DNA of 64,000 nucleotides, taken from the NCBI RefSeq assembly GCF_000003195.3, contig NC_012873.2, positions 26,075,317-26,139,316 on the forward strand. Reading direction: 5' to 3'. The notes below the pieces were generated by a model. That model did no database searches. It saw only the letters and a list, made by a program, of their open reading frames with translations, and had not been told where the DNA came from. Positions 1 through 64,000 of this stretch are shown piece by piece; the first letter of the stretch is position 1; every line of letters starts with the position of its first letter. This DNA comes from Sorghum bicolor (Eukaryota; Streptophyta; Magnoliopsida; Poales; Poaceae). The position numbers were made by a program, and so were the translations under genes.

Positions 1-2407
1 CGGTGCTTGCTGTGTCTGAACTTCTGGTGAAGAAGGGGATGATTCCACATGAATCGGTGACCCAGGAGGAGGAGGAGGAGGCGCTGCTGTCTTCTGACGC
101 TTTGCTTGTGACTTAGTGCTCTTGGGGCCTTTTCTTTTGAATTGGCTAGACTGGGGGGCATCGGCACTTGTCTTGGTACTTCTGGTCCTTGCCGATTTGC
201 CAATTTGCTGATGCAACAACAAAAGTTTCATAAGTACAAATGTAATAGAATGTTGATGAAATTCTGGTTGAAACAGTGAGAGTTACCGATGAAGTTATCA
301 TAGCGGCCGATGTATCCTGAAAAGGCTGTGTGAGTATGGAATGGAATCAATATAAATTGAGAGAGTCAGGGGTTTACCTTGAAAGCTTGCGCCAAGGTAG
401 CGGCAGCTACCAATGGAGATGTCTTTGCTCGTCTAGTGGTGATCTTCTTGAAACGCACGCTCTAGTGCATTAAAGCCGCCAGACTTGGTGCGTTATTGCC
501 GATGAGAGAGATTGGGCTCGATGGAAGGAGTTCGGTCGGCCTTCCGCTCCTGCTGACTATCGGTGGTGTATCGTCGACCTATGTAAAACAGAGGAAGTAA
601 GTTGCCAATAAGAATGAAAGTAATAGAAGAATTGAGGCATCGATTGAAGACATACAGTGTTCTCGGGGACTTTGTACTTGGAGTCAATCATACTATGGTA
701 TGTAAGGGCCGATCTGCAGAACAGGTGCTCTTTGCACTCCGCCCACCACTGTTTGTATGCCTAGATAATGAAGAGAGCTGGGATCCATGCCGATAAATCA
801 ATGTCTGACGTATCGGCATTTGGTGGTAGTTGAGCTATTCTGATCCACTCAAGACCGCTGGTTATGATCTCCCTTGGCTTCACCACATCAGCGTAGCAGA
901 GTGCAATCGGTAGCTATCCAAAGTCCAGTTGACGGGCCAATGCCGATGGGTTGTAGAACTCATAGGTGACATTGGAAGTTTTTCCACTACCGAAGAAGTT
1001 TACTGCTATAGCTCTCGGAGTGATAATTGCCATCATCATATCATGGTCCTTGTTGAGGGCATTGTCGAAGGGGTGGAAAGTGAGTGGGAATCTGGTCTCT
1101 GTATCTTCATAGGGCATCCATGCCCGCTGGTCTTTGGTTAGACCCTCATAGAGAATCTGGAAGAATCGGCTGACCTAGTCTTCATTCCCACCAGTACCAA
1201 GTAAAATTATGGCAGCTTCACCATAGTTCAAAGGGGGGTGAGTTGCCGATTCTTCTTCATCCAGTTCATAATCTTCGGCTATGTCTCTGGGGAAGCGCTG
1301 TGAGAAGAGGTTGAATCCAAGGCGCTTATGCATGTGAACGCTGAGCCACATATTGATAAACCACCAGGAGCCTCCCAAGTTGCCGATAGGTTGGCCTAGC
1401 AGGAGTTTCTCAGCTACCTGATGGAGGAGGTGATAGATAGAGCTGACCAAATATCGGCCAAGAGGAAATCGGCCACCATTGGCCAGTCTTTCTGCAGCTG
1501 ATAGATAGACAGAGGTTGGCCCTGCCGATCGGCCGCAGAATACAAACTTATCTAGTCACATATTCTGAAAAATGGCATGTTCCCTTTCCCCACAGACCCT
1601 GTTTTTCGGTACTTCTGAATGTACCCAGACCAACCGCCGATGCTGCGAGTTTCCACCTTGGAACTAGGCTTATTATCAAACAGATGATTGCTATTGGTAG
1701 TTGATATATCTAAGCCAGTAAGCATAAGCACATCGGCAAGAGTAGGAGAAGCAGGACCATGGCCGAACACAAAAGCATTAAGGGTGTCTGACCAAAAGTA
1801 TGAGGCATCTATCAGCAGCGACTCGTTCCTCTCCATATCGGCAATGGATAGCCTAATGCATTGGTCCAATTTCCGTTCACCCCACTGGAGTTCATTTGAA
1901 TTGCCGATTCTCAGGAACCAGTCTTTCCATCCCTTGGTGGGGCTGGGCCAGGAACAGAAAGAATCTTTCCACAGATCTAAGGAGAAATTTTCGCCTCTAA
2001 AAGGGATCCTATTTGTCTCTGCGTTTATCAGATCGGTGGGATCTGGGTCTCCCAATGGACCAAGGCACTGAAAGTGAGGTTGATCGGTAGGAATCACGAT
2101 CTTATCGGCCAACTCCTAAAGGGTTTGGAAGATGGAGGAACAAAAAGGAAACAAAGAGAAGAAAAAAAAAGAAAAAACGGGGTACTCAGTAAATAGATTT
2201 GTAGATGAACAAGAGTACAACAAAAGTATAAAAAGAAGGGGGTGGTAAGTTGACCTCAGGGACGACGAAGCTGATGGCCATTTCTTCCCGGAAGAAGGAA
2301 GAGATCGAAGACTCGGAGCATTGCTGAGGGAAGTCCTTGCCGGAGTTCTTGAAGTTCTTGAACAGTGCCGCCGCCAGGAGGGTGGATTTGAGGCTGTAGA
2401 ATGACAT
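1..2407 (-). pseudogene. Plant mobile domain (PMD) protein, spliced pseudogene, 3' end beyond window
   Basis: I reconstruct five exons on the minus strand with GT/AG borders: 2407-2255, 2115-656, 578-378, 316-287, and 207 to the window edge. Exon 1 (51 codons) joins in frame to exon 2. Exon 2 reads like the aminotransferase-like plant mobile domain (PF10536 type): the LDLWKDSFCSWPSPTKGW and WWFINMWLSVHMHKRLGF stretches and a C-terminal WIPALFIIQAYKQWW. The last exon is basic and proline-rich with a possible nuclear signal (KRKGPK...AKRQK). PMD proteins in grasses occur as host silencing factors and, far more often, as passengers of transposons. Decay is clear: a frameshift near 1570 and in-frame TAG stops near 1177, 914 and 461. 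The neighbourhood is all transposons, so I read it as a dead transposon-borne copy. The family call is good; the carrier element is unknown. Confidence 0.72.
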
Positions 2408-2435
2408 GATGGAGGAAGAGTACCAGAGAAGGAGG

Positions 2436-2443
2436 TATTTATA
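2436..2443 (-). promoter_or_regulatory. Possible TATA box of the PMD pseudogene
   Basis: TATAAATA on the minus strand, 29 bp upstream of the exon 1 ATG at 2407. The spacing would put the transcription start almost on that ATG, so either translation starts further in or the box is fortuitous. The 2444-2615 stretch upstream shows nothing else I recognise. Confidence 0.35.
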
Positions 2444-2615
2444 GGACAAAAAGGGCAGGGGCAAATCTGACTTATCTCTTTGCTGCATCTGTGAAATCCG
2501 AGGGTGTTCAGGTGGATATGGTAACTGTTCACACGATAATCAAGGGATTGCGCAGGTGATTTGACAGCAAGCGGTCATTTTAAAGATATCTTACTGTGTA
2601 AGATCGCCTGGTCGG

Positions 2616-3085
2616 TGAAACAGAACTGCCCAAATTATAAGAGATTAAGCCTGATAGTGACCATTTGCACAGTCAAACTACCGAGCTTAAACCCATATAA
2701 TCTCGGTAGTCCGTGAAATCTCGAAGGATTTCAAACCACAATTCATACATACAGCCAAGATCGTAATAAGTTCAGCGGTCACCGTTCACAATTACATCCA
2801 GTTCACCACATTCATAAAATACATCGGTGTACTTAAAATTATTACAAACCAAGTTCTCAAGTAGTGGAAGCTTCATAATTTGAAAGTAACACACACATGT
2901 TTAGTTTGATACAGTGCCATAGTCGGTCATTCCCACAAAAGCAAAGGAGAAGGTAGAGTGACCATTGCCCTTGGTCTAGTCATCGCCCATTGCTGGGTAC
3001 AAGCAGAGGATGCAATAACCATAATACATTTGACCATCAGCAAAACAACATGGGAATAGAACCCTGAGTACGAGAATGTACTCAG
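2616..3085 (-). mobile_element. Element E 3' LTR, part 1 (terminal 470 bp)
   Basis: This is about 95.5 percent identical by eye (21 differences in 470) to 53187-53654, which abuts a primer binding site and so is the 3' end of the 5' LTR of element E. Orientation and order fit this being the outer end of the 3' LTR of E. The edge reads TGAAACAG. The stretch is cut at CTCAG (3081-3085) by the Athila-like insertion and resumes at 11458. Confidence 0.8.
3081..3085. repeat. Target-site duplication CTCAG, left copy (Athila-like element)
   Basis: CTCAG directly precedes the TG end of the element, and CTCAG again follows its CA end at 11458-11462. The uninterrupted site is seen at 53655, where ACTCAGCTAGAC runs through. 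Confidence 0.95.
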
Positions 3086-4346
3086 TGTTGGATATTTTAA
3101 ACGCAAACAGAAAAATCCGCAAGCGCACGGATACCGATGTAGCTTTCACCCGGGAGTATTCCAGAGTATCGATTTTCCACAGGGAACGTGAGTGTACTAA
3201 TTAAGATCCAAGATCGCCCAAGGATAACTATATGATTATTTTTGGTGGGAAGAGAGGAAGTTTCCTGAGAGTTCTCTAGTTGATCTAAGAATCAAGAATT
3301 ACTTCAAGATTATCTATTTCGGGACATCAGAACACTAACCACAGAAAGAGATGAGAAGGGGGCTAGGAAGGTCTGACTACGGTCCTACAAACACCGATCC
3401 GAATGAGGTGGAATACGTCGACCGTTAGGGCTGTCACTACCCTAGGGCTACCACAACAATCCGCAGGATTGGGTGCAATTCCAGGTAATTGCAAGACTAA
3501 ACACCACGTCTAATCTATTAATTACTACTCTAATGTTGCAAAGATTAGAGCACTTGATGCAAGCGGGAATCCAATAAATAACTTGAATGTAAATAAAAGT
3601 AATTAAAGAACTCAGGATTATGAATTGAAGAACCTGGAGAACGATGAAGAACGAACCAGTTGCTGCAAAAGTACAATGTTGAGGAAGATCCGACAGATCC
3701 GGCTCCTCCTCCTCCGCTCTCCTCTTCTCTCTCCCTATTTTCTAGATTACAACTAGAACTAACTAGAACTAGAACTAGAGGAACTAGAACTAGAACTAGA
3801 TGAACTAGAACTAGATCTAGATGAACTAGAGGTAGAACTAGAAGAACTAGAGGGATCCTCTCTACTTGGATGAAGACTTGAAACCCTAACTTTGATTCTG
3901 TAGAAGAGGTATGATCTCCAGGGGCCAGGGGGCCTTGCTTATATAGTCCCTTCAAGTGAATCTGGGCCGTCGGATCAAACCAACATTGATCGTGTGGTTT
4001 TCCTTGAAGTATTAGGTCGGTGGAGCATAATACGCGAAACGGGTCCGAATTGGACACTGTAGCTGGGCGGGCGCCCTGCCTCCGAGCCCGATCGGCCTCC
4101 CGTTCGTTCCCGTGGCTTCTGGAGTCTTCTAGATGGTAGAAAATTGCGCGGCACGTTAATATCTCTATGTAAACCCGACGTGCGGGCCTTTCTTCCATAA
4201 TTCCTGATAACCCCCTGCAGAAATAGACAAACACCAAAACTCGTGGAATTCTGTCAGATAAAACCCTAAGTCTAGGTGTTGGTTGCATTTGGATCCTTTT
4301 CCAAGATTAGTTGATGGTTAAATGTGAGCATTAAGGACCGTCAAAA
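3086..4346 (-). repeat. Athila-like element, 3' LTR (left in window)
   Basis: 1261 bp, about 99 percent identical to 10186-11457 apart from indels. It has about 10 extra bases near 3150 (CACCCGGG inside) and lacks 21 bases present in the other LTR near 11164. The inner edge reads GTCAAAA against GTCAACA in the other LTR, a point change in the terminal dinucleotide region. Confidence 0.92.
3751..3852. repeat. AACTAG/GAACTA minisatellite in the Athila LTR (left copy)
   Basis: About 100 bp of imperfect hexamer repeats of the AACTAG type, repeated at 10841-10943 in the other LTR. It forces the repetitive Leu-Val reading frame seen across each LTR, which I do not regard as coding. Confidence 0.85.
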
Positions 4347-4358
4347 AGCTCCCCCAAG
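4347..4358 (-). other. Polypurine tract of the Athila-like element
   Basis: On the minus strand CTTGGGGGAGCT lies directly upstream of the 3' LTR. This is the place and composition expected for second-strand priming. Confidence 0.85.
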
Positions 4359-5601
4359 CTTAACTTTTGCTCGTCCCTGAGCAAAGCTAAAATTAGCAAG
4401 AAAACAGGGGTTACTTTTATGCCTCTTACTACAGGGTTTTTAAGGTCTTAAGTGATTGAAAAACAGAACGATCAAGTCAAGCACTATTTCTCAAGTTCTT
4501 GTGTCTTACCTTTGTTCTGGAGTATTTTTGTAAGTTCCCAAAATAAAACTGAGGCTTTTGCCTTTTTCTCGAAGGATATATAAGTAGAGCTTTAAAAGTT
4601 TTAACATACTTACTTTGTATTTTGCTATGTCAATGCTCGAAGTAAGGGAGAGGAATGTCATACTCCTAGATCAAGACCTTTGACCTTTCTGAAAAGTTTG
4701 TCATCTCTTACTGGCATATTGCTTATTAGAGGGACCATGGGCTATCATTTTTTTTCTTTCTTTTTTTTTCAGTCTCTCTCTTTTTTTTTCTTCTCTTTTT
4801 TTTTAAGTGGGCACTAAGTACCCCTAATTCTACTATCGGACACATGTCCATTTTTTTCCACTCAGGAGGGTATCTTTGTACACCTAATTCTACTTCGGAC
4901 ACTTGTCCATTTTTTACCTCTCGTCTCACTCTTTTTTCTTTTGAATCAAATTTTTACATAGTCCCATGCCTCTAACGCAATAATACTTCGGAAGAGTGAA
5001 TCTTTTATATTTTTAAAACAAAAAGATCTTGATCTTTGGAGCATGATAAGTCTCTCAACCAAAACTACAAGAATTAACAATGGCTTGAACAAAGCAAGTG
5101 CCCACAGTTTTAATATTTATATCTATTAAGACTCTAGGTATTATGATCACCATTTTTTTTATGAATTTTTAGATTTTCAAAAGATAAAATCTCCAGAACT
5201 CTAGAAAAACTTGGAACAAGTTAAATAGTAGATCAGACCTTCTCATATCATGTTTGTCAATTACCTAGACTTGGATCAAACTTTCTTTTTATTTTATTTA
5301 AAACTTAGGATTACACAAAACTATTGTATATTACTCAAAAGAAAAACTTTGTTTGGTTTCATGGTTATGCATTTTTTTATTTCCGAATACTAGTAAATAA
5401 AACCAAGAAAGAAAAGTAATACTTATCTAGATACACGTGGGAGTGCCTCCCCCAAGCTGGATGTTGACATAGTCGTTCACTCTTGTGGCTGCATGTTTGG
5501 TCTCACTCTTCTTAAGCCTCAAAATCCTGCACAACCCAAATAGACAACAAAACTCGTGGAACATGTTAAGGGTTAGGTAATTGTCTAGAGCTTATGAGAG
5601 C
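4359..5601 (-). other. 3' untranslated part of the Athila-like element, no env-like gene
   Basis: 1.2 kb between the end of pol and the polypurine tract. It is A/T-rich, with long T and CT runs at 4746-4803. A short sequence resembling GTACACCTAATTCTAC followed by CGGACAC and TGTCCA occurs twice, near 4817 and 4880. No frame gives a protein of convincing length or family. Confidence 0.7.
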
Positions 5602-8600
5602 TTAATATGAGAATTCTATGAACTCAATCACATCAAGTTCCTCTACTAGGTTGTTTTGTGGATCAAGATAGATTTTCAAGCGTTGACCATTTACCTTAAA
5701 AGTGTTACCTATGTCATCTTGGATGGTAATGGCTCCATGAGTTGAAGTGTCAATAACCTTGTATGGTCCATCCCACTTACTTCGTAGCTTACCATGCCCA
5801 AAGAGCTTAACTCTTGAATTGAATAGTAGAACCTTATCTCCAGGCTTAAACTCCTTGCGCTTGATTCTCTTATCATGCCATCGTTTTGTTCTCTCTTTAT
5901 AGATCCTTGAATTGTGGTAGGCTTTCTCTCTCCATTCTTCTAGCTCCGATAGTTGCATCAGACGATTCTCGCTAGCGAGGTGGAGATCCATGTTCCATTT
6001 CTTGAGTGCCCAATGAGCCTTAAACTCTACTTCCACAGGCAAATGACAAGTTTTTCCATATACAAGTTGATAAGGTGACATGCCTATGGGTGTTTTGAAT
6101 GCAGTTCTATATGCCCAAAGTGCATCAGGAAGTTTGTCCTTCCACCCCTTACCCATCTCATCTACGGTCTTTTGTAAAATATTTTTGATTTGTTTGTTAG
6201 ATGTTTCGGCTTGACCGCTAGTCTGAGGATGGTATGGTGTTGCGACGTTGTGTCGAAATCCATGATCGGCTAGGTACTTCCGGAAGATTTTGTCGATGAA
6301 GTGGGAACCTCCATCGCTTATGACTATCCGGGGTATACCAAAGCGAGGAAAGATTACTTCATGGAACATTCTCTTGGCATGTTTTGAATCAGCTGATCGA
6401 CAAGGTAAGGCTTCTACCCATTTGGACACGTAATCCACAGCTACTAAGATATACTCGCAATTCCCGGACATAGGGAATGGCCCCATGAAATCAATGCCCC
6501 ATACATCGAAAAGTTCTACTTGAAGATTATTTGTGAGAGGCATTTCATTTCGTGAGTTGATATTCCCATGTTTTTGACACCGGTGGCATCTCCTGACAAA
6601 GTCCTTTGTATCTTCATACATCGTTGGCCAGAAAAAACCACTTTGCCAAATTTTAGCATGTGTCCGAAATGCTCCATAGTGTCCTCCATATGGCGAGGCA
6701 TGGCATCTTTCCATAATTTGAGTAGCCTCAGCCATAGGAGCACACCTTCTCAAGAGTCCATCAGCGCAGACTCGAAAAAGATATGGCTCATCCCAAAGAT
6801 GGAAACGACTATCGTGAAGTAACTTCCTTTTGTTTGCACCAGGTGGGACATAGCCTTTTACTATAAAGTTTACGATGTCTGCGTACCATGGATCTGCATG
6901 TGTTATCTTAAGTAGGGTGTCATCCCTTAGGTAGTCATTTATGGGAAGCTCATCATGTGTTTCCTTATAGTGAAGCCTAGACAAGTGGTCTGCTACGGAA
7001 TTCTCTACTCCCTTCCTATCTCGGATTTCTATGTCAAAGTCTTGGAGAAGAAGAATCCATCGAATTAGATGAGGCTTAGCATCTTTCTTAGTGAGGAGGT
7101 ACTTAAGAGTAGCATGGTCTGAATAGATGATTATCTTCGCCCCCACTAAGTAAGATCTAAACTTGTCTATAGCAAAGACAACAGCCAAAAGCTCTTTTTC
7201 AGTTGTAGTGTAATTGAGCTGTGGTCCAGACAAGGTTTTGCTAGCGTAGGATATGGCATAATGCTTTTTATCCTTGGTTTGTCCTAAAACGGCACCAACC
7301 GCAAAATCGCTAGCATCACACATGATCTCAAAAGGAAGATTCCAATCAGGTGGTTGGATAATCGGGGCTGAGATGAGTGCTTTCTTAAGAGTTTGAAAAG
7401 ATTCATGACACTCATCACTAAAGATGAAAGGTGCATCCTTAGCTAGGAGACTAGTTAGGGGTCTAGCAATTTGAGAGAAATTCTTGATAAAGCGTCTATA
7501 GAACCCTGCATGTCCCAAAAAGCTACGGATTCCTTTCACATTCGTGGGAGGTGGAAGTTTTTCAATAACTTCAATCTTTGCTTTGTCCACCTCTATACCA
7601 CGTTCGGACACTTTATGTCCTACCACTATTCCTTCCTGAACCATAAAATGGCATTTCTCCCAGTTCAGGATTAAGTGCTTTTCTTCACATCGCTGCAAGA
7701 CTCTATCTAAATTCTCCAAACAATGATCGAAGGTTTTGCCATAGACAGTAAAATCATCCATGAAAACCTCCATGATCTTCTCAATCATGTCCGAGAAAAT
7801 AGACATCATGCACCGTTGGAAAGAAGCTGGAGCATTGCACAATCCGAACGACATTCGTCGGTATGCATAAGTTCCATATGGGCATGTAAAGGTAGTCTTT
7901 TCTTGGTCATCTGGGTGGATTGGGATTTGGTGGTATCCAGAATAACCATCAAGGAAACAAAAGAAACAGTGGTTTGCAAGCCGTTCCAACATTTCATCAA
8001 TGAAGGGTACCGGAAAGTGATCTTTCTTTGTAGCCTTATTGAGTTTTCGCAAGTCAATACACATACGCCACCCAGTGACAATTCTTTGAGGGATGAGTTC
8101 ATTCTTCTCATTCCTAACGACGGTCATTCCTCCTTTCTTTGGCACTACTTGGACAGGGCTAACCCACTCACTATGTGGCACAGGATAAATAATCCCAGCA
8201 CGATAGAGTTTGAGGACCTCTTTCTTAACAACCTCTCGCATAGCATTGTTAAGTCTCCGTTGTGGTTCCTTTGAAGGTGTAGAATTGGGATCAATAGGGA
8301 TACGATGAGTGCAGAGAATGGGACTAATGCCCGTGAGATCCTCGAGAGAGTAGCCAAAAGCTGATCTATGTCTTTCAAGAACAGTGACAAGTTGTTGTGT
8401 TTCATAATCGGAAAGCTTGTCACTGATAATTACTGGAGTTTTTGAGTTGTTGTGCAAGAAGACATATCTAAGGCCAGAAGGAAGAGGTTTTAATTCTATT
8501 GAAGGAGGTGAAGGTAGTTCATTTTTGTCTAGCTCAACGGGTTCTACCAACTCTTCTTCTTCTTGAACAAAGTGTTCATGATTAAAGAATGGTTGGGTCA

Positions 8601-10068
8601 TCTCCTCTTGAGTCACCATTAAGACCTCCTCAATAGGATCTGGGTCAAGTTTGGGTTCCACTATCGTGTTAATTGATCTAGCAAGAGGAACAACAATAGT
8701 GGAATTCCCAACCTTGAAGTCTAAATGACCTCGTTGTGGTTGTTCCTGTAGAAGTTTCATGATTGGTCTGCCAATCAAGAGAGGAATCTCGGGTATGTCA
8801 AAAATGTGAAAATCTAGACATATTCTAGAGTCCTTGATTCTAACAGGAACTGCCCTTAATACCCCATGGCTTTCTAGAATTAATCCAGATGGACTTTGTA
8901 AAAGTTTTTGGGATGGGGTTATGGACTCGTTGGGATAAAGAGTGTCAGCTAACTCCTTGGAAATAACATTTATCCCAACATATGGATTGTAGTGGACCTT
9001 CCTAGGAGACCCTCTAATTTGGCACAGAAGAATGGTTGAAGGAGTGATGATTCGAGCTACCTCAAGGGACAGCTCTGCTTCTGTTAGCCATTCATAACTC
9101 AGAATAGCCGAAAGTCTTTTGATGTGTTCTATGTCAACAGGTTCTACTCTGAGAACGGATTGAGTGGTCCTTGCTAGAGGTCGTGTTTGGATAGGAAAAT
9201 TCGAGGTGTTTCCATAATCTTCAAAAAGATCGTCCTCGAATTCAAAGGGATGCTTTAAAGGTGGTGGTTCATCATCCCTTAGTTGGTTTTGCATTCCTTT
9301 ATCAGGAGGTTTCTCTACAACCAAATTAATAGGTGGGTCAGGTGGAATTTCTAACTCAGTTGCAAGTTCCTCATCTTTTGGGTTAGGATCAGGCTGGACT
9401 TCTTTTTCTCCTTCAAGAAATTCATCATAAATGCCTGTGTAAGGGGTATTTTCAAGGATTCTTTCTAGGACAGCTCTCCCCTCATCTGTGAGTTTGTGTG
9501 TGAATGAGCCTCCTGAAGCAATGTCGAGGTGAAGAGCAGCCTCCTTGCTTAGACCACGATAAAAGTGGTAGTACAGTACATGGTCAGGCATGGAAAGGTT
9601 TGGACCGGAATTGGTAAGGCTTGTGAACCTAGCCCAAGCTGCTCCTAAAGTTTCCTTCTCTCTTTGTTTAAATGTAAGAATTTCGATTCTAAGGTCAGCG
9701 ATTCGAAAGAGTGGGAAGAAAGCGAGACAAAAGTTGTCCCGAAGTTCGTCCCAATTTCCATTAACGCCTCCTACAGAATGAGCATACCACTTTTTTGCTC
9801 TTCCCAAAAGGGAGAACGGAAATAATTTCCATTTAAGGGTTTCTTGTGTCATGCCAGAAATAGATCGGCAAGAGCACAACTGCTCGAATTCTCTAAGGTG
9901 GGTGTATGGATCTTCATCTACTTGCCCAGAGAAGGGTTGCTCCTGAATCATGGCTATTAGATCAGGGCCGAGGTCGTAGCCATCTGTAAGAATTGGATGT
10001 GATGATGGTGGTGGCTCTAATAACTCGCCCTTTGGAGCAAAGAATTTATAGATAGGAGTGAAATCCAT
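5602..10068 (-). CDS. gag-pol: Athila-like gag-pol polyprotein (GAG-PR-RT-RH-INT), intact
   Basis: 1488 codons from the ATG at 10068 with no stop or frameshift. The frame stays open upstream through the primer site and into the LTR, but there it reads non-coding signals, so I take [14 protein letters not shown] as the true start. Order: Gag (about 20-250), a protease-like region (about 340-450), reverse transcriptase with an FMDD box near residue 770, RNase H ([13 protein letters not shown], near 920), integrase with an H..H..C..C finger (near 1130) and D-D-E core in [15 protein letters not shown] and QAETSN (about 1190-1290), and a C-terminal WDGPYKV segment. I see no CCHC knuckle in Gag. 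The protease lacks the usual D-S/T-G motif, reading [11 protein letters not shown] where the active site should fall. With near-identical LTRs the copy could be recently active. Confidence 0.93.
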
Positions 10069-10160
10069 GTGGTATGGTGAAAATGGTAAGGTGAGTGTGG
10101 TAAAAGGGAAAAGAAAAAGGATACACGGACGACTTGGTTCGAAACTAGCACGGCTACCGT

Positions 10161-10178
10161 TCCCCGGCAACGGCGCCA
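10161..10178 (-). other. Primer binding site, tRNA-Asp type
   Basis: The minus strand reads TGGCGCCGTTGCCGGGGA, complementary over 18 bases to the 3' end of plant tRNA-Asp. It starts seven bases inside the 5' LTR border and is typical of Athila elements. Confidence 0.93.
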
Positions 10179-10185
10179 GAGAGCT

Positions 10186-11457
10186 TGTTGGGTATTTTAA
10201 ACGCAAACAGAAAAATCCGCAAGCGCACGGATACCGATGTAGCTTGTATTCCAGAGTATCGATTTTCCACAGGGAACGTGAGTGTACTAATTAAGATCCA
10301 AGATCGCCCAATGATAACTATATGATTATTTTTGGTGGGAAGAGAGGAAGTTTCCTGAGAGTTCTCTAGTTGATCTAAGAATCAAGAATTACTTCAAGAT
10401 TATCTATTTCGGGACATCAGAACACTAACCACAGAAAGAGATGAGAAGGGGGCTAGGAAGGTCCGACTACGGTCCTACAAACACCGATCCGAACAAGGCG
10501 GAATACGTCGACCGTTAGGGCTGTCACTACCCTAGGGCTACCACAACAATCCGCAGGATTGGGTGCAATTCCAGGTAATTGCAAGACTAAACACCACGTC
10601 TAATCTATTAATTACTACTCTAATGTTGCAAAGATTAGAGCACTTGATGCAAGCGGGAATCCAATAAATAACTTGAATGTAAATGAAAGTAATTAAAGAA
10701 CTCAGGATTATGAATTGAAGAACCTGGAGAACGATGAAGAACGAACCAGTTGCTGCAAAAGTACAATGTTGAGGAAGATCCGACAGATCTGGCTCCTCCT
10801 CCTCCGCTCTCCTCTTCTCTCTCCCTATTTTCTAGATTACAACTAGAACTAACTAGAACTAGAACTAGAGGAACTAGAACTAGAACTAGATGAACTAGAA
10901 CTAGATCTAGATGAACTAGAGGTAGAACTAGAAGAACTAGAGGGATCCTCTCTACTTGGATGAAGACTTGAAACCCTAACTTAGATTCTGTAGAAGAGGT
11001 ATGATCTCCAGGGGCCAGGGGGCCTTGCTTATATAGTCCCTTCAAGTGAATCTGGGCCGTCGGATCAAACCGACATTGATCGTGTGGTTTTCCTTGAAGT
11101 ATTAGGTCGGTGGAGCATAATACGCGAAACGGGTCCGAATTGGACACTGTAGCTGGGCGGGCGCCCAGGAGAGTTGGCCGGGCGCCCTGCCTCCGAGCCG
11201 GATCGGCCTCCCGTTCGTTCCCGTGGCTTCTGGAGTCTTCTAGATGGTAGAAAATTGCGCGGCACGTTAATATCTCTATGTAAACCCGACGTGTGGGCCT
11301 TTCTTCCATAATTCCTGATAACCCCCTGCAGAAATAGACAAACACCAAAACTCGTGGAATTCTATCAGATAAAACCCTAAGTCTAGGTGTTGGTTGCATT
11401 TGGATCCTTTTCCATGATTAGTTGATGGTTAAATGTGAGCATTAAGGACCGTCAACA
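10186..11457 (-). repeat. Athila-like element, 5' LTR (right in window)
   Basis: 1272 bp with TG...CA ends, carrying the promoter end of the element. It includes a 21-bp segment near 11164-11184 (GGCGCCCAGGAGAGTTGGCC region) flanked by GGGCGCCC on both sides and absent from the other LTR, so slippage between the short repeats is the likely cause. The hexamer minisatellite lies at 10841-10943. Confidence 0.92.
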
Positions 11458-11462
11458 CTCAG
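11458..11462. repeat. Target-site duplication CTCAG, right copy
   Basis: Partner of 3081-3085. Directly after it the LTR of element E resumes (CTAGACTTACCC). Confidence 0.95.
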
Positions 11463-11995
11463 CTAGACTTACCCGTCATAAACCAAAATAAAGACTCTTC
11501 AAGGATCATGTAGGCTGTATGGTGGGGTAGCTGAGACTTTTTGCATAAAAGCATTATTCCAGTAAAATATAGCCTAGAGACCTTTCTTCTTTTAATTAGC
11601 TCAAGTTTGATAATATCATTACCTATTATCTAGGTTTGCACCTGTACTATTACAAACAAGTGTAGTAATATGATGGTACCCCATCATAGCATTCATAAAT
11701 CATTAATCATCATAACCCAAGTGTTCCATAGTCCTTACTACGAGGACGAAGCTCATGTCAAGTGCTCACTATCCAGGAGCGATGGCGGTTCGAATCGATT
11801 TCTAACTAGCTAGCGAGTTATTCCCCACACAAACCACACTCACTGATCAAGTGAGTTACAGATCACTATGTTACACTATCTAGGACCAATTTGCGGGTTC
11901 GGCAGCCACTGCCAGTACCCGAGGACCATTCCGGCGACCGAGGTATCCAAGGTATACCAAGGTTGCGCGCCGCGCCATCGTCGTTCTCCTCAACC
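11463..11995 (-). mobile_element. Element E 3' LTR, part 2, truncated by the CACTA insertion
   Basis: Matches 53660-54190 of the 5' LTR of E closely and stops at TCCTCAACC, where the CACTA terminus begins. The matching place in the other LTR continues ATCACCAATACAG. The remaining LTR, roughly 3 kb by comparison with related elements, is not found to the right of the CACTA. Confidence 0.78.
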
Positions 11996-12010
11996 CACTA
12001 CTACAGAATG
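11996..12010 (+). repeat. CACTA terminal inverted repeat (left end)
   Basis: CACTACTACAGAATG, the classic CACTA-superfamily terminus. It is preceded by ACC (11993-11995), which would be the 3-bp target duplication, but the partner cannot be checked because the right end is missing. Confidence 0.88.
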
Positions 12011-12072
12011 AGGCATTGGTCGATGCCCAAAATGGCCAAAAACCTCGGCCATTTTGCGGCCCGGGGTTAAAG

Positions 12073-12276
12073 ACCCCTTTAACACCGGTTCGTAACATGA
12101 ACCAGTGCTAAAGGGTCCTGCCCAACGGCTACTGACAGGTGCTGTCGGGGCAGAGACCCTTTAGAACCGGTTCGTGTTACCAACCGGTGCTAAAGGGTCC
12201 CCTTTAGCACCGGCCAGCGCCATGGGCCAAGGCAAAACCTTTAGCACCGGTTTTGTTTATGAACCGGTTCTAAATG
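12073..12276. repeat. CACTA subterminal repeats, three hairpin-like units
   Basis: Units near 12073-12117, 12156-12199 and 12200-12276 each pair CCTTTAGAACCGGTTC with its near-complement AACCGGTGCTAAAGGG. Subterminal repeats like these bind the element-encoded protein in En/Spm. Similar words recur at 48581-48620. Confidence 0.85.
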
Positions 12277-12778
12277 TCCGGTTTATAGGCCGGATCACTC
12301 CTCCTCTCTGCCCATTTGAAACCGAGAGCACCATTCAACATTGTTGTTCTTGGAGCTTCTTCTTCCTCATTTGTTCTTCGTCTCCGACACCCATTGTTGA
12401 TCTTCTTCGACTCCATCATCGTTTCTTCATGTTTGGAGGTGACTAACTTTTGTCTTTCTTGTCTTTTTCATGTTGTTTTTGGCTTGTGATGTTCCCATTA
12501 TTTTTAGCTCAAATCCACGTTGTTATTTTGAATCATTCACATGAATTAGTATCCATATATATATATCATATTTCATGGTTGACCTAGTATTAATGTAGTT
12601 TGCAATAATGAATTATAGTATATTTTTATGATCTTAGAAAGTAGGATAGTTCAAATTAATTGGTTTGTTAATATCACTTGATTTATTTTTATTACTACAT
12701 ATAATGTCCATTGTATCATACATGTTTACTAGTAAATGTGGAATTTATAATTGTTTAAAAATTGAGTATGGATAGTAG

Positions 12779-13301
12779 ATGGTAACCGTGACTGGGTCTT
12801 CGGTCTCTCAACGGGTTCAAAAGCGATACTGTCTGGAACTCCCTCTCATTACTTGTGGCAATTGTGGGCAGAAGATTTTGATGGAGTACAAAGTGTCGAA
12901 AGAGGGAGTAAACAAGGGTCGTATATTCTACAAGTGTCCAGATCGTAATGTGAGTTATTTCCTGACATTTGCTTATATATGTGCATATTTTTTAAAATGT
13001 TATTAATTAAACTTTTGATTCTCTCTTTCAATTTTAGTGGGATGGTACCGGCGGATGTACAGGTTGGTACTGGGAGGAAGAATACATTGAACACATTAAG
13101 AAATCTTTTGCACAGGTGGTTGAGGCTGAAGGTGGTGAGGCAGTGAGCCGACGAAAGGAGGTCAATGATGTTGATCAAGCGAATGATCTATCTATTATAG
13201 TTAGGATCGGACACGAACTAATTATGTTGCTTAAGTGCATTTTAGTTTTTTTTAGTGCTAGTTGCGATTGTATTTGTTGTAGCCAAGCTTTCCTAAATTA
13301 A
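12779..13301 (+). CDS. GRF-type zinc-finger protein carried by the CACTA element, two exons
   Basis: Exon 12779-12949 joins in frame over a GT-AG intron (12950-13037) to exon 13038-13301, giving 144 residues. The protein has ITCGNCGQ, then GRIFYKCPD, then GGCTGWYWEEEY, the Cys-Cys-Cys-Cys and GRxFY pattern of zf-GRF (PF06839), a nucleic-acid-binding fold. The C-terminus has a hydrophobic run (LLKCILVFFSASC) that could be a membrane anchor. No stop or frameshift interrupts it although the transposase beside it is dead. It lies between the subterminal repeats and the transposase and reads the same way. It may be a captured host gene or an accessory gene of this transposon family. The fold is secure; the role is unknown. 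Confidence 0.72.
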
Positions 13302-13391
13302 TCAACTATGTATCTTAGACATGTTGTGCAATAAGATGAGAAACTATATGTGTGCATGGTTTTCATATTAAATATGTTATATTTAATGCAG

Positions 13392-14180
13392 ATGGTAACA
13401 CATAATTGGATGTATAATGCCGATCGGCGCTCTGAAGAGTTCATTAATGGTGTGCACTATTTCTTAAGTGTGGTCGAGTCAAATAAGAGTGACGGTTTCA
13501 TGTGTTGTCCATGTGCCGTGTGCAAGAATTTGACGGAATATTCTAACTCAAGAACTCTTCATTCACACTTATTAAAGTCTGGTTTCATACCAAACTATAT
13601 TTGTTGGACCAAACATGGAGAAAGCGGGATTATAATGGACGAAGGTGAAGAAGAAGAAGAAGAATTGGATCATGCCAATATTATTGCTCAGTACGGTGGC
13701 TTCAATGATGTTGCAATGGGGGGAGATAATGAAGAAGAGGTGGCGGCTGAAGATGATCGGGGTGATGATGCTTTTGGTGATGCCATCCGTGATGCACAAA
13801 GAAAATGTGAAAGTGATAAAGAGAAAGCCAAGTTCGAGCGCATGCTAGAGGACCACAGGAAATCGCTATATCCCACCGCTGAAGACGGGCAAAAAAAAAG
13901 CTGGGTACCACACTAGAATTGCTGCAATGGAATGCAAAGTATGGTACATCTAACAAGGCATTTGGGCAGTTATTGAAGATCATAAAAAAGATGCTTCCAA
14001 AAGGCAACGAATTGCCCACCACTACGTATGAAGCAAAATAGGTTGTCTACCCTTTGGGATTAGAAATCCAGAAGATACACGCATGTCCTAATGACTGCAT
14101 CCTCTACCGTGGGGAGGAATACGAGAATTTGGATGCATGTCTAGTATGTAAGGCATCACGGTATAAGATTAGACGAGATG
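13392..14180 (+). pseudogene. tnp2: TNP2-type CACTA transposase, N-terminal part, interrupted
   Basis: Begins MVTHNWMYNADRRSEEF behind a possible splice acceptor (TTAATGCAG). The transposase-associated domain (PF13963 type) follows, with CPCAVCKNL and the HLLKSGFIPNYICWTKHGE segment, then a long acidic linker. The frame shifts at a nine-A run near 13892, continues in another frame (LLQWNAKYGTSNKAFGQLL), meets a TAG near 14040, and reads on as ACPNDCILYRGEEYENLDAC. It is then cut at AGATG by retrotransposon R. The gene resumes at 43809. Confidence 0.85.
14176..14180. repeat. Target-site duplication AGATG, left copy (element R)
   Basis: AGATG precedes the TGTCGG end of R and is repeated after its CTCGACA end at 43809-43813. 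The transposase reading resumes directly across it. Confidence 0.95.
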
Positions 14181-14562
14181 TGTCGGTGTTTTCCCCACGG
14201 GAGGTCACACCAACGAGTGAATTTGTATGCGTGCTCCCTTTCCCAGATGGTGATGCAAGAAGACACAAAGATTTATCCTGGTTCGGGCAAGAGAAGGCCC
14301 TACGTCTAGCGGGGGGGAGAGAGTTTGTATTATCTTGCACCTAAGTGCTTGTACAGGGGCGAATACAAGCGTGGTATGGAGTGTGTGTGTGTGTGCTACT
14401 GCGTATGGGCGTCGTGTTCCTGTCCGTTCTATTCCTGAGTCCCTCCTTTTATAGCTCCAAGGAGAGACCTAGGGTACATGCGTAGATGTAAGAGTAGGGG
14501 TCGATAGCAGCATGGAGCGCTGACCTACTCGAGGCTTCCGTATGGCATGGCCTCGAGCCATC
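14181..14562 (-). repeat. Element R 3' LTR, part 1
   Basis: Matches 42768-43148 of the other LTR. It starts TGTCGGTGTTTTCCCC (TGTTGG in the partner), contains a short TG repeat near 14382-14393, and is cut by T1 after CCATC. Confidence 0.92.
14558..14562. repeat. Target-site duplication CCATC, left copy (T1)
   Basis: CCATC here and CCGTC at 30056-30060. The intact site in the other LTR of R (near 43147) reads CCGTC, so the left copy carries one G-to-A change at a CpG. Confidence 0.88.
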
Positions 14563-17293
14563 TGTAACACCCCAGTGTTATGGTTGCATCAAACATGTGC
14601 ATAGCATGAGCATCATCTTTTATTCAAAGCATCCATGATCATCATCTATCTTGAGACATGTCATCCTTTGCAAAAATGTGTTTTAAATGGCTTAAATAGG
14701 TTTCCTATGCTTATGTTTGAGTGAACAATGCTTGTGTTTGTGCTTAATGCGTTGGTAAATAGCTTATCTATGCTTAACTCAATCTTGGGAACAATGTTCA
14801 TGTTGATCACTTCTCCAAAATAATCACTTAAGTCATACTTATTCAAATAGACCCTAGAAACCTCTTTTGCTTAGGCTTTTAAAAAGTGTTTCATAAAATG
14901 TTTGCATGTCAAAACTTCCTACAGCAAAGTTGTAGCAAATTTTATAAGGAACAAAAGTTGTTTTATGGCCATCTCATGAAAATGACCACAAATAGCTCAA
15001 AGTGGCCCACAAGGCAGATTTGGGGCTGTTTTCCACACTTAGAAAATTTTCTAAGTCTTGGGGGCTTTGCAGTTTGCTCGAGGGGGTGTTCTTCACCTTC
15101 CCGTTTGAATTCTAGAGCGAATCAAGCCTTGATCTTGTAAGCAATGTTGGAGTACTCGTGTAGCTCTCCAGCATGGAGCAATTAGCCAGCAAAATCATCG
15201 AGTGATTAGGGAGTAAATCGTCGGGCAAAATCGAGTTTCAGTCGGCTCGGGGGAAACTGAATCGCGTCGTCGTCAGTCAGGGGAAGCTCGCCGGTGTGCC
15301 GCGTGTTGGACTCGTGGCGTCCGTACGTCGCCGTTGGCCCCGCCCGTCAGTCCTCCGCGCGTCCTTCATCTCGCCCCGGCGCCCCGGTCGCGTGGACAGA
15401 GCCATTTCCGCTCCCGGTGTCCTCTCTCTCTCTCTCGCGCGTCGTCGTTTCCGCGTCGCCGCCGTTGCTTCGGCGAGCTCGCGCGCGCGCATCTCCGTGT
15501 CTCCGGCCAAGCAGCTCGGTCCAGCGCTCCGCAAGCCTCTCCTCTCCACCGTCGTCGAGCTGGTTGCGACTGCCGAGCCTCGCTGAGCCCGCATTGCCTG
15601 CTCCGACGCGAGCTTACCTCGCCGGAGTTCTGCCATGGCCACCGGCGTCGTGGCCAGGGCTCTGTAGTCCACCATTCCTTCTCATTCTTGTCACAAAAGC
15701 TTCGCTAGGTCTTGCTGTTGCTCGTCCTCGTTCTCTTCTGCCCTGTCTCCGGCCAGAGACGCCGGCGGTCGGCCGCGCACCACCGCCGTGCCGCCATTCG
15801 CGAGGGCGAGGTACCTAGAGCTCGGTAGAGTTAGGGTTTTGGGTACCGCTAGATGCGGATTGCAGTGGGGAGCACGATGGTGCCCTCGGCCAGCACCGAG
15901 ACCTCGCCGTCGGCGAGATCTCCGGCGGTCAAGCCGCGCCTCTGCTTCTGGGTCACTGGCAGGTGGGGTCCGTTGACGCGCGGGTCCCCTCTGTCAGTCT
16001 CTCTTTCTCCTTTGTTTAAATCAGAGTTTGAGCTGATTTTGTAAAAATCATATCTCTAGTTCTAGTGATCCAAAATTTGTGAAACAAATTTTGTGTTGTT
16101 TCTTGAGATGGCTAGTATTTAATAAAAATATAAAATGAATCATGTTGTCTGAGAAATTATTTATTAAGGATTTAATCTTGTCATTTATGGATAAATGCAT
16201 ATCTCTGGTTTTACTGATTAGTTTGCTCTGAAATTTTTATGGTGGTCTTTGCATGGCATTAGAATGCTCTGATAATTATTTCATGATTTTTGGAGCATTG
16301 CAGTTGTGATATGTGATTTGTGTTTGAAATATGGCTTGTTTCTTTAATTAAATCACATAAAATAATGGGTGCTTAGGCTGGTGCTCTATTTTGGTGGTAA
16401 ACTTGTTTATGGTATTCCTAAGATGTAAATAATCTGAAATCTGTTGTTTGACACTATATAAGTCATGTCTATGAATTTATGAGATAAATGCCTTGATACA
16501 TGTTAAATGCATATCTTTAATTTGGCATGTGCAATGGTCCTGAAATTTTTATGGTGGTGATCTGATGTTATACTTGTGCCTCTGTAATTTTTGTAGATTT
16601 TTCTGAGCACTTTAACTAATATCTTGTAAATATGCCTTATCAAAAATTAATTAATAAATACCTTGTTAAGTAATTGTTTTGGGGTTTTCAACTGATGATC
16701 TGGTGACCTTGTAATATGTTTGTGCTCATGAGTCATATGGTTGGCATGGTGTGTGTTTTGATCATGTCATTAAATAATTAACTATAGGGTTAAATGCTGT
16801 CTGGACAGCAAGTGAGTACTTTAACTTTGCTTAATGATAATTTGACTTTCTGTGAAACTTGTATAAAACAAAGTTGTTCTAAACTTGTTGAACTAACTGT
16901 GGTTCAAATTTGAGGTCATTTGGCCAAGTAGTTTAAAAGTTATAGCTGTTCCAAGTTGGGTTCCAGAAATAGGGATTCTCTGTTTTTCTGGGACAGAACC
17001 TGGAACTTTGTTAAAATGACTAGTTTAATGTTTGAATCTTGCTGTCATGTTTAAAGATGAGTTGTAGACAATTTCCTAAGCTTTCCAGAATGTCCTTACT
17101 CATGTTTGTTGGACCTGTCTATCTATAATTATGATTTATTTACTGAGCATACTTGTTTTATGTTGTTTGCTGCTTTAGTGCCATGATAGGTTTTGGGTTA
17201 TGTTAGCTTGTTTATTCATGTGAGTAGTATAACTCTTACTCCGTAAATGAGTGCCCAGTGAGTTGCTTGTGTTATTAAGCATTCATCTGTAGC

Positions 17294-17527
17294 ATGTGCA
17301 CCTTCTCATTCATCGAGCATGCAATAGGTGCACCGGACGTGGCAGTTTCCTTCGAGCTCCAAGCGAACCCCGAAGGCCAGGAAGGCAGCCAGGAGGTGGA
17401 GGTCCAGCAAGCCGGACTCAAGGAGCCCGAAGAAGAAGTTGAGTGCCCGCATCACGAGCCGGCATCGTTCGTGAAAGGCAAGCCCCGGAGCATTCTAAGC
17501 CTCCTCTATTTTCAAAAGTTTACTTAA
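17294..17527 (+). other. Small LTR-internal ORF (77 codons), copy in T1 5' LTR
   Basis: Acidic, glutamate-rich reading frame (EGQEGSQEVEVQQ, then EEEVECPHHEPASFVKGKP). The same frame is open in the T1 3' LTR (28375-28608) and, about 12 percent diverged at DNA level over the core, in T2 (57113-57364) without indels. It is GC-richer than its surroundings. No family recognised; it could be an exon of a longer LTR transcript or chance. Confidence 0.35.
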
Positions 17528-17799
17528 TACGTTATATCTATTGATGCATTACGTATAGGAGTTGTGATGAAAATGTTGCTGCATTCTACCCTATCCTTGT
17601 CCAGATAACTTACCCTCCCCGGTTGTAGAGTTAGGTCCGAGTAGCAGCTTAGTTATGCTTTAACCGGTAGAAGTCGGGTGATATTCTGTCATCCGCGCGA
17701 TATAGGGTTGTGTCGGGTCGCGATGGTCTATATGTGCTATCGTGGATGGAACCTGATTAAATTGATTTAAGCCGGGCGGAGTTTTGCAAGTTTGTAGTG

Positions 17800-18230
17800 A
17801 CTCCGTCTGTGGCAGCTAAGGACCGATCGTTGTACGTCCTCTTGTCATGTTGAACGCATGCCTGACACTTAGTTGGCCGGATAACTCGTTTCGACCGCGA
17901 AGCCGAGTAGTATGACTCAGGCCGGAAGACCGGCAAGTATAAAGTGCGCACTACCGGAGGAAGTGCGGTGTGCGGGGGACCATTGGCGTAAGCCCAAAGG
18001 CAGGTGAGTTAAAATTCCTGACCTCCCTGGCAGAGTGGTAGCCCTAGGAGTGCGGCGCTGATCGGAGCCGCGATTCCTGAGTTGTACCAAAGGTGACCCG
18101 TTGGCTCTCCGGCAGGGGATGCTTGGGTGAGTGCTAGGAATAAACCTCCAGCTGGATAGGAATTCGATTCGAATCGCCGTCTCTCCCGGTTAGTGAGAAC
18201 TTGACAGAGCAGCGGCAAACGTAGCATTCA
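17800..18230 (+). other. Conserved LTR block of the Tekay-type elements
   Basis: This stretch is kept at roughly 90 percent or better between T1, T2 (about 57600-58050) and F (about 61160-61600, inverted) while flanking LTR sequence drifts strongly. It contains TGGCAGAGTGG at 18028-18038 and GATTCGAATCG at 18166-18176, which resemble the A and B boxes of RNA polymerase III genes, though 127 bp apart. No tRNA cloverleaf is formed. It could be promoter or RNA-structure sequence under selection. Confidence 0.45.
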
Positions 18231-18976
18231 CTAATAAACTTGGTTCATGATAATGATGATAGCAAGAAGAACATATGATGAAATTGATATGGTTATTATT
18301 GTTTGGAATAATCAAGTGATGTGTTGTAGTACAGGTGCTAATCTAGTGGTAGGCTGATGATAAATAAATCTGATGCTCTTAAAATGACTTAGTGGTAAGT
18401 TAAGCTTTTGGCAAAGAGGTGAGTCAACCAGCTCCACTTAAAATTCAGCCTTGCATGATCCTTGGTGTCTTTTATGTTTTACTAGACGGGTAAGTCTAGC
18501 TGAGTACATCCTCGTACTCAGGGTTTATTCCCACCTGTTGCAGATGATATCTTCTATGACGGTTTCTGCAAGACCTGTCTCCATCCCGCTGGGGATGAGG
18601 ACTAACCGTTGGGCACGGTTCTCTAATCTTCTCGTCTATGATGCTTTTGGGAGGATGATCTAGACTCTGGCAGTAACAAACTTGTGAACTGAACTTTGAA
18701 CAAGTGTGTGTACTTATTTTGCTTCCGCTACTTCGAACAAGTGTTGTAATAACTTAATACTCCGATGTGGTGCCGCTTCGACGGCAATGAATGACTATGT
18801 AACATTCGTTGTATTTATGTTGAACTATTACGATCTGGGTTTGTTGCGAGTTGGTTTGAAGTCCTTCGTGATTTCGATTGACTACCGGGATTATATGGGC
18901 TCAAGTTTAGAAACTTGATTGTTTGACGATCGTTTCTGCACTTGAACTCTTATAATTTGGTCGGTTCTGTGACAGC

Positions 18977-18988
18977 TGGCATCGGAGC
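18977..18988 (+). other. T1 primer binding site (initiator tRNA-Met-like)
   Basis: TGGCATCGGAGC begins two bases after the LTR. The usual plant methionine-tRNA site is TGGTATCAGAGC, so there are two differences. T2 and F share both; E has only the second (TGGTATCGGAGC). Confidence 0.75.
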
Positions 18989-19793
18989 AAGTTCAGCATT
19001 ATAAATGCAGCGTTTGTGTATTTAAAACAAAAGAATTTTGAAATAAAATGGTGTAAAACAAATAATTAAGTTATGCCAGTGGTCGAATCCTCCTTGCCCA
19101 TATAAGGACTCTAGGTGGCTATGTAAGTACTGACTTGGGGGGTTTTATTTATGCATCTCCGGCAGTACTCAGGTATGGATGTGTGATGACCGCACTATGC
19201 TACCCTGTGGTCTAATGGTGGAGGTAGCCTTCATATGTGAATTAGCCACATATGTCGCTAGATTTAAATTATGCAACGTCGCACCTACGCTCAGGTAAGT
19301 GTGAGCTGTGAGAGCATGATCGTCCAAACGGCGGTCTAGGGGAGTGTTCGCGGTGGTTTTCTGGAGTGGTCACATGTCGAAACCATGGAGCCACGAAAGA
19401 AACTTAATTGGGGAGTATTTAATTTCTCGGGTAGTGGTGGTGTCATTGTTGGGACATGTTGGGCATGTCCAAGCAATGTGCACTTAGTCTACTGCTTTCT
19501 TGAGTGATATATATTTGGAACTGTTGGGCTGAAATGAAGTTTTCTGCAGGTACTCTAACAGCGCACGTGTAAACCGATAGTTACCGTATCAAGAGACGAA
19601 TGTATGCCACCGTATATCCGTTAGAATATTAATTTTCTAAGTTTGTGAGGACGTACGGTTCGTGCATGCATCATGTCGCATTCATACATACATTCTGTCT
19701 GCTCCTTCCCTTACAATTTCGTCCCTTTTTAAATAAATAAATGTGCTTCCACTAATCCTCTTTTACCCATGGTATTCCTATTCCTTTCCACAG
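18989..19793 (+). other. T1 leader with candidate intron 19550-19793
   Basis: The 5' untranslated region between LTR and ORF1, with no protein-like frame. A donor-like CAG|GTACTC lies at 19547-19552 and is conserved in T2, E and F. A pyrimidine-rich stretch (TTCCTATTCCTTTCCACAG) ends immediately before the ORF1 ATG. Splicing would remove 244 nt, including an upstream out-of-frame ATG at 19770. Confidence 0.6.
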
Positions 19794-20879
19794 ATGGACG
19801 CACCCGCCTCACCTCGTCCCAGTGACACTTTCTTGCACGAGTTTGGCACTCCTACCCTGCTCTGGAGAGTGTTACGGACTGTTGGGTACACTGAGCCACC
19901 TCAGTATTCTTGGTGGGAGATGGAGAGCACAGGAGGGATCCAGTGGTTTGGTGTGCAGGGAGTTGTCCCTCCACATGGGGACAAGCCTGCATGGACAGGC
20001 TGGACGTGCAGCTCAGATGGGCAGACTCCCTGGGAGGCAGCTCAGGTTGCGGCCCAGACTATCCTGCTAGATATATGTCAGAGGTGTGGTGACGAGCTGA
20101 CGGGAGGACCAGCGGCCTCCATTCCTAGTGCTGACCCAGCAGCCGCGGAGTGGAAACAGGCTGATGGTTGTGCTTTGGTTCGAGGTAGAGGAGAGAGAGC
20201 TGAGAGCACTAGTCCTGCTATGAGTGCTATGATGGCTGTACTCAAGCTGATCAGTCAGCGAGAGGGCACCTATGCACAGGTGATGGTGGCTGTTCGCAGG
20301 GCCCAGGAGATGCAGCGGAAGGCTGAAAAGCGTGCTCGCAAGTTTCGCAAGCAAGCTAGACTCCTGGAGCAAACTCAGAAGGACCGCAATGACTGGGAGG
20401 ACATAGCGGAGTACCGTAGACAGCAGTGGGTGAAGGCCATTAGAGAGAGAGATCATAAGCAGGATCAGATGAGCCAGTTAGCTCGAGAGAGGGAGACTTT
20501 GCAGGAGCGCTTGGTGCAGCTCACCCGTGAGAGGGATACTGCACTCCGTGTGTCGGAGAACAGGCGCCGAGCATGGGAGATGCACCGAGTTCAGTCGCTT
20601 GAGCGGGAGAACTATCTACAGGGTCAGATTGAGGCTGGTCTTGTGGAGATTCACCGTCTCAACAACTTGCTACACCCTATTCCTCGCCCTATACCCGTGT
20701 ATCCAGAGGTGGGACCTCAGGTGATTGTGGCCGATGATGATGGTATGGAGGTTGATGGACCAGCAGCGGCTGCACCACCTTTACACGAGGACGTGGAGGA
20801 CGAGGAGCTGGAGCCGGTTAGCGACGAGGATGGAGAGGCGATCTTCGACGCTGATTCGGACGACGAGCCTGGAGTGTAG
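19794..20879 (+). CDS. T1 extra ORF upstream of gag (ORF1), coiled-coil protein, 361 aa
   Basis: An intact 361-residue reading frame between the leader and gag. The start MDAPASPRPSD is chosen because the ATG follows an acceptor-like CCACAG and a T2 homologue starts at the same place. Residues about 10-110 look globular and tryptophan-rich (LLWRVLRTVGYTEPP, PAWTGWTCSSDGQTPWEAAQ). Residues about 140-300 are highly charged with heptad-like spacing, a long predicted coiled coil (QRKAEKRARKFRKQARLLEQ, then RDHKQDQMSQLARERETLQE). The tail is strongly acidic (EDVEDEELEPVSDEDGEAIF). No known retrotransposon domain is recognised. A homologue with the same three-part layout lies at the same position in E (51331-52374) and its beginning is in T2. 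Maintenance as one frame across diverged elements argues for a real protein, possibly an RNA-binding or particle accessory protein. Confidence 0.82.
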   Translation: MDAPASPRPSDTFLHEFGTPTLLWRVLRTVGYTEPPQYSWWEMESTGGIQWFGVQGVVPPHGDKPAWTGWTCSSDGQTPWEAAQVAAQTILLDICQRCGDELTGGPAASIPSADPAAAEWKQADGCALVRGRGERAESTSPAMSAMMAVLKLISQREGTYAQVMVAVRRAQEMQRKAEKRARKFRKQARLLEQTQKDRNDWEDIAEYRRQQWVKAIRERDHKQDQMSQLARERETLQERLVQLTRERDTALRVSENRRRAWEMHRVQSLERENYLQGQIEAGLVEIHRLNNLLHPIPRPIPVYPEVGPQVIVADDDGMEVDGPAAAAPPLHEDVEDEELEPVSDEDGEAIFDADSDDEPGV

Positions 20880-21235
20880 GGAGTAGTGAGTAGTTGCTGC
20901 CAAGATCTTTTGTTGTATGCCAGTCGCTGTGGTGCTTTTGTAACCATGTTGTAATCCGAAACTTTGACCTTGACCCATGGCATGTACTGTAAGGGTGTAA
21001 TAACTTCATGGACCCTATGTGCAGTCTTTATGATCGTTATGTTATGTCGATGTTTTCCGTTGTGGTGCGTATTGCGGATATCTATGTCGTGTGTTGGATT
21101 GGTGATGTTGTTTTGTGGAATGGAATTGTTGTGCCTTTCTGTAAAGCTATTCTCTCGAATGCTTTCAGGCATGAATATAAGTTCTTCTACAGCAAATCTT
21201 GTCATCATCAATGCTCACTGACTGTGTCTTTTCAG
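20880..21235 (+). other. T1 region between ORF1 and gag
   Basis: 356 bp without a convincing gene. The gag-pol frame is open back to 21008, but its first part is not Gag-like. The region ends CTGACTGTGTCTTTTCAG directly before the gag ATG, a good acceptor with a branch-point-like CTGAC 15-20 nt upstream. Confidence 0.6.
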
Positions 21236-24200
21236 ATGTCTCGTGGCACCCGAGGTGCGGAACAATGTGCAAACATGAATCCACCACCTCCTCCTCCACT
21301 ACCAAATCCAGCTGAGCTGATGCAAATGATGGTGGAAAATCAGAGGATGCTCACTGAGACCATCAATCGGATGGCAAATCAGGGTGGCCGTAATGCACAG
21401 GAAGGGCCAGCTCCTAACCAGTATAGTAGTTTCAAGGACTTCATGGATACGAAGCCCCCACCTTTCAGAGAAGCTGAAGAACCCCTTCAAGCTGAAGAGT
21501 GGCTGAATACGGTGGAACAAAAGTTTCGCCTACTCCGTTTGACTGAAGGTTTGAAGGCGGAGTATGCCGCTCATCAACTGCAAGGGCCGGCAGGCATCTG
21601 GTGGAATCAGTACCGGGAAGCTCTACCGCCTGACACGGTGATTGATTGGAATCTTTTCCGTGAGGCGTTCAAAGGGCATTTCATTCCTCCGGGTGTTATG
21701 GAGATGAAGCACACCGAGTTCATGCAGCTGACTCAGGGCAACAAGACTCGGAAGGAGTATTTGCATGCTTTCAATCACTTGTCTAGGTATGCTCCTGAGT
21801 TTGTGGACACGGAGACGAAAAAGATCGCTAGTTTCAAGCGGGGTTTGGGTCCCAAATTGCTGAAGACTATGGGCCGCACTAAGTGTGCAACTTTCAATGA
21901 GTTTGTCAGTGATGCTCTTACTCAAGAGAATTATAACACTGTGTACACTGCGACCAAGACTCGCAAGAGGGCTTTTGAGGCCGGGGCAGGATCATCTCAG
22001 TCCAAGGCTCCAGTGGCAGCTAAGCCACCATTCCGTGCTCCAACCCCCAACCAGCGATACCGCCCTCCGATGAAGAAGAATCAGGCAAAGACGGGTTTTC
22101 GCAAGGGGTACTCTATTGCTCTTCCTAGGGGCAACACGGGGCCCAACTATGCCAAGACTCCACCTGCCAACCGTCCGTGCTGGAACTGCAATCAGACCGG
22201 GCATTGGCAGAGCAACTGTCCTTACCCGCCAAAGAAGGGCAACCAGGGGAACGTCCGTCAGGGGCGTGTTCATTACACCACTGTGGAGGCAATCCCTGCT
22301 GGTGAGGTAGTCACGGCTGGTAAGTTTCTGGTCAATCAACATGATGCACTCGTGCTTTTTGATTCTGGAGCATCGCATTCTTTTGTGAGTTCTGAATTTA
22401 TATCTAAGCATAGCATCAAGACCATCACACTTGATAAGGGCAGTTATTGTATTAGTGCTGCGGGAAATGATAGTTCCACCAATCAAGTGGTTTTGGGGGA
22501 AACTCTGGATATAGGAGGCCGTCAGTTTCTTGCTGATCTGGTTGTTTTACCCGGTGTGGGCATAGATGTAATTCTGGGGATGAAGTGGATGAGTGGTAAT
22601 GGAGTTCTTATTGACACCACCACTCGCGTAGTGATGTTGAAAGACCCAGATACCAAGGAGGCATTTCTAGTGCAACTTCCTCGTGATATTCAAATCCGTA
22701 GCACTGTGAATGCAGTTACCTCTAAGGCTATTCAGGATATTCCGGTGGTGTGTGAGTTTCCGGATGTCTTTCCTGATGATCTACCCGGGCTTCCTCCGGA
22801 TCGGGATGTGGAGTTTAAAATTGAATTGATTCCAGGCACCGCTCCGATCTCTAGAAGACCTTATAGGATGCCGCCCAATGAATTAGCTGGGCTTAAGACC
22901 CAACTAAATGAGTTGTTGCAGAAGGGTCTTATTCGTCCTAGTTCTTCTCCCTGGGGTTGTCCGGCTATCTTTGTGAAGAAGAAAGATCAATCTTTGCGCA
23001 TGTGTGTGGACTATCGTCCCCTAAATGCGGTGACAATCAAGAACAAATACCCTCTCCCTCGCATTGACATCCTGTTTGATCAGTTGTCTAAAGCTAAGGT
23101 ATTCTCCAAGATTGATTTGCGATCTGGGTACCATCAAATCAAGATCCGTCTCGAAGATATACCTAAGACGGCTTTCTCGACGAGGTATGGGTTGTATGAG
23201 TACCTTGTCATGTCCTTCGGGCTTACGAATGCACCTGCTCATTTCATGTATCTTATGAATTTGGTGTTCATGCCCGAATTGGACAAGTTTGTAGTGGTCT
23301 TCATTGATGATATCTTGGTATATTCTTGCAATGAAGAGGAGCATGCTGAGCATCTGCGTGTAGTGTTGTCGCGTTTGCGCGAACATCAGCTTTATGCTAA
23401 GTTTAGCAAATGCGAGTTTTGGCTAAAGAAAGTACCTTTCTTGGGCCATGTCTTATCTGAAGAAGGCATATCAGTAGATCCGGCTAAGGTGCAAGAGGTA
23501 CTGGATTGGAAAGTTCCAACTTCGGTACACGAGGTTCGGAGTTTTCTCGGTCTGGCTGGGTATTACCGTCGATTTATTCTGGAGTTCTCCAAAATATCCA
23601 AGCCTATGACTCGTCTACTTCAGAAAGATGAAAAGTTTGTGTGGACACCTGAGTGTGAAGAGGCATTCCACAAGCTAAGGACACTGTTGACATCAGCTCC
23701 TGTCCTAGCTCAACCTGATATCGAGAAGCCTTTCGATGTCTTTTGTGACGCATCCGGCATTGGTTTAGGTTGTGTGTTGATGCAGGAAGGTCGTGTCATC
23801 ACGTATGCCTCGCGCCAACTTCGAAAGCATGAGGTCAATTACCCCACTCATGACTTAGAATTGGCAGCAGTTGTGCATGCTTTAAAAATCTGGAGGCATT
23901 ATCTGCTGGGTAATCTGTGTAATATCTACACCGATCATAAGAGCCTCAAGTATATCTTCACTCAACCTGAACTGAACATGCGGCAGCGAAGGTGGCTTGA
24001 GTTGATTAAAGACTATAATCTCCAAGTGCACTATCATCCGGGCAAGGCAAACGTGGTGGCGGATGCCTTGAGTCGGAAAGCGCATTGTCACTCAATCCGA
24101 GTAGAAGATCCGTTGTTGTCACATCTTATGCATCCACTTGTGCTCAACCAGATTTCTCTGGAAAGTACCATTCGCAATCGAGTCATCGAATTGCAGCAGA

Positions 24201-25600
24201 CAGATGTAGGCATCTACCATATCAAGAGAAAGATGAAAGAAGAAGAAACCAAGCATTTCCGGGTTGATGAAAATGGAATTCTTTGGTTCAAGGATCGACT
24301 TGTGGTCCCAAAAGACCGCGAGCTGCGAAATCAGATCTTATCTGAAGCTCATTCATCCAAAATGTCTATCCATCCTGGTAGTAGCAAGATGTATCAGGAT
24401 CTGAAACCTTTGTTTTGGTGGACAAAGATGAAAAAGGAGATAGCGGCTTTCGTCGCTCGCTGTGACAATTGTTGTCGCGTGAAGGCTGTTCACATGAAAG
24501 CTGGTTTGCTTCAACCCTTGTCAATTTCTGGTTGGAAATGGGAAGAAGTCAGCATGGATTTCATCAGTGGACTCCCAACTTCTGTTAAGGGTTATGACTC
24601 TATCTGGGTGGTTGTAGATCGTTTGACCAAGGTTGCTCGATTTATTCCAGTCCGAACTGATTATCGTCCTCATCAGTATGCGGAGTTGTATTTCGAGCAC
24701 ATTGTTCGTCAGTATGGTGTGCCTCGAACAATCATATCTGATCGTGGACCACAGTTCACTGCTCGTTTTTGGGAATGTCTTCATGAGCAGATTGGTACTC
24801 ACTTGGTCCGCAGCTCTGCTTATCATCCCCAAACAGCAGGTCAAACTGAACGAGTCAACCAGATCCTTGAAGATATGTTGAGGGCATGTGCTCTCTCATC
24901 AAAAGGTTCTTGGGTCAAGTGGTTGCCATTAGCTGAGTTCTCCTACAACAACAGTTATCAGGAGAGTATCAAAATGGCTCCATTTGAAGCCTTGTACGGT
25001 CGAAAGTGTCGAACCCCTTTGAACTGGGTAGAAGCTGGAGAGCGAAGATACTACGGCATCGATTTCGTGAACGAAGCGGAGCAGAAAGTCCGTGTTATCC
25101 AGCAACACCTGGAAGCTGCTCAAGCTCGTCAGAAAAGTTATGCCGACAAGAGAAGGAAGCCGATTGAGTATTCGGTTGGTGACCATGTGTACATCAAGGT
25201 GTCTCCGATGAAGGGTGTACAAAGGTTCGGAGTCAAGCGAAAGCTTGCGCCTCGCTATGTGGGACCTTATCGGATTCTCAAAAAGAAAGGGAATGTGGCA
25301 TACAAAGTTCAACTTCCAGTTGCGCTTCGAGCTATCTTCCCTGTTTTCCACGTATCACAATTGAAGAAGTGCCTTCGTGTACCGGAGGAACGAGTGGAAA
25401 TTCGAGATATCAAGTTGAAGTCAGACTTGGTGTATGAGGAGAAACCCGTAGCGATTCTTGATCGCAAGGAACGGGAAACGCGTAATCGTGTGGTTAAACT
25501 CTACAAGGTGTTGTGGAGCAACCACGGGGAAGAAGATGCCACTTGGGAGACGGAGGATTATTTAAAAGAAGTTTACAAAACCTTCTTCGAAAATCAGTAA
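21236..25600 (+). CDS. gag-pol: T1 gag-pol polyprotein with chromodomain, intact, 1454 aa
   Basis: The start [10 protein letters not shown] is chosen over upstream codons because it follows TTTTCAG and matches the start of gag in E (MVQTRGGG). Order: Gag with the conserved [13 protein letters not shown] and LQGPAGIWW segments, CCHC knuckle [14 protein letters not shown] (near residue 315), aspartic protease DSGASHSF (near 376), reverse transcriptase with FIDD (near 690), RNase H ([13 protein letters not shown], near 837), integrase finger (near 1040-1080) and D-D-E core in [17 protein letters not shown] and GQTERVNQ (near 1107-1204), then a C-terminal chromodomain ([16 protein letters not shown]). 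The chromodomain and CCHC pattern place it in the Tekay/Del chromovirus clade. Chromodomains there are thought to steer integration to heterochromatin. No disabling change is visible. Confidence 0.96.
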
Positions 25601-25632
25601 GCTTTCAAATCTCGGGACGAGATTTTTGTAAT
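25601..25632 (+). other. T1 3' untranslated segment
   Basis: A very short stretch between the gag-pol stop and the polypurine tract, typical of chromoviruses. It includes TCTCGGGACGAGATTTTTG, a small inverted repeat (CTCG..CGAG). Confidence 0.6.
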
Positions 25633-25641
25633 GGGGGAGGG
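25633..25641 (+). other. T1 polypurine tract
   Basis: GGGGGAGGG directly upstream of the 3' LTR. Confidence 0.88.
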
Positions 25642-25642
25642 C

Positions 25643-28600
25643 TGTAACACCCCAGTGTTATGGTTGCATCAAACATGTGCATAGCATGAGCATCATCTTT
25701 TATTCAAAGCATCCATGATCATCATCTATCTTGAGACATGTCATCCTTTGCAAAAATGTGTTTTAAATGGCTTAAATAGGTTTCCTATGCTTATGTTTGA
25801 GTGAACAATGCTTGTGTTTGTGCTTAATGCCTTGGTAAATAGCTTATCTATGCTTAACTCAATCTTGGGAACAATGTTCATGTTGATCACTTCTCCAAAA
25901 TAATCACTTAAGTCATACTTATTCAAATAGACCCTAGAAACCTCTTTTGCTTAGGCTTTTAAAAAGTGTTTCATAAAATGTTTGCATGTCAAAACTTCCT
26001 ACAGCAAAGTTGTAGCAAATTTTATAAGGAACAAAAGTTGTTTTATGGACATCTCATGAAAATGATCACAAATAGCTCAAAAGTGGCCCACAAGGCAGAT
26101 TTGGGGCTGTTTTCCACACTTAGAAAATTTTCTAAGTCCTGGGGGCTTTGCAGTTTGCTCGAGGGGGTGTTCTTCACCTTCCCGTTTGAATTCTAGAGCG
26201 AATCAAGCCTTGATCTTGTAAGCAATGTTGGAGTACTCGTGTAGCTCTCCAGCATGGAGCAATTAGCCAGCAAAATCATCGAGTGATTAGGGAGTAAATC
26301 GTCGGGCAAAATCGAGTTTCAGTCGGCTCGGGGGAAACTGAATCGCGTCGTCGTCAGTCAGGGGAAGCTCGCCGGTGTGCCGCGTGTTGGACTCGTGGCG
26401 TCCGTACGTCGCCGTTGGCCCCGCCCGTTAGTCCTCCGCGCATCCTTCATCTCGCCCCGGCGCCCCGGTCGCGTGGACAGAGCCATTTCCGCTCCCGGTG
26501 TCCTCTCTCTCTCTCGCGCGCGTCGTCGTTTCCGCGTCGCCGCCGTTGCTTCGGCGAGCTCGCGCGCGCGCATCTCCGTGTCTCCGGCCAAGCAGCTCGG
26601 TCCAGCGCTCCGCAAGCCTCTCCTCTCCACCGTCGTCGAGCTGGTTGCGACTGCCGAGCCTCGGTGAGCCCGCATTGCCTGCTCCGACGCGAGCTTACCT
26701 CGCCGGAGTTCCGCCATGGCCACCGGCGTCGTGGCCAGGGCTCTGTAGTCCACCATTCCTTCTCATTCTTGTCCCAAAAGCTTCGCTAGGTCTTGCTGTT
26801 GCTCGTCCTCGTTCTCTTCTGTCCTGTCTCCGGCCAGAGACGCCGGCGGTCGGCCGCGCACCACCGCCGTGCCGCCATTCGCGAGGGCGAGGTACCTAGA
26901 GCTCGGTAGAGTTAGGGTTTTGGGTACCGCTAGATGCGGATTGCAGTGGGGAGCACGATGGTGCCCTCGGCCAGCGCCGAGACCTCGCCGTCGGCGAGAT
27001 CTCCGGCGGTCAAGCCGCGCCTCTGCTTCTGGGTCACTGGCAGGTGGGGTCCGTTGACGCGCGGGTCCCCTCTGTCAGTCTCTCTTTCTCCTTTGTTTAA
27101 ATCAGAGTTTGAGCTGATTTTGTAAAAATCATATCTCTAGTTCTAGTGATCCAAAATTTGTGAAACAAATTTTGTGTTGTTTCTTGAGATGGCTAGTATT
27201 TAATAAAAATATAAAATGAATCATGTTGTCTGAGAAATTATTTAGTAAGGATTTAATCTTGTCATTTATGGATAAATGCATATCTCTGGTTTTACTGATT
27301 AGTTTGCTCTGAAATTTTTATGGTGGTCTTTGCATGGCATTAGAATGCTCTGATAATTATTTCATGATTTTTGGAGCACTGCAGTTGTGATATGTGATTT
27401 GTGTTTGAAATATGGCTTGTTTCTTTAATTAAATCACATAAAATAATGGGTGCTTAGGCTGGTGCTCTATTTTGGTGGTAAACTTGTTTATGGTATTCCT
27501 AAGATGTAAATAATCTGAAATCTGTTGTTTGACACTATATAAGTCATGTCTATGAATTTATGAGATAAATGCCTTGATACATGTTAAATGCATATCTTTA
27601 ATTTGGCATGTGCAATGGTCCTGAAATTTTTATGGTGGTGATCTGATGTTATACTTGTGCCTCTGTAATTTTTGTAGATTTATCTGAGCACTTTAACTAA
27701 TATCTTGTAAATATGCCTTATCAAAAATTAATTAATAAATACCTTGTTAAGTAATTGTTTTGGGGTTTTCAACTGATGATCTGGTGACCTTGTAATATGT
27801 TTGTGCTCATGAGTCATATGGTTGGCATGGTGTGTGTTTTGATCATGTCATTAAATAATTAACTATACGGTTAAATGCTGTCTGGACAGCAAGTGAGTAC
27901 TTTAACTTTGCTTAATGATAATTTGACTTTCTGTGAAACTTGTATAAAACAATGTTGTTCTAAACTTGTTGAACTAACTGTGGTTCAAATTTGAGGTCAT
28001 TTGGCCAAGTAGTTTAAAAGTTACAGCTGTTCCAAGTTGGGTTCCAGAAATAGGGATTCTCTGTTTTTCTGGGACAGAACCTGGAACTTTGTTAAAATGA
28101 CTAGTTTAATATTTGAATCTTGCTGTCATGTTTAAAGATGAGTGGTAGACAATTTCCTAAGCTTTCCAGAATGTCCTTACTCATGTTTGTTGGACCTGTC
28201 TATCTATAATTATGATTTATTTACTGAGCATACTTGTTTTATGTTGTTTGCTGCTTTAGTGCCATGATAGGTTTTGGGTTATGTTAGCTTGTTTATTCAT
28301 GTGAGTAGTATAACTCTTACTCCGTAAATGAGTGCCCAGTGAGTTGCTTGTGTTATTAAGCATTCATCTGTAGCATGTGCACCTTCTCATTCATCGAGCA
28401 TGCAATAGGTGCACCGGACGTGGCAGTTTCCTTCGAGCTCCAAGCGAACCCCGAAGGCCAGGAAGGCAGCCAGGAGGTGGAGGTCCAGCAAGCCGGACTC
28501 AAGGAGCCCGAAGAAGAAGTTGAGTGCCCGCATCACAAGCCGGCATCGTTCGTGAAAGGCAAGCCCCGGAGCATTCTAAGCCTCCTCTATTTTCAAAAGT

Positions 28601-30055
28601 TTACTTAATACGTTATATCTATTGATGCATTACGTATAGGAGTTGTGATGAAAATGTTGCTGCATTCTACCCTATCCTTGTCCAGATAACTTACCCTCCC
28701 CGGTTGTAGAGTTAGGTCCGAGTAGCAGCTTAGTTATGCTTTAACCGGTAGAAGTCGGGTGATATTCTGTCATCCGCGCGATATAGGGTTGTGTCGGGTC
28801 GCGATGGTCTATATGTGCTATCGTGGATGGAACCTGATTAAATTGATTTAAGTCGGGCGGAGTTTTGCAAGTTTGTAGTGACTCCGTCTGTGGCAGCTAA
28901 GGACCGATCGTTGTACGTCCTCTTGTCATGTTGAACGCATGCCTGACACTTAGTTGGCCGGATAACTCGTTCTGACCGCGAAGCCGAGGAGTATGACTCA
29001 GGCCGGAAGACCGACAAGTATAAAGTGCGCACTACCGGAGGAAGTGCGGTGTGCGGGGGACCATTGGCGTAAGCCCAAAGGCAGGTGAGTTAAAATTCCT
29101 GACCTCCCTGGCAGAGTGGTAGCCCTGGGAGTGCGGCGCTGATCGGAGCCGCGATTCCTGAGTTGTACCAAAGGTGACCCGTTGGCTCTCCGGCAGGGGA
29201 TGCTTGGGTGAGTGCTAGGAATAAACCTCCAGCTGGATAGGAATTCGATTCAAATCGCCGTCTCTCCCGGTTAGTGAGAACTTGACAGAGCAGCGGCAAA
29301 CGTAGCATTCACTAATAAACTTGGTTCATGATAATGATGATAGCAAGAAGAACATATGATGAAATTGATATGGTTATTATTGTTTGGAATAATCAAGTGA
29401 TGTGTTGTAGTACAGGTGCTAATCTAGTGGTAGGCTGATGATAAATAAATCTGATGCTCTTAAAATGACTTAGTGGTATGTTAAGCTTTTGGCAAAGAGG
29501 TGAGTCAACCAGCTCCACTTAAAATTCAGCCTTGCATGATCCTTGGTGTCTTTTATGTTTTACTAGACGGGTAAGTCTAGCTGAGTACATCCTCGTACTC
29601 AGGGTTTATTCCCACCTGTTGCAGATGATATCTTCTATGACGGTTTCTGCAAGACCTGTCTCCATCCCGCTGGGGATGAGGACTAACCGTTGGGCACGGT
29701 TCTCTAATCTTCTCGTCTATGATGCTTTTGGGAGGATGATCTAGACTCTGGCAGTAACAAACTTGTGAACTGAACTTTGAACAAGTGTGTGTACTTATTT
29801 TGCTTCCGCTACTTCGAACAAGTGTTGTAATAACTTAATACTCCGATGTGGTGCCGCTTCGACGGCAATGAATGACTATGTAACATTCGTTGTATTTATG
29901 TTGAACTATTACGATCTGGGTTTGTTGCGAGTTGGTTTGAAGTCCTTCGTGATTTCGATTGACTACCGGGATTATATGGGCTCAAGTTTAGAAACTTGAT
30001 TGTTTGACGATCGTTTCTGCACTTGAACTCTTATAATTTGGTCGGTTCTGTGACA
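25643..30055 (+). repeat. T1 3' LTR
   Basis: 4413 bp, more than 99 percent identical to 14563-18974 by eye. Differences are scattered single bases and two one- or two-base length changes (for example the CT repeat near 26505). It carries the same small ORF (28375-28608) and conserved block (about 28880-29310). Confidence 0.94.
28375..28608 (+). other. Small LTR-internal ORF (77 codons), copy in T1 3' LTR
   Basis: The same frame as 17294-17527 with one residue changed (HHEP to HHKP). Being a reverse-transcription copy of the same LTR, it adds no independent evidence for coding. Confidence 0.3.
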
Positions 30056-30060
30056 CCGTC
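30056..30060. repeat. Target-site duplication CCGTC, right copy (T1)
   Basis: Partner of 14558-14562. The LTR of R resumes immediately (CCATCTTGATAGCC), matching the uninterrupted sequence near 43152. Confidence 0.9.
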
Positions 30061-30716
30061 CCATCTTGATAGCCTGGTGATGATTACGCGTGCTCCTGCG
30101 TTCTGCCCTGCACGCCGCCTCGCGCTGGTTCTGAGGTCGCACGCTTGTACGCTATGGCGGCAGATCCGGCGGGGTAGTTGCGGTGTTTTCAGTCGACGCC
30201 CAACTCGTCCCTAGGAAGGAATGTTCGGTCGAGGGTCGGACGCCGTGTAATGTGCTGATATCCGGAGCGCTGACCTTGGATGTCTCGAGGGGGTCCCGAT
30301 TAGACGTTTCATCCTTGTTTCTGGCGTCCTGACACGACCTGGGTCGTTCGGTGGGGAAGGCTGCAAAAAGAACGATGGGACGGGTGCCTGTTCCCTATCA
30401 CGCTTTCCGTGACCAGTGTGTTAGGTGGGAAAATGGTAGGTGCATTAAATGCCCTGGCTCTCGTGCGTGCGTCAGGCGGCGGACAGTGTCCTTGCGCTCG
30501 ACGCTTCCCGACTTTCTCGAGCCTGTTTCCGTATTCGACGGCAGCTAGCACTCGACCCTTGATCGATTCGCTCGACGTTATTTCCATCTTCGAGGCTGCG
30601 GTCGTCGATGGCTGCGTATATGTACGGCCAGAGCGTCGAGACGAGGGCCTCGTCCTGCGTACGGATAGTCTCGTTACGTGCACCGGTGAGGGTACCCCTT
30701 ATTGATACCCTCGACA
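30061..30716 (-). repeat. Element R 3' LTR, part 2
   Basis: Continues the LTR from 14562 and ends at CCCTCGACA. With part 1 it makes 1038 bp against 1041 bp for the 5' LTR. Confidence 0.92.
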
Positions 30717-30730
30717 GTAGCCCCTGAGTC
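30717..30730 (-). other. Element R polypurine tract
   Basis: GACTCAGGGGCTAC on the minus strand, abutting the inner edge of the 3' LTR. Confidence 0.82.
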
Positions 30731-31497
30731 TCCATTTGAGCGCTGGCGCTCGAGTGGAGGCTTTTACTCTTGGGTCGAGTTTCCGTGGGGGAACGTGAGC
30801 GACCCCGCGGGGGTAGCCCCCGAGCCTTTGAAGGAGTTTTTGACTCCTTCGAGGGTTATATTGCCTAGTTTGCAGAAACGCTATCGACACCAGTGGTGGT
30901 AGGTTCTGATTGGCTCGTTTCGCGTGGAGGTTTCGACGTACTCTCGATAGAGCGAGCGTCTTCCACCCCAGATTGAGTTCCTAGCGGGTAGTCCAAGTGA
31001 GAACCTATGCCCTTTTCGAGGGGGTCAGCTGTAACCCGGAGGTGTTCTCATAAAGCAGGGTCGACGTGGTCGGGGATACCGGTCTCATTCGATAGAGTCC
31101 GGCGGCTCGATGCCTCCCGTCGGGGGGATTCCTCTCGACTGTCTCGACCCTACCTTGGACATCGCCAGCGAGTCTTCGAGGCGGGCCTCGATCTTCGACC
31201 GCTCACTGGGGATCCCAGACTCCGGTGCTCGAGATCGGCTGTCGAACCCTTTCGTTGGGCCAGCCTGCGACCTCTCGAGGCTTTCGCGTGTACGCCCCTT
31301 GGCTTACAAAGGAAGGAAGTGGAGGTGGCGGTTCACCTTTTTGCCCGTTGGGCGCGCCTTTTCAGGTGGGTGACGTTACGACACTGCGTCGGCGTGGAAT
31401 TCGGAGCGTCCCGCCTGTGAGGGGAAAGAGACAGGTGGCGCATTTATGGGGGGACGTTACCTTATTTCTCAGATCTGTCCGTTAGCGGATCGTGGCT
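30731..31497. other. Element R 3' non-coding region, upstream region of the antisense gene
   Basis: A GC-rich stretch rich in TCGA words. It holds no protein of known family on either strand. On the plus strand it is the promoter-side flank of the antisense extra ORF. Confidence 0.55.
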
Positions 31498-31505
31498 TAT
31501 AAATA
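31498..31505 (+). promoter_or_regulatory. TATA box of the antisense extra ORF in R
   Basis: TATAAATA lies 132 bp upstream of the ATG at 31630, on the strand opposite gag-pol, and is followed by a CT-rich leader (TTCTTTCTTCTGCC). It suggests the extra ORF has its own promoter rather than using the LTR. Confidence 0.6.
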
Positions 31506-31629
31506 CGCCGTGGCACCGCCGCCGTTCTTTCTTCTGCCTCCCATCTTCACTCTTGCCTTAGCCTTCTTGCCGTCTCACGCGCACACGCCTGTAAGACTCG
31601 TCGCCGCCGACGACTAGCGCCCGTCGTCG

Positions 31630-34600
31630 ATGACGGAGCGCCGGTTGTTAGAGCTTGAGAAAGAGGGACAGCTGCGCCGCCGTACCTCGCTATTGTCGCC
31701 AGAGTGGGTCGCGCCGCCGGCGAGTCACAGGGAGCCCCAGCCGCCCGAGGGCTACGTGGTGTCGTTCGCCAAGTTCCACCGCCACGGCCTGGGCGCGCCC
31801 CCGAGCCGCTTCATGCGGGCCCTCTGCTTCCACTATGGGGTGGAGCTCCAGCACTTCTCCCCAAACGCCATCACCGTCGCGGCGGTCTTCGCCGCGGTGT
31901 GTGAGGGCTATCTGGGGATGATGCCCCACTGGGATCTGTGGCTCCACCTCTACAGGGGCGAGCTTTTCAACGCCCCACCGGAACCACCGGCGTGAGGAAG
32001 CACGTGCGGGCCGGGTGCCTCAACCTGGTATTGAAGACGAAGAAGACAGAAAGGCCGCGCGAGTACATCCCGGTGGGGCTGTCGTCGAACCACGCTGGGT
32101 GGGACTCTCAGTGGTTCTACCTGCGGAACGACGACGGTCTCTTCCCCGCCTACACGGGCCGTCTGATCACGGAGCGCCCGGACAACTAGACGTACGGCGT
32201 CGTCCAGGAGCACCAGTCGCGGCTCGACCCCCTCCTTGATGCCATGAAGAAGCTGCGCCTGGAAGGCCTGTCCGCCGCTCTCGTCCTCTCGGCCGTCCAT
32301 CGTCGAAGGGTCCTTCCCTTGATGTCTCGACCGTTGAGGATGGACTAGATGGGGCCGGGCGTCTCGTCCCAGGATCTCGAGGCTTGCCGGATGTCCAACG
32401 TGGCTCTGGCGGACGACGAGGTCGCTGCCTGGGTCAGGGCGGCCATTGCCGGTGACTTTAAGTCGGAGTATGTCAACGGCTTCCCTATGAGGCCCGACGA
32501 AGGCTCGGTCGATCTGGTATGTTTTCTTCTTCGCGCGTAGCCTTGATTCTGGGTTCCTTTTCCTCCCTTTTTTCTAAGTCCACTTTTATTCTGGCAGGGG
32601 CGGATCGACGTCCGGTCCTCGAGGCCCCCGGTAAGGGAGGACGAAGTTGATCGCGACGCGCGGCGCCGGTCCACCGAGAAGATGAAGTCCGCCAAGGACT
32701 CTAAGAAGAAGGGGGAGAAAAAGAAAAACCTTGACCGCCAAGCCTTAGAGGCGCGTCGGTCCAAATCCAGGCAGAGGGGAGAGCCTGAGGAGGAGTCCCC
32801 CAGCGACGAAGACGACGATGATGACGAGGACAGTGACGACTCTAAGGGGATGGCATCACGCCTCGATCGAATCCTCGAGGGTCCGCCTCGAGGCGACGTT
32901 GACGCCCCCCGGACAGAGACTCCAAAGGAAGGTCCAAGCGGATCTCACCGCCCTCGGGCCGACACCCCCCCCCGCCCCTAAGGCTGGTCAGGTCGCACCG
33001 CGTCCTCCCCCGGCGCCCAAAGAGGGCGGTCAAGCTAGGCCCCAGGCGATGGGGCCACTTACTCGCGGCCGCGCCGCAGCCTCCGAGAAAGGAGAGGCCG
33101 GCCGCAGGAGTGCCAGTCCCGGCACCCGCCAGGCGGGAACTGACGTGCCTAGGCCAGCATCTGCCCTCGAGGGGCCTGTAGCCTTGACGTGGGGTGGCTC
33201 GAGGCCCACCGGTCGGGGCAGCGGGAGGCGAGCTGTTCTCCCTGTGGGGTAAGCCTTTTCGATGTTGTGGCTTTTGTCTTCCTGCTCCTCTGCATTTCCT
33301 CATATGCCAATTTTTCTTTCTCAGGCTAAAGCGGACCCTCGAGCAGGCCCAGCCGTCCATGGCAAAGAGGCTCAAAACGGGAGCCGCCTCCAAGGAACCA
33401 GGTTCGTAGTTTATTTCTGGGCCTTGTGATGTTCTTGTGTAGGTTACTATAGCGTCTGACCTTTACCCTTTGTTTTGTAGGCTCCTCCGACTCCCAACCT
33501 CCAGCCGGCGTCGAGAGGGCTCCGCCTTGTCCCGTGCCTACCCCGTCGCCACCGACTTGTGGTGAGGCGCCCCAGACGCAAACGTCAGAGGGAGCCCCCG
33601 AGCCCCCTCGATTGGCGGTCGAGGTGGAACCCATCACCATCAGCGATACGTCTGACGGTAACGAAGCGTCTGGGGGTGCCCGCCCTATGGAGGAGGAAAC
33701 GTCGACCTCCCACGTCGCGGGACGGACTCCCTGGCCTGCTGGCCTTCGAGCTCTCGAGGAGGAGGAGCGGGAGCGCGAGGTGACGCGGCCGTCAGAGCAG
33801 CAGCAGCAACAACAACCCCAGTCGGAGGAGCAGCAGCTGCTGCTGCAGCATCAGCAGGAGGAGGAGCAGCAGCAGCAGGAGCAGCAACAGCAGGGGGGCC
33901 AAGAGGACGAGCCACTCGAGCCCCCGTCTCAAGGTTTGGCCCAACCGGCGCCACTGGCGCCGCAAGAGCCCGGCGATCAGGAGGAAAATTTGCCGGTGTA
34001 CGGCCCTCCCACCCCAGCGTGGCTCCTCCCGGGGGCGCCTGCCGCGATCCGAGCAGAGTCGAGGCGAGCGGACGGAGTGGTGGCGCTCGCCTGCATGATG
34101 CGCACCCCCACCGATCCCGAGTCCGAGATCAAGAGGATGATCTACGGCATGGACGGGATCGCCCCAGGGTTCCTCCGGGAGCGTCGAGCGTGGGAGGACC
34201 ACTTTCCCTCTGAGGAGGTTGAGATTGGGTCGTCAGGGAGCAAGGACGGTACCTGGAAGATGGTGGACGACGACGGGCGGTTCCCTTGCCTCGTCGACCT
34301 GTTCTTGCGCCACGGGGGTTCCCTCGAGACCGTCGAGAACCTTATTCGCGGCGTCAAGGCATGGGCTGATCGGGAGATGGAGAACTGGTGTCCCGATCGG
34401 ATTCGTATCCGAGCTTCCACCGACCCGTCCGAGCCCAATATCTTCCTCGACGACAAGAAGGAGGCCGAGAAGTGGGAGCATGTCGAGGAGCTCCGCCTTT
34501 GGATGAAGCACGTGGTGGGGCTCCTGTCGGACATCATCAACAACGGGCTCGGGCCTGCTTATTTTGTAAGTGTTTTTCGATCTTTGGTCTTCGTGGAGCC

Positions 34601-35859
34601 TTTTGGTTTTGTGCTCTAACTGTTTGTCCACCGGCTCGCAGGATATGAAAGAGACCTCCCGCATTAAATCGAGCTTCATCCATGCCACACGAGGCGGCTG
34701 GGAGCAGCTCCCCGTCCTCAAGGATCAACTCCTCGAGTCGCAGGAGAAACTCCTTAAGGCCTATAAAGATCTCATAGCGCTCGGGGAGGAGAAGAAGGCG
34801 TGGGAGGCTGCCTTGGCAGAGGCTCGAGAGGCCTCGAAGAAGGCGGAGGAGGAGACGACGCTGCTACGGGAGCGGGCTCTGACGGTCGAGGAGGCTGCAT
34901 CCAGAGCCCGGGAGGAGGCCCTGTCCTACAAGAACGTTATTGCGGATCTGGACAAGGAGAAGGGCCTTCTCAAGACCGACCTGGACTCCCTCCGCGATTC
35001 CTTCCAGAAGATGAAGGTGGCGTATGTGGATAGTGAGGTCGCCAGGAGTACCGCCGAGGACGTAAAGAAGAAGGCCCTCGAAGACCTCGAGGCGGAGCGG
35101 GCTCGATCCCGCAGTCTCTCTGACGATGTTGAGCGTCTGAAGGGAGAATTGCTGGAGAAGAGCGGGGCCATTGCTCAGGCTGGCAAGGTGATCGAAGATC
35201 TCCGCGTTGCCAATACTGAGCTGGCGTGTTCCAACAGAGAGATCAACAGGGCCAACACCAGATTGGTCGGTGAGAACACGGCCCTGGAAGAGAGCGTTCG
35301 AGGTATGTTTCCTTTGCCGGGTTACTTTTTCTAGGTGTGCTTGGTTTTTTTCCTAAAGCTTCTTGAATTGGCGTTTACAGGGCTTAAGGACGAACTCCTA
35401 GCCGCTCAAGTCGAGGCCCATAATGCTAAGGCCCAGCTCGAGGCGGAGGTTGCCTTGAACCGTCGCGTGCGGACGGCGATAAGCGACCTCTCGACCTCGT
35501 GGGAGGTCGAGCCTATGGACGAGTCGAGGGAGGGAGCTCGAGGCAACGCACTGGTCGACCAACTGTGCTACTTGGGCGTGACGCTGAGAGACCGAGTGCG
35601 GGACGCCCTCCACATCGGGGTGAAGCGGGCGATGGCAGTTGTCTGCTCGGGCTTCTCCTATGACATGGAGGTGGTGTCCCACGGCTTCGTCACCGACATC
35701 TCCAAGACCGACGCGGAGAACGAAGAGAGGCTCCACGCCATAATCGACAACGCGGAGGCTCCTGGAGACAGACTGGCCAAGCTATTCGAGCCTGAGGTGC
35801 TTCCTCCGGAGACTAGTTCGGGCGGAGGCGAGGGTGGTGAGGACCATACCATGGACTAA
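31630..35859 (+). pseudogene. Antisense extra ORF of the Tat element (PF04195-type gypsy protein), spliced, decayed
   Basis: Lies antisense to pol between pol and the 3' LTR. The N-terminus (FAKFHRHGLGAPPSRFMRAL, WYLRN-like segments, YIPVGLSSNHAGWDSQWFYL) matches the putative gypsy-type domain PF04195. Introns with GT-AG borders are visible at 32517-32597, about 33249-33324, about 33405-33480, about 34566-34641 and about 35305-35380. The C-terminal exons encode a long coiled coil (EKKAWEAALAEAREASKKAE and onward) and end at TAA 35857. Damage includes a one-base shift near 31970, TAG stops near 32187 and 32346, and a shift in a C run near 32968. Such ORFs are typical of Tat elements; their function is unknown. 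Confidence 0.82.
33793..33893 (+). repeat. CAG-rich triplet tract coding polyglutamine
   Basis: About 100 bp of CAG/CAA/GAG triplets within the extra ORF, encoding runs of Gln and Glu. It is in frame with the coiled-coil exon. Confidence 0.85.
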
Positions 35860-36420
35860 GGCCTGCGAGCCTGCTCATGGTGCCCGGGGCCCCTTGTATA
35901 ATACTTTGTTAACTCTGTTTTTAAGCGACACAGTATCTTTTTGTAATTGTTGAATGTTTATTTGGCTTTCCGCTCGAGGTTCTTTTATTCCTCCTTATTC
36001 CTACGTTTGTATTCCTTGTTTGATCTTTCGTCAAAAACAACCTCGATCACCTCAAGGGTAAGGAAGTGAGTAGAGTTTCCGTAGCCCGGGGGCGTAGGAG
36101 TTCTCAGGCTCGTTGTCCCTCAGCCTTTGAGGGGCTCGAGGTGCCTTGGCTACTCGAGTCGTGCAAGGTTTACTAAGTAAGAAAAGAAAATTTCTTGGCT
36201 TTTTCGACGTTTGGGGTGGGGTCGTCCCCCTAGTAGCCCCCGAGGGGGGTGTTGACTATGATGGGTCATAGTCGGCACCCCCTTCTATCGTCGAGATCAT
36301 GACTTGTAAAGCCTTAGTACGAAAAGAAGTTGGATGCTCGAGGGAAGGACTTCATCTATTCATACATTCGTTTACAGGGTCTTGGTACAAAATATACGTA
36401 AGAACATAAGTTTTGAACTT
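35860..36420. other. Non-coding spacer between the convergent extra ORF and pol of R
   Basis: The tail-to-tail region between two genes read toward each other. It holds only 3' untranslated-like sequence, with no gene seen on either strand. Confidence 0.55.
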
Positions 36421-38384
36421 CTAGGGGTAGAATCGACGTAGCCGTTCGATGTTCCAAGCGTTGGTGAAGACCGCCCCCTTCTCGTCCGCTAACTTGTATG
36501 TTCCTGGCTTCAAGACCTCGGCCACCACGTACGGGCCTTCCCATGGCGGGGTCAGCTTGTGACATCCTTGGTTGCTCTGCCGTCGTCGTAGGACAAGGTT
36601 GCCCACGTTTAAGTCCCTCTTGCGTACGTGTTTGTCGTGGTAGCGTTGAAGCTTCTGCTGGTATCTGGCAGAGTTGAGGAGGGCCATGTCTCGAGCCTCC
36701 TCAAGCTAGTCGACCGCGTTCTCTTGAGCTTCCTTATTCGACTGCTTGTTGTATGCCTTGAGTCGAGGAGATCCATACTCGAGGTCCGTTGGGAGCACGA
36801 CCTCAGAACCGTAGACCATGAAGAACGGGGTGTATTTGGTGGCCCGGCTTGGCGTCGTCCTCAAACTCCATAAGACCGGATGTGATGCTGATCGCAGAAG
36901 TTCACACGGATGTGATGCTGATCGCAGAAGTTCACACGGATGTGATGCTGATCGCAGAAGTCCAATAACTTTTTGCCGGTGAACTGGGTGCCGTTGTCGG
37001 TGATGATCACGTTAGGGATTCCGAATCGGTGTATGATGTCGGTGAAGAAGAGGACGGCTTGTTCGGAGCGGATATTGGTGATGGGTCGAGCCTCAATCCA
37101 TTTGGAGAATTTGTCAACGGCCACGAGCAAGTGGGTGTAACCCCCTTTCGCCTTTTGTAGTGGTCCCACTAAATCAAGCCCCCATACCGCAAACGGCCAG
37201 GTGATGGGGATCATCTGAAGAGCGTGGGCGGGCAGATGCATCTGTTTGGCGTAGAATTGGCACCCATGACATGAACGTACGAGCTCGATGGCATCTGCCA
37301 CAGCCGTTGGCCAGTAGAAACCTTGTCGAAAGGCGTTTCCTACGAGGGTCCGTGGAGCAGCATGGTGGCCGCAAGCCCCCGAGTGTATGTCCTCGAGGAG
37401 TTTTCGGCCTTCTTCTATGGTGATACAACGCTGCAAGACCCCGGTCGGGCTTCGTCGGTATACCTCATTGCCTTCGCCATAAATCACATATGACTTGGCC
37501 CGTCGAGCGATACGGCGGGCCTCAGATCGATCTTCTGGCAGCTCGCAGTGGATTAGGCAGTCGAGGAACGGGGTACGCCAGTCGAACGGTCGACCGGGTC
37601 GCTGTCCTACCTCCATCATTTCTGCTGCCATCAGCAGTGCATCGACGGTGTCGGTCGGCTGGGCGGGAGCGGCATCGACGCCAGCCCCCGAGCCCAAGTC
37701 GACGGATGGCTCGTGAAGATCTCTTGAGAACGCATCAGGTGGCACCGTGCCTCGAGTCGATGCAATCTTGGCGAGCTCGTCGGCTGCCTCGTTGTAGCGT
37801 CGGGCGACATGGACGAGCTCGAGACCATGGAACTTGTCCTCGAGTCGACGAACTTCTTTGCAGTACGCCTCCATTTTCGGGTCGTGGCAGCTCGAAGTCT
37901 TCATCACCTGGTCAATGACGAGTTGGGAGTCGCCTCGGACGTCGAGGCGTCGGACTCCTAGCTCGATGGCAATTTTGAGACCGTTGACGAGGGCCTCGTA
38001 TTCCGCGATGTTGTTAGATGCGGCAAAATGAATCCTGATAACATACCTCATACGGACGCCCAAGGGTGAGATGAACAGCAGCCCGGCTCCGGCCCCTGTT
38101 TTCATGAGTGACCCATCAAAATACATCGTCCACAGTTCCGCCTGGACCTGAGTCGGGGGAAGCTGGGAGTCTGTCCACTCCGCGACGAAGTCTACCAGGG
38201 CCTGTGACTTGATAGCCTTGCGAGGCGCATAAGTGAGCGTCTCACTCATGAGCTCGCCCGACCATTTAGCTATTCTTCCTGTGGCCTCCTTGCTCTGGAT
38301 TATCTCGCCTAAGGGGAAGGACGAGACCACCGTGATGGGGTGGCCGAGAAAGTAGTGTTGCAGCTTACGGCGGGCAAGGATTAC
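36421..38384 (-). pseudogene. pol: Element R pol: second RNase H and integrase, with internal deletion
   Basis: Reading from 38384 leftward: an archaeal-like RNase H (MYFDGSLMKTGAGAGLLF, then NIAEYEALVNGLKIA) characteristic of Tat elements, an integrase zinc finger (CHGCQFYAKQ), and the first two catalytic acidic residues (WGLDLVGP and ITDNGTQFTG). At FCDQHHIR the sequence enters a 30-bp triplication, then jumps to VLWSLRTTPSRATKYTPFF. The segment with the third catalytic Glu is therefore missing. A stop follows (SYGV then stop at 36861), and the remainder to 36421 encodes the C-terminal part (TPPWEGPYVVAEVLKPGTYK). The enzyme cannot be functional. Confidence 0.88.
36877..36960. repeat. In-frame 30-bp tandem triplication in the R integrase
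   Basis: The 30-bp unit encoding FCDQHHIRVN (minus strand) is present 2.8 times, at 36877-36900, 36901-36930 and 36931-36960, with no differences. It sits exactly at the edge of the integrase deletion. Confidence 0.95.
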
Positions 38385-39560
38385 GGCCTAGATCAGCTTC
38401 TGGATTTGGGGATAACGTGCCTTGGTCTCCGAAAGCACTTCGCTGACGAAATAGACCGGCCTCTGGACTGGTAGCGCATGTCCCTCCTCCTGCCTTTCGA
38501 CCACTACTGCTGCGCTGACGACCTGGGTCGTCGACGCCACGTAGAGGAGCAGTGGTTCTGCAGGTTGAGGTGGGACCAGGACTGGTGCTGAGGTCAGCGT
38601 CTTCTTCAGCTTTTTGAGCGCTTCCTCAGCCTCGGGAGTACAAGAAAAGCGCTCGGCCTTCTTCAGAAGTCGATACAACGGCAACGCCTTTTCTCCTAGT
38701 CTTGAGATGAAACGGCTCAGAGCCGCCAGGCATCCCGTAACTCTTTGCACACCCTTGATGTCCCGGATCGGCCCCATTCTTGTGATGGCCGAGACTTTCT
38801 CGGGGTTAGCCTCGATGCCGCGCTGCGAAACAATGTAGCCCAAGAGCATGCCTCGAGGCACGCCGAAAACGCATTTCTCGGGATTGAGCTTGATCTGGTT
38901 GGTGCGTAAGCAGCTAAAAGCGATCTCGAGGTCCTGGATCAGGTCCCCTCGCTGCTTTGATTTGACGATAATGTCGTCGACGTAGGCCTCGACTGTCGAC
39001 CCTATGTGTTCGCCAAATACGTGGAGCATGCAACGTTGGTACGTGGCTCCCGCGTTTCGAAGCCCAAATGGCATGGTCACATAGCAATACATCCCGAAAG
39101 GTGTGATGAAAGAGGTCGCGAGCTGGTCGGACTCTTTCATTTTTATTTGATGATAACCAGAATATGCATCGAGGAAAGAAAGGGTTTCACATCCCGCAGT
39201 AGAATCGACAATCTGGTCAATACGTGGTAAAGGAAAAGGAACTTTCGGACATGCTTTATTTAGACTTGTATAATCGACACACATCCTCATTTTCCCATTC
39301 TTTTTCTTAACTAATATAGGGTTTACTAACCAGTCGGGATGATGAACCTCCTTGATGAATCCGGCCGTCAAAAGCTTGTGGACCTCCTCGCCAATGATCT
39401 TGCGCTTCTCCTCGTCGAATCGGCGCAACCGTTGCTTCACTGGCTTGGAACCGGCTCGAATCTCCAAGGAGTGCTCGGCGACTTCCCTCGGTATGCCTGG
39501 CATGTTCGAGGGACTCCATGCAAACATGTCGGCGTTCGCACGGAGAAAGTCGACGACCAC
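38385..39560 (-). pseudogene. pol: Element R pol: reverse transcriptase and first RNase H
   Basis: A reverse transcriptase with MRMCVDYTSLNKACPK, FLDAYSGYHQI and the catalytic YVDDIIVKS, followed by RNase H-like sequence (RPVYFVSEVLSETKARYPQIQ). The frame is open for 390 codons and stops at a TAG (38388-38390) where related elements continue KLIYAVILAARKLRHYF style. The downstream frame continues in register at 38384, so this is one nonsense change. A second TAG separates it from the protease frame at 39567. Confidence 0.9.
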
Positions 39561-39566
39561 AGCTTC

Positions 39567-40595
39567 CTATTTGGGGTCGAGGTCAGCGCTGATCGTCAGC
39601 ACCTTGCCGTCGGAGTTGTTGGGGTCGAGCGGGATCTTCTTGGTTCCTTCCGCTGGCTCGAAGTTACCCACGTGGCGCTTGGGCTCTGGAGCCTCAGCAG
39701 CCAGGGCCTCGAGCTTTGCGACGAGCTCGATGGAGATCTCGACCGCCTCCCCGTACTCAACGCACTCGACGTCACACTCGTAAGCGTGCTCGAAGGAGGA
39801 GCTGATGGTGATTACGCCTTTGGGTCCAGGCATCTTCAGCTTCAAGTAGGTGTAGTTGGGTATGGCCATGAACTTGGCGTAGCCCGGGCGCCCGATGATG
39901 GCGTGGTACGTGCCCCGCAACCCGACCACCTCAAAGGTGAGGGTCTCCTTCCTAAAGTTGGCCGCCGTGCCAAAGCAGACCGGTAGGTCGATTCGACCCA
40001 CTGGCAGCGCCTTTTTCCCTGGCACAACACCATGGAAACCGCCGGCGCTTGCCTGGAGCCGTCCCCTATCGATGCCGAGGAGGTCGAGGGTCTCGAGATA
40101 GATGATGTTGAGGCTGCTGCCTCCGTCAATTAGCACCTTGGAGAGCCGGGTGTTGATGATGATAGGGTCGACGACGAGCGGGTAGACGCCTGGGGCGACT
40201 ACCTTGTCGGGGTGGTCCTCTCGATCGAAGGTAATGGGGGTGCTCGACCAGTTGAGGTATTGGGGCACCGCCATTCTTGCCGCGAAGACCCCACGGCGTT
40301 CCCTTTTGCGCTGCCTCGTGGTCAACTGCGTCGAAGGCCCACCATAGATCATGTAGCAGTCGTGGACGGCGGGGAAGCCGTCGTCGTCCTTGTTGCCCTC
40401 TTTGTCACCGCCCTTCTCCTTCTTCGAGTCGTCACGCTCATCCCTTTTGAACCCTAGACCGTCGAAATGCCTTTTCAGCATTCGACAGTCCTTGAGCTTG
40501 TGGTTGGCGCCTCCCTTATGGTAAGGGCGCGGTTCTTCGAGCATCTTGTCGAAGATACCTCCGTCTGGGGGGCCTCTAGGCTTCTTCCGCTCCAT
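39567..40595 (-). pseudogene. pol: Element R protease region
   Basis: 342 codons including the linker (PYHKGGANHKLKDCRMLKRH) and a retropepsin-like domain with VLIDGGSSLNIIY as active site. It ends at TAG (39567-39569), after which the reverse-transcriptase frame continues in register, so the stop is a point nonsense mutation. Confidence 0.87.
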
Positions 40596-42226
40596 GGCAG
40601 CGACGAGATCGTCGTCGAAGTTCTCCTGCTTGTACTGCCGCGCTTTCTGCTTCTTCTTGTTCTTCGACTGGGGGTTCCATCTTCATCGACAGGCCGCTTG
40701 CCTTGCCCCCCTTCACAGCTGAAGAAGGCGCCGACTGCCTCCTCCCCTGCCGCATAGTTCGCCACTACGTCCATCAGCTCATCGATGGTCTGAGGGCGAT
40801 TTCGGCCCAGTTCCCGCACTAAGTCTCGACTGGTGGTACCAGAGACAAAGGCCAGGATGACGTCATGGTCAGGGATGTGTGGCAGCTCGGTGCGCTGCTT
40901 TGAGAAGCGTCGAGCATACTCTCGAAGAGTTTCTCCTGACTTCTGCTTGCATTTGCTAAGGTCCCACGAGTTCCCGGGCCGTATGTGGGTTCCTTTGAAA
41001 TTACCCTCGAAAACTTTAACCAAGTCGACCCAGTCGTGAATCTGATTTGCTGGAAGTTCTTCGAGCCATCGACGGGCGGTGTCAGAGAGGAAGAGGGGTA
41101 GCTGTCTGATGATGGCTCGATCATCACCTCGAGCGCCACCTAGCTGACAGGCCAGCCTAAAATCGGCCAGCCATAACTCTGGTTTGGTCTCTCCATTGTA
41201 TTTTGCGATGCTGGTCGGGGGTCGGAATGGACTGGGCAGGGGCGTGCTGCGGATCGCCCTGCTGAACACCCGTGGGCCCGGTGGCTCGGGGGCCACCCGG
41301 TCCTCATCGCTGTCGTATCTCCCACCGCGATGTGCGCTGTAACCTCGCTCTTCCGCATCTCCGTGGCGGCGGCGTCGATTTTCTTCGATGTCATGCCGCG
41401 CGTCGTGTCGACGCTAATTGTCGACAGGGAGAACGAGAGCGGTCTTTCTACCTCGAGGGGGAGGCTGTTGATGGACTGACACCTCCTTTTCGTTTTGAGG
41501 TGGCTCGTCGCGCTTTTCAGTGGCAGCTCCTCATCGTCGAGAAGCTGAGCTTTCGGCTTGTTGAACTGCCGCCACCTGGAGCAGGGTCTGTACCTCGTCT
41601 CGAATGCGCCGAGCCTGGGAGTTCGACGGCTCTGGCATGTTGCGCAGTAGCATCGTCGCCGCCACTACGTTTTGGCCCACTCGAGGGAAACAGCTGACAG
41701 GCTGCTCTGGCTCCGCGTCGCCGACGATTTGTCGATGTACCTCTCGAGCGCGTCTTCGGACACTTCCGCCTAGCGGGTACGGCAGGTCTTGCTCGAGGAT
41801 TTGCTCGAGCAGGACGAGGTGCTCACGGTCTTCGTCGAGCTTCATCTTGAGCTCTCGTAGCTGTGCAAGCTGCGCAGCTTTGTCTTCCTGTGGTGGGGGG
41901 TCGACCTGTCTATCGTTCCCAGGCGTCCTGGGGTCTTCCCGTGCTGCAGGGGCTCGACCGCCCGCTGCAGCATCCTGCGTCTCGTCGGTAGTTTCTGCTG
42001 CCCCGTCGATGTGGTAGCATTCCCTCGTAGGGTCGTAGCTATCAGTCTCGGAGTCGGAGTCTGGCTCGGCAGCGTAGAAGCATCCACGTCCCTCCTCCAG
42101 CAGTCGTTGCCTGAGTGAGGTGATCGTGTATCGCCCGGGGCCTAGGCGGCGGAGGCCTCGCACCTGGGAGAGATCCGATAGTTCGGACGTTGGCCGCAGT
42201 GTCTTCGAGTCTCGTGGGAGGACCAT
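40475..42226 (-). pseudogene. gag: Element R Gag, broken
   Basis: The N-terminal piece (42226-41531) is charged and ends in a stop. The next piece (41296-40475) holds the retrotransposon Gag core (KYNGETKPELWLADFRLACQ, WLEELPANQIHDWVDL, SKQRTELPHIPDHDVILAF). An in-frame stop lies in the linker near 41415, and the frame shifts near 40680 before joining the protease frame. Overlap with 40475-40595 reflects that shift. Confidence 0.82.
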
Positions 42227-42747
42227 TGGTCTCTCTACGTACGTCTAAGCGTTTGGGCGTATTGTTCTGGCGAGCGACGCTGTGGCGTTGTCCAATCCGA
42301 ATGGCAGTGCCCTTCTTGGAGTGAACAACCCGTGTGGAAGTAGCTTAGCAGCAGTGGGGGAGGGCGCGGGAGACGCGTCCCCTCCCGTCGTCGCGTGATG
42401 TTGAGCCGTCGTGCCCGCGGTTCTGGCATATGGTGTTGCCGACTCGCAGCCCGCCTCCTGCCTCGCACGAGTTGCCAGTCGTGATGAGGCAGAGGGGCGG
42501 CGGTGGTGCTGTCTGCGCCTCTTCTTGGGCGGGGAGGCGTGGTGGCGAGGGCGTCTTGGGGCCCTCAACCGAGCTGGTGCAATGCGGGCTCCTCCCAGTC
42601 CTTTGACTGAGAGCAAGATCATGTCGTAGCCGGAGCCAGTCGACATGAATTCAAGACTCCCAAACCAAATCACCGTGGAGCGCGGAATCGGCGAAGCGAG
42701 AGCTGCCATTTGGAAAGGAGTGGGAAACCGATGAAAAACACGCAGGA
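42227..42747 (-). other. Element R 5' leader
   Basis: A GC-rich leader between the primer site and Gag. Short arginine-rich frames occur but do not resemble any protein family. Confidence 0.55.
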
Positions 42748-42767
42748 CCCCTACCTGGCGTGCCAAC
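42748..42767 (-). other. Element R primer binding site
   Basis: The minus strand reads GTTGGCACGCCAGGTAGGG next to the 5' LTR, the position of the primer site and similar to other grass Tat elements. I do not assign the tRNA. Confidence 0.6.
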
Positions 42768-43808
42768 TGTTGGTGTTTTCCCCACGGGGGGTCACACCAA
42801 CGAGTGAATTTGTATGCGTGCTCCCTTTCCCAGATGGTGATGCAAGAAGACACAGAGATTTATCCTGGTTCGGGCAAGAGAAGGACCTACGTCCAGTGGG
42901 GGGGAGAGAGTTTGTACTATCTTGCACCTAAGTGCTTGTACAGGGGCGAATACAAGCGTGGTATGGAGTGTGTGTGTGTGTGCTACTGCGTATGGGCGTC
43001 GTGTTCCTGACCGTTCTATTCCTAAGTCCCTCCTTTTATAGCTCCAAGGAGAGACCTAGGGTACATGCGTAGATGTCAGAGTAGGGGTCGATAGCAGCAT
43101 GGAGCGCTGACCTACTCGAGGCTTCCGTACGGCATGGCCTCGAGCCGTCCCATCTTGATAGCCTGGTGATGATTACGCGTGCTCCTGCGTTCTGCCCTGC
43201 ACGCCGCCTCGCGCTGGTTCTGAGGTCGCACGCTTGTACGCTATGGCGGCAGATCCGGCGGGGTAGTTGTGGTGTTGTCAGTCGACGCCCAACTCGTCCC
43301 TAGGAAGGAACCCTGTTCGGTCGAGGGTCGGACGCCGTGTAATGTGCTGATATCCGGAGCGCTGACCTTGGATGTCTCGAGGGGGTCCCGATTAGACGTT
43401 TCATCCTTGTTTCTGGCGTCCTGACACGCCCTGGGTCGTTCGGTGGGGAAGGCTGCAAAAGGAATGATGGGACGGGTGCCTGTTCCCTATCACGCTTCCC
43501 GTGACCTGTGTGTTAGGTGGGAAAACGGCAGGTGCATTAAATGCCCTGGCTCTCATGCGCGCGTCAGGCGGCGGACAGTGTCCTTGCGCTCGACGCTTCC
43601 CGACTCGCTCGAGCCTATTTCCGTATTCGACGGCAGCTAGCACTCGACCCTTGATCGATTCGCTCGACGTTATTTCCGTCTTCGAGGCTGCGGTCGTCGA
43701 TGGCTGCGTATATGTACGGCCAGAGCGTCGAGACGAGGGCCTCGTCCTGCGTACGGATAGTCTCGTTACGTGCACCGGTGAGGGTACCCCTTATTGATAC
43801 CCTCGACA
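42768..43808 (-). repeat. Element R 5' LTR
   Basis: 1041 bp, TGTTGG at the left edge and CTCGACA at the right edge. It differs from the 3' LTR at about 28 positions by eye and by a 3-base length change near 43310. It preserves the uninterrupted T1 target site near 43147-43151. Confidence 0.93.
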
Positions 43809-43813
43809 AGATG
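43809..43813. repeat. Target-site duplication AGATG, right copy (element R)
   Basis: Partner of 14176-14180. Confidence 0.95.
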
Positions 43814-46397
43814 ATCCTGGCGATGTTGAGGGTGAAGAACGTCATAGGAAGAAAATTCCAGCCAAGGTTATGTGGTATGCTCCTATAATACCACGATTAA
43901 AACGTCTGTTCAGAAATAAGGACAATGCAAAGTTGTTGCGGTGGCATAAAGAAGACCGTAAGATAGACAATATGCTGAGACACCCTGCCGATGGATCCCA
44001 GTGGAGAGCGATAGACAGAGAATTCCCAGATTTTGCAGATGATGCTAGAAACTTGTGGTTCGCCTTAAGTACAGATGGTATGAATCCTTTCGGTGAGCAG
44101 AGCAGTAGTCACAGCACTTGGACAGTTACTCTATGTATCTACAACCTCCCTCCATGGCTATGCATGAAGCGGAAGTTTATTATGATGCCGGTGCTTATCC
44201 AAGGACCGAAGCAACCTCGCAATGACATAGATGTCTACCTAAGGCCATTAGTTGAGGAACTTCAACTTTATGGAGCAAACCAGGAGTTCGCGTGTGGGAT
44301 GAGTACAAACAAGAGCACTTTGACCGGCGAGCATTGCTGTTTGTAACAAACAATGATTGGCCAGCTCTGAGTAATCTTTCAGGCCAGTCAAACAAGGGAT
44401 ATAAATCATGCACACATTGTTATGAAGACCTTGACTGTGTATTTTTGAAAAAATGTCGAAAGGTCGTGTACCTTGGCCACCGTCGGTTTCTTCCTGTGAA
44501 CCACCCAGTACGAAAGAAAGGCAAGCATTTCAAAGGCAAGGCAGACCACCGGACCAAACCTCTCAATCGAACCGGGGATGATGTACTCGAAATGGTCAAG
44601 GATATAAAAGTGGTATTTGGAAAGGGACGAGGCAGCGAACCTATTCCCAAGGATGCTAAGGGACACGTACCCATGTGGAAGAAGAAATCCATATTTTGGG
44701 AGCTACCTTACTGGAATGTCCTAGAGGTCCACAACGCGATCGACGTGATGCACCTGACAAAGAATCTTTGTGTGAACTTGCTCGGATTCATGGGTGTCTA
44801 CGGGAAGTCTAAGGATTCACTTGAAGCACGACAAGACTTGCAGCGCATGAAAGAACGAGACAACCTGCATCCAGAAAAGACAGATGATGGACGTCATTAC
44901 TTAAGCCCTGCTAGCTACACTCTGAGCAAAGAAGAGAAGGAAAGCATGTTTGAATGTCTTAGCAGCATCAAGGTCCCATCTGGATTCTCCTCCAATATCA
45001 AGGGAATAATTAATGTGCCAGAGAAGAAATTCCTGAACTTGAAGTCCCATGACTGTCACGTTCTAATGACGCAATTGCTGCCGGTCGTTTTAAGAGGAAT
45101 TCTACCTCCACACGTACATCTAGCCACCGTAAAGCTATGTGCATTCCTCAATGCAATTTCTCAGAAGGCAATCAATCCAGAGCAACTAGCTACTCTGCAG
45201 AATGATGTCATTCAATGTCTCGTCAGCTTTGAGTTGGCGTTCCCTCCATCCTTCTTCGATATCATGACACACCTCCTAGTTCATCTGGTCAAAGAGATTT
45301 GTATTCTCGGTCCTGTGTTCCTACACAACATGTTCCCCTTCGAGAGATTCATGGGTGTCCTAAAGAAATATGTCCATAGTCGTTCCCGGCCAGAAGGAAG
45401 CATTGCCAAGGGCTACGGAACAGAGGAGGTCATAGAGTTTTGTGTTGACTTTATTCCAGACCTTGACCCAATTGGCATTCCTGAATCTCGACACGAGGGC
45501 AGACTCAGCGGTAAGGGAACACTTGGGAAGAAAACATATATTGGTATGGGAGACGATTACTTCAATAAAGCACACTACACAGTTCTCCAGAACTCCTCAT
45601 TGGTGGAACCATATGTTGAGGTACACAAAGATTTCCTACGGTCCCAGTGGCCCGGGAAGAATGAAGCTTGGATAATGCATCAGCACATGGAAACTTTTGG
45701 TGATTGGTTGCGCAAAAAATGTCAAGGTGATGAAAACATTGATGAGCAGCTTTATTTGTTGGCCAGGCAACCATCATGGCATGTCCTCACATACAAAGGG
45801 TACGAGATAAATGGTAACACATTTTACACAGTTGGCCAAGATAAAAGGAGCACCAACCAAAATAGTGGTGTACGCGTGGATGCCACGGATCCAAATGGGA
45901 ACAGACAAACATATTATGGACGCATAGAAGACATATGGGAACTAGTCTATGCAGCTAATTTTAAAGTTCCTTTGTTCCGGTGCCAATGGGTGAAGATGAC
46001 CGGAGGTGGGGTAATAGTCGACAAGGAGTGTGGGATGACAACCGTGGACCTTAACAATAGTGGGTTCAAAGACGAACCATTCGTCCTTGCTGCAGACGTG
46101 AGTCAGGTGTTCTATGTCAAAGATATGTCTACGAAACCAAAGAGAGGAAAAAATGATGACCACTCAATCATCAATGAGCCAAAGCGCCACATTGTCCTTT
46201 CTGGGAAAAGAAACATTGTCGGAATTTAGGACAAGTCAGACATGTCAGGCAATTACGAAAGGGATGATCGAATTCCGTCCTTCATAGTCAACAAAGACCC
46301 AAGCATTCTGTTAAACAATGAGGATACTCCATGGTTACGGCACGATCATAACCAAGGGTCATACGTCAAGAAGAAGTTCACTGTTGTGTCGGCTTAA
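43809..46397 (+). pseudogene. tnp2: TNP2-type CACTA transposase, catalytic and C-terminal part
   Basis: Continues the transposase across the R insertion (RRDDPGDVEGEERHRKKIPA, then VMWYAPIIPRLKRLF). The transposase_21 core follows (FALSTDGMNPFGEQSSSHST, YNLPPWLCMKRKFIMM, VLEVHNAIDVMHLTKNLCVN), then a DUF4218-type region (FPPSFFDIMTHLLVHLVKEI) and a DUF4216-type region (LFRCQWVK). A one-base loss near 44270 shifts the frame; the next 645-codon frame runs to a TAG at 46227, after which the expected C-terminus continues in register to TAA at 46395-46397. The R insertion alone would abolish function. Identification is firm. Confidence 0.92.
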
Positions 46398-46520
46398 CTT
46401 TGTATGAAACTATATTTGAGAATTGTGAATTTTGATGTGTGTAACAAACTTTGTATTCATGACTTTGTATTCATGACTTTTCCAATTGTTAGAGATCATC
46501 AATTGCAAAAATTGTCATGA
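46398..46520 (+). other. CACTA 3' flank of the transposase
   Basis: AT-rich downstream sequence with GTATTCATGACTTTTCCA-type words that also occur in the tandem repeat that follows. Confidence 0.5.
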
Positions 46521-48190
46521 CTATATGTGTCAATTGTGGATTTTCAACTACACCTTCCCAAAACTTTGTCAAATGCAAAAATGGTCTATATATGAAATGT
46601 AGATTTTGATGAGTGGAACAATATTGGTATTCATGACTTTTCCATTCGAGACCATCTAGGATTCCGAAACCGCTGCGTGGCTATGAGTTCTATGAAAATT
46701 AAAAATTCAGTGGTTCAAACTTTTCCAAATGAAAAGTTGACCATTAGACAAAATGTAGAACTTGATGAGTGTAGCAAACTTTGTATTCATGACTTTTCCA
46801 TTTGGAACAATCTAGGGTTCGGTCAAAGGGTGTGTTTGTAAAAACCAATGCTTTGACTTTGGTCAAACTTGATCAAATGGCCCATTTGATGACATCAAAT
46901 GAAAAAGTTTGAATACAAAGTTGTTAGAGATCATCAAGATCTACATTTGATATATTGACCATTTTTCCATTTTGATAAATTTGAGCCAATCCTAAGCACA
47001 TTTCTATAAAATCCAAGACGGGTTTTGGTCAAACTTGGTCAAATGACAAACTAAATTACTTCAAATGAAAAAATTTTGAATACCAAGTTGTTAGATATCA
47101 TCAATATCTAAACTTTTTATACACACAATTTTTCCATTTGAGAAAGTTTAAGTTAACAATACCCACCAATTCTTGAATCCCACACAAACTAAATGAAACT
47201 ATATGTGTCAATTGTGGATTTTCAACAACACCTTCCCAAAACTTTGTCAAATGCAAAAATGGTCTATATATGAAATGTAGATTTTGATGAGTGGAACAAT
47301 ATTGGTATTCATGACTTTTCCATTTGAGACCATCTAGGATTCCGAAACCGCTGCGTGGCTATGAGTTCTATGAAAATTCAAAATTCAGTGGTTCAAACTT
47401 TTCCAAATGAAAAGTTGACCATTAGACAAAATGTAGAACTTGATGAGTGTAGCAAACTTTGTATTCATGATTTTTCCATTTGGAACAATCTAGGGTTCGG
47501 TCAAAGGGTGTGTTTGTAAAAACCAATGCTTTGACTTTGGTCAAACTTGATCAAATGGCCCATTTGATGACTTCAAATGAAAAAAGTTTGAATACAAAGT
47601 TGTTAGAGATCATCAAGATCTACATTTGATATATTGACCATTTTCCATTTGGATAAATTTGAGCCAATCCTAAGCACATTTCTATAAAATCCAAGACGGG
47701 TTTTGGTCAAACTTGGTCAAATGACAAACTAAATTACTTCAAATGAAAAAATTTTGAATACCAAGTTGTTAGATATCATCAATATCTAAACTTTTTATAT
47801 ACACAATTTTTCCATTTGAGAAAGTTTAAGTTAACAATACCCACCAATTCTTGAATCTCACATAAACTAAATGAAACTATATGTGTCAATTGTGGATTTT
47901 CAACTACACCTTCCCAAAACTTTGTCAAATGCAAAAATGGTCTATATATGAGATGTAGATTTTGATGAGTGGAACAATATTGGTATTCATGACTTTTCCA
48001 TTCAAGACCATCTAGGGTTCCGAAACCGCTGCGTGGCTATGAGTTCTATGAAAATTCAAAATTCAGTGGTTCAATCTTTTCCAAATGAAAAGTTGACCAT
48101 TAGACAAAATGTAGTACTTTATGAGTGTTACAAACTTGGTATTCATGACTTTTCCATTTGGGACAATCTAGGGTTCGGTCAAAGGGTGTG
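46521..48190. repeat. 678-bp tandem repeat in the CACTA 3' region, about 2.5 copies
   Basis: Copies start at CTATATGTGTCAATTGTGG at 46521, 47199 and 47877, exactly 678 bp apart. The third copy breaks off near 48190. Identity is high, with only scattered differences. Each unit itself holds two related halves built on GTATTCATGACTTTTCCATT followed by a CATCTAGG or AATCTAGG word. No ORF is conserved through the copies. Confidence 0.93.
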
Positions 48191-48580
48191 TTCATCAAGA
48201 TATATATATTTTTATATGATTTTTTATTTGATAAAAACTATACCCAACTAGCATTCCTAGTAATAAATAACAAAAATAAAAAGTTTTGCGTCAATATGAT
48301 GTGAAAATAAATTTCCAGTTGATTGGATATAGTTTTTGAAATTTATTGGAATAATATATTTTTGCATTAACAAAATACTAAACATTTCTTACAAAATCAT
48401 TGCAAATTATAAAAATACAATAAGATAATTAAGTTTAAAAATTTTCATGTGTACATTAAAACAAATTACAATATATGTCACTGTTTAAAAAACATTATGC
48501 AAAATATTTAATTTACTATACAATTTATAATATAAACTGTATATATAAACAATTGAAAAACCCTAAACTAAAAAATAGGG
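48191..48580. other. AT-rich stretch of the CACTA 3' region
   Basis: Very AT-rich, with no gene, repeat family or terminus recognised. Confidence 0.5.
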
Positions 48581-48620
48581 CCTTTAGAACCGGGCCATAG
48601 TGGGAACCGGTGCTAAAGGG
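48581..48620. repeat. CACTA-type subterminal hairpin unit (right side)
   Basis: CCTTTAGAACCGGGCC and AACCGGTGCTAAAGGG in the same arrangement as the left-end units at 12073-12276. It is a single unit only. Confidence 0.75.
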
Positions 48621-48628
48621 TCCGCCCC

Positions 48629-48636
48629 TATATAAA
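48629..48636 (+). promoter_or_regulatory. Possible TATA box behind the right subterminal repeat
   Basis: TATATAAA, followed by a GC-rich stretch (about 48645-48830) rich in GCCGCC/TCGTCG words. The order subterminal repeat, TATA box, GC-rich leader is what the 5' end of a CACTA element usually shows. This may be the start of another element rather than the 3' end of this one. Confidence 0.4.
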
Positions 48637-48883
48637 CGCACAGGCGCCCTGGATCTGAACAGTTCCTTCGTCTTTGTCGAGCCGAGCCCTTCGTCTTCGC
48701 CGCCGCCGTTTGTTCGTCGAGCAGAGAGCCCTTCTCGACGCCGCCGCCGTCCACCACCGTCTCCAGCGCCACCGTCGACCACCGTCAGCGCTGCCGCCAC
48801 GCGCCGCCGTCCGGCCCCACGTATACACTGCACGCGACACACTTTCTCTCTCCGAGATCAAAACCGAGATCACTGCATGCGCA

Positions 48884-48919
<36 letters not shown>

Positions 48920-49253
48920 CTACTAGTACTGCTGCGCAGTTTTTTTATATATATATATACAATTTTAGTGATTTGTATATATATATATACACTAATTAAA
49001 AATAATAATAAAATGCCAGTATATTAAGTATATATATAAATAAAAATTATAGTATACATGTAATAGTAATAAATGCTAGCTAGTATATGTAATAGTTTTA
49101 GTATATTATTCTAGGTGCTAGTATACATGTGTAGTGGTTTGAATTGTTATAAATTATAGTATATTTAATTTGTAGTATATTAATATTATTTCTGTATTAT
49201 TTTGTAGTATTATATTTTAGTATATACTTTATGAATTTTAGTATATTATTCTA
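48637..49253. other. GC-rich stretch then TA-repeat region up to the deletion junction
   Basis: A GC-rich part to about 48840, then AT-rich with TA dinucleotide runs at about 48888-48914, 48946-48959 and 48978-48990, and many TAGTATAT words. No gene is supported; frames in the GC-rich part are low-complexity Arg/Ala/Pro. It ends where E pol homology begins. Confidence 0.55.
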
Positions 49254-51005
49254 GTCTAACAACTCCTTTAGTTGATTCTTCAACTCAGCGAGTTCATTTG
49301 GCGGCATCCAGTACGGCCTTGTAGATATCGGTGCTGTACCTGGTATAAACTCTATTGCAAACTCTACTTCCCTGTCTGGGGGAAGGCCTGGCAATTCCTC
49401 AGGAAAAACATCAGGGAACTCATAGACTACTGGGATCTGTGGCAGAGGAACCACGTGCGTAGCACAAGAGATGCTAGCAAATTCAAAGCAACGGGGCAGA
49501 GGTACTTGAAAAGATCCACTGCCCTAGGGTTCTTTGAGAGATAACACCCTCTTCCCAGTATCTATGACAGCATCCCACTCTTTCATCCAGTTCATGCCCA
49601 TGATAACATCCAAAACTAACCCAGCCATGACTACCATATTTACTCGAAACACCCGGTTACTTATATCCAGGGTTGCCCCTCGGACCACTCTATTTGTCAA
49701 CACATCTGCCCCTACTGAGCAGATGCGATAGCCATAACCCAGATCTATAACTGCTTGGTCATGCTTTTGTGCAAATTCTTGGCTCATGAATGAATGCGAT
49801 GATCCAGAATCAAACAAAACAACTGCAAGATGTGGGTTGACAGGAAACATACCAGCTGTTACCGGTTCTCCTTCCGGGATCTCCTCTATCGAAGTATGGT
49901 GCACACGGGCTGGATAGGTTGCCTGCTGCTTCTTGGGGTAGGAACATTCCTTAGCAAAGTGCCCCATCTTGTGGCAGTTGTAGCAAGGCCCCTTGGTCAT
50001 GTTGTTGGCGGCAGGTGCCGCAGCTTGAAGTGCCTTTGGCTTGGCGGGAGCTATTGCTACCTTGTACGGCTTCTGCTGCGTTGGATGCCCGGTGTTCCTT
50101 CTCTGCGGCGGTCGGAACCTAGCACCTGGGGCAGGAGGACGATACTATTGTCATCCCACCACCGGTGCCCTAGACTGAGATGACCTGGATTCAAAAGCCC
50201 TCTTACGAGACTTGGATGCACTATAGTTGTTGTTATTGGTTTCCTGGGTCAGACAGTCACTGATGTAAGCATTGAAGGTAGCCCGGGTCCCTGTACCCAT
50301 GGTCTTCAGCATCTTCAGGCTCAGGCCTCTCTGAAAACTAGCGATCTTCTTGGCCTCCGTGTTCACATACTCAGGGGCGTAACGAGCAAGATTGTGAAAA
50401 GCGTGCAGATACTCCTTTACAGACTTTGTTCCCTACGACAGCCTCATGAACTCCCCAACCTTCATTTACACCACACTCGGAGGAATGTAATTTCCTCGGA
50501 AGGCGGTGGTGAAGCGGTTCCAGGTGATAGGGGTTCCTTCTAGGTAGGTGGTACGGTGATGGGACCACCAAATCCCAGCAGGTCCCTGCAACTGATGCGC
50601 TGCATACTCAGCCTTGAGTTCTTCAGTCATCCAAAGAAGATGGAACTTTTGCTCCATAGTGTTGATCCACTCATCCGCCTCGAGCGGTTCTAAGGCCTCC
50701 TTGAAGACTGGTGGTTTGGTATCCATGAAGTCCTTGAAAGAGCTGTACTGATTGGCTTCACGGCCGCCCAGGTTATCCCCACGACAGATATTGTCAGCGA
50801 TATTGCACAGGGCTTCTTCCATGTTGCGCTGCATCTGCTCCATGTTGCGTTGGCTTCCCAGAAACTGCATGAAAAACATGTCCGCAGTGTACGGAGGAGG
50901 TGGTGGTGGTGATGGTGCTCTTTCCTCATTCCGTTGAGCCCCACCTCCGGAAGTACCTGCTCCAAGACCGGGGTTGCTGTTACCCCCGCCACGTGTTTGC
51001 ACCAT
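49254..51005 (-). pseudogene. gag-pol: Element E gag-pol, truncated at the start of reverse transcriptase
   Basis: Reads MVQTRGGGNSNPG from 51005 (behind ATGCAG, acceptor-like), then Gag ([29 protein letters not shown]), CCHC knuckle CYNCHKMGHFAKEC, protease DSGSSHSF, and the pre-RT segment ([20 protein letters not shown]). It stops at QLKELLD at 49254. All pieces lie in one frame with no shift; damage is only nonsense (near 50466, 50430, 50151, 50145 and 49524). The related T1 frame continues for another 800 residues, so RT, RNase H, integrase and chromodomain are deleted here. Confidence 0.88.
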
Positions 51006-51330
51006 CTGCATTCGTCAATGATAAGTAGTCGTTAGGAGTTGCCATCAACGGTAGACATATGTAGAATTATGCCGTACTGAATTTACTGAGGAAAATAAAT
51101 TCACACAATAAACCGAGGCACAACAATTCATCATCCACAAACAACATCACTAACAAAATACTTAACATTCGAGCAACAAGGTTCGCATACATCCAAAATT
51201 GCCAGCATACATACACTAGACTTTTAGCGTCATCACATAAAGTTTTACATAGCCCAGATCCACAGATTACAAGACATGCCATGCAACAACAACATCAAAA
51301 GAAGAAGGACTAGCTCTAGAGCCCTAGCAT

Positions 51331-52374
51331 CTACTCGCTATGGTCACTGGCCATGCCGGAGCCCTCTTCGTCGTCATCTCCTCTAGCGGCTACCTCTATC
51401 TCTGGATCCTTATCCATCTCGTCCTTAGAGTCTAACTCAGCTACTCTAGGCAGGTGGCGAGGGTGGAGCTGGTTATGCACCTGGTGGATCTCCTCATGCA
51501 GGTTCTCATTGTACTCCTCAACATTAGCTAGCTGCTGCTCAAGCTCTAGCTGTCGGGCCCTCAGGGTGTCCTCCTCATGCCAGGCTTCATTCCTCTGACC
51601 AAGCACATGAACTAGCATGCGCTCGCAGTTCCTGTGAGCAGTAGTCACCCTGTCCCTCTACTCTCTCACTGCAAGCAGGTCATGACTCAGCTCACTGTTC
51701 TTCTGGACCGCCTGATCCCTCTCTCGGGTCATGCGGGCCAACACTGCCTGCAACCTCTCAACCTCAGTGTCAAACTCATGCTACAGCTGGCGCTTCTCGT
51801 CCTGAACTATGAGAAGAGACCCGGACAAGCGTCCCAAGCAACGCTCTAGACCCCCATAGGTCTTCATAAAGGCGAACATAGCACTCATAGCTATGCTGTC
51901 ACTGTGCTGGTCCTCGTCCGCACTCCTCTCTAGAGCATTCACCTCAGACAGTTCCCACACAGAAGTGTAGGGGTCACCCCGGGGAAACACCCCAGTGAAG
52001 GCATGGGCCAGCTCCTGTGGAAACCTCTCCATCATGTCCCTCAGAACTGCAAAGGCTGCTCTACTGGCACCGTGGAAAAGCGTGGTACCTCGGGACTCAT
52101 ACAGCCAGCCGCCCTAGCTGGGGTCACCTCCACTGGTAGGGACCACTGCCTCGATCCCCACCAGGGTCGCGTCACCAAGTTGCTCCTTGTTCCAGTAGTA
52201 GCGAGGTTCCCTTCCTTTGGGGTACCCCATCGAGCTAAGCACCCTCCTGAGCAAGGTGGGCATCCCAAACTCCTCGAGGAACTTGCTCTTATGACGCGAG
52301 CTCCTGGCTGCCAACTGATGGCGAGGGGCCCACCCACTAGTGGACTTGCGAGCGGTGAGCCTAGTGTGTGCCAT
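51331..52374 (-). pseudogene. Element E extra ORF upstream of gag (ORF1 homologue), 347 codons with three stops
   Basis: One frame from ATG 52374 to the final stop at 51331, interrupted by TAG codons near 52114, 51781 and 51658 but by no frameshift. It aligns with T1 ORF1: FLEEFGMPTLLRRVLSSMGY against FLHEFGTPTLLWRVLRTVGY, then VGIEAVVPTSGG, then SAMFAFMK against SAMMAVLK, a coiled coil (RARQLELEQQLANVEEYNEN) and an acidic tail (DDDEEGSG). Its N-terminus has an extra basic stretch of about 20 residues. The start ATG lies directly behind TTTTCAGCAG. A homologue in a clearly diverged element shows ORF1 is a regular component of these elements. Confidence 0.83.
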
Positions 52375-53172
52375 CTGCTGAAAAGAGAATACCTTGGGTA
52401 AGATTGAGAATTATCTTTTATTATCTTAATTGGAATTGGGACAGATTTTCAATTAAGGGGAGGAAGTAAGCAATGTCATAGAATGAACATGATGCATGCA
52501 CGAACTTACGATCTGACAAACTTAGAAACAAGGTCAACACTAATCGGTATATGCGGTGGCACACAACGTTCTCTCATAACGTAACTAGCGTTCTAGGTGG
52601 CAACGTGGTTAGTGTACCTGCAGAAAACTCATTTTAGCCCAACCACAGTATGAACATGCAGAACAAGAATTTAAATCTACACACCCCACATGCATAGACA
52701 CCTCTCCCATGCATATGGTGTGTTACTACCCACATCATCGCCCTAGTGACGGCATCGCCTCTCGGGACGGAATCTCCCAACATGCGGTACTGTTCCCAGA
52801 CACACCAAACATGTGTGCATGACACAGCACCTAACAACACTTCCCTAGATCGGTAGTGTATCCGATCATGCTCTCACAGCTCCCACTTACCGAGGCGTAG
52901 AGGAAGAATTGATCCATACATTACCACTCAAATGAATGGTACTCATACTATGAGCGACGAAATAGAAATATGATGCATTAACCCCCAAGTCAGTACTTAA
53001 CTACCCACCTTAGAGTCCTTAACTGGGCATAAAGGATATGACCATGGCACACTAGATAGTTTTCCAAAAACTTAGTTTAACACCTTGATTATCATTAATT
53101 AATAATAATCTTTTATTAAACCGGTTTAAGGTGAGCTAGAACGTACTTATGAATAGTAACTCACTAAACCTT
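52375..53172 (-). other. Element E leader with candidate intron 52375-52617
   Basis: The untranslated region between primer site and ORF1. The conserved CAG|GTAC donor-like site is at 52614-52620 (minus strand). Splicing to the ORF1 acceptor would remove 243 nt, close to 244 nt in T1 and 249 nt in T2. Confidence 0.6.
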
Positions 53173-53184
53173 GCTCCGATACCA
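53173..53184 (-). other. Element E primer binding site (initiator tRNA-Met-like)
   Basis: The minus strand reads TGGTATCGGAGC, one difference from the common TGGTATCAGAGC. Confidence 0.78.
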
Positions 53185-53186
53185 GC

Positions 53187-54406
53187 TATAACAGAACCAC
53201 CCAAATTATAAGAGATTAAGCCTGATAGTGACCATTTGCACAGTCAAACTACCGAGCGTAAACCCATATAATCCCGGTAGTCCGTGAAATCTCAAAGGAT
53301 TTCAAACCACAATTTGTACATACAACCAAGATCGTAATAAGTTCAGCGGTCACCATTCACAATTACATCCAGTTCACCACATTCATAAAATACATCGGAG
53401 TACTTAAAATTATTACAAACCAAGTTCTCAAGTAGCGGAAGCTTCATAATTCGAAAGTAACACACACATGTTTAGTTTGATACAGTGCCATAGTTGCTCA
53501 TTCCCACAAAAGCAAAGGAGAAGGTAGAGTGACTATCGCCCTTGGTCTAGTCATCGCCCATTGCTGGGTACAAGCAGAGGATGCAACAACCATAGTACAT
53601 TTGACCATCTGCAAAACAACATGGGAATAGAACCCTGAGTACGAGAATGTACTCAGCTAGACTTACCCGTCATAAACCAAAATAAAGACTCTTCAAGGAT
53701 CATGTAAGCTGTATGGTGGGGTAGCTGAGACTTTTTGCATAAAAGCATTATTCCACTAAAATATATCCTAGAGACCTTTCTTCTTTTAATTAGCTCAAGT
53801 TTGATAATATCATTACCTATTATCTAGGTTTGCACCTGTACTATTACAAACAAGTGTAGTAATATGATGGTACCCCATCATAGCATTCATAAATCATTAA
53901 TCATCATAACCCAAGTGTTCCATAGTCCTTACTACGAGGACGAAGCTCATGTCAAGAGCTCACTATCCAGGAGCAATGGCGATTCGAATCGATTTCTAGC
54001 CAGCTGGTGAGTTATTCCCCACACAAACCACACTCACTGATCAAGTGAGCTACAGATCACCATGTTACACTATCCAGGACCAATTCGTGGGTTCGGCAGG
54101 CACCGCCAGTACCTGAGGACCATTCCGGCGACTGGGGTATCCAAGGTATACCAAGGTTGCGCACCGCACCCTCGTCGTTCTCCTCAACCATCACCAATAC
54201 AGCGCATGGCGGCTTGACTCCCGGTCCGGATAGTGCTCAGGCTTTGCGGTCGAAACGACTTATCCTTCCAGCTAAGTGTGGGGCATGCGTTCAACATGAC
54301 AAGAGGGCCATCAACGATCGGTCCTTAATCAACACAGGCAGGGGCACTATGGTCAACCCACCATAAGACCCTGCCCGGTCTCAAATTCCTTTCCTCACAT
54401 GGTTAT
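53187..54406 (-). repeat. Element E 5' LTR fragment
   Basis: The inner 1.2 kb of the 5' LTR, about 95.5 percent identical to the 3' LTR pieces at 2616-3085 and 11463-11995. The terminal bases have changed (TATAAC instead of TGTGAC/TGAAAC type). It is interrupted by T2 at 54407; the rest is beyond the assembly gap or lost. Confidence 0.85.
54402..54406. repeat. Putative target site GTTAT of T2
   Basis: The five bases before the TGTAAC end of T2. The partner copy is not in the window. Confidence 0.3.
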
Positions 54407-57400
54407 TGTAACACCTCAGTGTTATGGTTGCATTAATCATGTGCATAGCATGAGCATCATCATCTACTCAAAGCATATCATGATCATCATCAATCTTGAG
54501 CCATGTCATTCCATGCAAATGTGTGATTTAAATTGTTAGTAGACTTCCTATCCTTATGCTTGAGTGAACCATGCTTGTGTTTATGCTCTATGCCTTGGTA
54601 ATTAGTTTATCTATGTTTAACTTAACCTTGGGAACAATGTTCATGTTGATCACTTCTCCAAAATAATCACTTAAGTCATACTTATACAATTAGGTCCTAG
54701 AAACCTCTTTTGCTTAGGCTCTTAAAAAGTGTTTCATAAAATGTTTGTAGCAAATTTTATAAGGAACAAAAGTTGTTTTATGGCCATCTCATGAAAATGA
54801 TCACAACTAGCTCAAAATTGACCCACAAGGTAGATTTGGGGCTATTTCCAACACTTAGAAAATTTTCTAATTCTGGAATCACTGCAGTTTGCTCGAGGGG
54901 GTATTGTTCATCCTCCAGTTTGAATTCTAGGCCGAATCAAACTATGATCATGTAAGCATTGTTGGAGTACTCGTGTAGCTCTCCAGCATAGAGCTTTTAG
55001 CCAGCAAAATCATCGAGTGGTTTGGGAGATAATCGCGCTGCAAGTTTGGGTTTCAGTCGGGTTTGGGAACTGAATGAGGTCGCCGTCAGACAGGGGGAGC
55101 TCGCCGGTGACGCCGCGTGTCTGGACCCGTGGCGTCCGTACGCCGCCGTTGGTCCCACACGTCAGTCCTCAGCGCGTCCTACAGCTCGCCACGGCGCCCC
55201 CGGTCGCGTGGACAGCGTCATTCCACTCCCGGCTCCCTCCCTCTCGCGTGCGTCGTCGTCTCCGCGTCGCCGCCGTTGCTTCGGCGAGCTCGCGCGCGCG
55301 TGTCTCCGTGTCTCCGGCCAAGCAACTCCGCCCAGCGCTCCGCCAGCCTCTCCACTTCACCGTCGTCAAGTTGGCTGTGGCTGCCGAACCTCGGTGAGCC
55401 CGCATTGCCTTCTCCGTCGCGAGCTTACCTCGCCGGAGCTCTGCCATGGCCACCGGCGTCGTGGCCAGGGCTCTGTAGTCCACCATTCTTCCTCATTCTT
55501 GTCCCAAAAGCTCCGCTAGGTCATGCTGATGCTCGTCCGCATTCTCTTCCGCTCTGTCTCCGGCTAGATACGCCGGCGGTCGGCCGCGCACCACCGCCGT
55601 GCCGCCATTCGCGAGGGCTAGGTACCTAGGGTTCAGTAGAGTTAGGGTTTCGGGTACCGCTCGATGCGGACTGAAGTGGGGAGCACGATGGTGCCCTTGG
55701 TCGTCGCCGAGACCTCACCGTCGACGAGATCTCCGGTGGTCAAATTGCGCCTCTGCTCTCGGGTCGCTGGCATGTGGGGTCCGTTGACTCGCGGGTCCCC
55801 CCTGTCAGTCTCTCTTTCTCCTTTGTTTGGTTTAGGGTTTGAGCTGTTTTTGCTAAAATCATATCTCTAGTTCTGGTGATCCAAAAATGGTGAAACCAAT
55901 TTTGTGGTATTCCTTGAGATGGCTAGTTTTGAATAAAAATATAAAATGAACCATGTTTTTTGGGAAAAATATTTATTAAGAATTAATCTGATTATTCATG
56001 AATAAATTCATATCTCTTGTTATACTGCTTAGTTTGCTCTGAAATTTTTATGGTAGTCTCTGTGTGATACTAGAAGGCTATGATAAATATTTCATGAATT
56101 TTGAAGTAATGCAGCTCTGATATGTAATTTATGATTGAAATTTGGCTTGTTTCCTTGATTAAATCATATAAAATAATTGGTGCTTATGCTGGTGTTCTAC
56201 TTTGGTGGTAAACTTGTTTATGGCATTCATAATATGTAAATAATCTGAAATCTGTTGTTTGACACCATATAAGTCATGTTTCTGAATTTATGAAATAAAC
56301 ACCTTGTCATATGTTAAATACATATCTTTAATTTGGTATGTGCAATTGCTCTGAACTTTTTATGGTGATGCTTTGGTGCTATACTTGTACTTCTGTAAAT
56401 TTTGTAGACTTTTCTGGATACTTTTGCTAGTATCTTGTAATTATGCCCCTTCTCTAGAATTAATTAATAAATGCCTTTGTAATAATTATCTGGAGGTTAA
56501 CACATGATGATCTGGTAACCTTGTGATATCCTTGTGCTTATAAGTTATGTGGATGACACTGTTTATGCTTTGGCTTTATCATCAAATATTTAATTAAAGG
56601 GTTAAAGGCTGTTCTGGACAGCAAGGAAGTAATTTAGCTTTTGCTTAATGCTAACTGAGTTTTCTGGAAAAGTTGTCTAAATCAAAGTTGTTGTAAACTT
56701 TATGAACTAGCTGTGGTTTAAATTTGGGATCAATTGGTCCAGTAGTTTAAAAGTTATGGCTGTTCCAAGTTGGGTTCCAGAAATAGGTGCTCTCTGTTTT
56801 CTGGGACAGAACATGGAACTTTGTTTAAATGGCTTCTTTAACTTATGAATCTTGCTGTGATGTTCAAAGATGATTTGTAGACAATTTCATAAGCTTTCCA
56901 GAATGTCTTCACCCATGTTTGTTGGATCTGCCTAGCACTAGTTATGATCTGTTTACTAAGCTAATCCTGCTATATGATGCTTGCTCTTATAGGTTATCAT
57001 GATAGGTTTTTGGCTAAGTTAACTTATTATCTTGTGTGAACTTGTTATAACTTTTGCTCCGTAAATGAGTGTCCAGTGGGTCACTTATGTTATCAAGCAT
57101 TCATTCTTTTGTATGCACACCTTCTCATTCACCGAGCATACAATAGGTGCATTGGACGTGGCAGCCTCCTTCGAACTGCAAGTGAACCCCGAAGGCCAGG
57201 AGGGCAGCCAGGAGGTGGAGGTCCAGCAAGTCAGACTCGTGGAGCCCGAAGAAGAAGTTGAGTGCCCGAACCACGAGCCAGCCTCATTCGTGAAAGGCAA
57301 GCCCCGGAACATCCTAAGTATCCCTTTACATTCAAAAGTTTACTTAATATGTTATATCTATTGATGCATTAAGAATAGGAGTCGTGATGAAACCTTTGCT

Positions 57401-58802
57401 GCTCTTTACTCCATCCTTGTCCATATAACTTACCATACCCTGGTTGTAGAGTTAGGATCGAGTAGCAGCTTAGCCATGCTTTAATCGGTAGAAGTCGGGT
57501 GATTTCCTGTCACCTGCGCGATATAGGGTTATGTTGGGTCACGATGGACTATATGTGCTATCGTGGATGGAACCTGATTAAATTTGACTTAAGCCGGGCG
57601 GAGTTTTGCAAGGTTGTAGTAAATCTGTCTGTGGCAGCTAAGGACCGACCGTTGTACGTCCTCTTGTCATGTTGAACGCATGCCTGACACTTAGTTGGCC
57701 GGATAACTCGTTCCGACCGCAAAGCCGAGTAGTATGACTCAGGCCGGAAGACCGGCAAGTATAAAGTGTGCACTACCGGAGGAAGTGCGGTGTGCGGGAG
57801 ACTATTGGCGTAAGCCCAAAGGCAGGTGAGTTAAAATTCCTGACCTCCCTGGCAGAGTGGTAGTCCTGGGAGTGCGGCGCTGATCGGAGCCGCGATTCCT
57901 GAGTCGTACCAAAGGTGACCCGTTGGCTCTCCGACGGGGGATGCTTGGGTGAGTGCTAGGAATAACCCTCCAGCTGGATAGGAATTCGATTCGAATCGCC
58001 GTCTCTCCCGGTCAGTGAGAACTTAACAGAGCAGCAACAAACGTAGCATTCACTAATGAACCTGGTTCATGATAATGATGATAGCAAGGAAGAACATATG
58101 ATGAACTTGATATGGTTATTATTGCTTGTAATAATCAAGTGAAGTGCTTTAGTACAGGTGCTAATCTAGCAGTAGGCTGATGATAAATAAATATGATGCT
58201 CTTACAATGGGTTAGTCATAATAAAGGCTTTTGGCAAAATGTTGAGTCAACCAGCTCTACTTTTATATATTAGCCTTGCATGATCCTTGGTGTCTTTTAT
58301 GTTTTACTAGACGGTTAAGTCTAGCTGAGTACATTCTCGTACTCAGAGTTTATTCCCACCTGTTGCAGATGACATCTTTTATGACGGTTTCTGCAAGACC
58401 TGTCTCCATCCCGCTGGGGATGAGGACTAGCCGTTGGGCACGGTTCTCTAACAAACTCGTACCTGTTGCTTTTGGAAGGATGGTGTAGACTCTGGCAATA
58501 ACAAGAACTTGTGAACTGAACTTTGAACTAGTGTGTGTAATTATTTTGCTTCCGCTACTTCAAACATGTGTTGTAATAACTTAATGACTCCGATGTGGTG
58601 CCGCTTTGACGGCAATGAATGACTATGTAACATTCACTGTATTTATGTTGAACTATTACGATCTTGGTTTGTTGCGAGTTGGTTTGAAATCCTTCATGAT
58701 TTCAGTTGACTACCGGGATTATATGGGCTCAAGTTTGGAAACTTGATTGCTTGTCGATCGTTTCTACACTTGAACTCTTATAATTTGGTCGGTTCTGTGA
58801 CA
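54407..58802 (+). repeat. T2 5' LTR
   Basis: 4396 bp from TGTAACACCTCAGTG to GGTTCTGTGACA, with the same composition map as T1: a GC-rich island at about 55040-55810, the small ORF at 57113-57364 and a conserved block at about 57600-58050. Confidence 0.9.
57113..57364 (+). other. Small LTR-internal ORF, T2 copy
   Basis: The acidic frame seen in the T1 LTRs, here MHTFSFTEHTIGALDVAASF onward. Over the 175-bp core there are about 21 differences from T1, no indel, and about half the changed codons are silent. That hints at, but does not prove, constraint on the protein. Confidence 0.35.
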
Positions 58803-58804
58803 GC

Positions 58805-58816
58805 TGGCATCGGAGC
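58805..58816 (+). other. T2 primer binding site
   Basis: TGGCATCGGAGC, identical to T1. Confidence 0.75.
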
Positions 58817-59622
58817 AAGTTCAGCATTATAAATGCAGCGTTTGTGTATTTAAAAACAAAAGAGTTTCTAAATAAAATGGTAAATCAACACTTAAGTTAT
58901 GCCAAAGGTCGAATCCTCCTTGCCCATATTAGGACTATAGGTGGCTATTTAAGTACTGACTTGGGGGGTTTTATTTATGCATCTCCGGCAGTACTCAGGT
59001 ATGGATGTGTGATGACCGCACTATGCTACCCTGTGGTATAATGGTAGAGGTAGCCTTCATATGTGAATTAGCCACATATGTCACTAGATTTAAATTATGC
59101 AACGTCGCACCTACGCTCTGGTAAGTGTGAGCGGTGAGAGCATGATCGTCCAAACGGCGGTCTAGGGAAGTGTTCGCGGTGGTTTTCTGGAGTGGTTACA
59201 TGTCAAAACCATGGAACCATGAAAGAAACTTAATTGGGGAGCATTTAATTTCTTGGGTAGCTGTGGTGTCATTGTTTGTGCATGTTGTGCATGTCCAAGC
59301 AATGTGCACTTAGTTTACTGCTTTCTTGAGTGATATTTTGGGAACTGTTGGGCTGAAATGAAGTTTTCTGCAGGTACTCTAACAGCGCACGTGTAAATCG
59401 CTAGTTATCGTATCGAGAGACGAATGTATGCCACCGTATATCCGTTAGAATATTAATTTATCTAAGTTTGTGAGGACGTACGGTTCGTGCATGCATCATG
59501 TCGCATTCATACATACATTCTGTCTACTCCTTCCCTTACAATGTCGTCCCTTTTAATTAAATAAATAAATGTTGCTTAAACTAATCCTCTTTTACCCATG
59601 GTATTCCTATTCCTTTGCACAG
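58817..59622 (+). other. T2 leader with candidate intron 59374-59622
   Basis: Homologous to the T1 leader. It retains TTTTCTGCAG|GTACTC at 59364-59379 and a pyrimidine tract ending TTTGCACAG immediately before the ORF1 ATG. Confidence 0.6.
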
Positions 59623-59748
59623 ATGGACGTGCCTGCTTCACCTCGCCCTAGTGACACCTTCTTGAGCGAGTTTGGCACTCCTACCTTGCTTTGGAGTGTG
59701 CTACAGTCTGTGGGGTATACTGAGCCACCTCAGTATTCTTGGTGGGAG
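59623..59748 (+). CDS. T2 ORF1, N-terminal 42 codons, cut by the assembly gap
   Basis: MDVPASPRPSDTFLSEFGTP and onward to QYSWWE, with a handful of substitutions against the N-terminus of T1 ORF1. No stop or shift. The remainder lies in the unknown sequence. Confidence 0.8.
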
Positions 59749-59848
59749 NNNNNNNNNNNNNNNNNNNNNNNNNNNNNNNNNNNNNNNNNNNNNNNNNNNN
59801 NNNNNNNNNNNNNNNNNNNNNNNNNNNNNNNNNNNNNNNNNNNNNNNN
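59749..59848. other. Assembly gap of 100 N
   Basis: Exactly 100 N, a conventional placeholder, so the real length is unknown. T2 enters from the left and element F from the right, in opposite orientations. Confidence 0.98.
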
Positions 59849-60420
59849 TAGTCGTTAGCTACAACAATCTACGCATTCGTGGTTAGCGTACCTGCAGAAA
59901 ATTTCATTTCAGCCCAACCCAACAATGATATAAGTGCATGAAATGAAACACTAGACTCTAGGTTGAAAGCTAAATGCTCCCACAACTCACACTTACCTGA
60001 GCGTAGGTGCAACGTTACAAAATTTAAATCTATCAACATATATGGCTAATTCATATATGAGGGCTACCTCCACCATTTGACCACATGGTAGCATAGTGCG
60101 GTCATTATACATACATACCTTGGCCTGGGCGTAGATGTAAATTGATCCATACATTACCACTCAAGTGAATGGCATCCATACAATAGCACGCCGTATGGAC
60201 GACGAAATAAAAATTGCAGTAAGTAAATCCCCCCATAGTTAGTACTTAACTAAGCCACCTAAAGGTCCTTAGTTGGGCATAGAGGAATGACCACTGGCAT
60301 ACTTAGATTAAAAGTTCAGATTTGAACACACCTATATATAGCTATAAGTTGTCAAAACTGATTTTTATAAAGAAAAGCTTTGTTTTAAATACACATGTGA
60401 CATGTTTACTGTTGAACCTT
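59849..60420 (-). other. Element F leader
   Basis: Reverse-oriented counterpart of the T1 leader, with TTTTCTGCAG|GTACGC (minus strand) around 59888-59897. It is more diverged than T2. No ORF1 sequence is left on this side of the gap. Confidence 0.7.
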
Positions 60421-60432
60421 GCTCCGATGCCA
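60421..60432 (-). other. Element F primer binding site
   Basis: The minus strand reads TGGCATCGGAGC, as in T1 and T2. Confidence 0.75.
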
Positions 60433-60434
60433 GC

Positions 60435-63400
60435 TGTCACGGAACCGTCCAAATTATAAGAGCACAAGTACAAAAAAAACAATCACCGAAGTGATCAATT
60501 TATCATACTTGAGCCCATATAACTCCGGTAGTCCAACAAAATCACGAGGGATTTCAAACCAACCAACATACAAGCCAAGATCGTAGTGATTCAACATAAC
60601 AAGTCACACGTTACATACATTTCGCAAGTAGTTCAAATAGAATCAGAGTTCGATAAGGTTATTACAACTCAAGTTTACAAATAGCGGAAGCAAAGTAATT
60701 TGAAACCAATATCACTTTTATTTCAAATACATGCCAGTACCATGGTCCATTCCAACAAAAGCATCATAGATGAGGTAAGTAGGAAGGATCATGCCCATGA
60801 TCTTACTCCTTCCATATAGTAGGAGTCATCCAAATCTTGCAGTAGCTATGATACATCACAACCTGCAACAAGTGGGAATAAACCCTGAGTACGAGAATGT
60901 ACTCAGCTAGACTTACCCGTCATAAACCAGAAATAAATGACACCAAGGAGTATGCAAGGCTGATATATAAGTGGAGCTTGTTGGACAACATTTTGCATAA
61001 AAAGCTTAAGTATAAATAGTTAAACCTTTCTTATTTAGCATCCATTTAATTCTCATTAACCTATTAACTAGATTAGCACCTGTACTAAGCAATCACTTGA
61101 TTAATATCAATCAATAATAACCATATCAGGTTTATTAAGGCCGTGGTCATCATCATCATCATAGAACCATTAAGTTATTAGTGAATGCTACGTTTGCCGC
61201 TGCTCTGTCAAGTTCTCACTATCCGGGAGAGACGGCGATTCGAATCGATTCCTATCCAGCTGGAGGGTTATTCCTAACACTCACCCATGCTTCCCCCGTC
61301 GGAGAGCAAGTGGGTCACCTTTGGTACGACTCAGGAATCGCGGCTCCGATCAGCGCCGCACTCCCAGGGCTACCACTCTGCCAGGGAGGTCAGGAATTTT
61401 AACTCACCTGCCTTTGGGCTTACGCCAATGGTCCCCCGCACACCGCACTTCCTCCGGTAGTGCGCACTTTATACTTGCCGGTCTTCCGGCCTGAGTCATA
61501 CTACTCGGCTTCGCGGTCGGAACGAGTTATCTGGCCAACTAAGTGTTAGGCATGCGTTCAACATGACAAGAGGACGTACAACGATCGGTCCTTAATTGAC
61601 ACAGACGGGGATAGATCCACACCCAAGACCTCCATGCCTTGTTGTTTCACTATCATCATCCCGCCCGGTCTCCTTTCATATTATTAACACATGGTTCTTT
61701 TCCACGATAGCAAATATAGCCAACCGTGATCTGGAATCCACCTATATCCTGCAGGTGACAGGAAATCACCTGGCTTCTACCGAGCTAAGCATGGCTAAGC
61801 AGAGACGTGATCCTAACTAATTAGGATTCAGGTTATATATATACTGGACAAGGAAGGGTATATGTATGCAGCAAGGGTTTCATCCAACTCCTATACTTAA
61901 TGCAACAATACATATATAACAAATATATACTCATTCACTTTCAAAAAGTAGGAGGCTTATAATGCTCCGGGGCTTGCCTGGAATGTGACACCGAGTCAAA
62001 TTAGTTAGCTTGCTCCGTCTTGGTGACATCTAAGATCATAACACTTGCTTAATCAATCCATCTTCAGGATGATCCACCATCACGTCCTTCACGTGGTTCA
62101 TCTAGCGTACCTAGATGACATGCAAGATGCAAGTGCATGAACACATGTTTCATAGGATCACATAACACTAATTAACACCACCAAGACATGAGTCACTTAA
62201 AACCACACACAATGTAAGTTAATCAAGCATTCATGTATTTTTAGCAATTCTGGACATACACGCAACAGTTGAGTAAATAAATCATAACCAGAGTTCTACA
62301 GATCCAAAAATTCATGCAACAAGATATTATGGAAATCTTATAAAATTGTATACAATTCATATTTAATCATCTTAGCATGATTAGTAAGTTAACTAAGTCA
62401 AACATGCATATTTACAGAATCTGGTCCAGGAATTCCAGAGAACAAGCATTTTGACAGATAAACTTAATACCCTTATAACTCACAAACCATTTGTCCAAAT
62501 GATATGAAACTCTAACAAAAGCTAGATGAAAGAGTTATCTACAACTTTTGTATAGACAAGTTTCACAGCAAACATAATTTATACTATGGAATTAGTTGCA
62601 CAATTAAAACTGCTCATGTTGTCCCCAAACAGTAGGGTACAAATAAAGACAGAAAACTGATAGGCACTTCAAGCAAGCATAACTGGAGTTACACAACTCC
62701 ACAAGACATGCAAGAAGACATTCTGAAAAGCTTAATAAATTATCTATATTTCATCTTTAGACATCAAAACATGATTCTCAACTTAAGCTGCTCGAATTTA
62801 TAAAGTTCCAGAATCTGTCTCTCACAAACAGAGAGCAGTCATTTCTGAAATCAAACTTTGAACAGACATAACTCACAAACCACAAGGCCAAATACTACCA
62901 AATTTTAACAGCAGCTAGATAGGTGAACTATCTACAACTTTGCTATAAACAAGATTCCCAGAAAACACCATTTACATATTGTAATCCAAACAGTTCCACA
63001 AACTGTCCAGAAACAACAATTGCAAACAATTAATTATTAACTTATGTTTCAAACATGCATTTGAGCAAAACCATTGTTACCAACAGTTTACACATAGTTA
63101 AAGAACACCAGAAAACATAGTGGTCACAACCAAATAAATTTATTTAATGCATTTCTTAATTTATTTGGATAATAAGGTGAATTAAAGAACATATAACAAA
63201 AGTGCTCAATAAATTCCACCAAAATTACAGTAGCCTCTACATACTATAAATACACTATTATACAAATTTCATTGTATTTTAACAAACATAGCAGTCTCTA
63301 TGGAAAACACAAATTGCTATTGCAATTAACCATGTGAGAGCAAGATAAATCTAAAACTCACATTTTCTTCAAACACATGACCATAATATATATCAACATG

Positions 63401-64000
63401 ATACAACAATATCACAGAATTGTACTGAAACACCATTTTCCATTTTTAGATTTTATTTATAATTATAAAACATTTATCAAACCCCATAAAGACATCTCTG
63501 TCCAAAACATGGATGGAATCTATCATGCCACATTAAACAGCCATAACTTGAGTTTCATAAGTCCATAAATTATGGTTATGTACTTTCTAGAAAGCTTACT
63601 AAATTATGAACAACTTTGTTATAAACATCTAGAGCTAAATCTACAACTAACAAGGTCTTACATAACAAACAATGCATCCATGTCTGGGTTTAGACAGAAA
63701 TTGAAACAGTACTTTAAACCACTATAACTAGACATATGCTTAACCAAAAATTATGCTATTTAGCTTGATGGAAAGATTATGAAATGTACTACAACTCATA
63801 TATTTTCATACAGGCATGATTCACAACCAAACTGAGTCAAACAATATAAACATGCAGATCCACTCAGAATAGGAGCAAAGCAACACAGGGAATTTGTTAT
63901 TTTTATAACTGTTAATCTGTCATTCCTAAATTCATTCAAATTTTACCAGACATGAAACATCATATGAGAAGCTTGTCACAATATTTTCACATTTATTTGA
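60435..64000 (-). repeat. Element F 5' LTR, partial, runs off the window
   Basis: At least 3566 bp, with the edge TGTCACGGAACC next to the primer site. The conserved block (about 61160-61600) is very close to T1 in inverted orientation, including CCTGACCTCCCTGGCAGAG. A GGCAAGCCCCGGAGCATT word is near 61966-61983 but the acidic small ORF is replaced by other sequence. From 62000 on it is AT-rich, with no gene seen. Confidence 0.82.

Follow-up and report, generated by a model that had tools for sequence, protein, structure and literature searches.

Tekay elements are among the most abundant elements in grass genomes. The rice elements Retrosat2, RIRE3 and RIRE8, together with their maize and sorghum homologues (Tekay, with ORF0 or 5'aORF), have an extra ORF upstream of gag-pol and LTRs at least about 3 kb long, and a dsRBD-like fold has already been proposed in print for grass Tekay elements (PMC3485330, PMC11728184). 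The literature passages covered do not explain how this upstream ORF is expressed. Leader splicing of Retrosat2-type elements is not described in the main text of PMC11728184 or in the available text of PMC3485330, and the mainly open literature yielded no report of it in a Tekay element, which does not prove that none exists. According to a 2025 review, introns are generally missing from plant LTR retrotransposons, Ogre and EVADE being among the exceptions (PMC12786077). In the barley Ty1/Copia element BARE1, RNA is partially spliced at conserved CAG/GT and CAG sites, and the 104-nt intron, at the end of gag, was shown by cDNA (PMC3735527). A spliced mRNA of Cer1 from C. elegans encodes an extra protein alongside the unspliced genomic RNA, and CERV is needed for the export of that genomic RNA (PMC10309623). 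Ogre (Tat lineage) likewise has a partly spliced intron, as is proposed for the elements described here. It also has an ORF upstream of gag.

The window analyzed here is a 64,000-nucleotide stretch of Sorghum bicolor DNA. Judging from their sequences, the elements T1 and T2 on its plus strand and E and F on its minus strand form a related set of Tekay/Retrosat2-type LTR retrotransposons, and their leaders provide a sample of four copies from about three independent lineages. A blastn self-comparison places the 5' LTR of T1 at 14563..18974 (+), with TGT...ACA ends and a length of 4412 nt, well over 3 kb, and the 3' LTR at 25642-30055 (+). The two LTRs are 99.3% identical and both ORF1 and gag-pol are open, so T1 was probably mobile recently. 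Compared by eye, the LTR start, TGTAACACCC, agrees with the TGTCACACCC of Retrosat2-type elements at 9 of 10 positions, and the last ten bases agree at 6 of 10. The primer-binding-site (PBS)-like sequence TGGCATCGGAGC lies at 18977..18988 (+) and is presumably of the tRNA-iMet type. The gag-pol frame at 21236..25600 (+) encodes a Ty3/gypsy CCHC gag, RT and RNase H, for which Pfam searches on pieces of T1 alone returned PF03732, PF00098, PF00078 and PF17919, as well as a chromodomain at the integrase end (PF00385) whose 25.7 bits are just above the cut-off of 25.1 in this one copy. Between the leader and gag, T1 contains an additional open frame of 361 aa, ORF1, at 19794..20879 (+). Residues 18-99 of ORF1 model as a dsRBD-like fold, with the alpha-beta-beta-beta-alpha order of a dsRBD in the predicted structure, followed by a long helix and an acidic tail. 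The dsRBD was not among the matches of a Pfam search of T1 ORF1 with E up to 1. The long helix and the DRBM-like part match the reported Zea and Sorghum 5'aORFs (PMC3485330, PMC11728184). A protein search found 15 relatives of ORF1 as proteins; an ORF1 pattern matched four stretches in viral_contigs, none of which encoded a relative.

By analogy with BARE1, it is proposed that the leader of these elements may hold a conserved GT-AG intron running from a donor, D1, to an acceptor, A1, with the CAGs before ORF1 and gag as further acceptors. While the BARE1 intron lies at the end of gag, the predicted one lies in the leader, at 19295..19549 (+) in T1 (255 nt), 59121..59373 (+) in T2 (253 nt), 52618..52890 (-) in E (273 nt) and 59892..59996 (-) in F (105 nt).

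D1 is a conserved GTAAGT at 19295..19300 (+), with 19294 as the last exon base, and its homologues begin at 59121 (+) in T2, 52890 (-) in E and 59996 (-) in F. The form kept across copies is G|GTAAGTG (CAG|GTAAGT in T1), and the variable bases are exon positions -3 and -2. By U1 duplex, D1 ranks 1, 1, 2 and 1 among the leader GTs of T1, T2, E and F, and 1, 3, 3 and 1 when longer regions, with LTR and coding sequence, are scored. Its strength was reached in 0, 32, 64 and 0 of 300 shuffles, respectively. The motif GGTAAGTG occurs four times in the 64 kb on both strands, every time at D1. A1, at 19523..19549 (+), combines a conserved branch-like CTRAA with the acceptor TTTTCTGCAG. As part of the shared motif TTTTCTGCAG|GTACnCTAAC it is the top leader acceptor in all four copies, scored with generic acceptor weights and a generic branch consensus. 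Over regions with LTR and coding sequence it ranks 1, 1, 4 and 3, and its strength as such is not unusual, being reached by 65, 65, 85 and 72 of 300 shuffles. Conservation on its intron side spans about 27 nt, made up of branch-like and pyrimidine stretches.

Additional acceptor-like sites adjoin the start codons. In each of the three copies with an ORF1 ATG (T1, T2 and E), that ATG stands directly behind the second-best leader acceptor, which in T1 (A2) is a CCACAG ending at 19793 (+). The gag ATG of T1 follows a TTTTCAG ending at 21235 (+; A3) with CTGAC upstream. Over longer regions the acceptor-like CAGs before gag rank 9 of 418 AGs in T1 and 8 of 247 in E, and in T1 an AG ending at 21168 outscores A3. 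The sequence-only reading had noted that every visible ORF1 or gag ATG directly follows an AG, and this holds for five of five, all of them CAG: CCACAG before 19794 (+) and GCACAG before 59623 (+) for ORF1 of T1 and T2, TTCAGCAG before 52374 (-) for ORF1 of E, TTTTCAG before 21236 (+) for gag of T1 and AATGCAG before 51005 (-) for gag of E. In the whole window, CAG precedes 39 of 2482 ATGs (1.6%) and AG precedes 162 (6.5%); the five cases are not independent, T1 and T2 sharing ancestry and the T1 and E gags being homologous.

If the leader intron is real, D1 (CAG|GTAAGT, T1 19295) would be spliced to A1 (TTTTCTGCAG|, T1 19549), and the host spliceosome could choose among A1 and the CAGs before ORF1 and gag as acceptors for an upstream donor, which may be D1 or lie in the LTR, with part of the RNA left unspliced as the genome. 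The motifs, conservation and ranks of these sites are observed directly; from them we infer site use, donor-acceptor pairing and control of the ORF1 : Gag-Pol ratio. A leader intron with acceptors set at start codons would be a possible answer to how ORF1 is expressed. It could let one RNA give several messages and would offer a route for making a protein with a predicted dsRBD-like fold apart from Gag. The arrangement would resemble the coexistence of spliced and genomic RNA in Cer1, in which CERV has a demonstrated role (PMC10309623), whereas any role of ORF1 is hypothetical.

The pattern of conservation in the leader alignment is consistent with such an intron. Conservation peaks in the A1 block at both 25 and 40 columns, and at 25 columns the PBS comes second and the D1 block third. 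With blocks delimited after the alignment had been viewed, the identities for T1-E, T1-F and E-F are 0.87, 0.87 and 0.74 in the D1 block and 0.90, 0.90 and 0.92 in the A1 block, but 0.46, 0.57 and 0.39 in the interior; from end to end the stretch measures 105 to 273 nt. As expected of an intron, both ends are kept while what lies between them differs from copy to copy in length as well as sequence, and the GT and AG sites are conserved in four of four diverged copies, as in spliced elements of the BARE1/EVD kind. However, T1-E identity is also low elsewhere in the leader (0.52 at 18975-19094 and 0.46 at 19144-19284), so the divergence of the interior is not special to the proposed intron, and the block 19095-19143, which has no assigned splice role, is equally conserved (0.84-0.89). 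On account of these equally diverged stretches and this equally conserved block, the leader intron is held to be somewhat short of an even bet, and readings in which the blocks serve packaging or in which nothing is spliced keep a minor share of the probability. The D1-A1 stretch is not consistently U-rich relative to the PBS-D1 stretch (T fractions 0.31/0.30 in T1, 0.33/0.31 in T2, 0.29/0.35 in E and 0.38/0.33 in F). The ORF1-gag spacers are T-rich (0.38 in T1 and 0.39 in E, versus 0.20 in T1 ORF1 and 0.23 in T1 gag), and U/T-richness is typical of plant introns (PMC3735527).

The strongest alternative, though unlikely, is that the conserved blocks are packaging or dimerization signals of the genomic RNA rather than splice sites, with GUUGG/CUAAC arms forming a hairpin whose loop holds the palindrome CUGCAG. 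Such a hairpin could enclose A1 at 19521..19561 (+), with arms 19521-19527 and 19555-19561 and a 27-nt loop; for T1, T2, E and F in turn, the stems have 7, 7, 9 and 6 bp and enclose loops of 26-27 nt. Two of 13 consensus-fold pairs have changes on both sides, and one stem pair reads T-A in T1 and T2 but G-C in E and F, while 10 of the 13 do not differ among the four copies and are hence uninformative. Retroviral packaging signals lie just after the PBS, and the conserved blocks are placed just 3' of it. Additionally, conservation past GTAAGT exceeds what a donor requires, and the block at 19095-19143 is conserved although it has no assigned splice role. Folding energy lends the hairpin no support, being no better than in shuffles in the three of four copies folded (z -0.15, 0.90 and 0.90 for T1, E and F), and the stem leaves the GTAAGT block and the CAG|ATG sites unexplained. 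A hairpin or packaging role can coexist with splicing.

It is less plausible that splicing is absent altogether, and that reinitiation, shunting or internal entry on the unspliced RNA gives access to ORF1 and gag, with the CAGs as leftovers. The leader is unlike an ordinary scanned leader because it is not ATG-poor: 13, 12, 7 and 17 ATGs lie between the PBS and D1 in T1, T2, E and F, compared with 6.3, 6.2, 5.9 and 8.5 in shuffles. With these ATGs still ahead of D1, splicing of the leader alone would not make ORF1 or gag accessible to scanning. RT-PCR has shown expression of Retrosat2, and the sole "splic" in the available text of PMC3485330 is in a reference title. Against unspliced expression, the donor and acceptor are conserved and high-ranking. 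Moreover, CAG precedes five of five ATGs even though a C at -3 gives a poor start context.

The sequence-only reading proposed instead that CAG|GTAC is a single donor, spliced to either the ORF1 or the gag acceptor to give two messages, which now appears improbable. The site itself was confirmed in four related leaders, at 19549/19550 in T1, 59373/59374 in T2, 52618/52617 (minus) in E and 59892/59891 (minus) in F. CAGGTAC alone occurs nine times in the window, four of them within leaders, while the wider motif TTTTCTGCAGGTACNCTAAC, allowing up to three mismatches, has four matches on both strands of the 64 kb, all exact and all at the leader sites (0.03 expected from shuffles). GTAC is invariant in the four copies, its U1 energy is -7.1 in each, acceptor-like CAGs adjoin the ORF1 and gag ATGs, and D1-A1 splicing would remake CAG|GTAC in T1 and F. 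The intron lengths also fit the coordinates (244, 249 and 243 nt for ORF1 of T1, T2 and E; 1686 and 1612 nt for gag of T1 and E). As a donor, however, the site is middling, coming 4th, 4th, 5th and 3rd of the leader GTs and behind D1 in all copies, and ranking 19/514, 8/392, 10/261 and 7/160 over longer regions. Donor position +4 is C, the single variable base of the shared motif is +5 (T/T/A/G), and about 27 nt of the would-be exon are conserved where a donor requires three bases. The ORF1 intron was said to remove an upstream ATG, but that stretch contains 6 ATGs in T1, 7 in T2 and 4 in E; and neither splice would make ORF1 or gag the first ATG, because the leaders of T1, T2, E and F would still have 20, 20, 20 and 19 ATGs after the PBS and ahead of CAG|GTAC. 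What survives of the alternative-splicing idea are the conserved splice-like leader signals and the acceptor-like CAGs at the ATGs; the site first called an intron start, being the best leader acceptor with a stronger conserved donor 105-273 nt upstream, looks more like an intron end. It is very improbable that A1 is a recursive splice point, at which the D1 end (..CAG) and the A1 edge (|GTAC..) would remake CAG|GTAC in T1 and F as a second-step donor to the ORF1 or gag acceptor, switching between a dsRBD-like ORF1 and a Gag-Pol message, with unspliced RNA as the genome.

In a search for further DNA copies, a 20-nt pattern had no matches in viral_contigs and two in genome_contigs (L001, in an archaeal bin, and L002, Oceanobacillus), where about two were expected by chance from 257 billion bases; the L001 match is taken as chance because the gene there resembles, by eye, an acyl-CoA dehydrogenase. 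An open frame in the T1 LTR at 17300-17530 has, by eye, many T1/T2 amino-acid changes and no clear coding sign. Two candidate promoters were noted in the same LTR, one in a GC-rich stretch at 15200-16000 and the other a TATAAAG at 17938, accompanied by a CAG|GTGAGT donor at 18004 that is absent in E and present in T1, T2 and F.

Judged from its elements, the window looks like a nest of plant, probably grass, LTR retrotransposons. Four related copies of the Tekay/Retrosat2 type are compared here, T1 and T2 on the plus strand and E and F on the minus strand, and values are given in that order. The LTRs of T1 (14563-18974 and 25642-30055) are 99.3% identical to each other, and between them lie a primer-binding-site-like sequence (PBS) at 18977, the additional ORF1 (19794-20879) and gag-pol (21236-25600). 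Pfam searches on pieces of T1 matched gag, zinc knuckle, RT and RNase H, as well as a chromodomain barely over the cut-off. In structure models, residues 18-99 of ORF1 (19845-20090) take on a dsRBD-like fold; a long helix and an acidic tail come after it. Two segments, 2619-3085 and 11457-12006, are 95-96% identical to the E 5' LTR, a pattern that a single E 3' LTR split by another element would give. A direct repeat at 46520-48175 has three copies with a 678 nt spacing, 300 nt of each being reported.

The sequence-only reading placed the one conserved donor of the leader, the stretch between PBS and ORF1, at CAG|GTAC. This motif is present in all four copies (19549/19550, 59373/59374, 52617/52618 and 59891/59892), its longer form occurs four times in the window versus 0.03 expected, and its pairing with U1 is -7.1 kcal/mol in every copy. 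As a donor, it ranks 4 of 72, 4 of 71, 5 of 77 and 3 of 48 leader GTs. The same place read as an acceptor (TTTTCTGCAG, here A1, ending at the CAG before GTAC) ranks first in all four leaders, among 42, 42, 50 and 32 AGs scored with assumed rather than derived weights. Over longer regions including LTR and coding sequence, the ranks are 1, 1, 4 and 3 as acceptor and 19, 8, 10 and 7 as donor. The leader alignment agrees with the acceptor ranking: GTTGGGCTRAAATGA-RTTTTCTGCAG is conserved on the side that an acceptor requires, whereas the bases at donor +5 are T, T, A and G. The middling donor ranks and variable +5 thus argue against CAG|GTAC as the single donor.

Upstream of A1, every copy has a matched GTAAGT (D1; 19295, 59121, 52890 and 59996), which ranks 1, 1, 2 and 1 among leader GTs as donor; in E it is outscored by AAG|GTGGGT at 53008. 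Counting both strands, the window contains GGTAAGTG four times, each time at D1. The putative intron from GTAAGT to CTGCAG measures 255, 253, 273 and 105 nt. Among T1, E and F, its end blocks share 0.74-0.92 identity, and its interior, which includes 35-170 gap columns, shares 0.39-0.57. Of all 25-column stretches in the leader, the A1 block shows the highest conservation, followed by the PBS and the D1 block. Two other leader stretches are as diverged as the interior (T1-E identity 0.52 and 0.46), and block 19095-19143, to which no splice role is assigned, equals the end blocks in conservation (0.84-0.89). All these blocks were delimited post hoc, once the alignment had been viewed. Block 19095-19143 is strongly conserved in all four leaders and reads AGGACTCTAGGTGGCTA..TAAGTACTGACTTGGGGG in T1. 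Equal-strength acceptors arose in 65, 65, 85 and 72 of 300 single-leader shuffles and equal-strength donors in 0, 32, 64 and 0; T-richness between D1 and A1 is not clear. The case for an intron rests on the coincidence of position, rank and conservation across four copies, not on strength. Splicing of the leader is a mechanism that we infer from the sequence.

The conserved A1 block may instead serve packaging or dimerisation, alone or combined with splicing. A hairpin of 7, 7, 9 and 6 bp can form there, with a 26-27 nt loop carrying CUGCAG, and the consensus fold has 13 pairs, two of them changed on both sides, but the single-sequence folding energies of the three copies folded are ordinary.

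The observation that the visible ORF1 and gag ATGs lie directly behind an AG held up: all five are preceded by CAG, as are just 39 of the window's 2482 ATGs. Because the copies share ancestry, the five count as fewer independent cases. Both T2 and F enter a single 100-N gap (59749-59848), so that ORF1 of T2 is cut and F is visible only about 40 nt past A1; the T2-F adjacency may be an assembly join. The CAG before ORF1 is the second-best leader acceptor in T1, T2 and E. The CAG before gag comes 9th of 418 AGs in the longer T1 region and 8th of 247 in the longer E region. In T1 a superior acceptor-like site ends at 21168, inside the same ORF1-gag spacer. The sequence directly before the gag ATG differs between T1 and E, with CAG kept in both; CTGAC or CTAAC lies upstream, and the spacers are T-rich (0.38 and 0.39).

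The long splice was also expected to bring gag to the first position, but no leader-only splice leaves either ORF1 or gag with the first ATG, since many ATGs remain upstream. From PBS to CAG|GTAC there are 20, 20, 20 and 19 ATGs, and with D1 as donor 13, 12, 7 and 17 still remain after the PBS. Shuffles of 18975-19294 and its homologues average 6.3, 6.2, 5.9 and 8.5; the observed count was reached in 1, 9 and 0 of 500 shuffles for T1, T2 and F, whereas the excess in E is not clear (7 versus 5.9; 183 of 500). Either an LTR donor would be joined to the ORF1 and gag acceptors, or initiation would not follow plain scanning. Candidate LTR donors are CAG|GTGAGT at 18004 (T1, T2, F) and CGG|GTAAGT at 18490 (T1, E, F); AGTACAG at 18334 and TTGCAG at 18543 are splice-like sites common to all four copies.

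Among plant LTR retrotransposons, splicing is known in BARE1 (PMC3735527), in Ogre and EVADE (PMC12786077) and in two sunflower elements (PMC7730604), and triticale GAG RNAs, mostly Copia, are spliced (PMC7765848). In the sunflower study, Tekay members are missing from the expressed set (PMC7730604). Additional ORFs are reviewed in PMC7264820, and the published account of Retrosat2 and its kin already includes the upstream ORF (PMC3485330). A conserved leader intron together with start-codon acceptors, as suggested by these sequences, would be new for the lineage.

The T1 LTR has further features. From 15200 to 17500 its composition is gene-like, GC-rich at 15.2-16.0 kb, T-rich AT to about 17.25 kb and then a GC-rich piece. 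The long alignment with F begins at 17476, immediately before GGCAAGCCCCGGAGC. Within it, 17803-18163 is 95% identical between T1 and F, versus 76% for the aligned LTR end (17476-18990), and this block contains TATAAAG at 17938.
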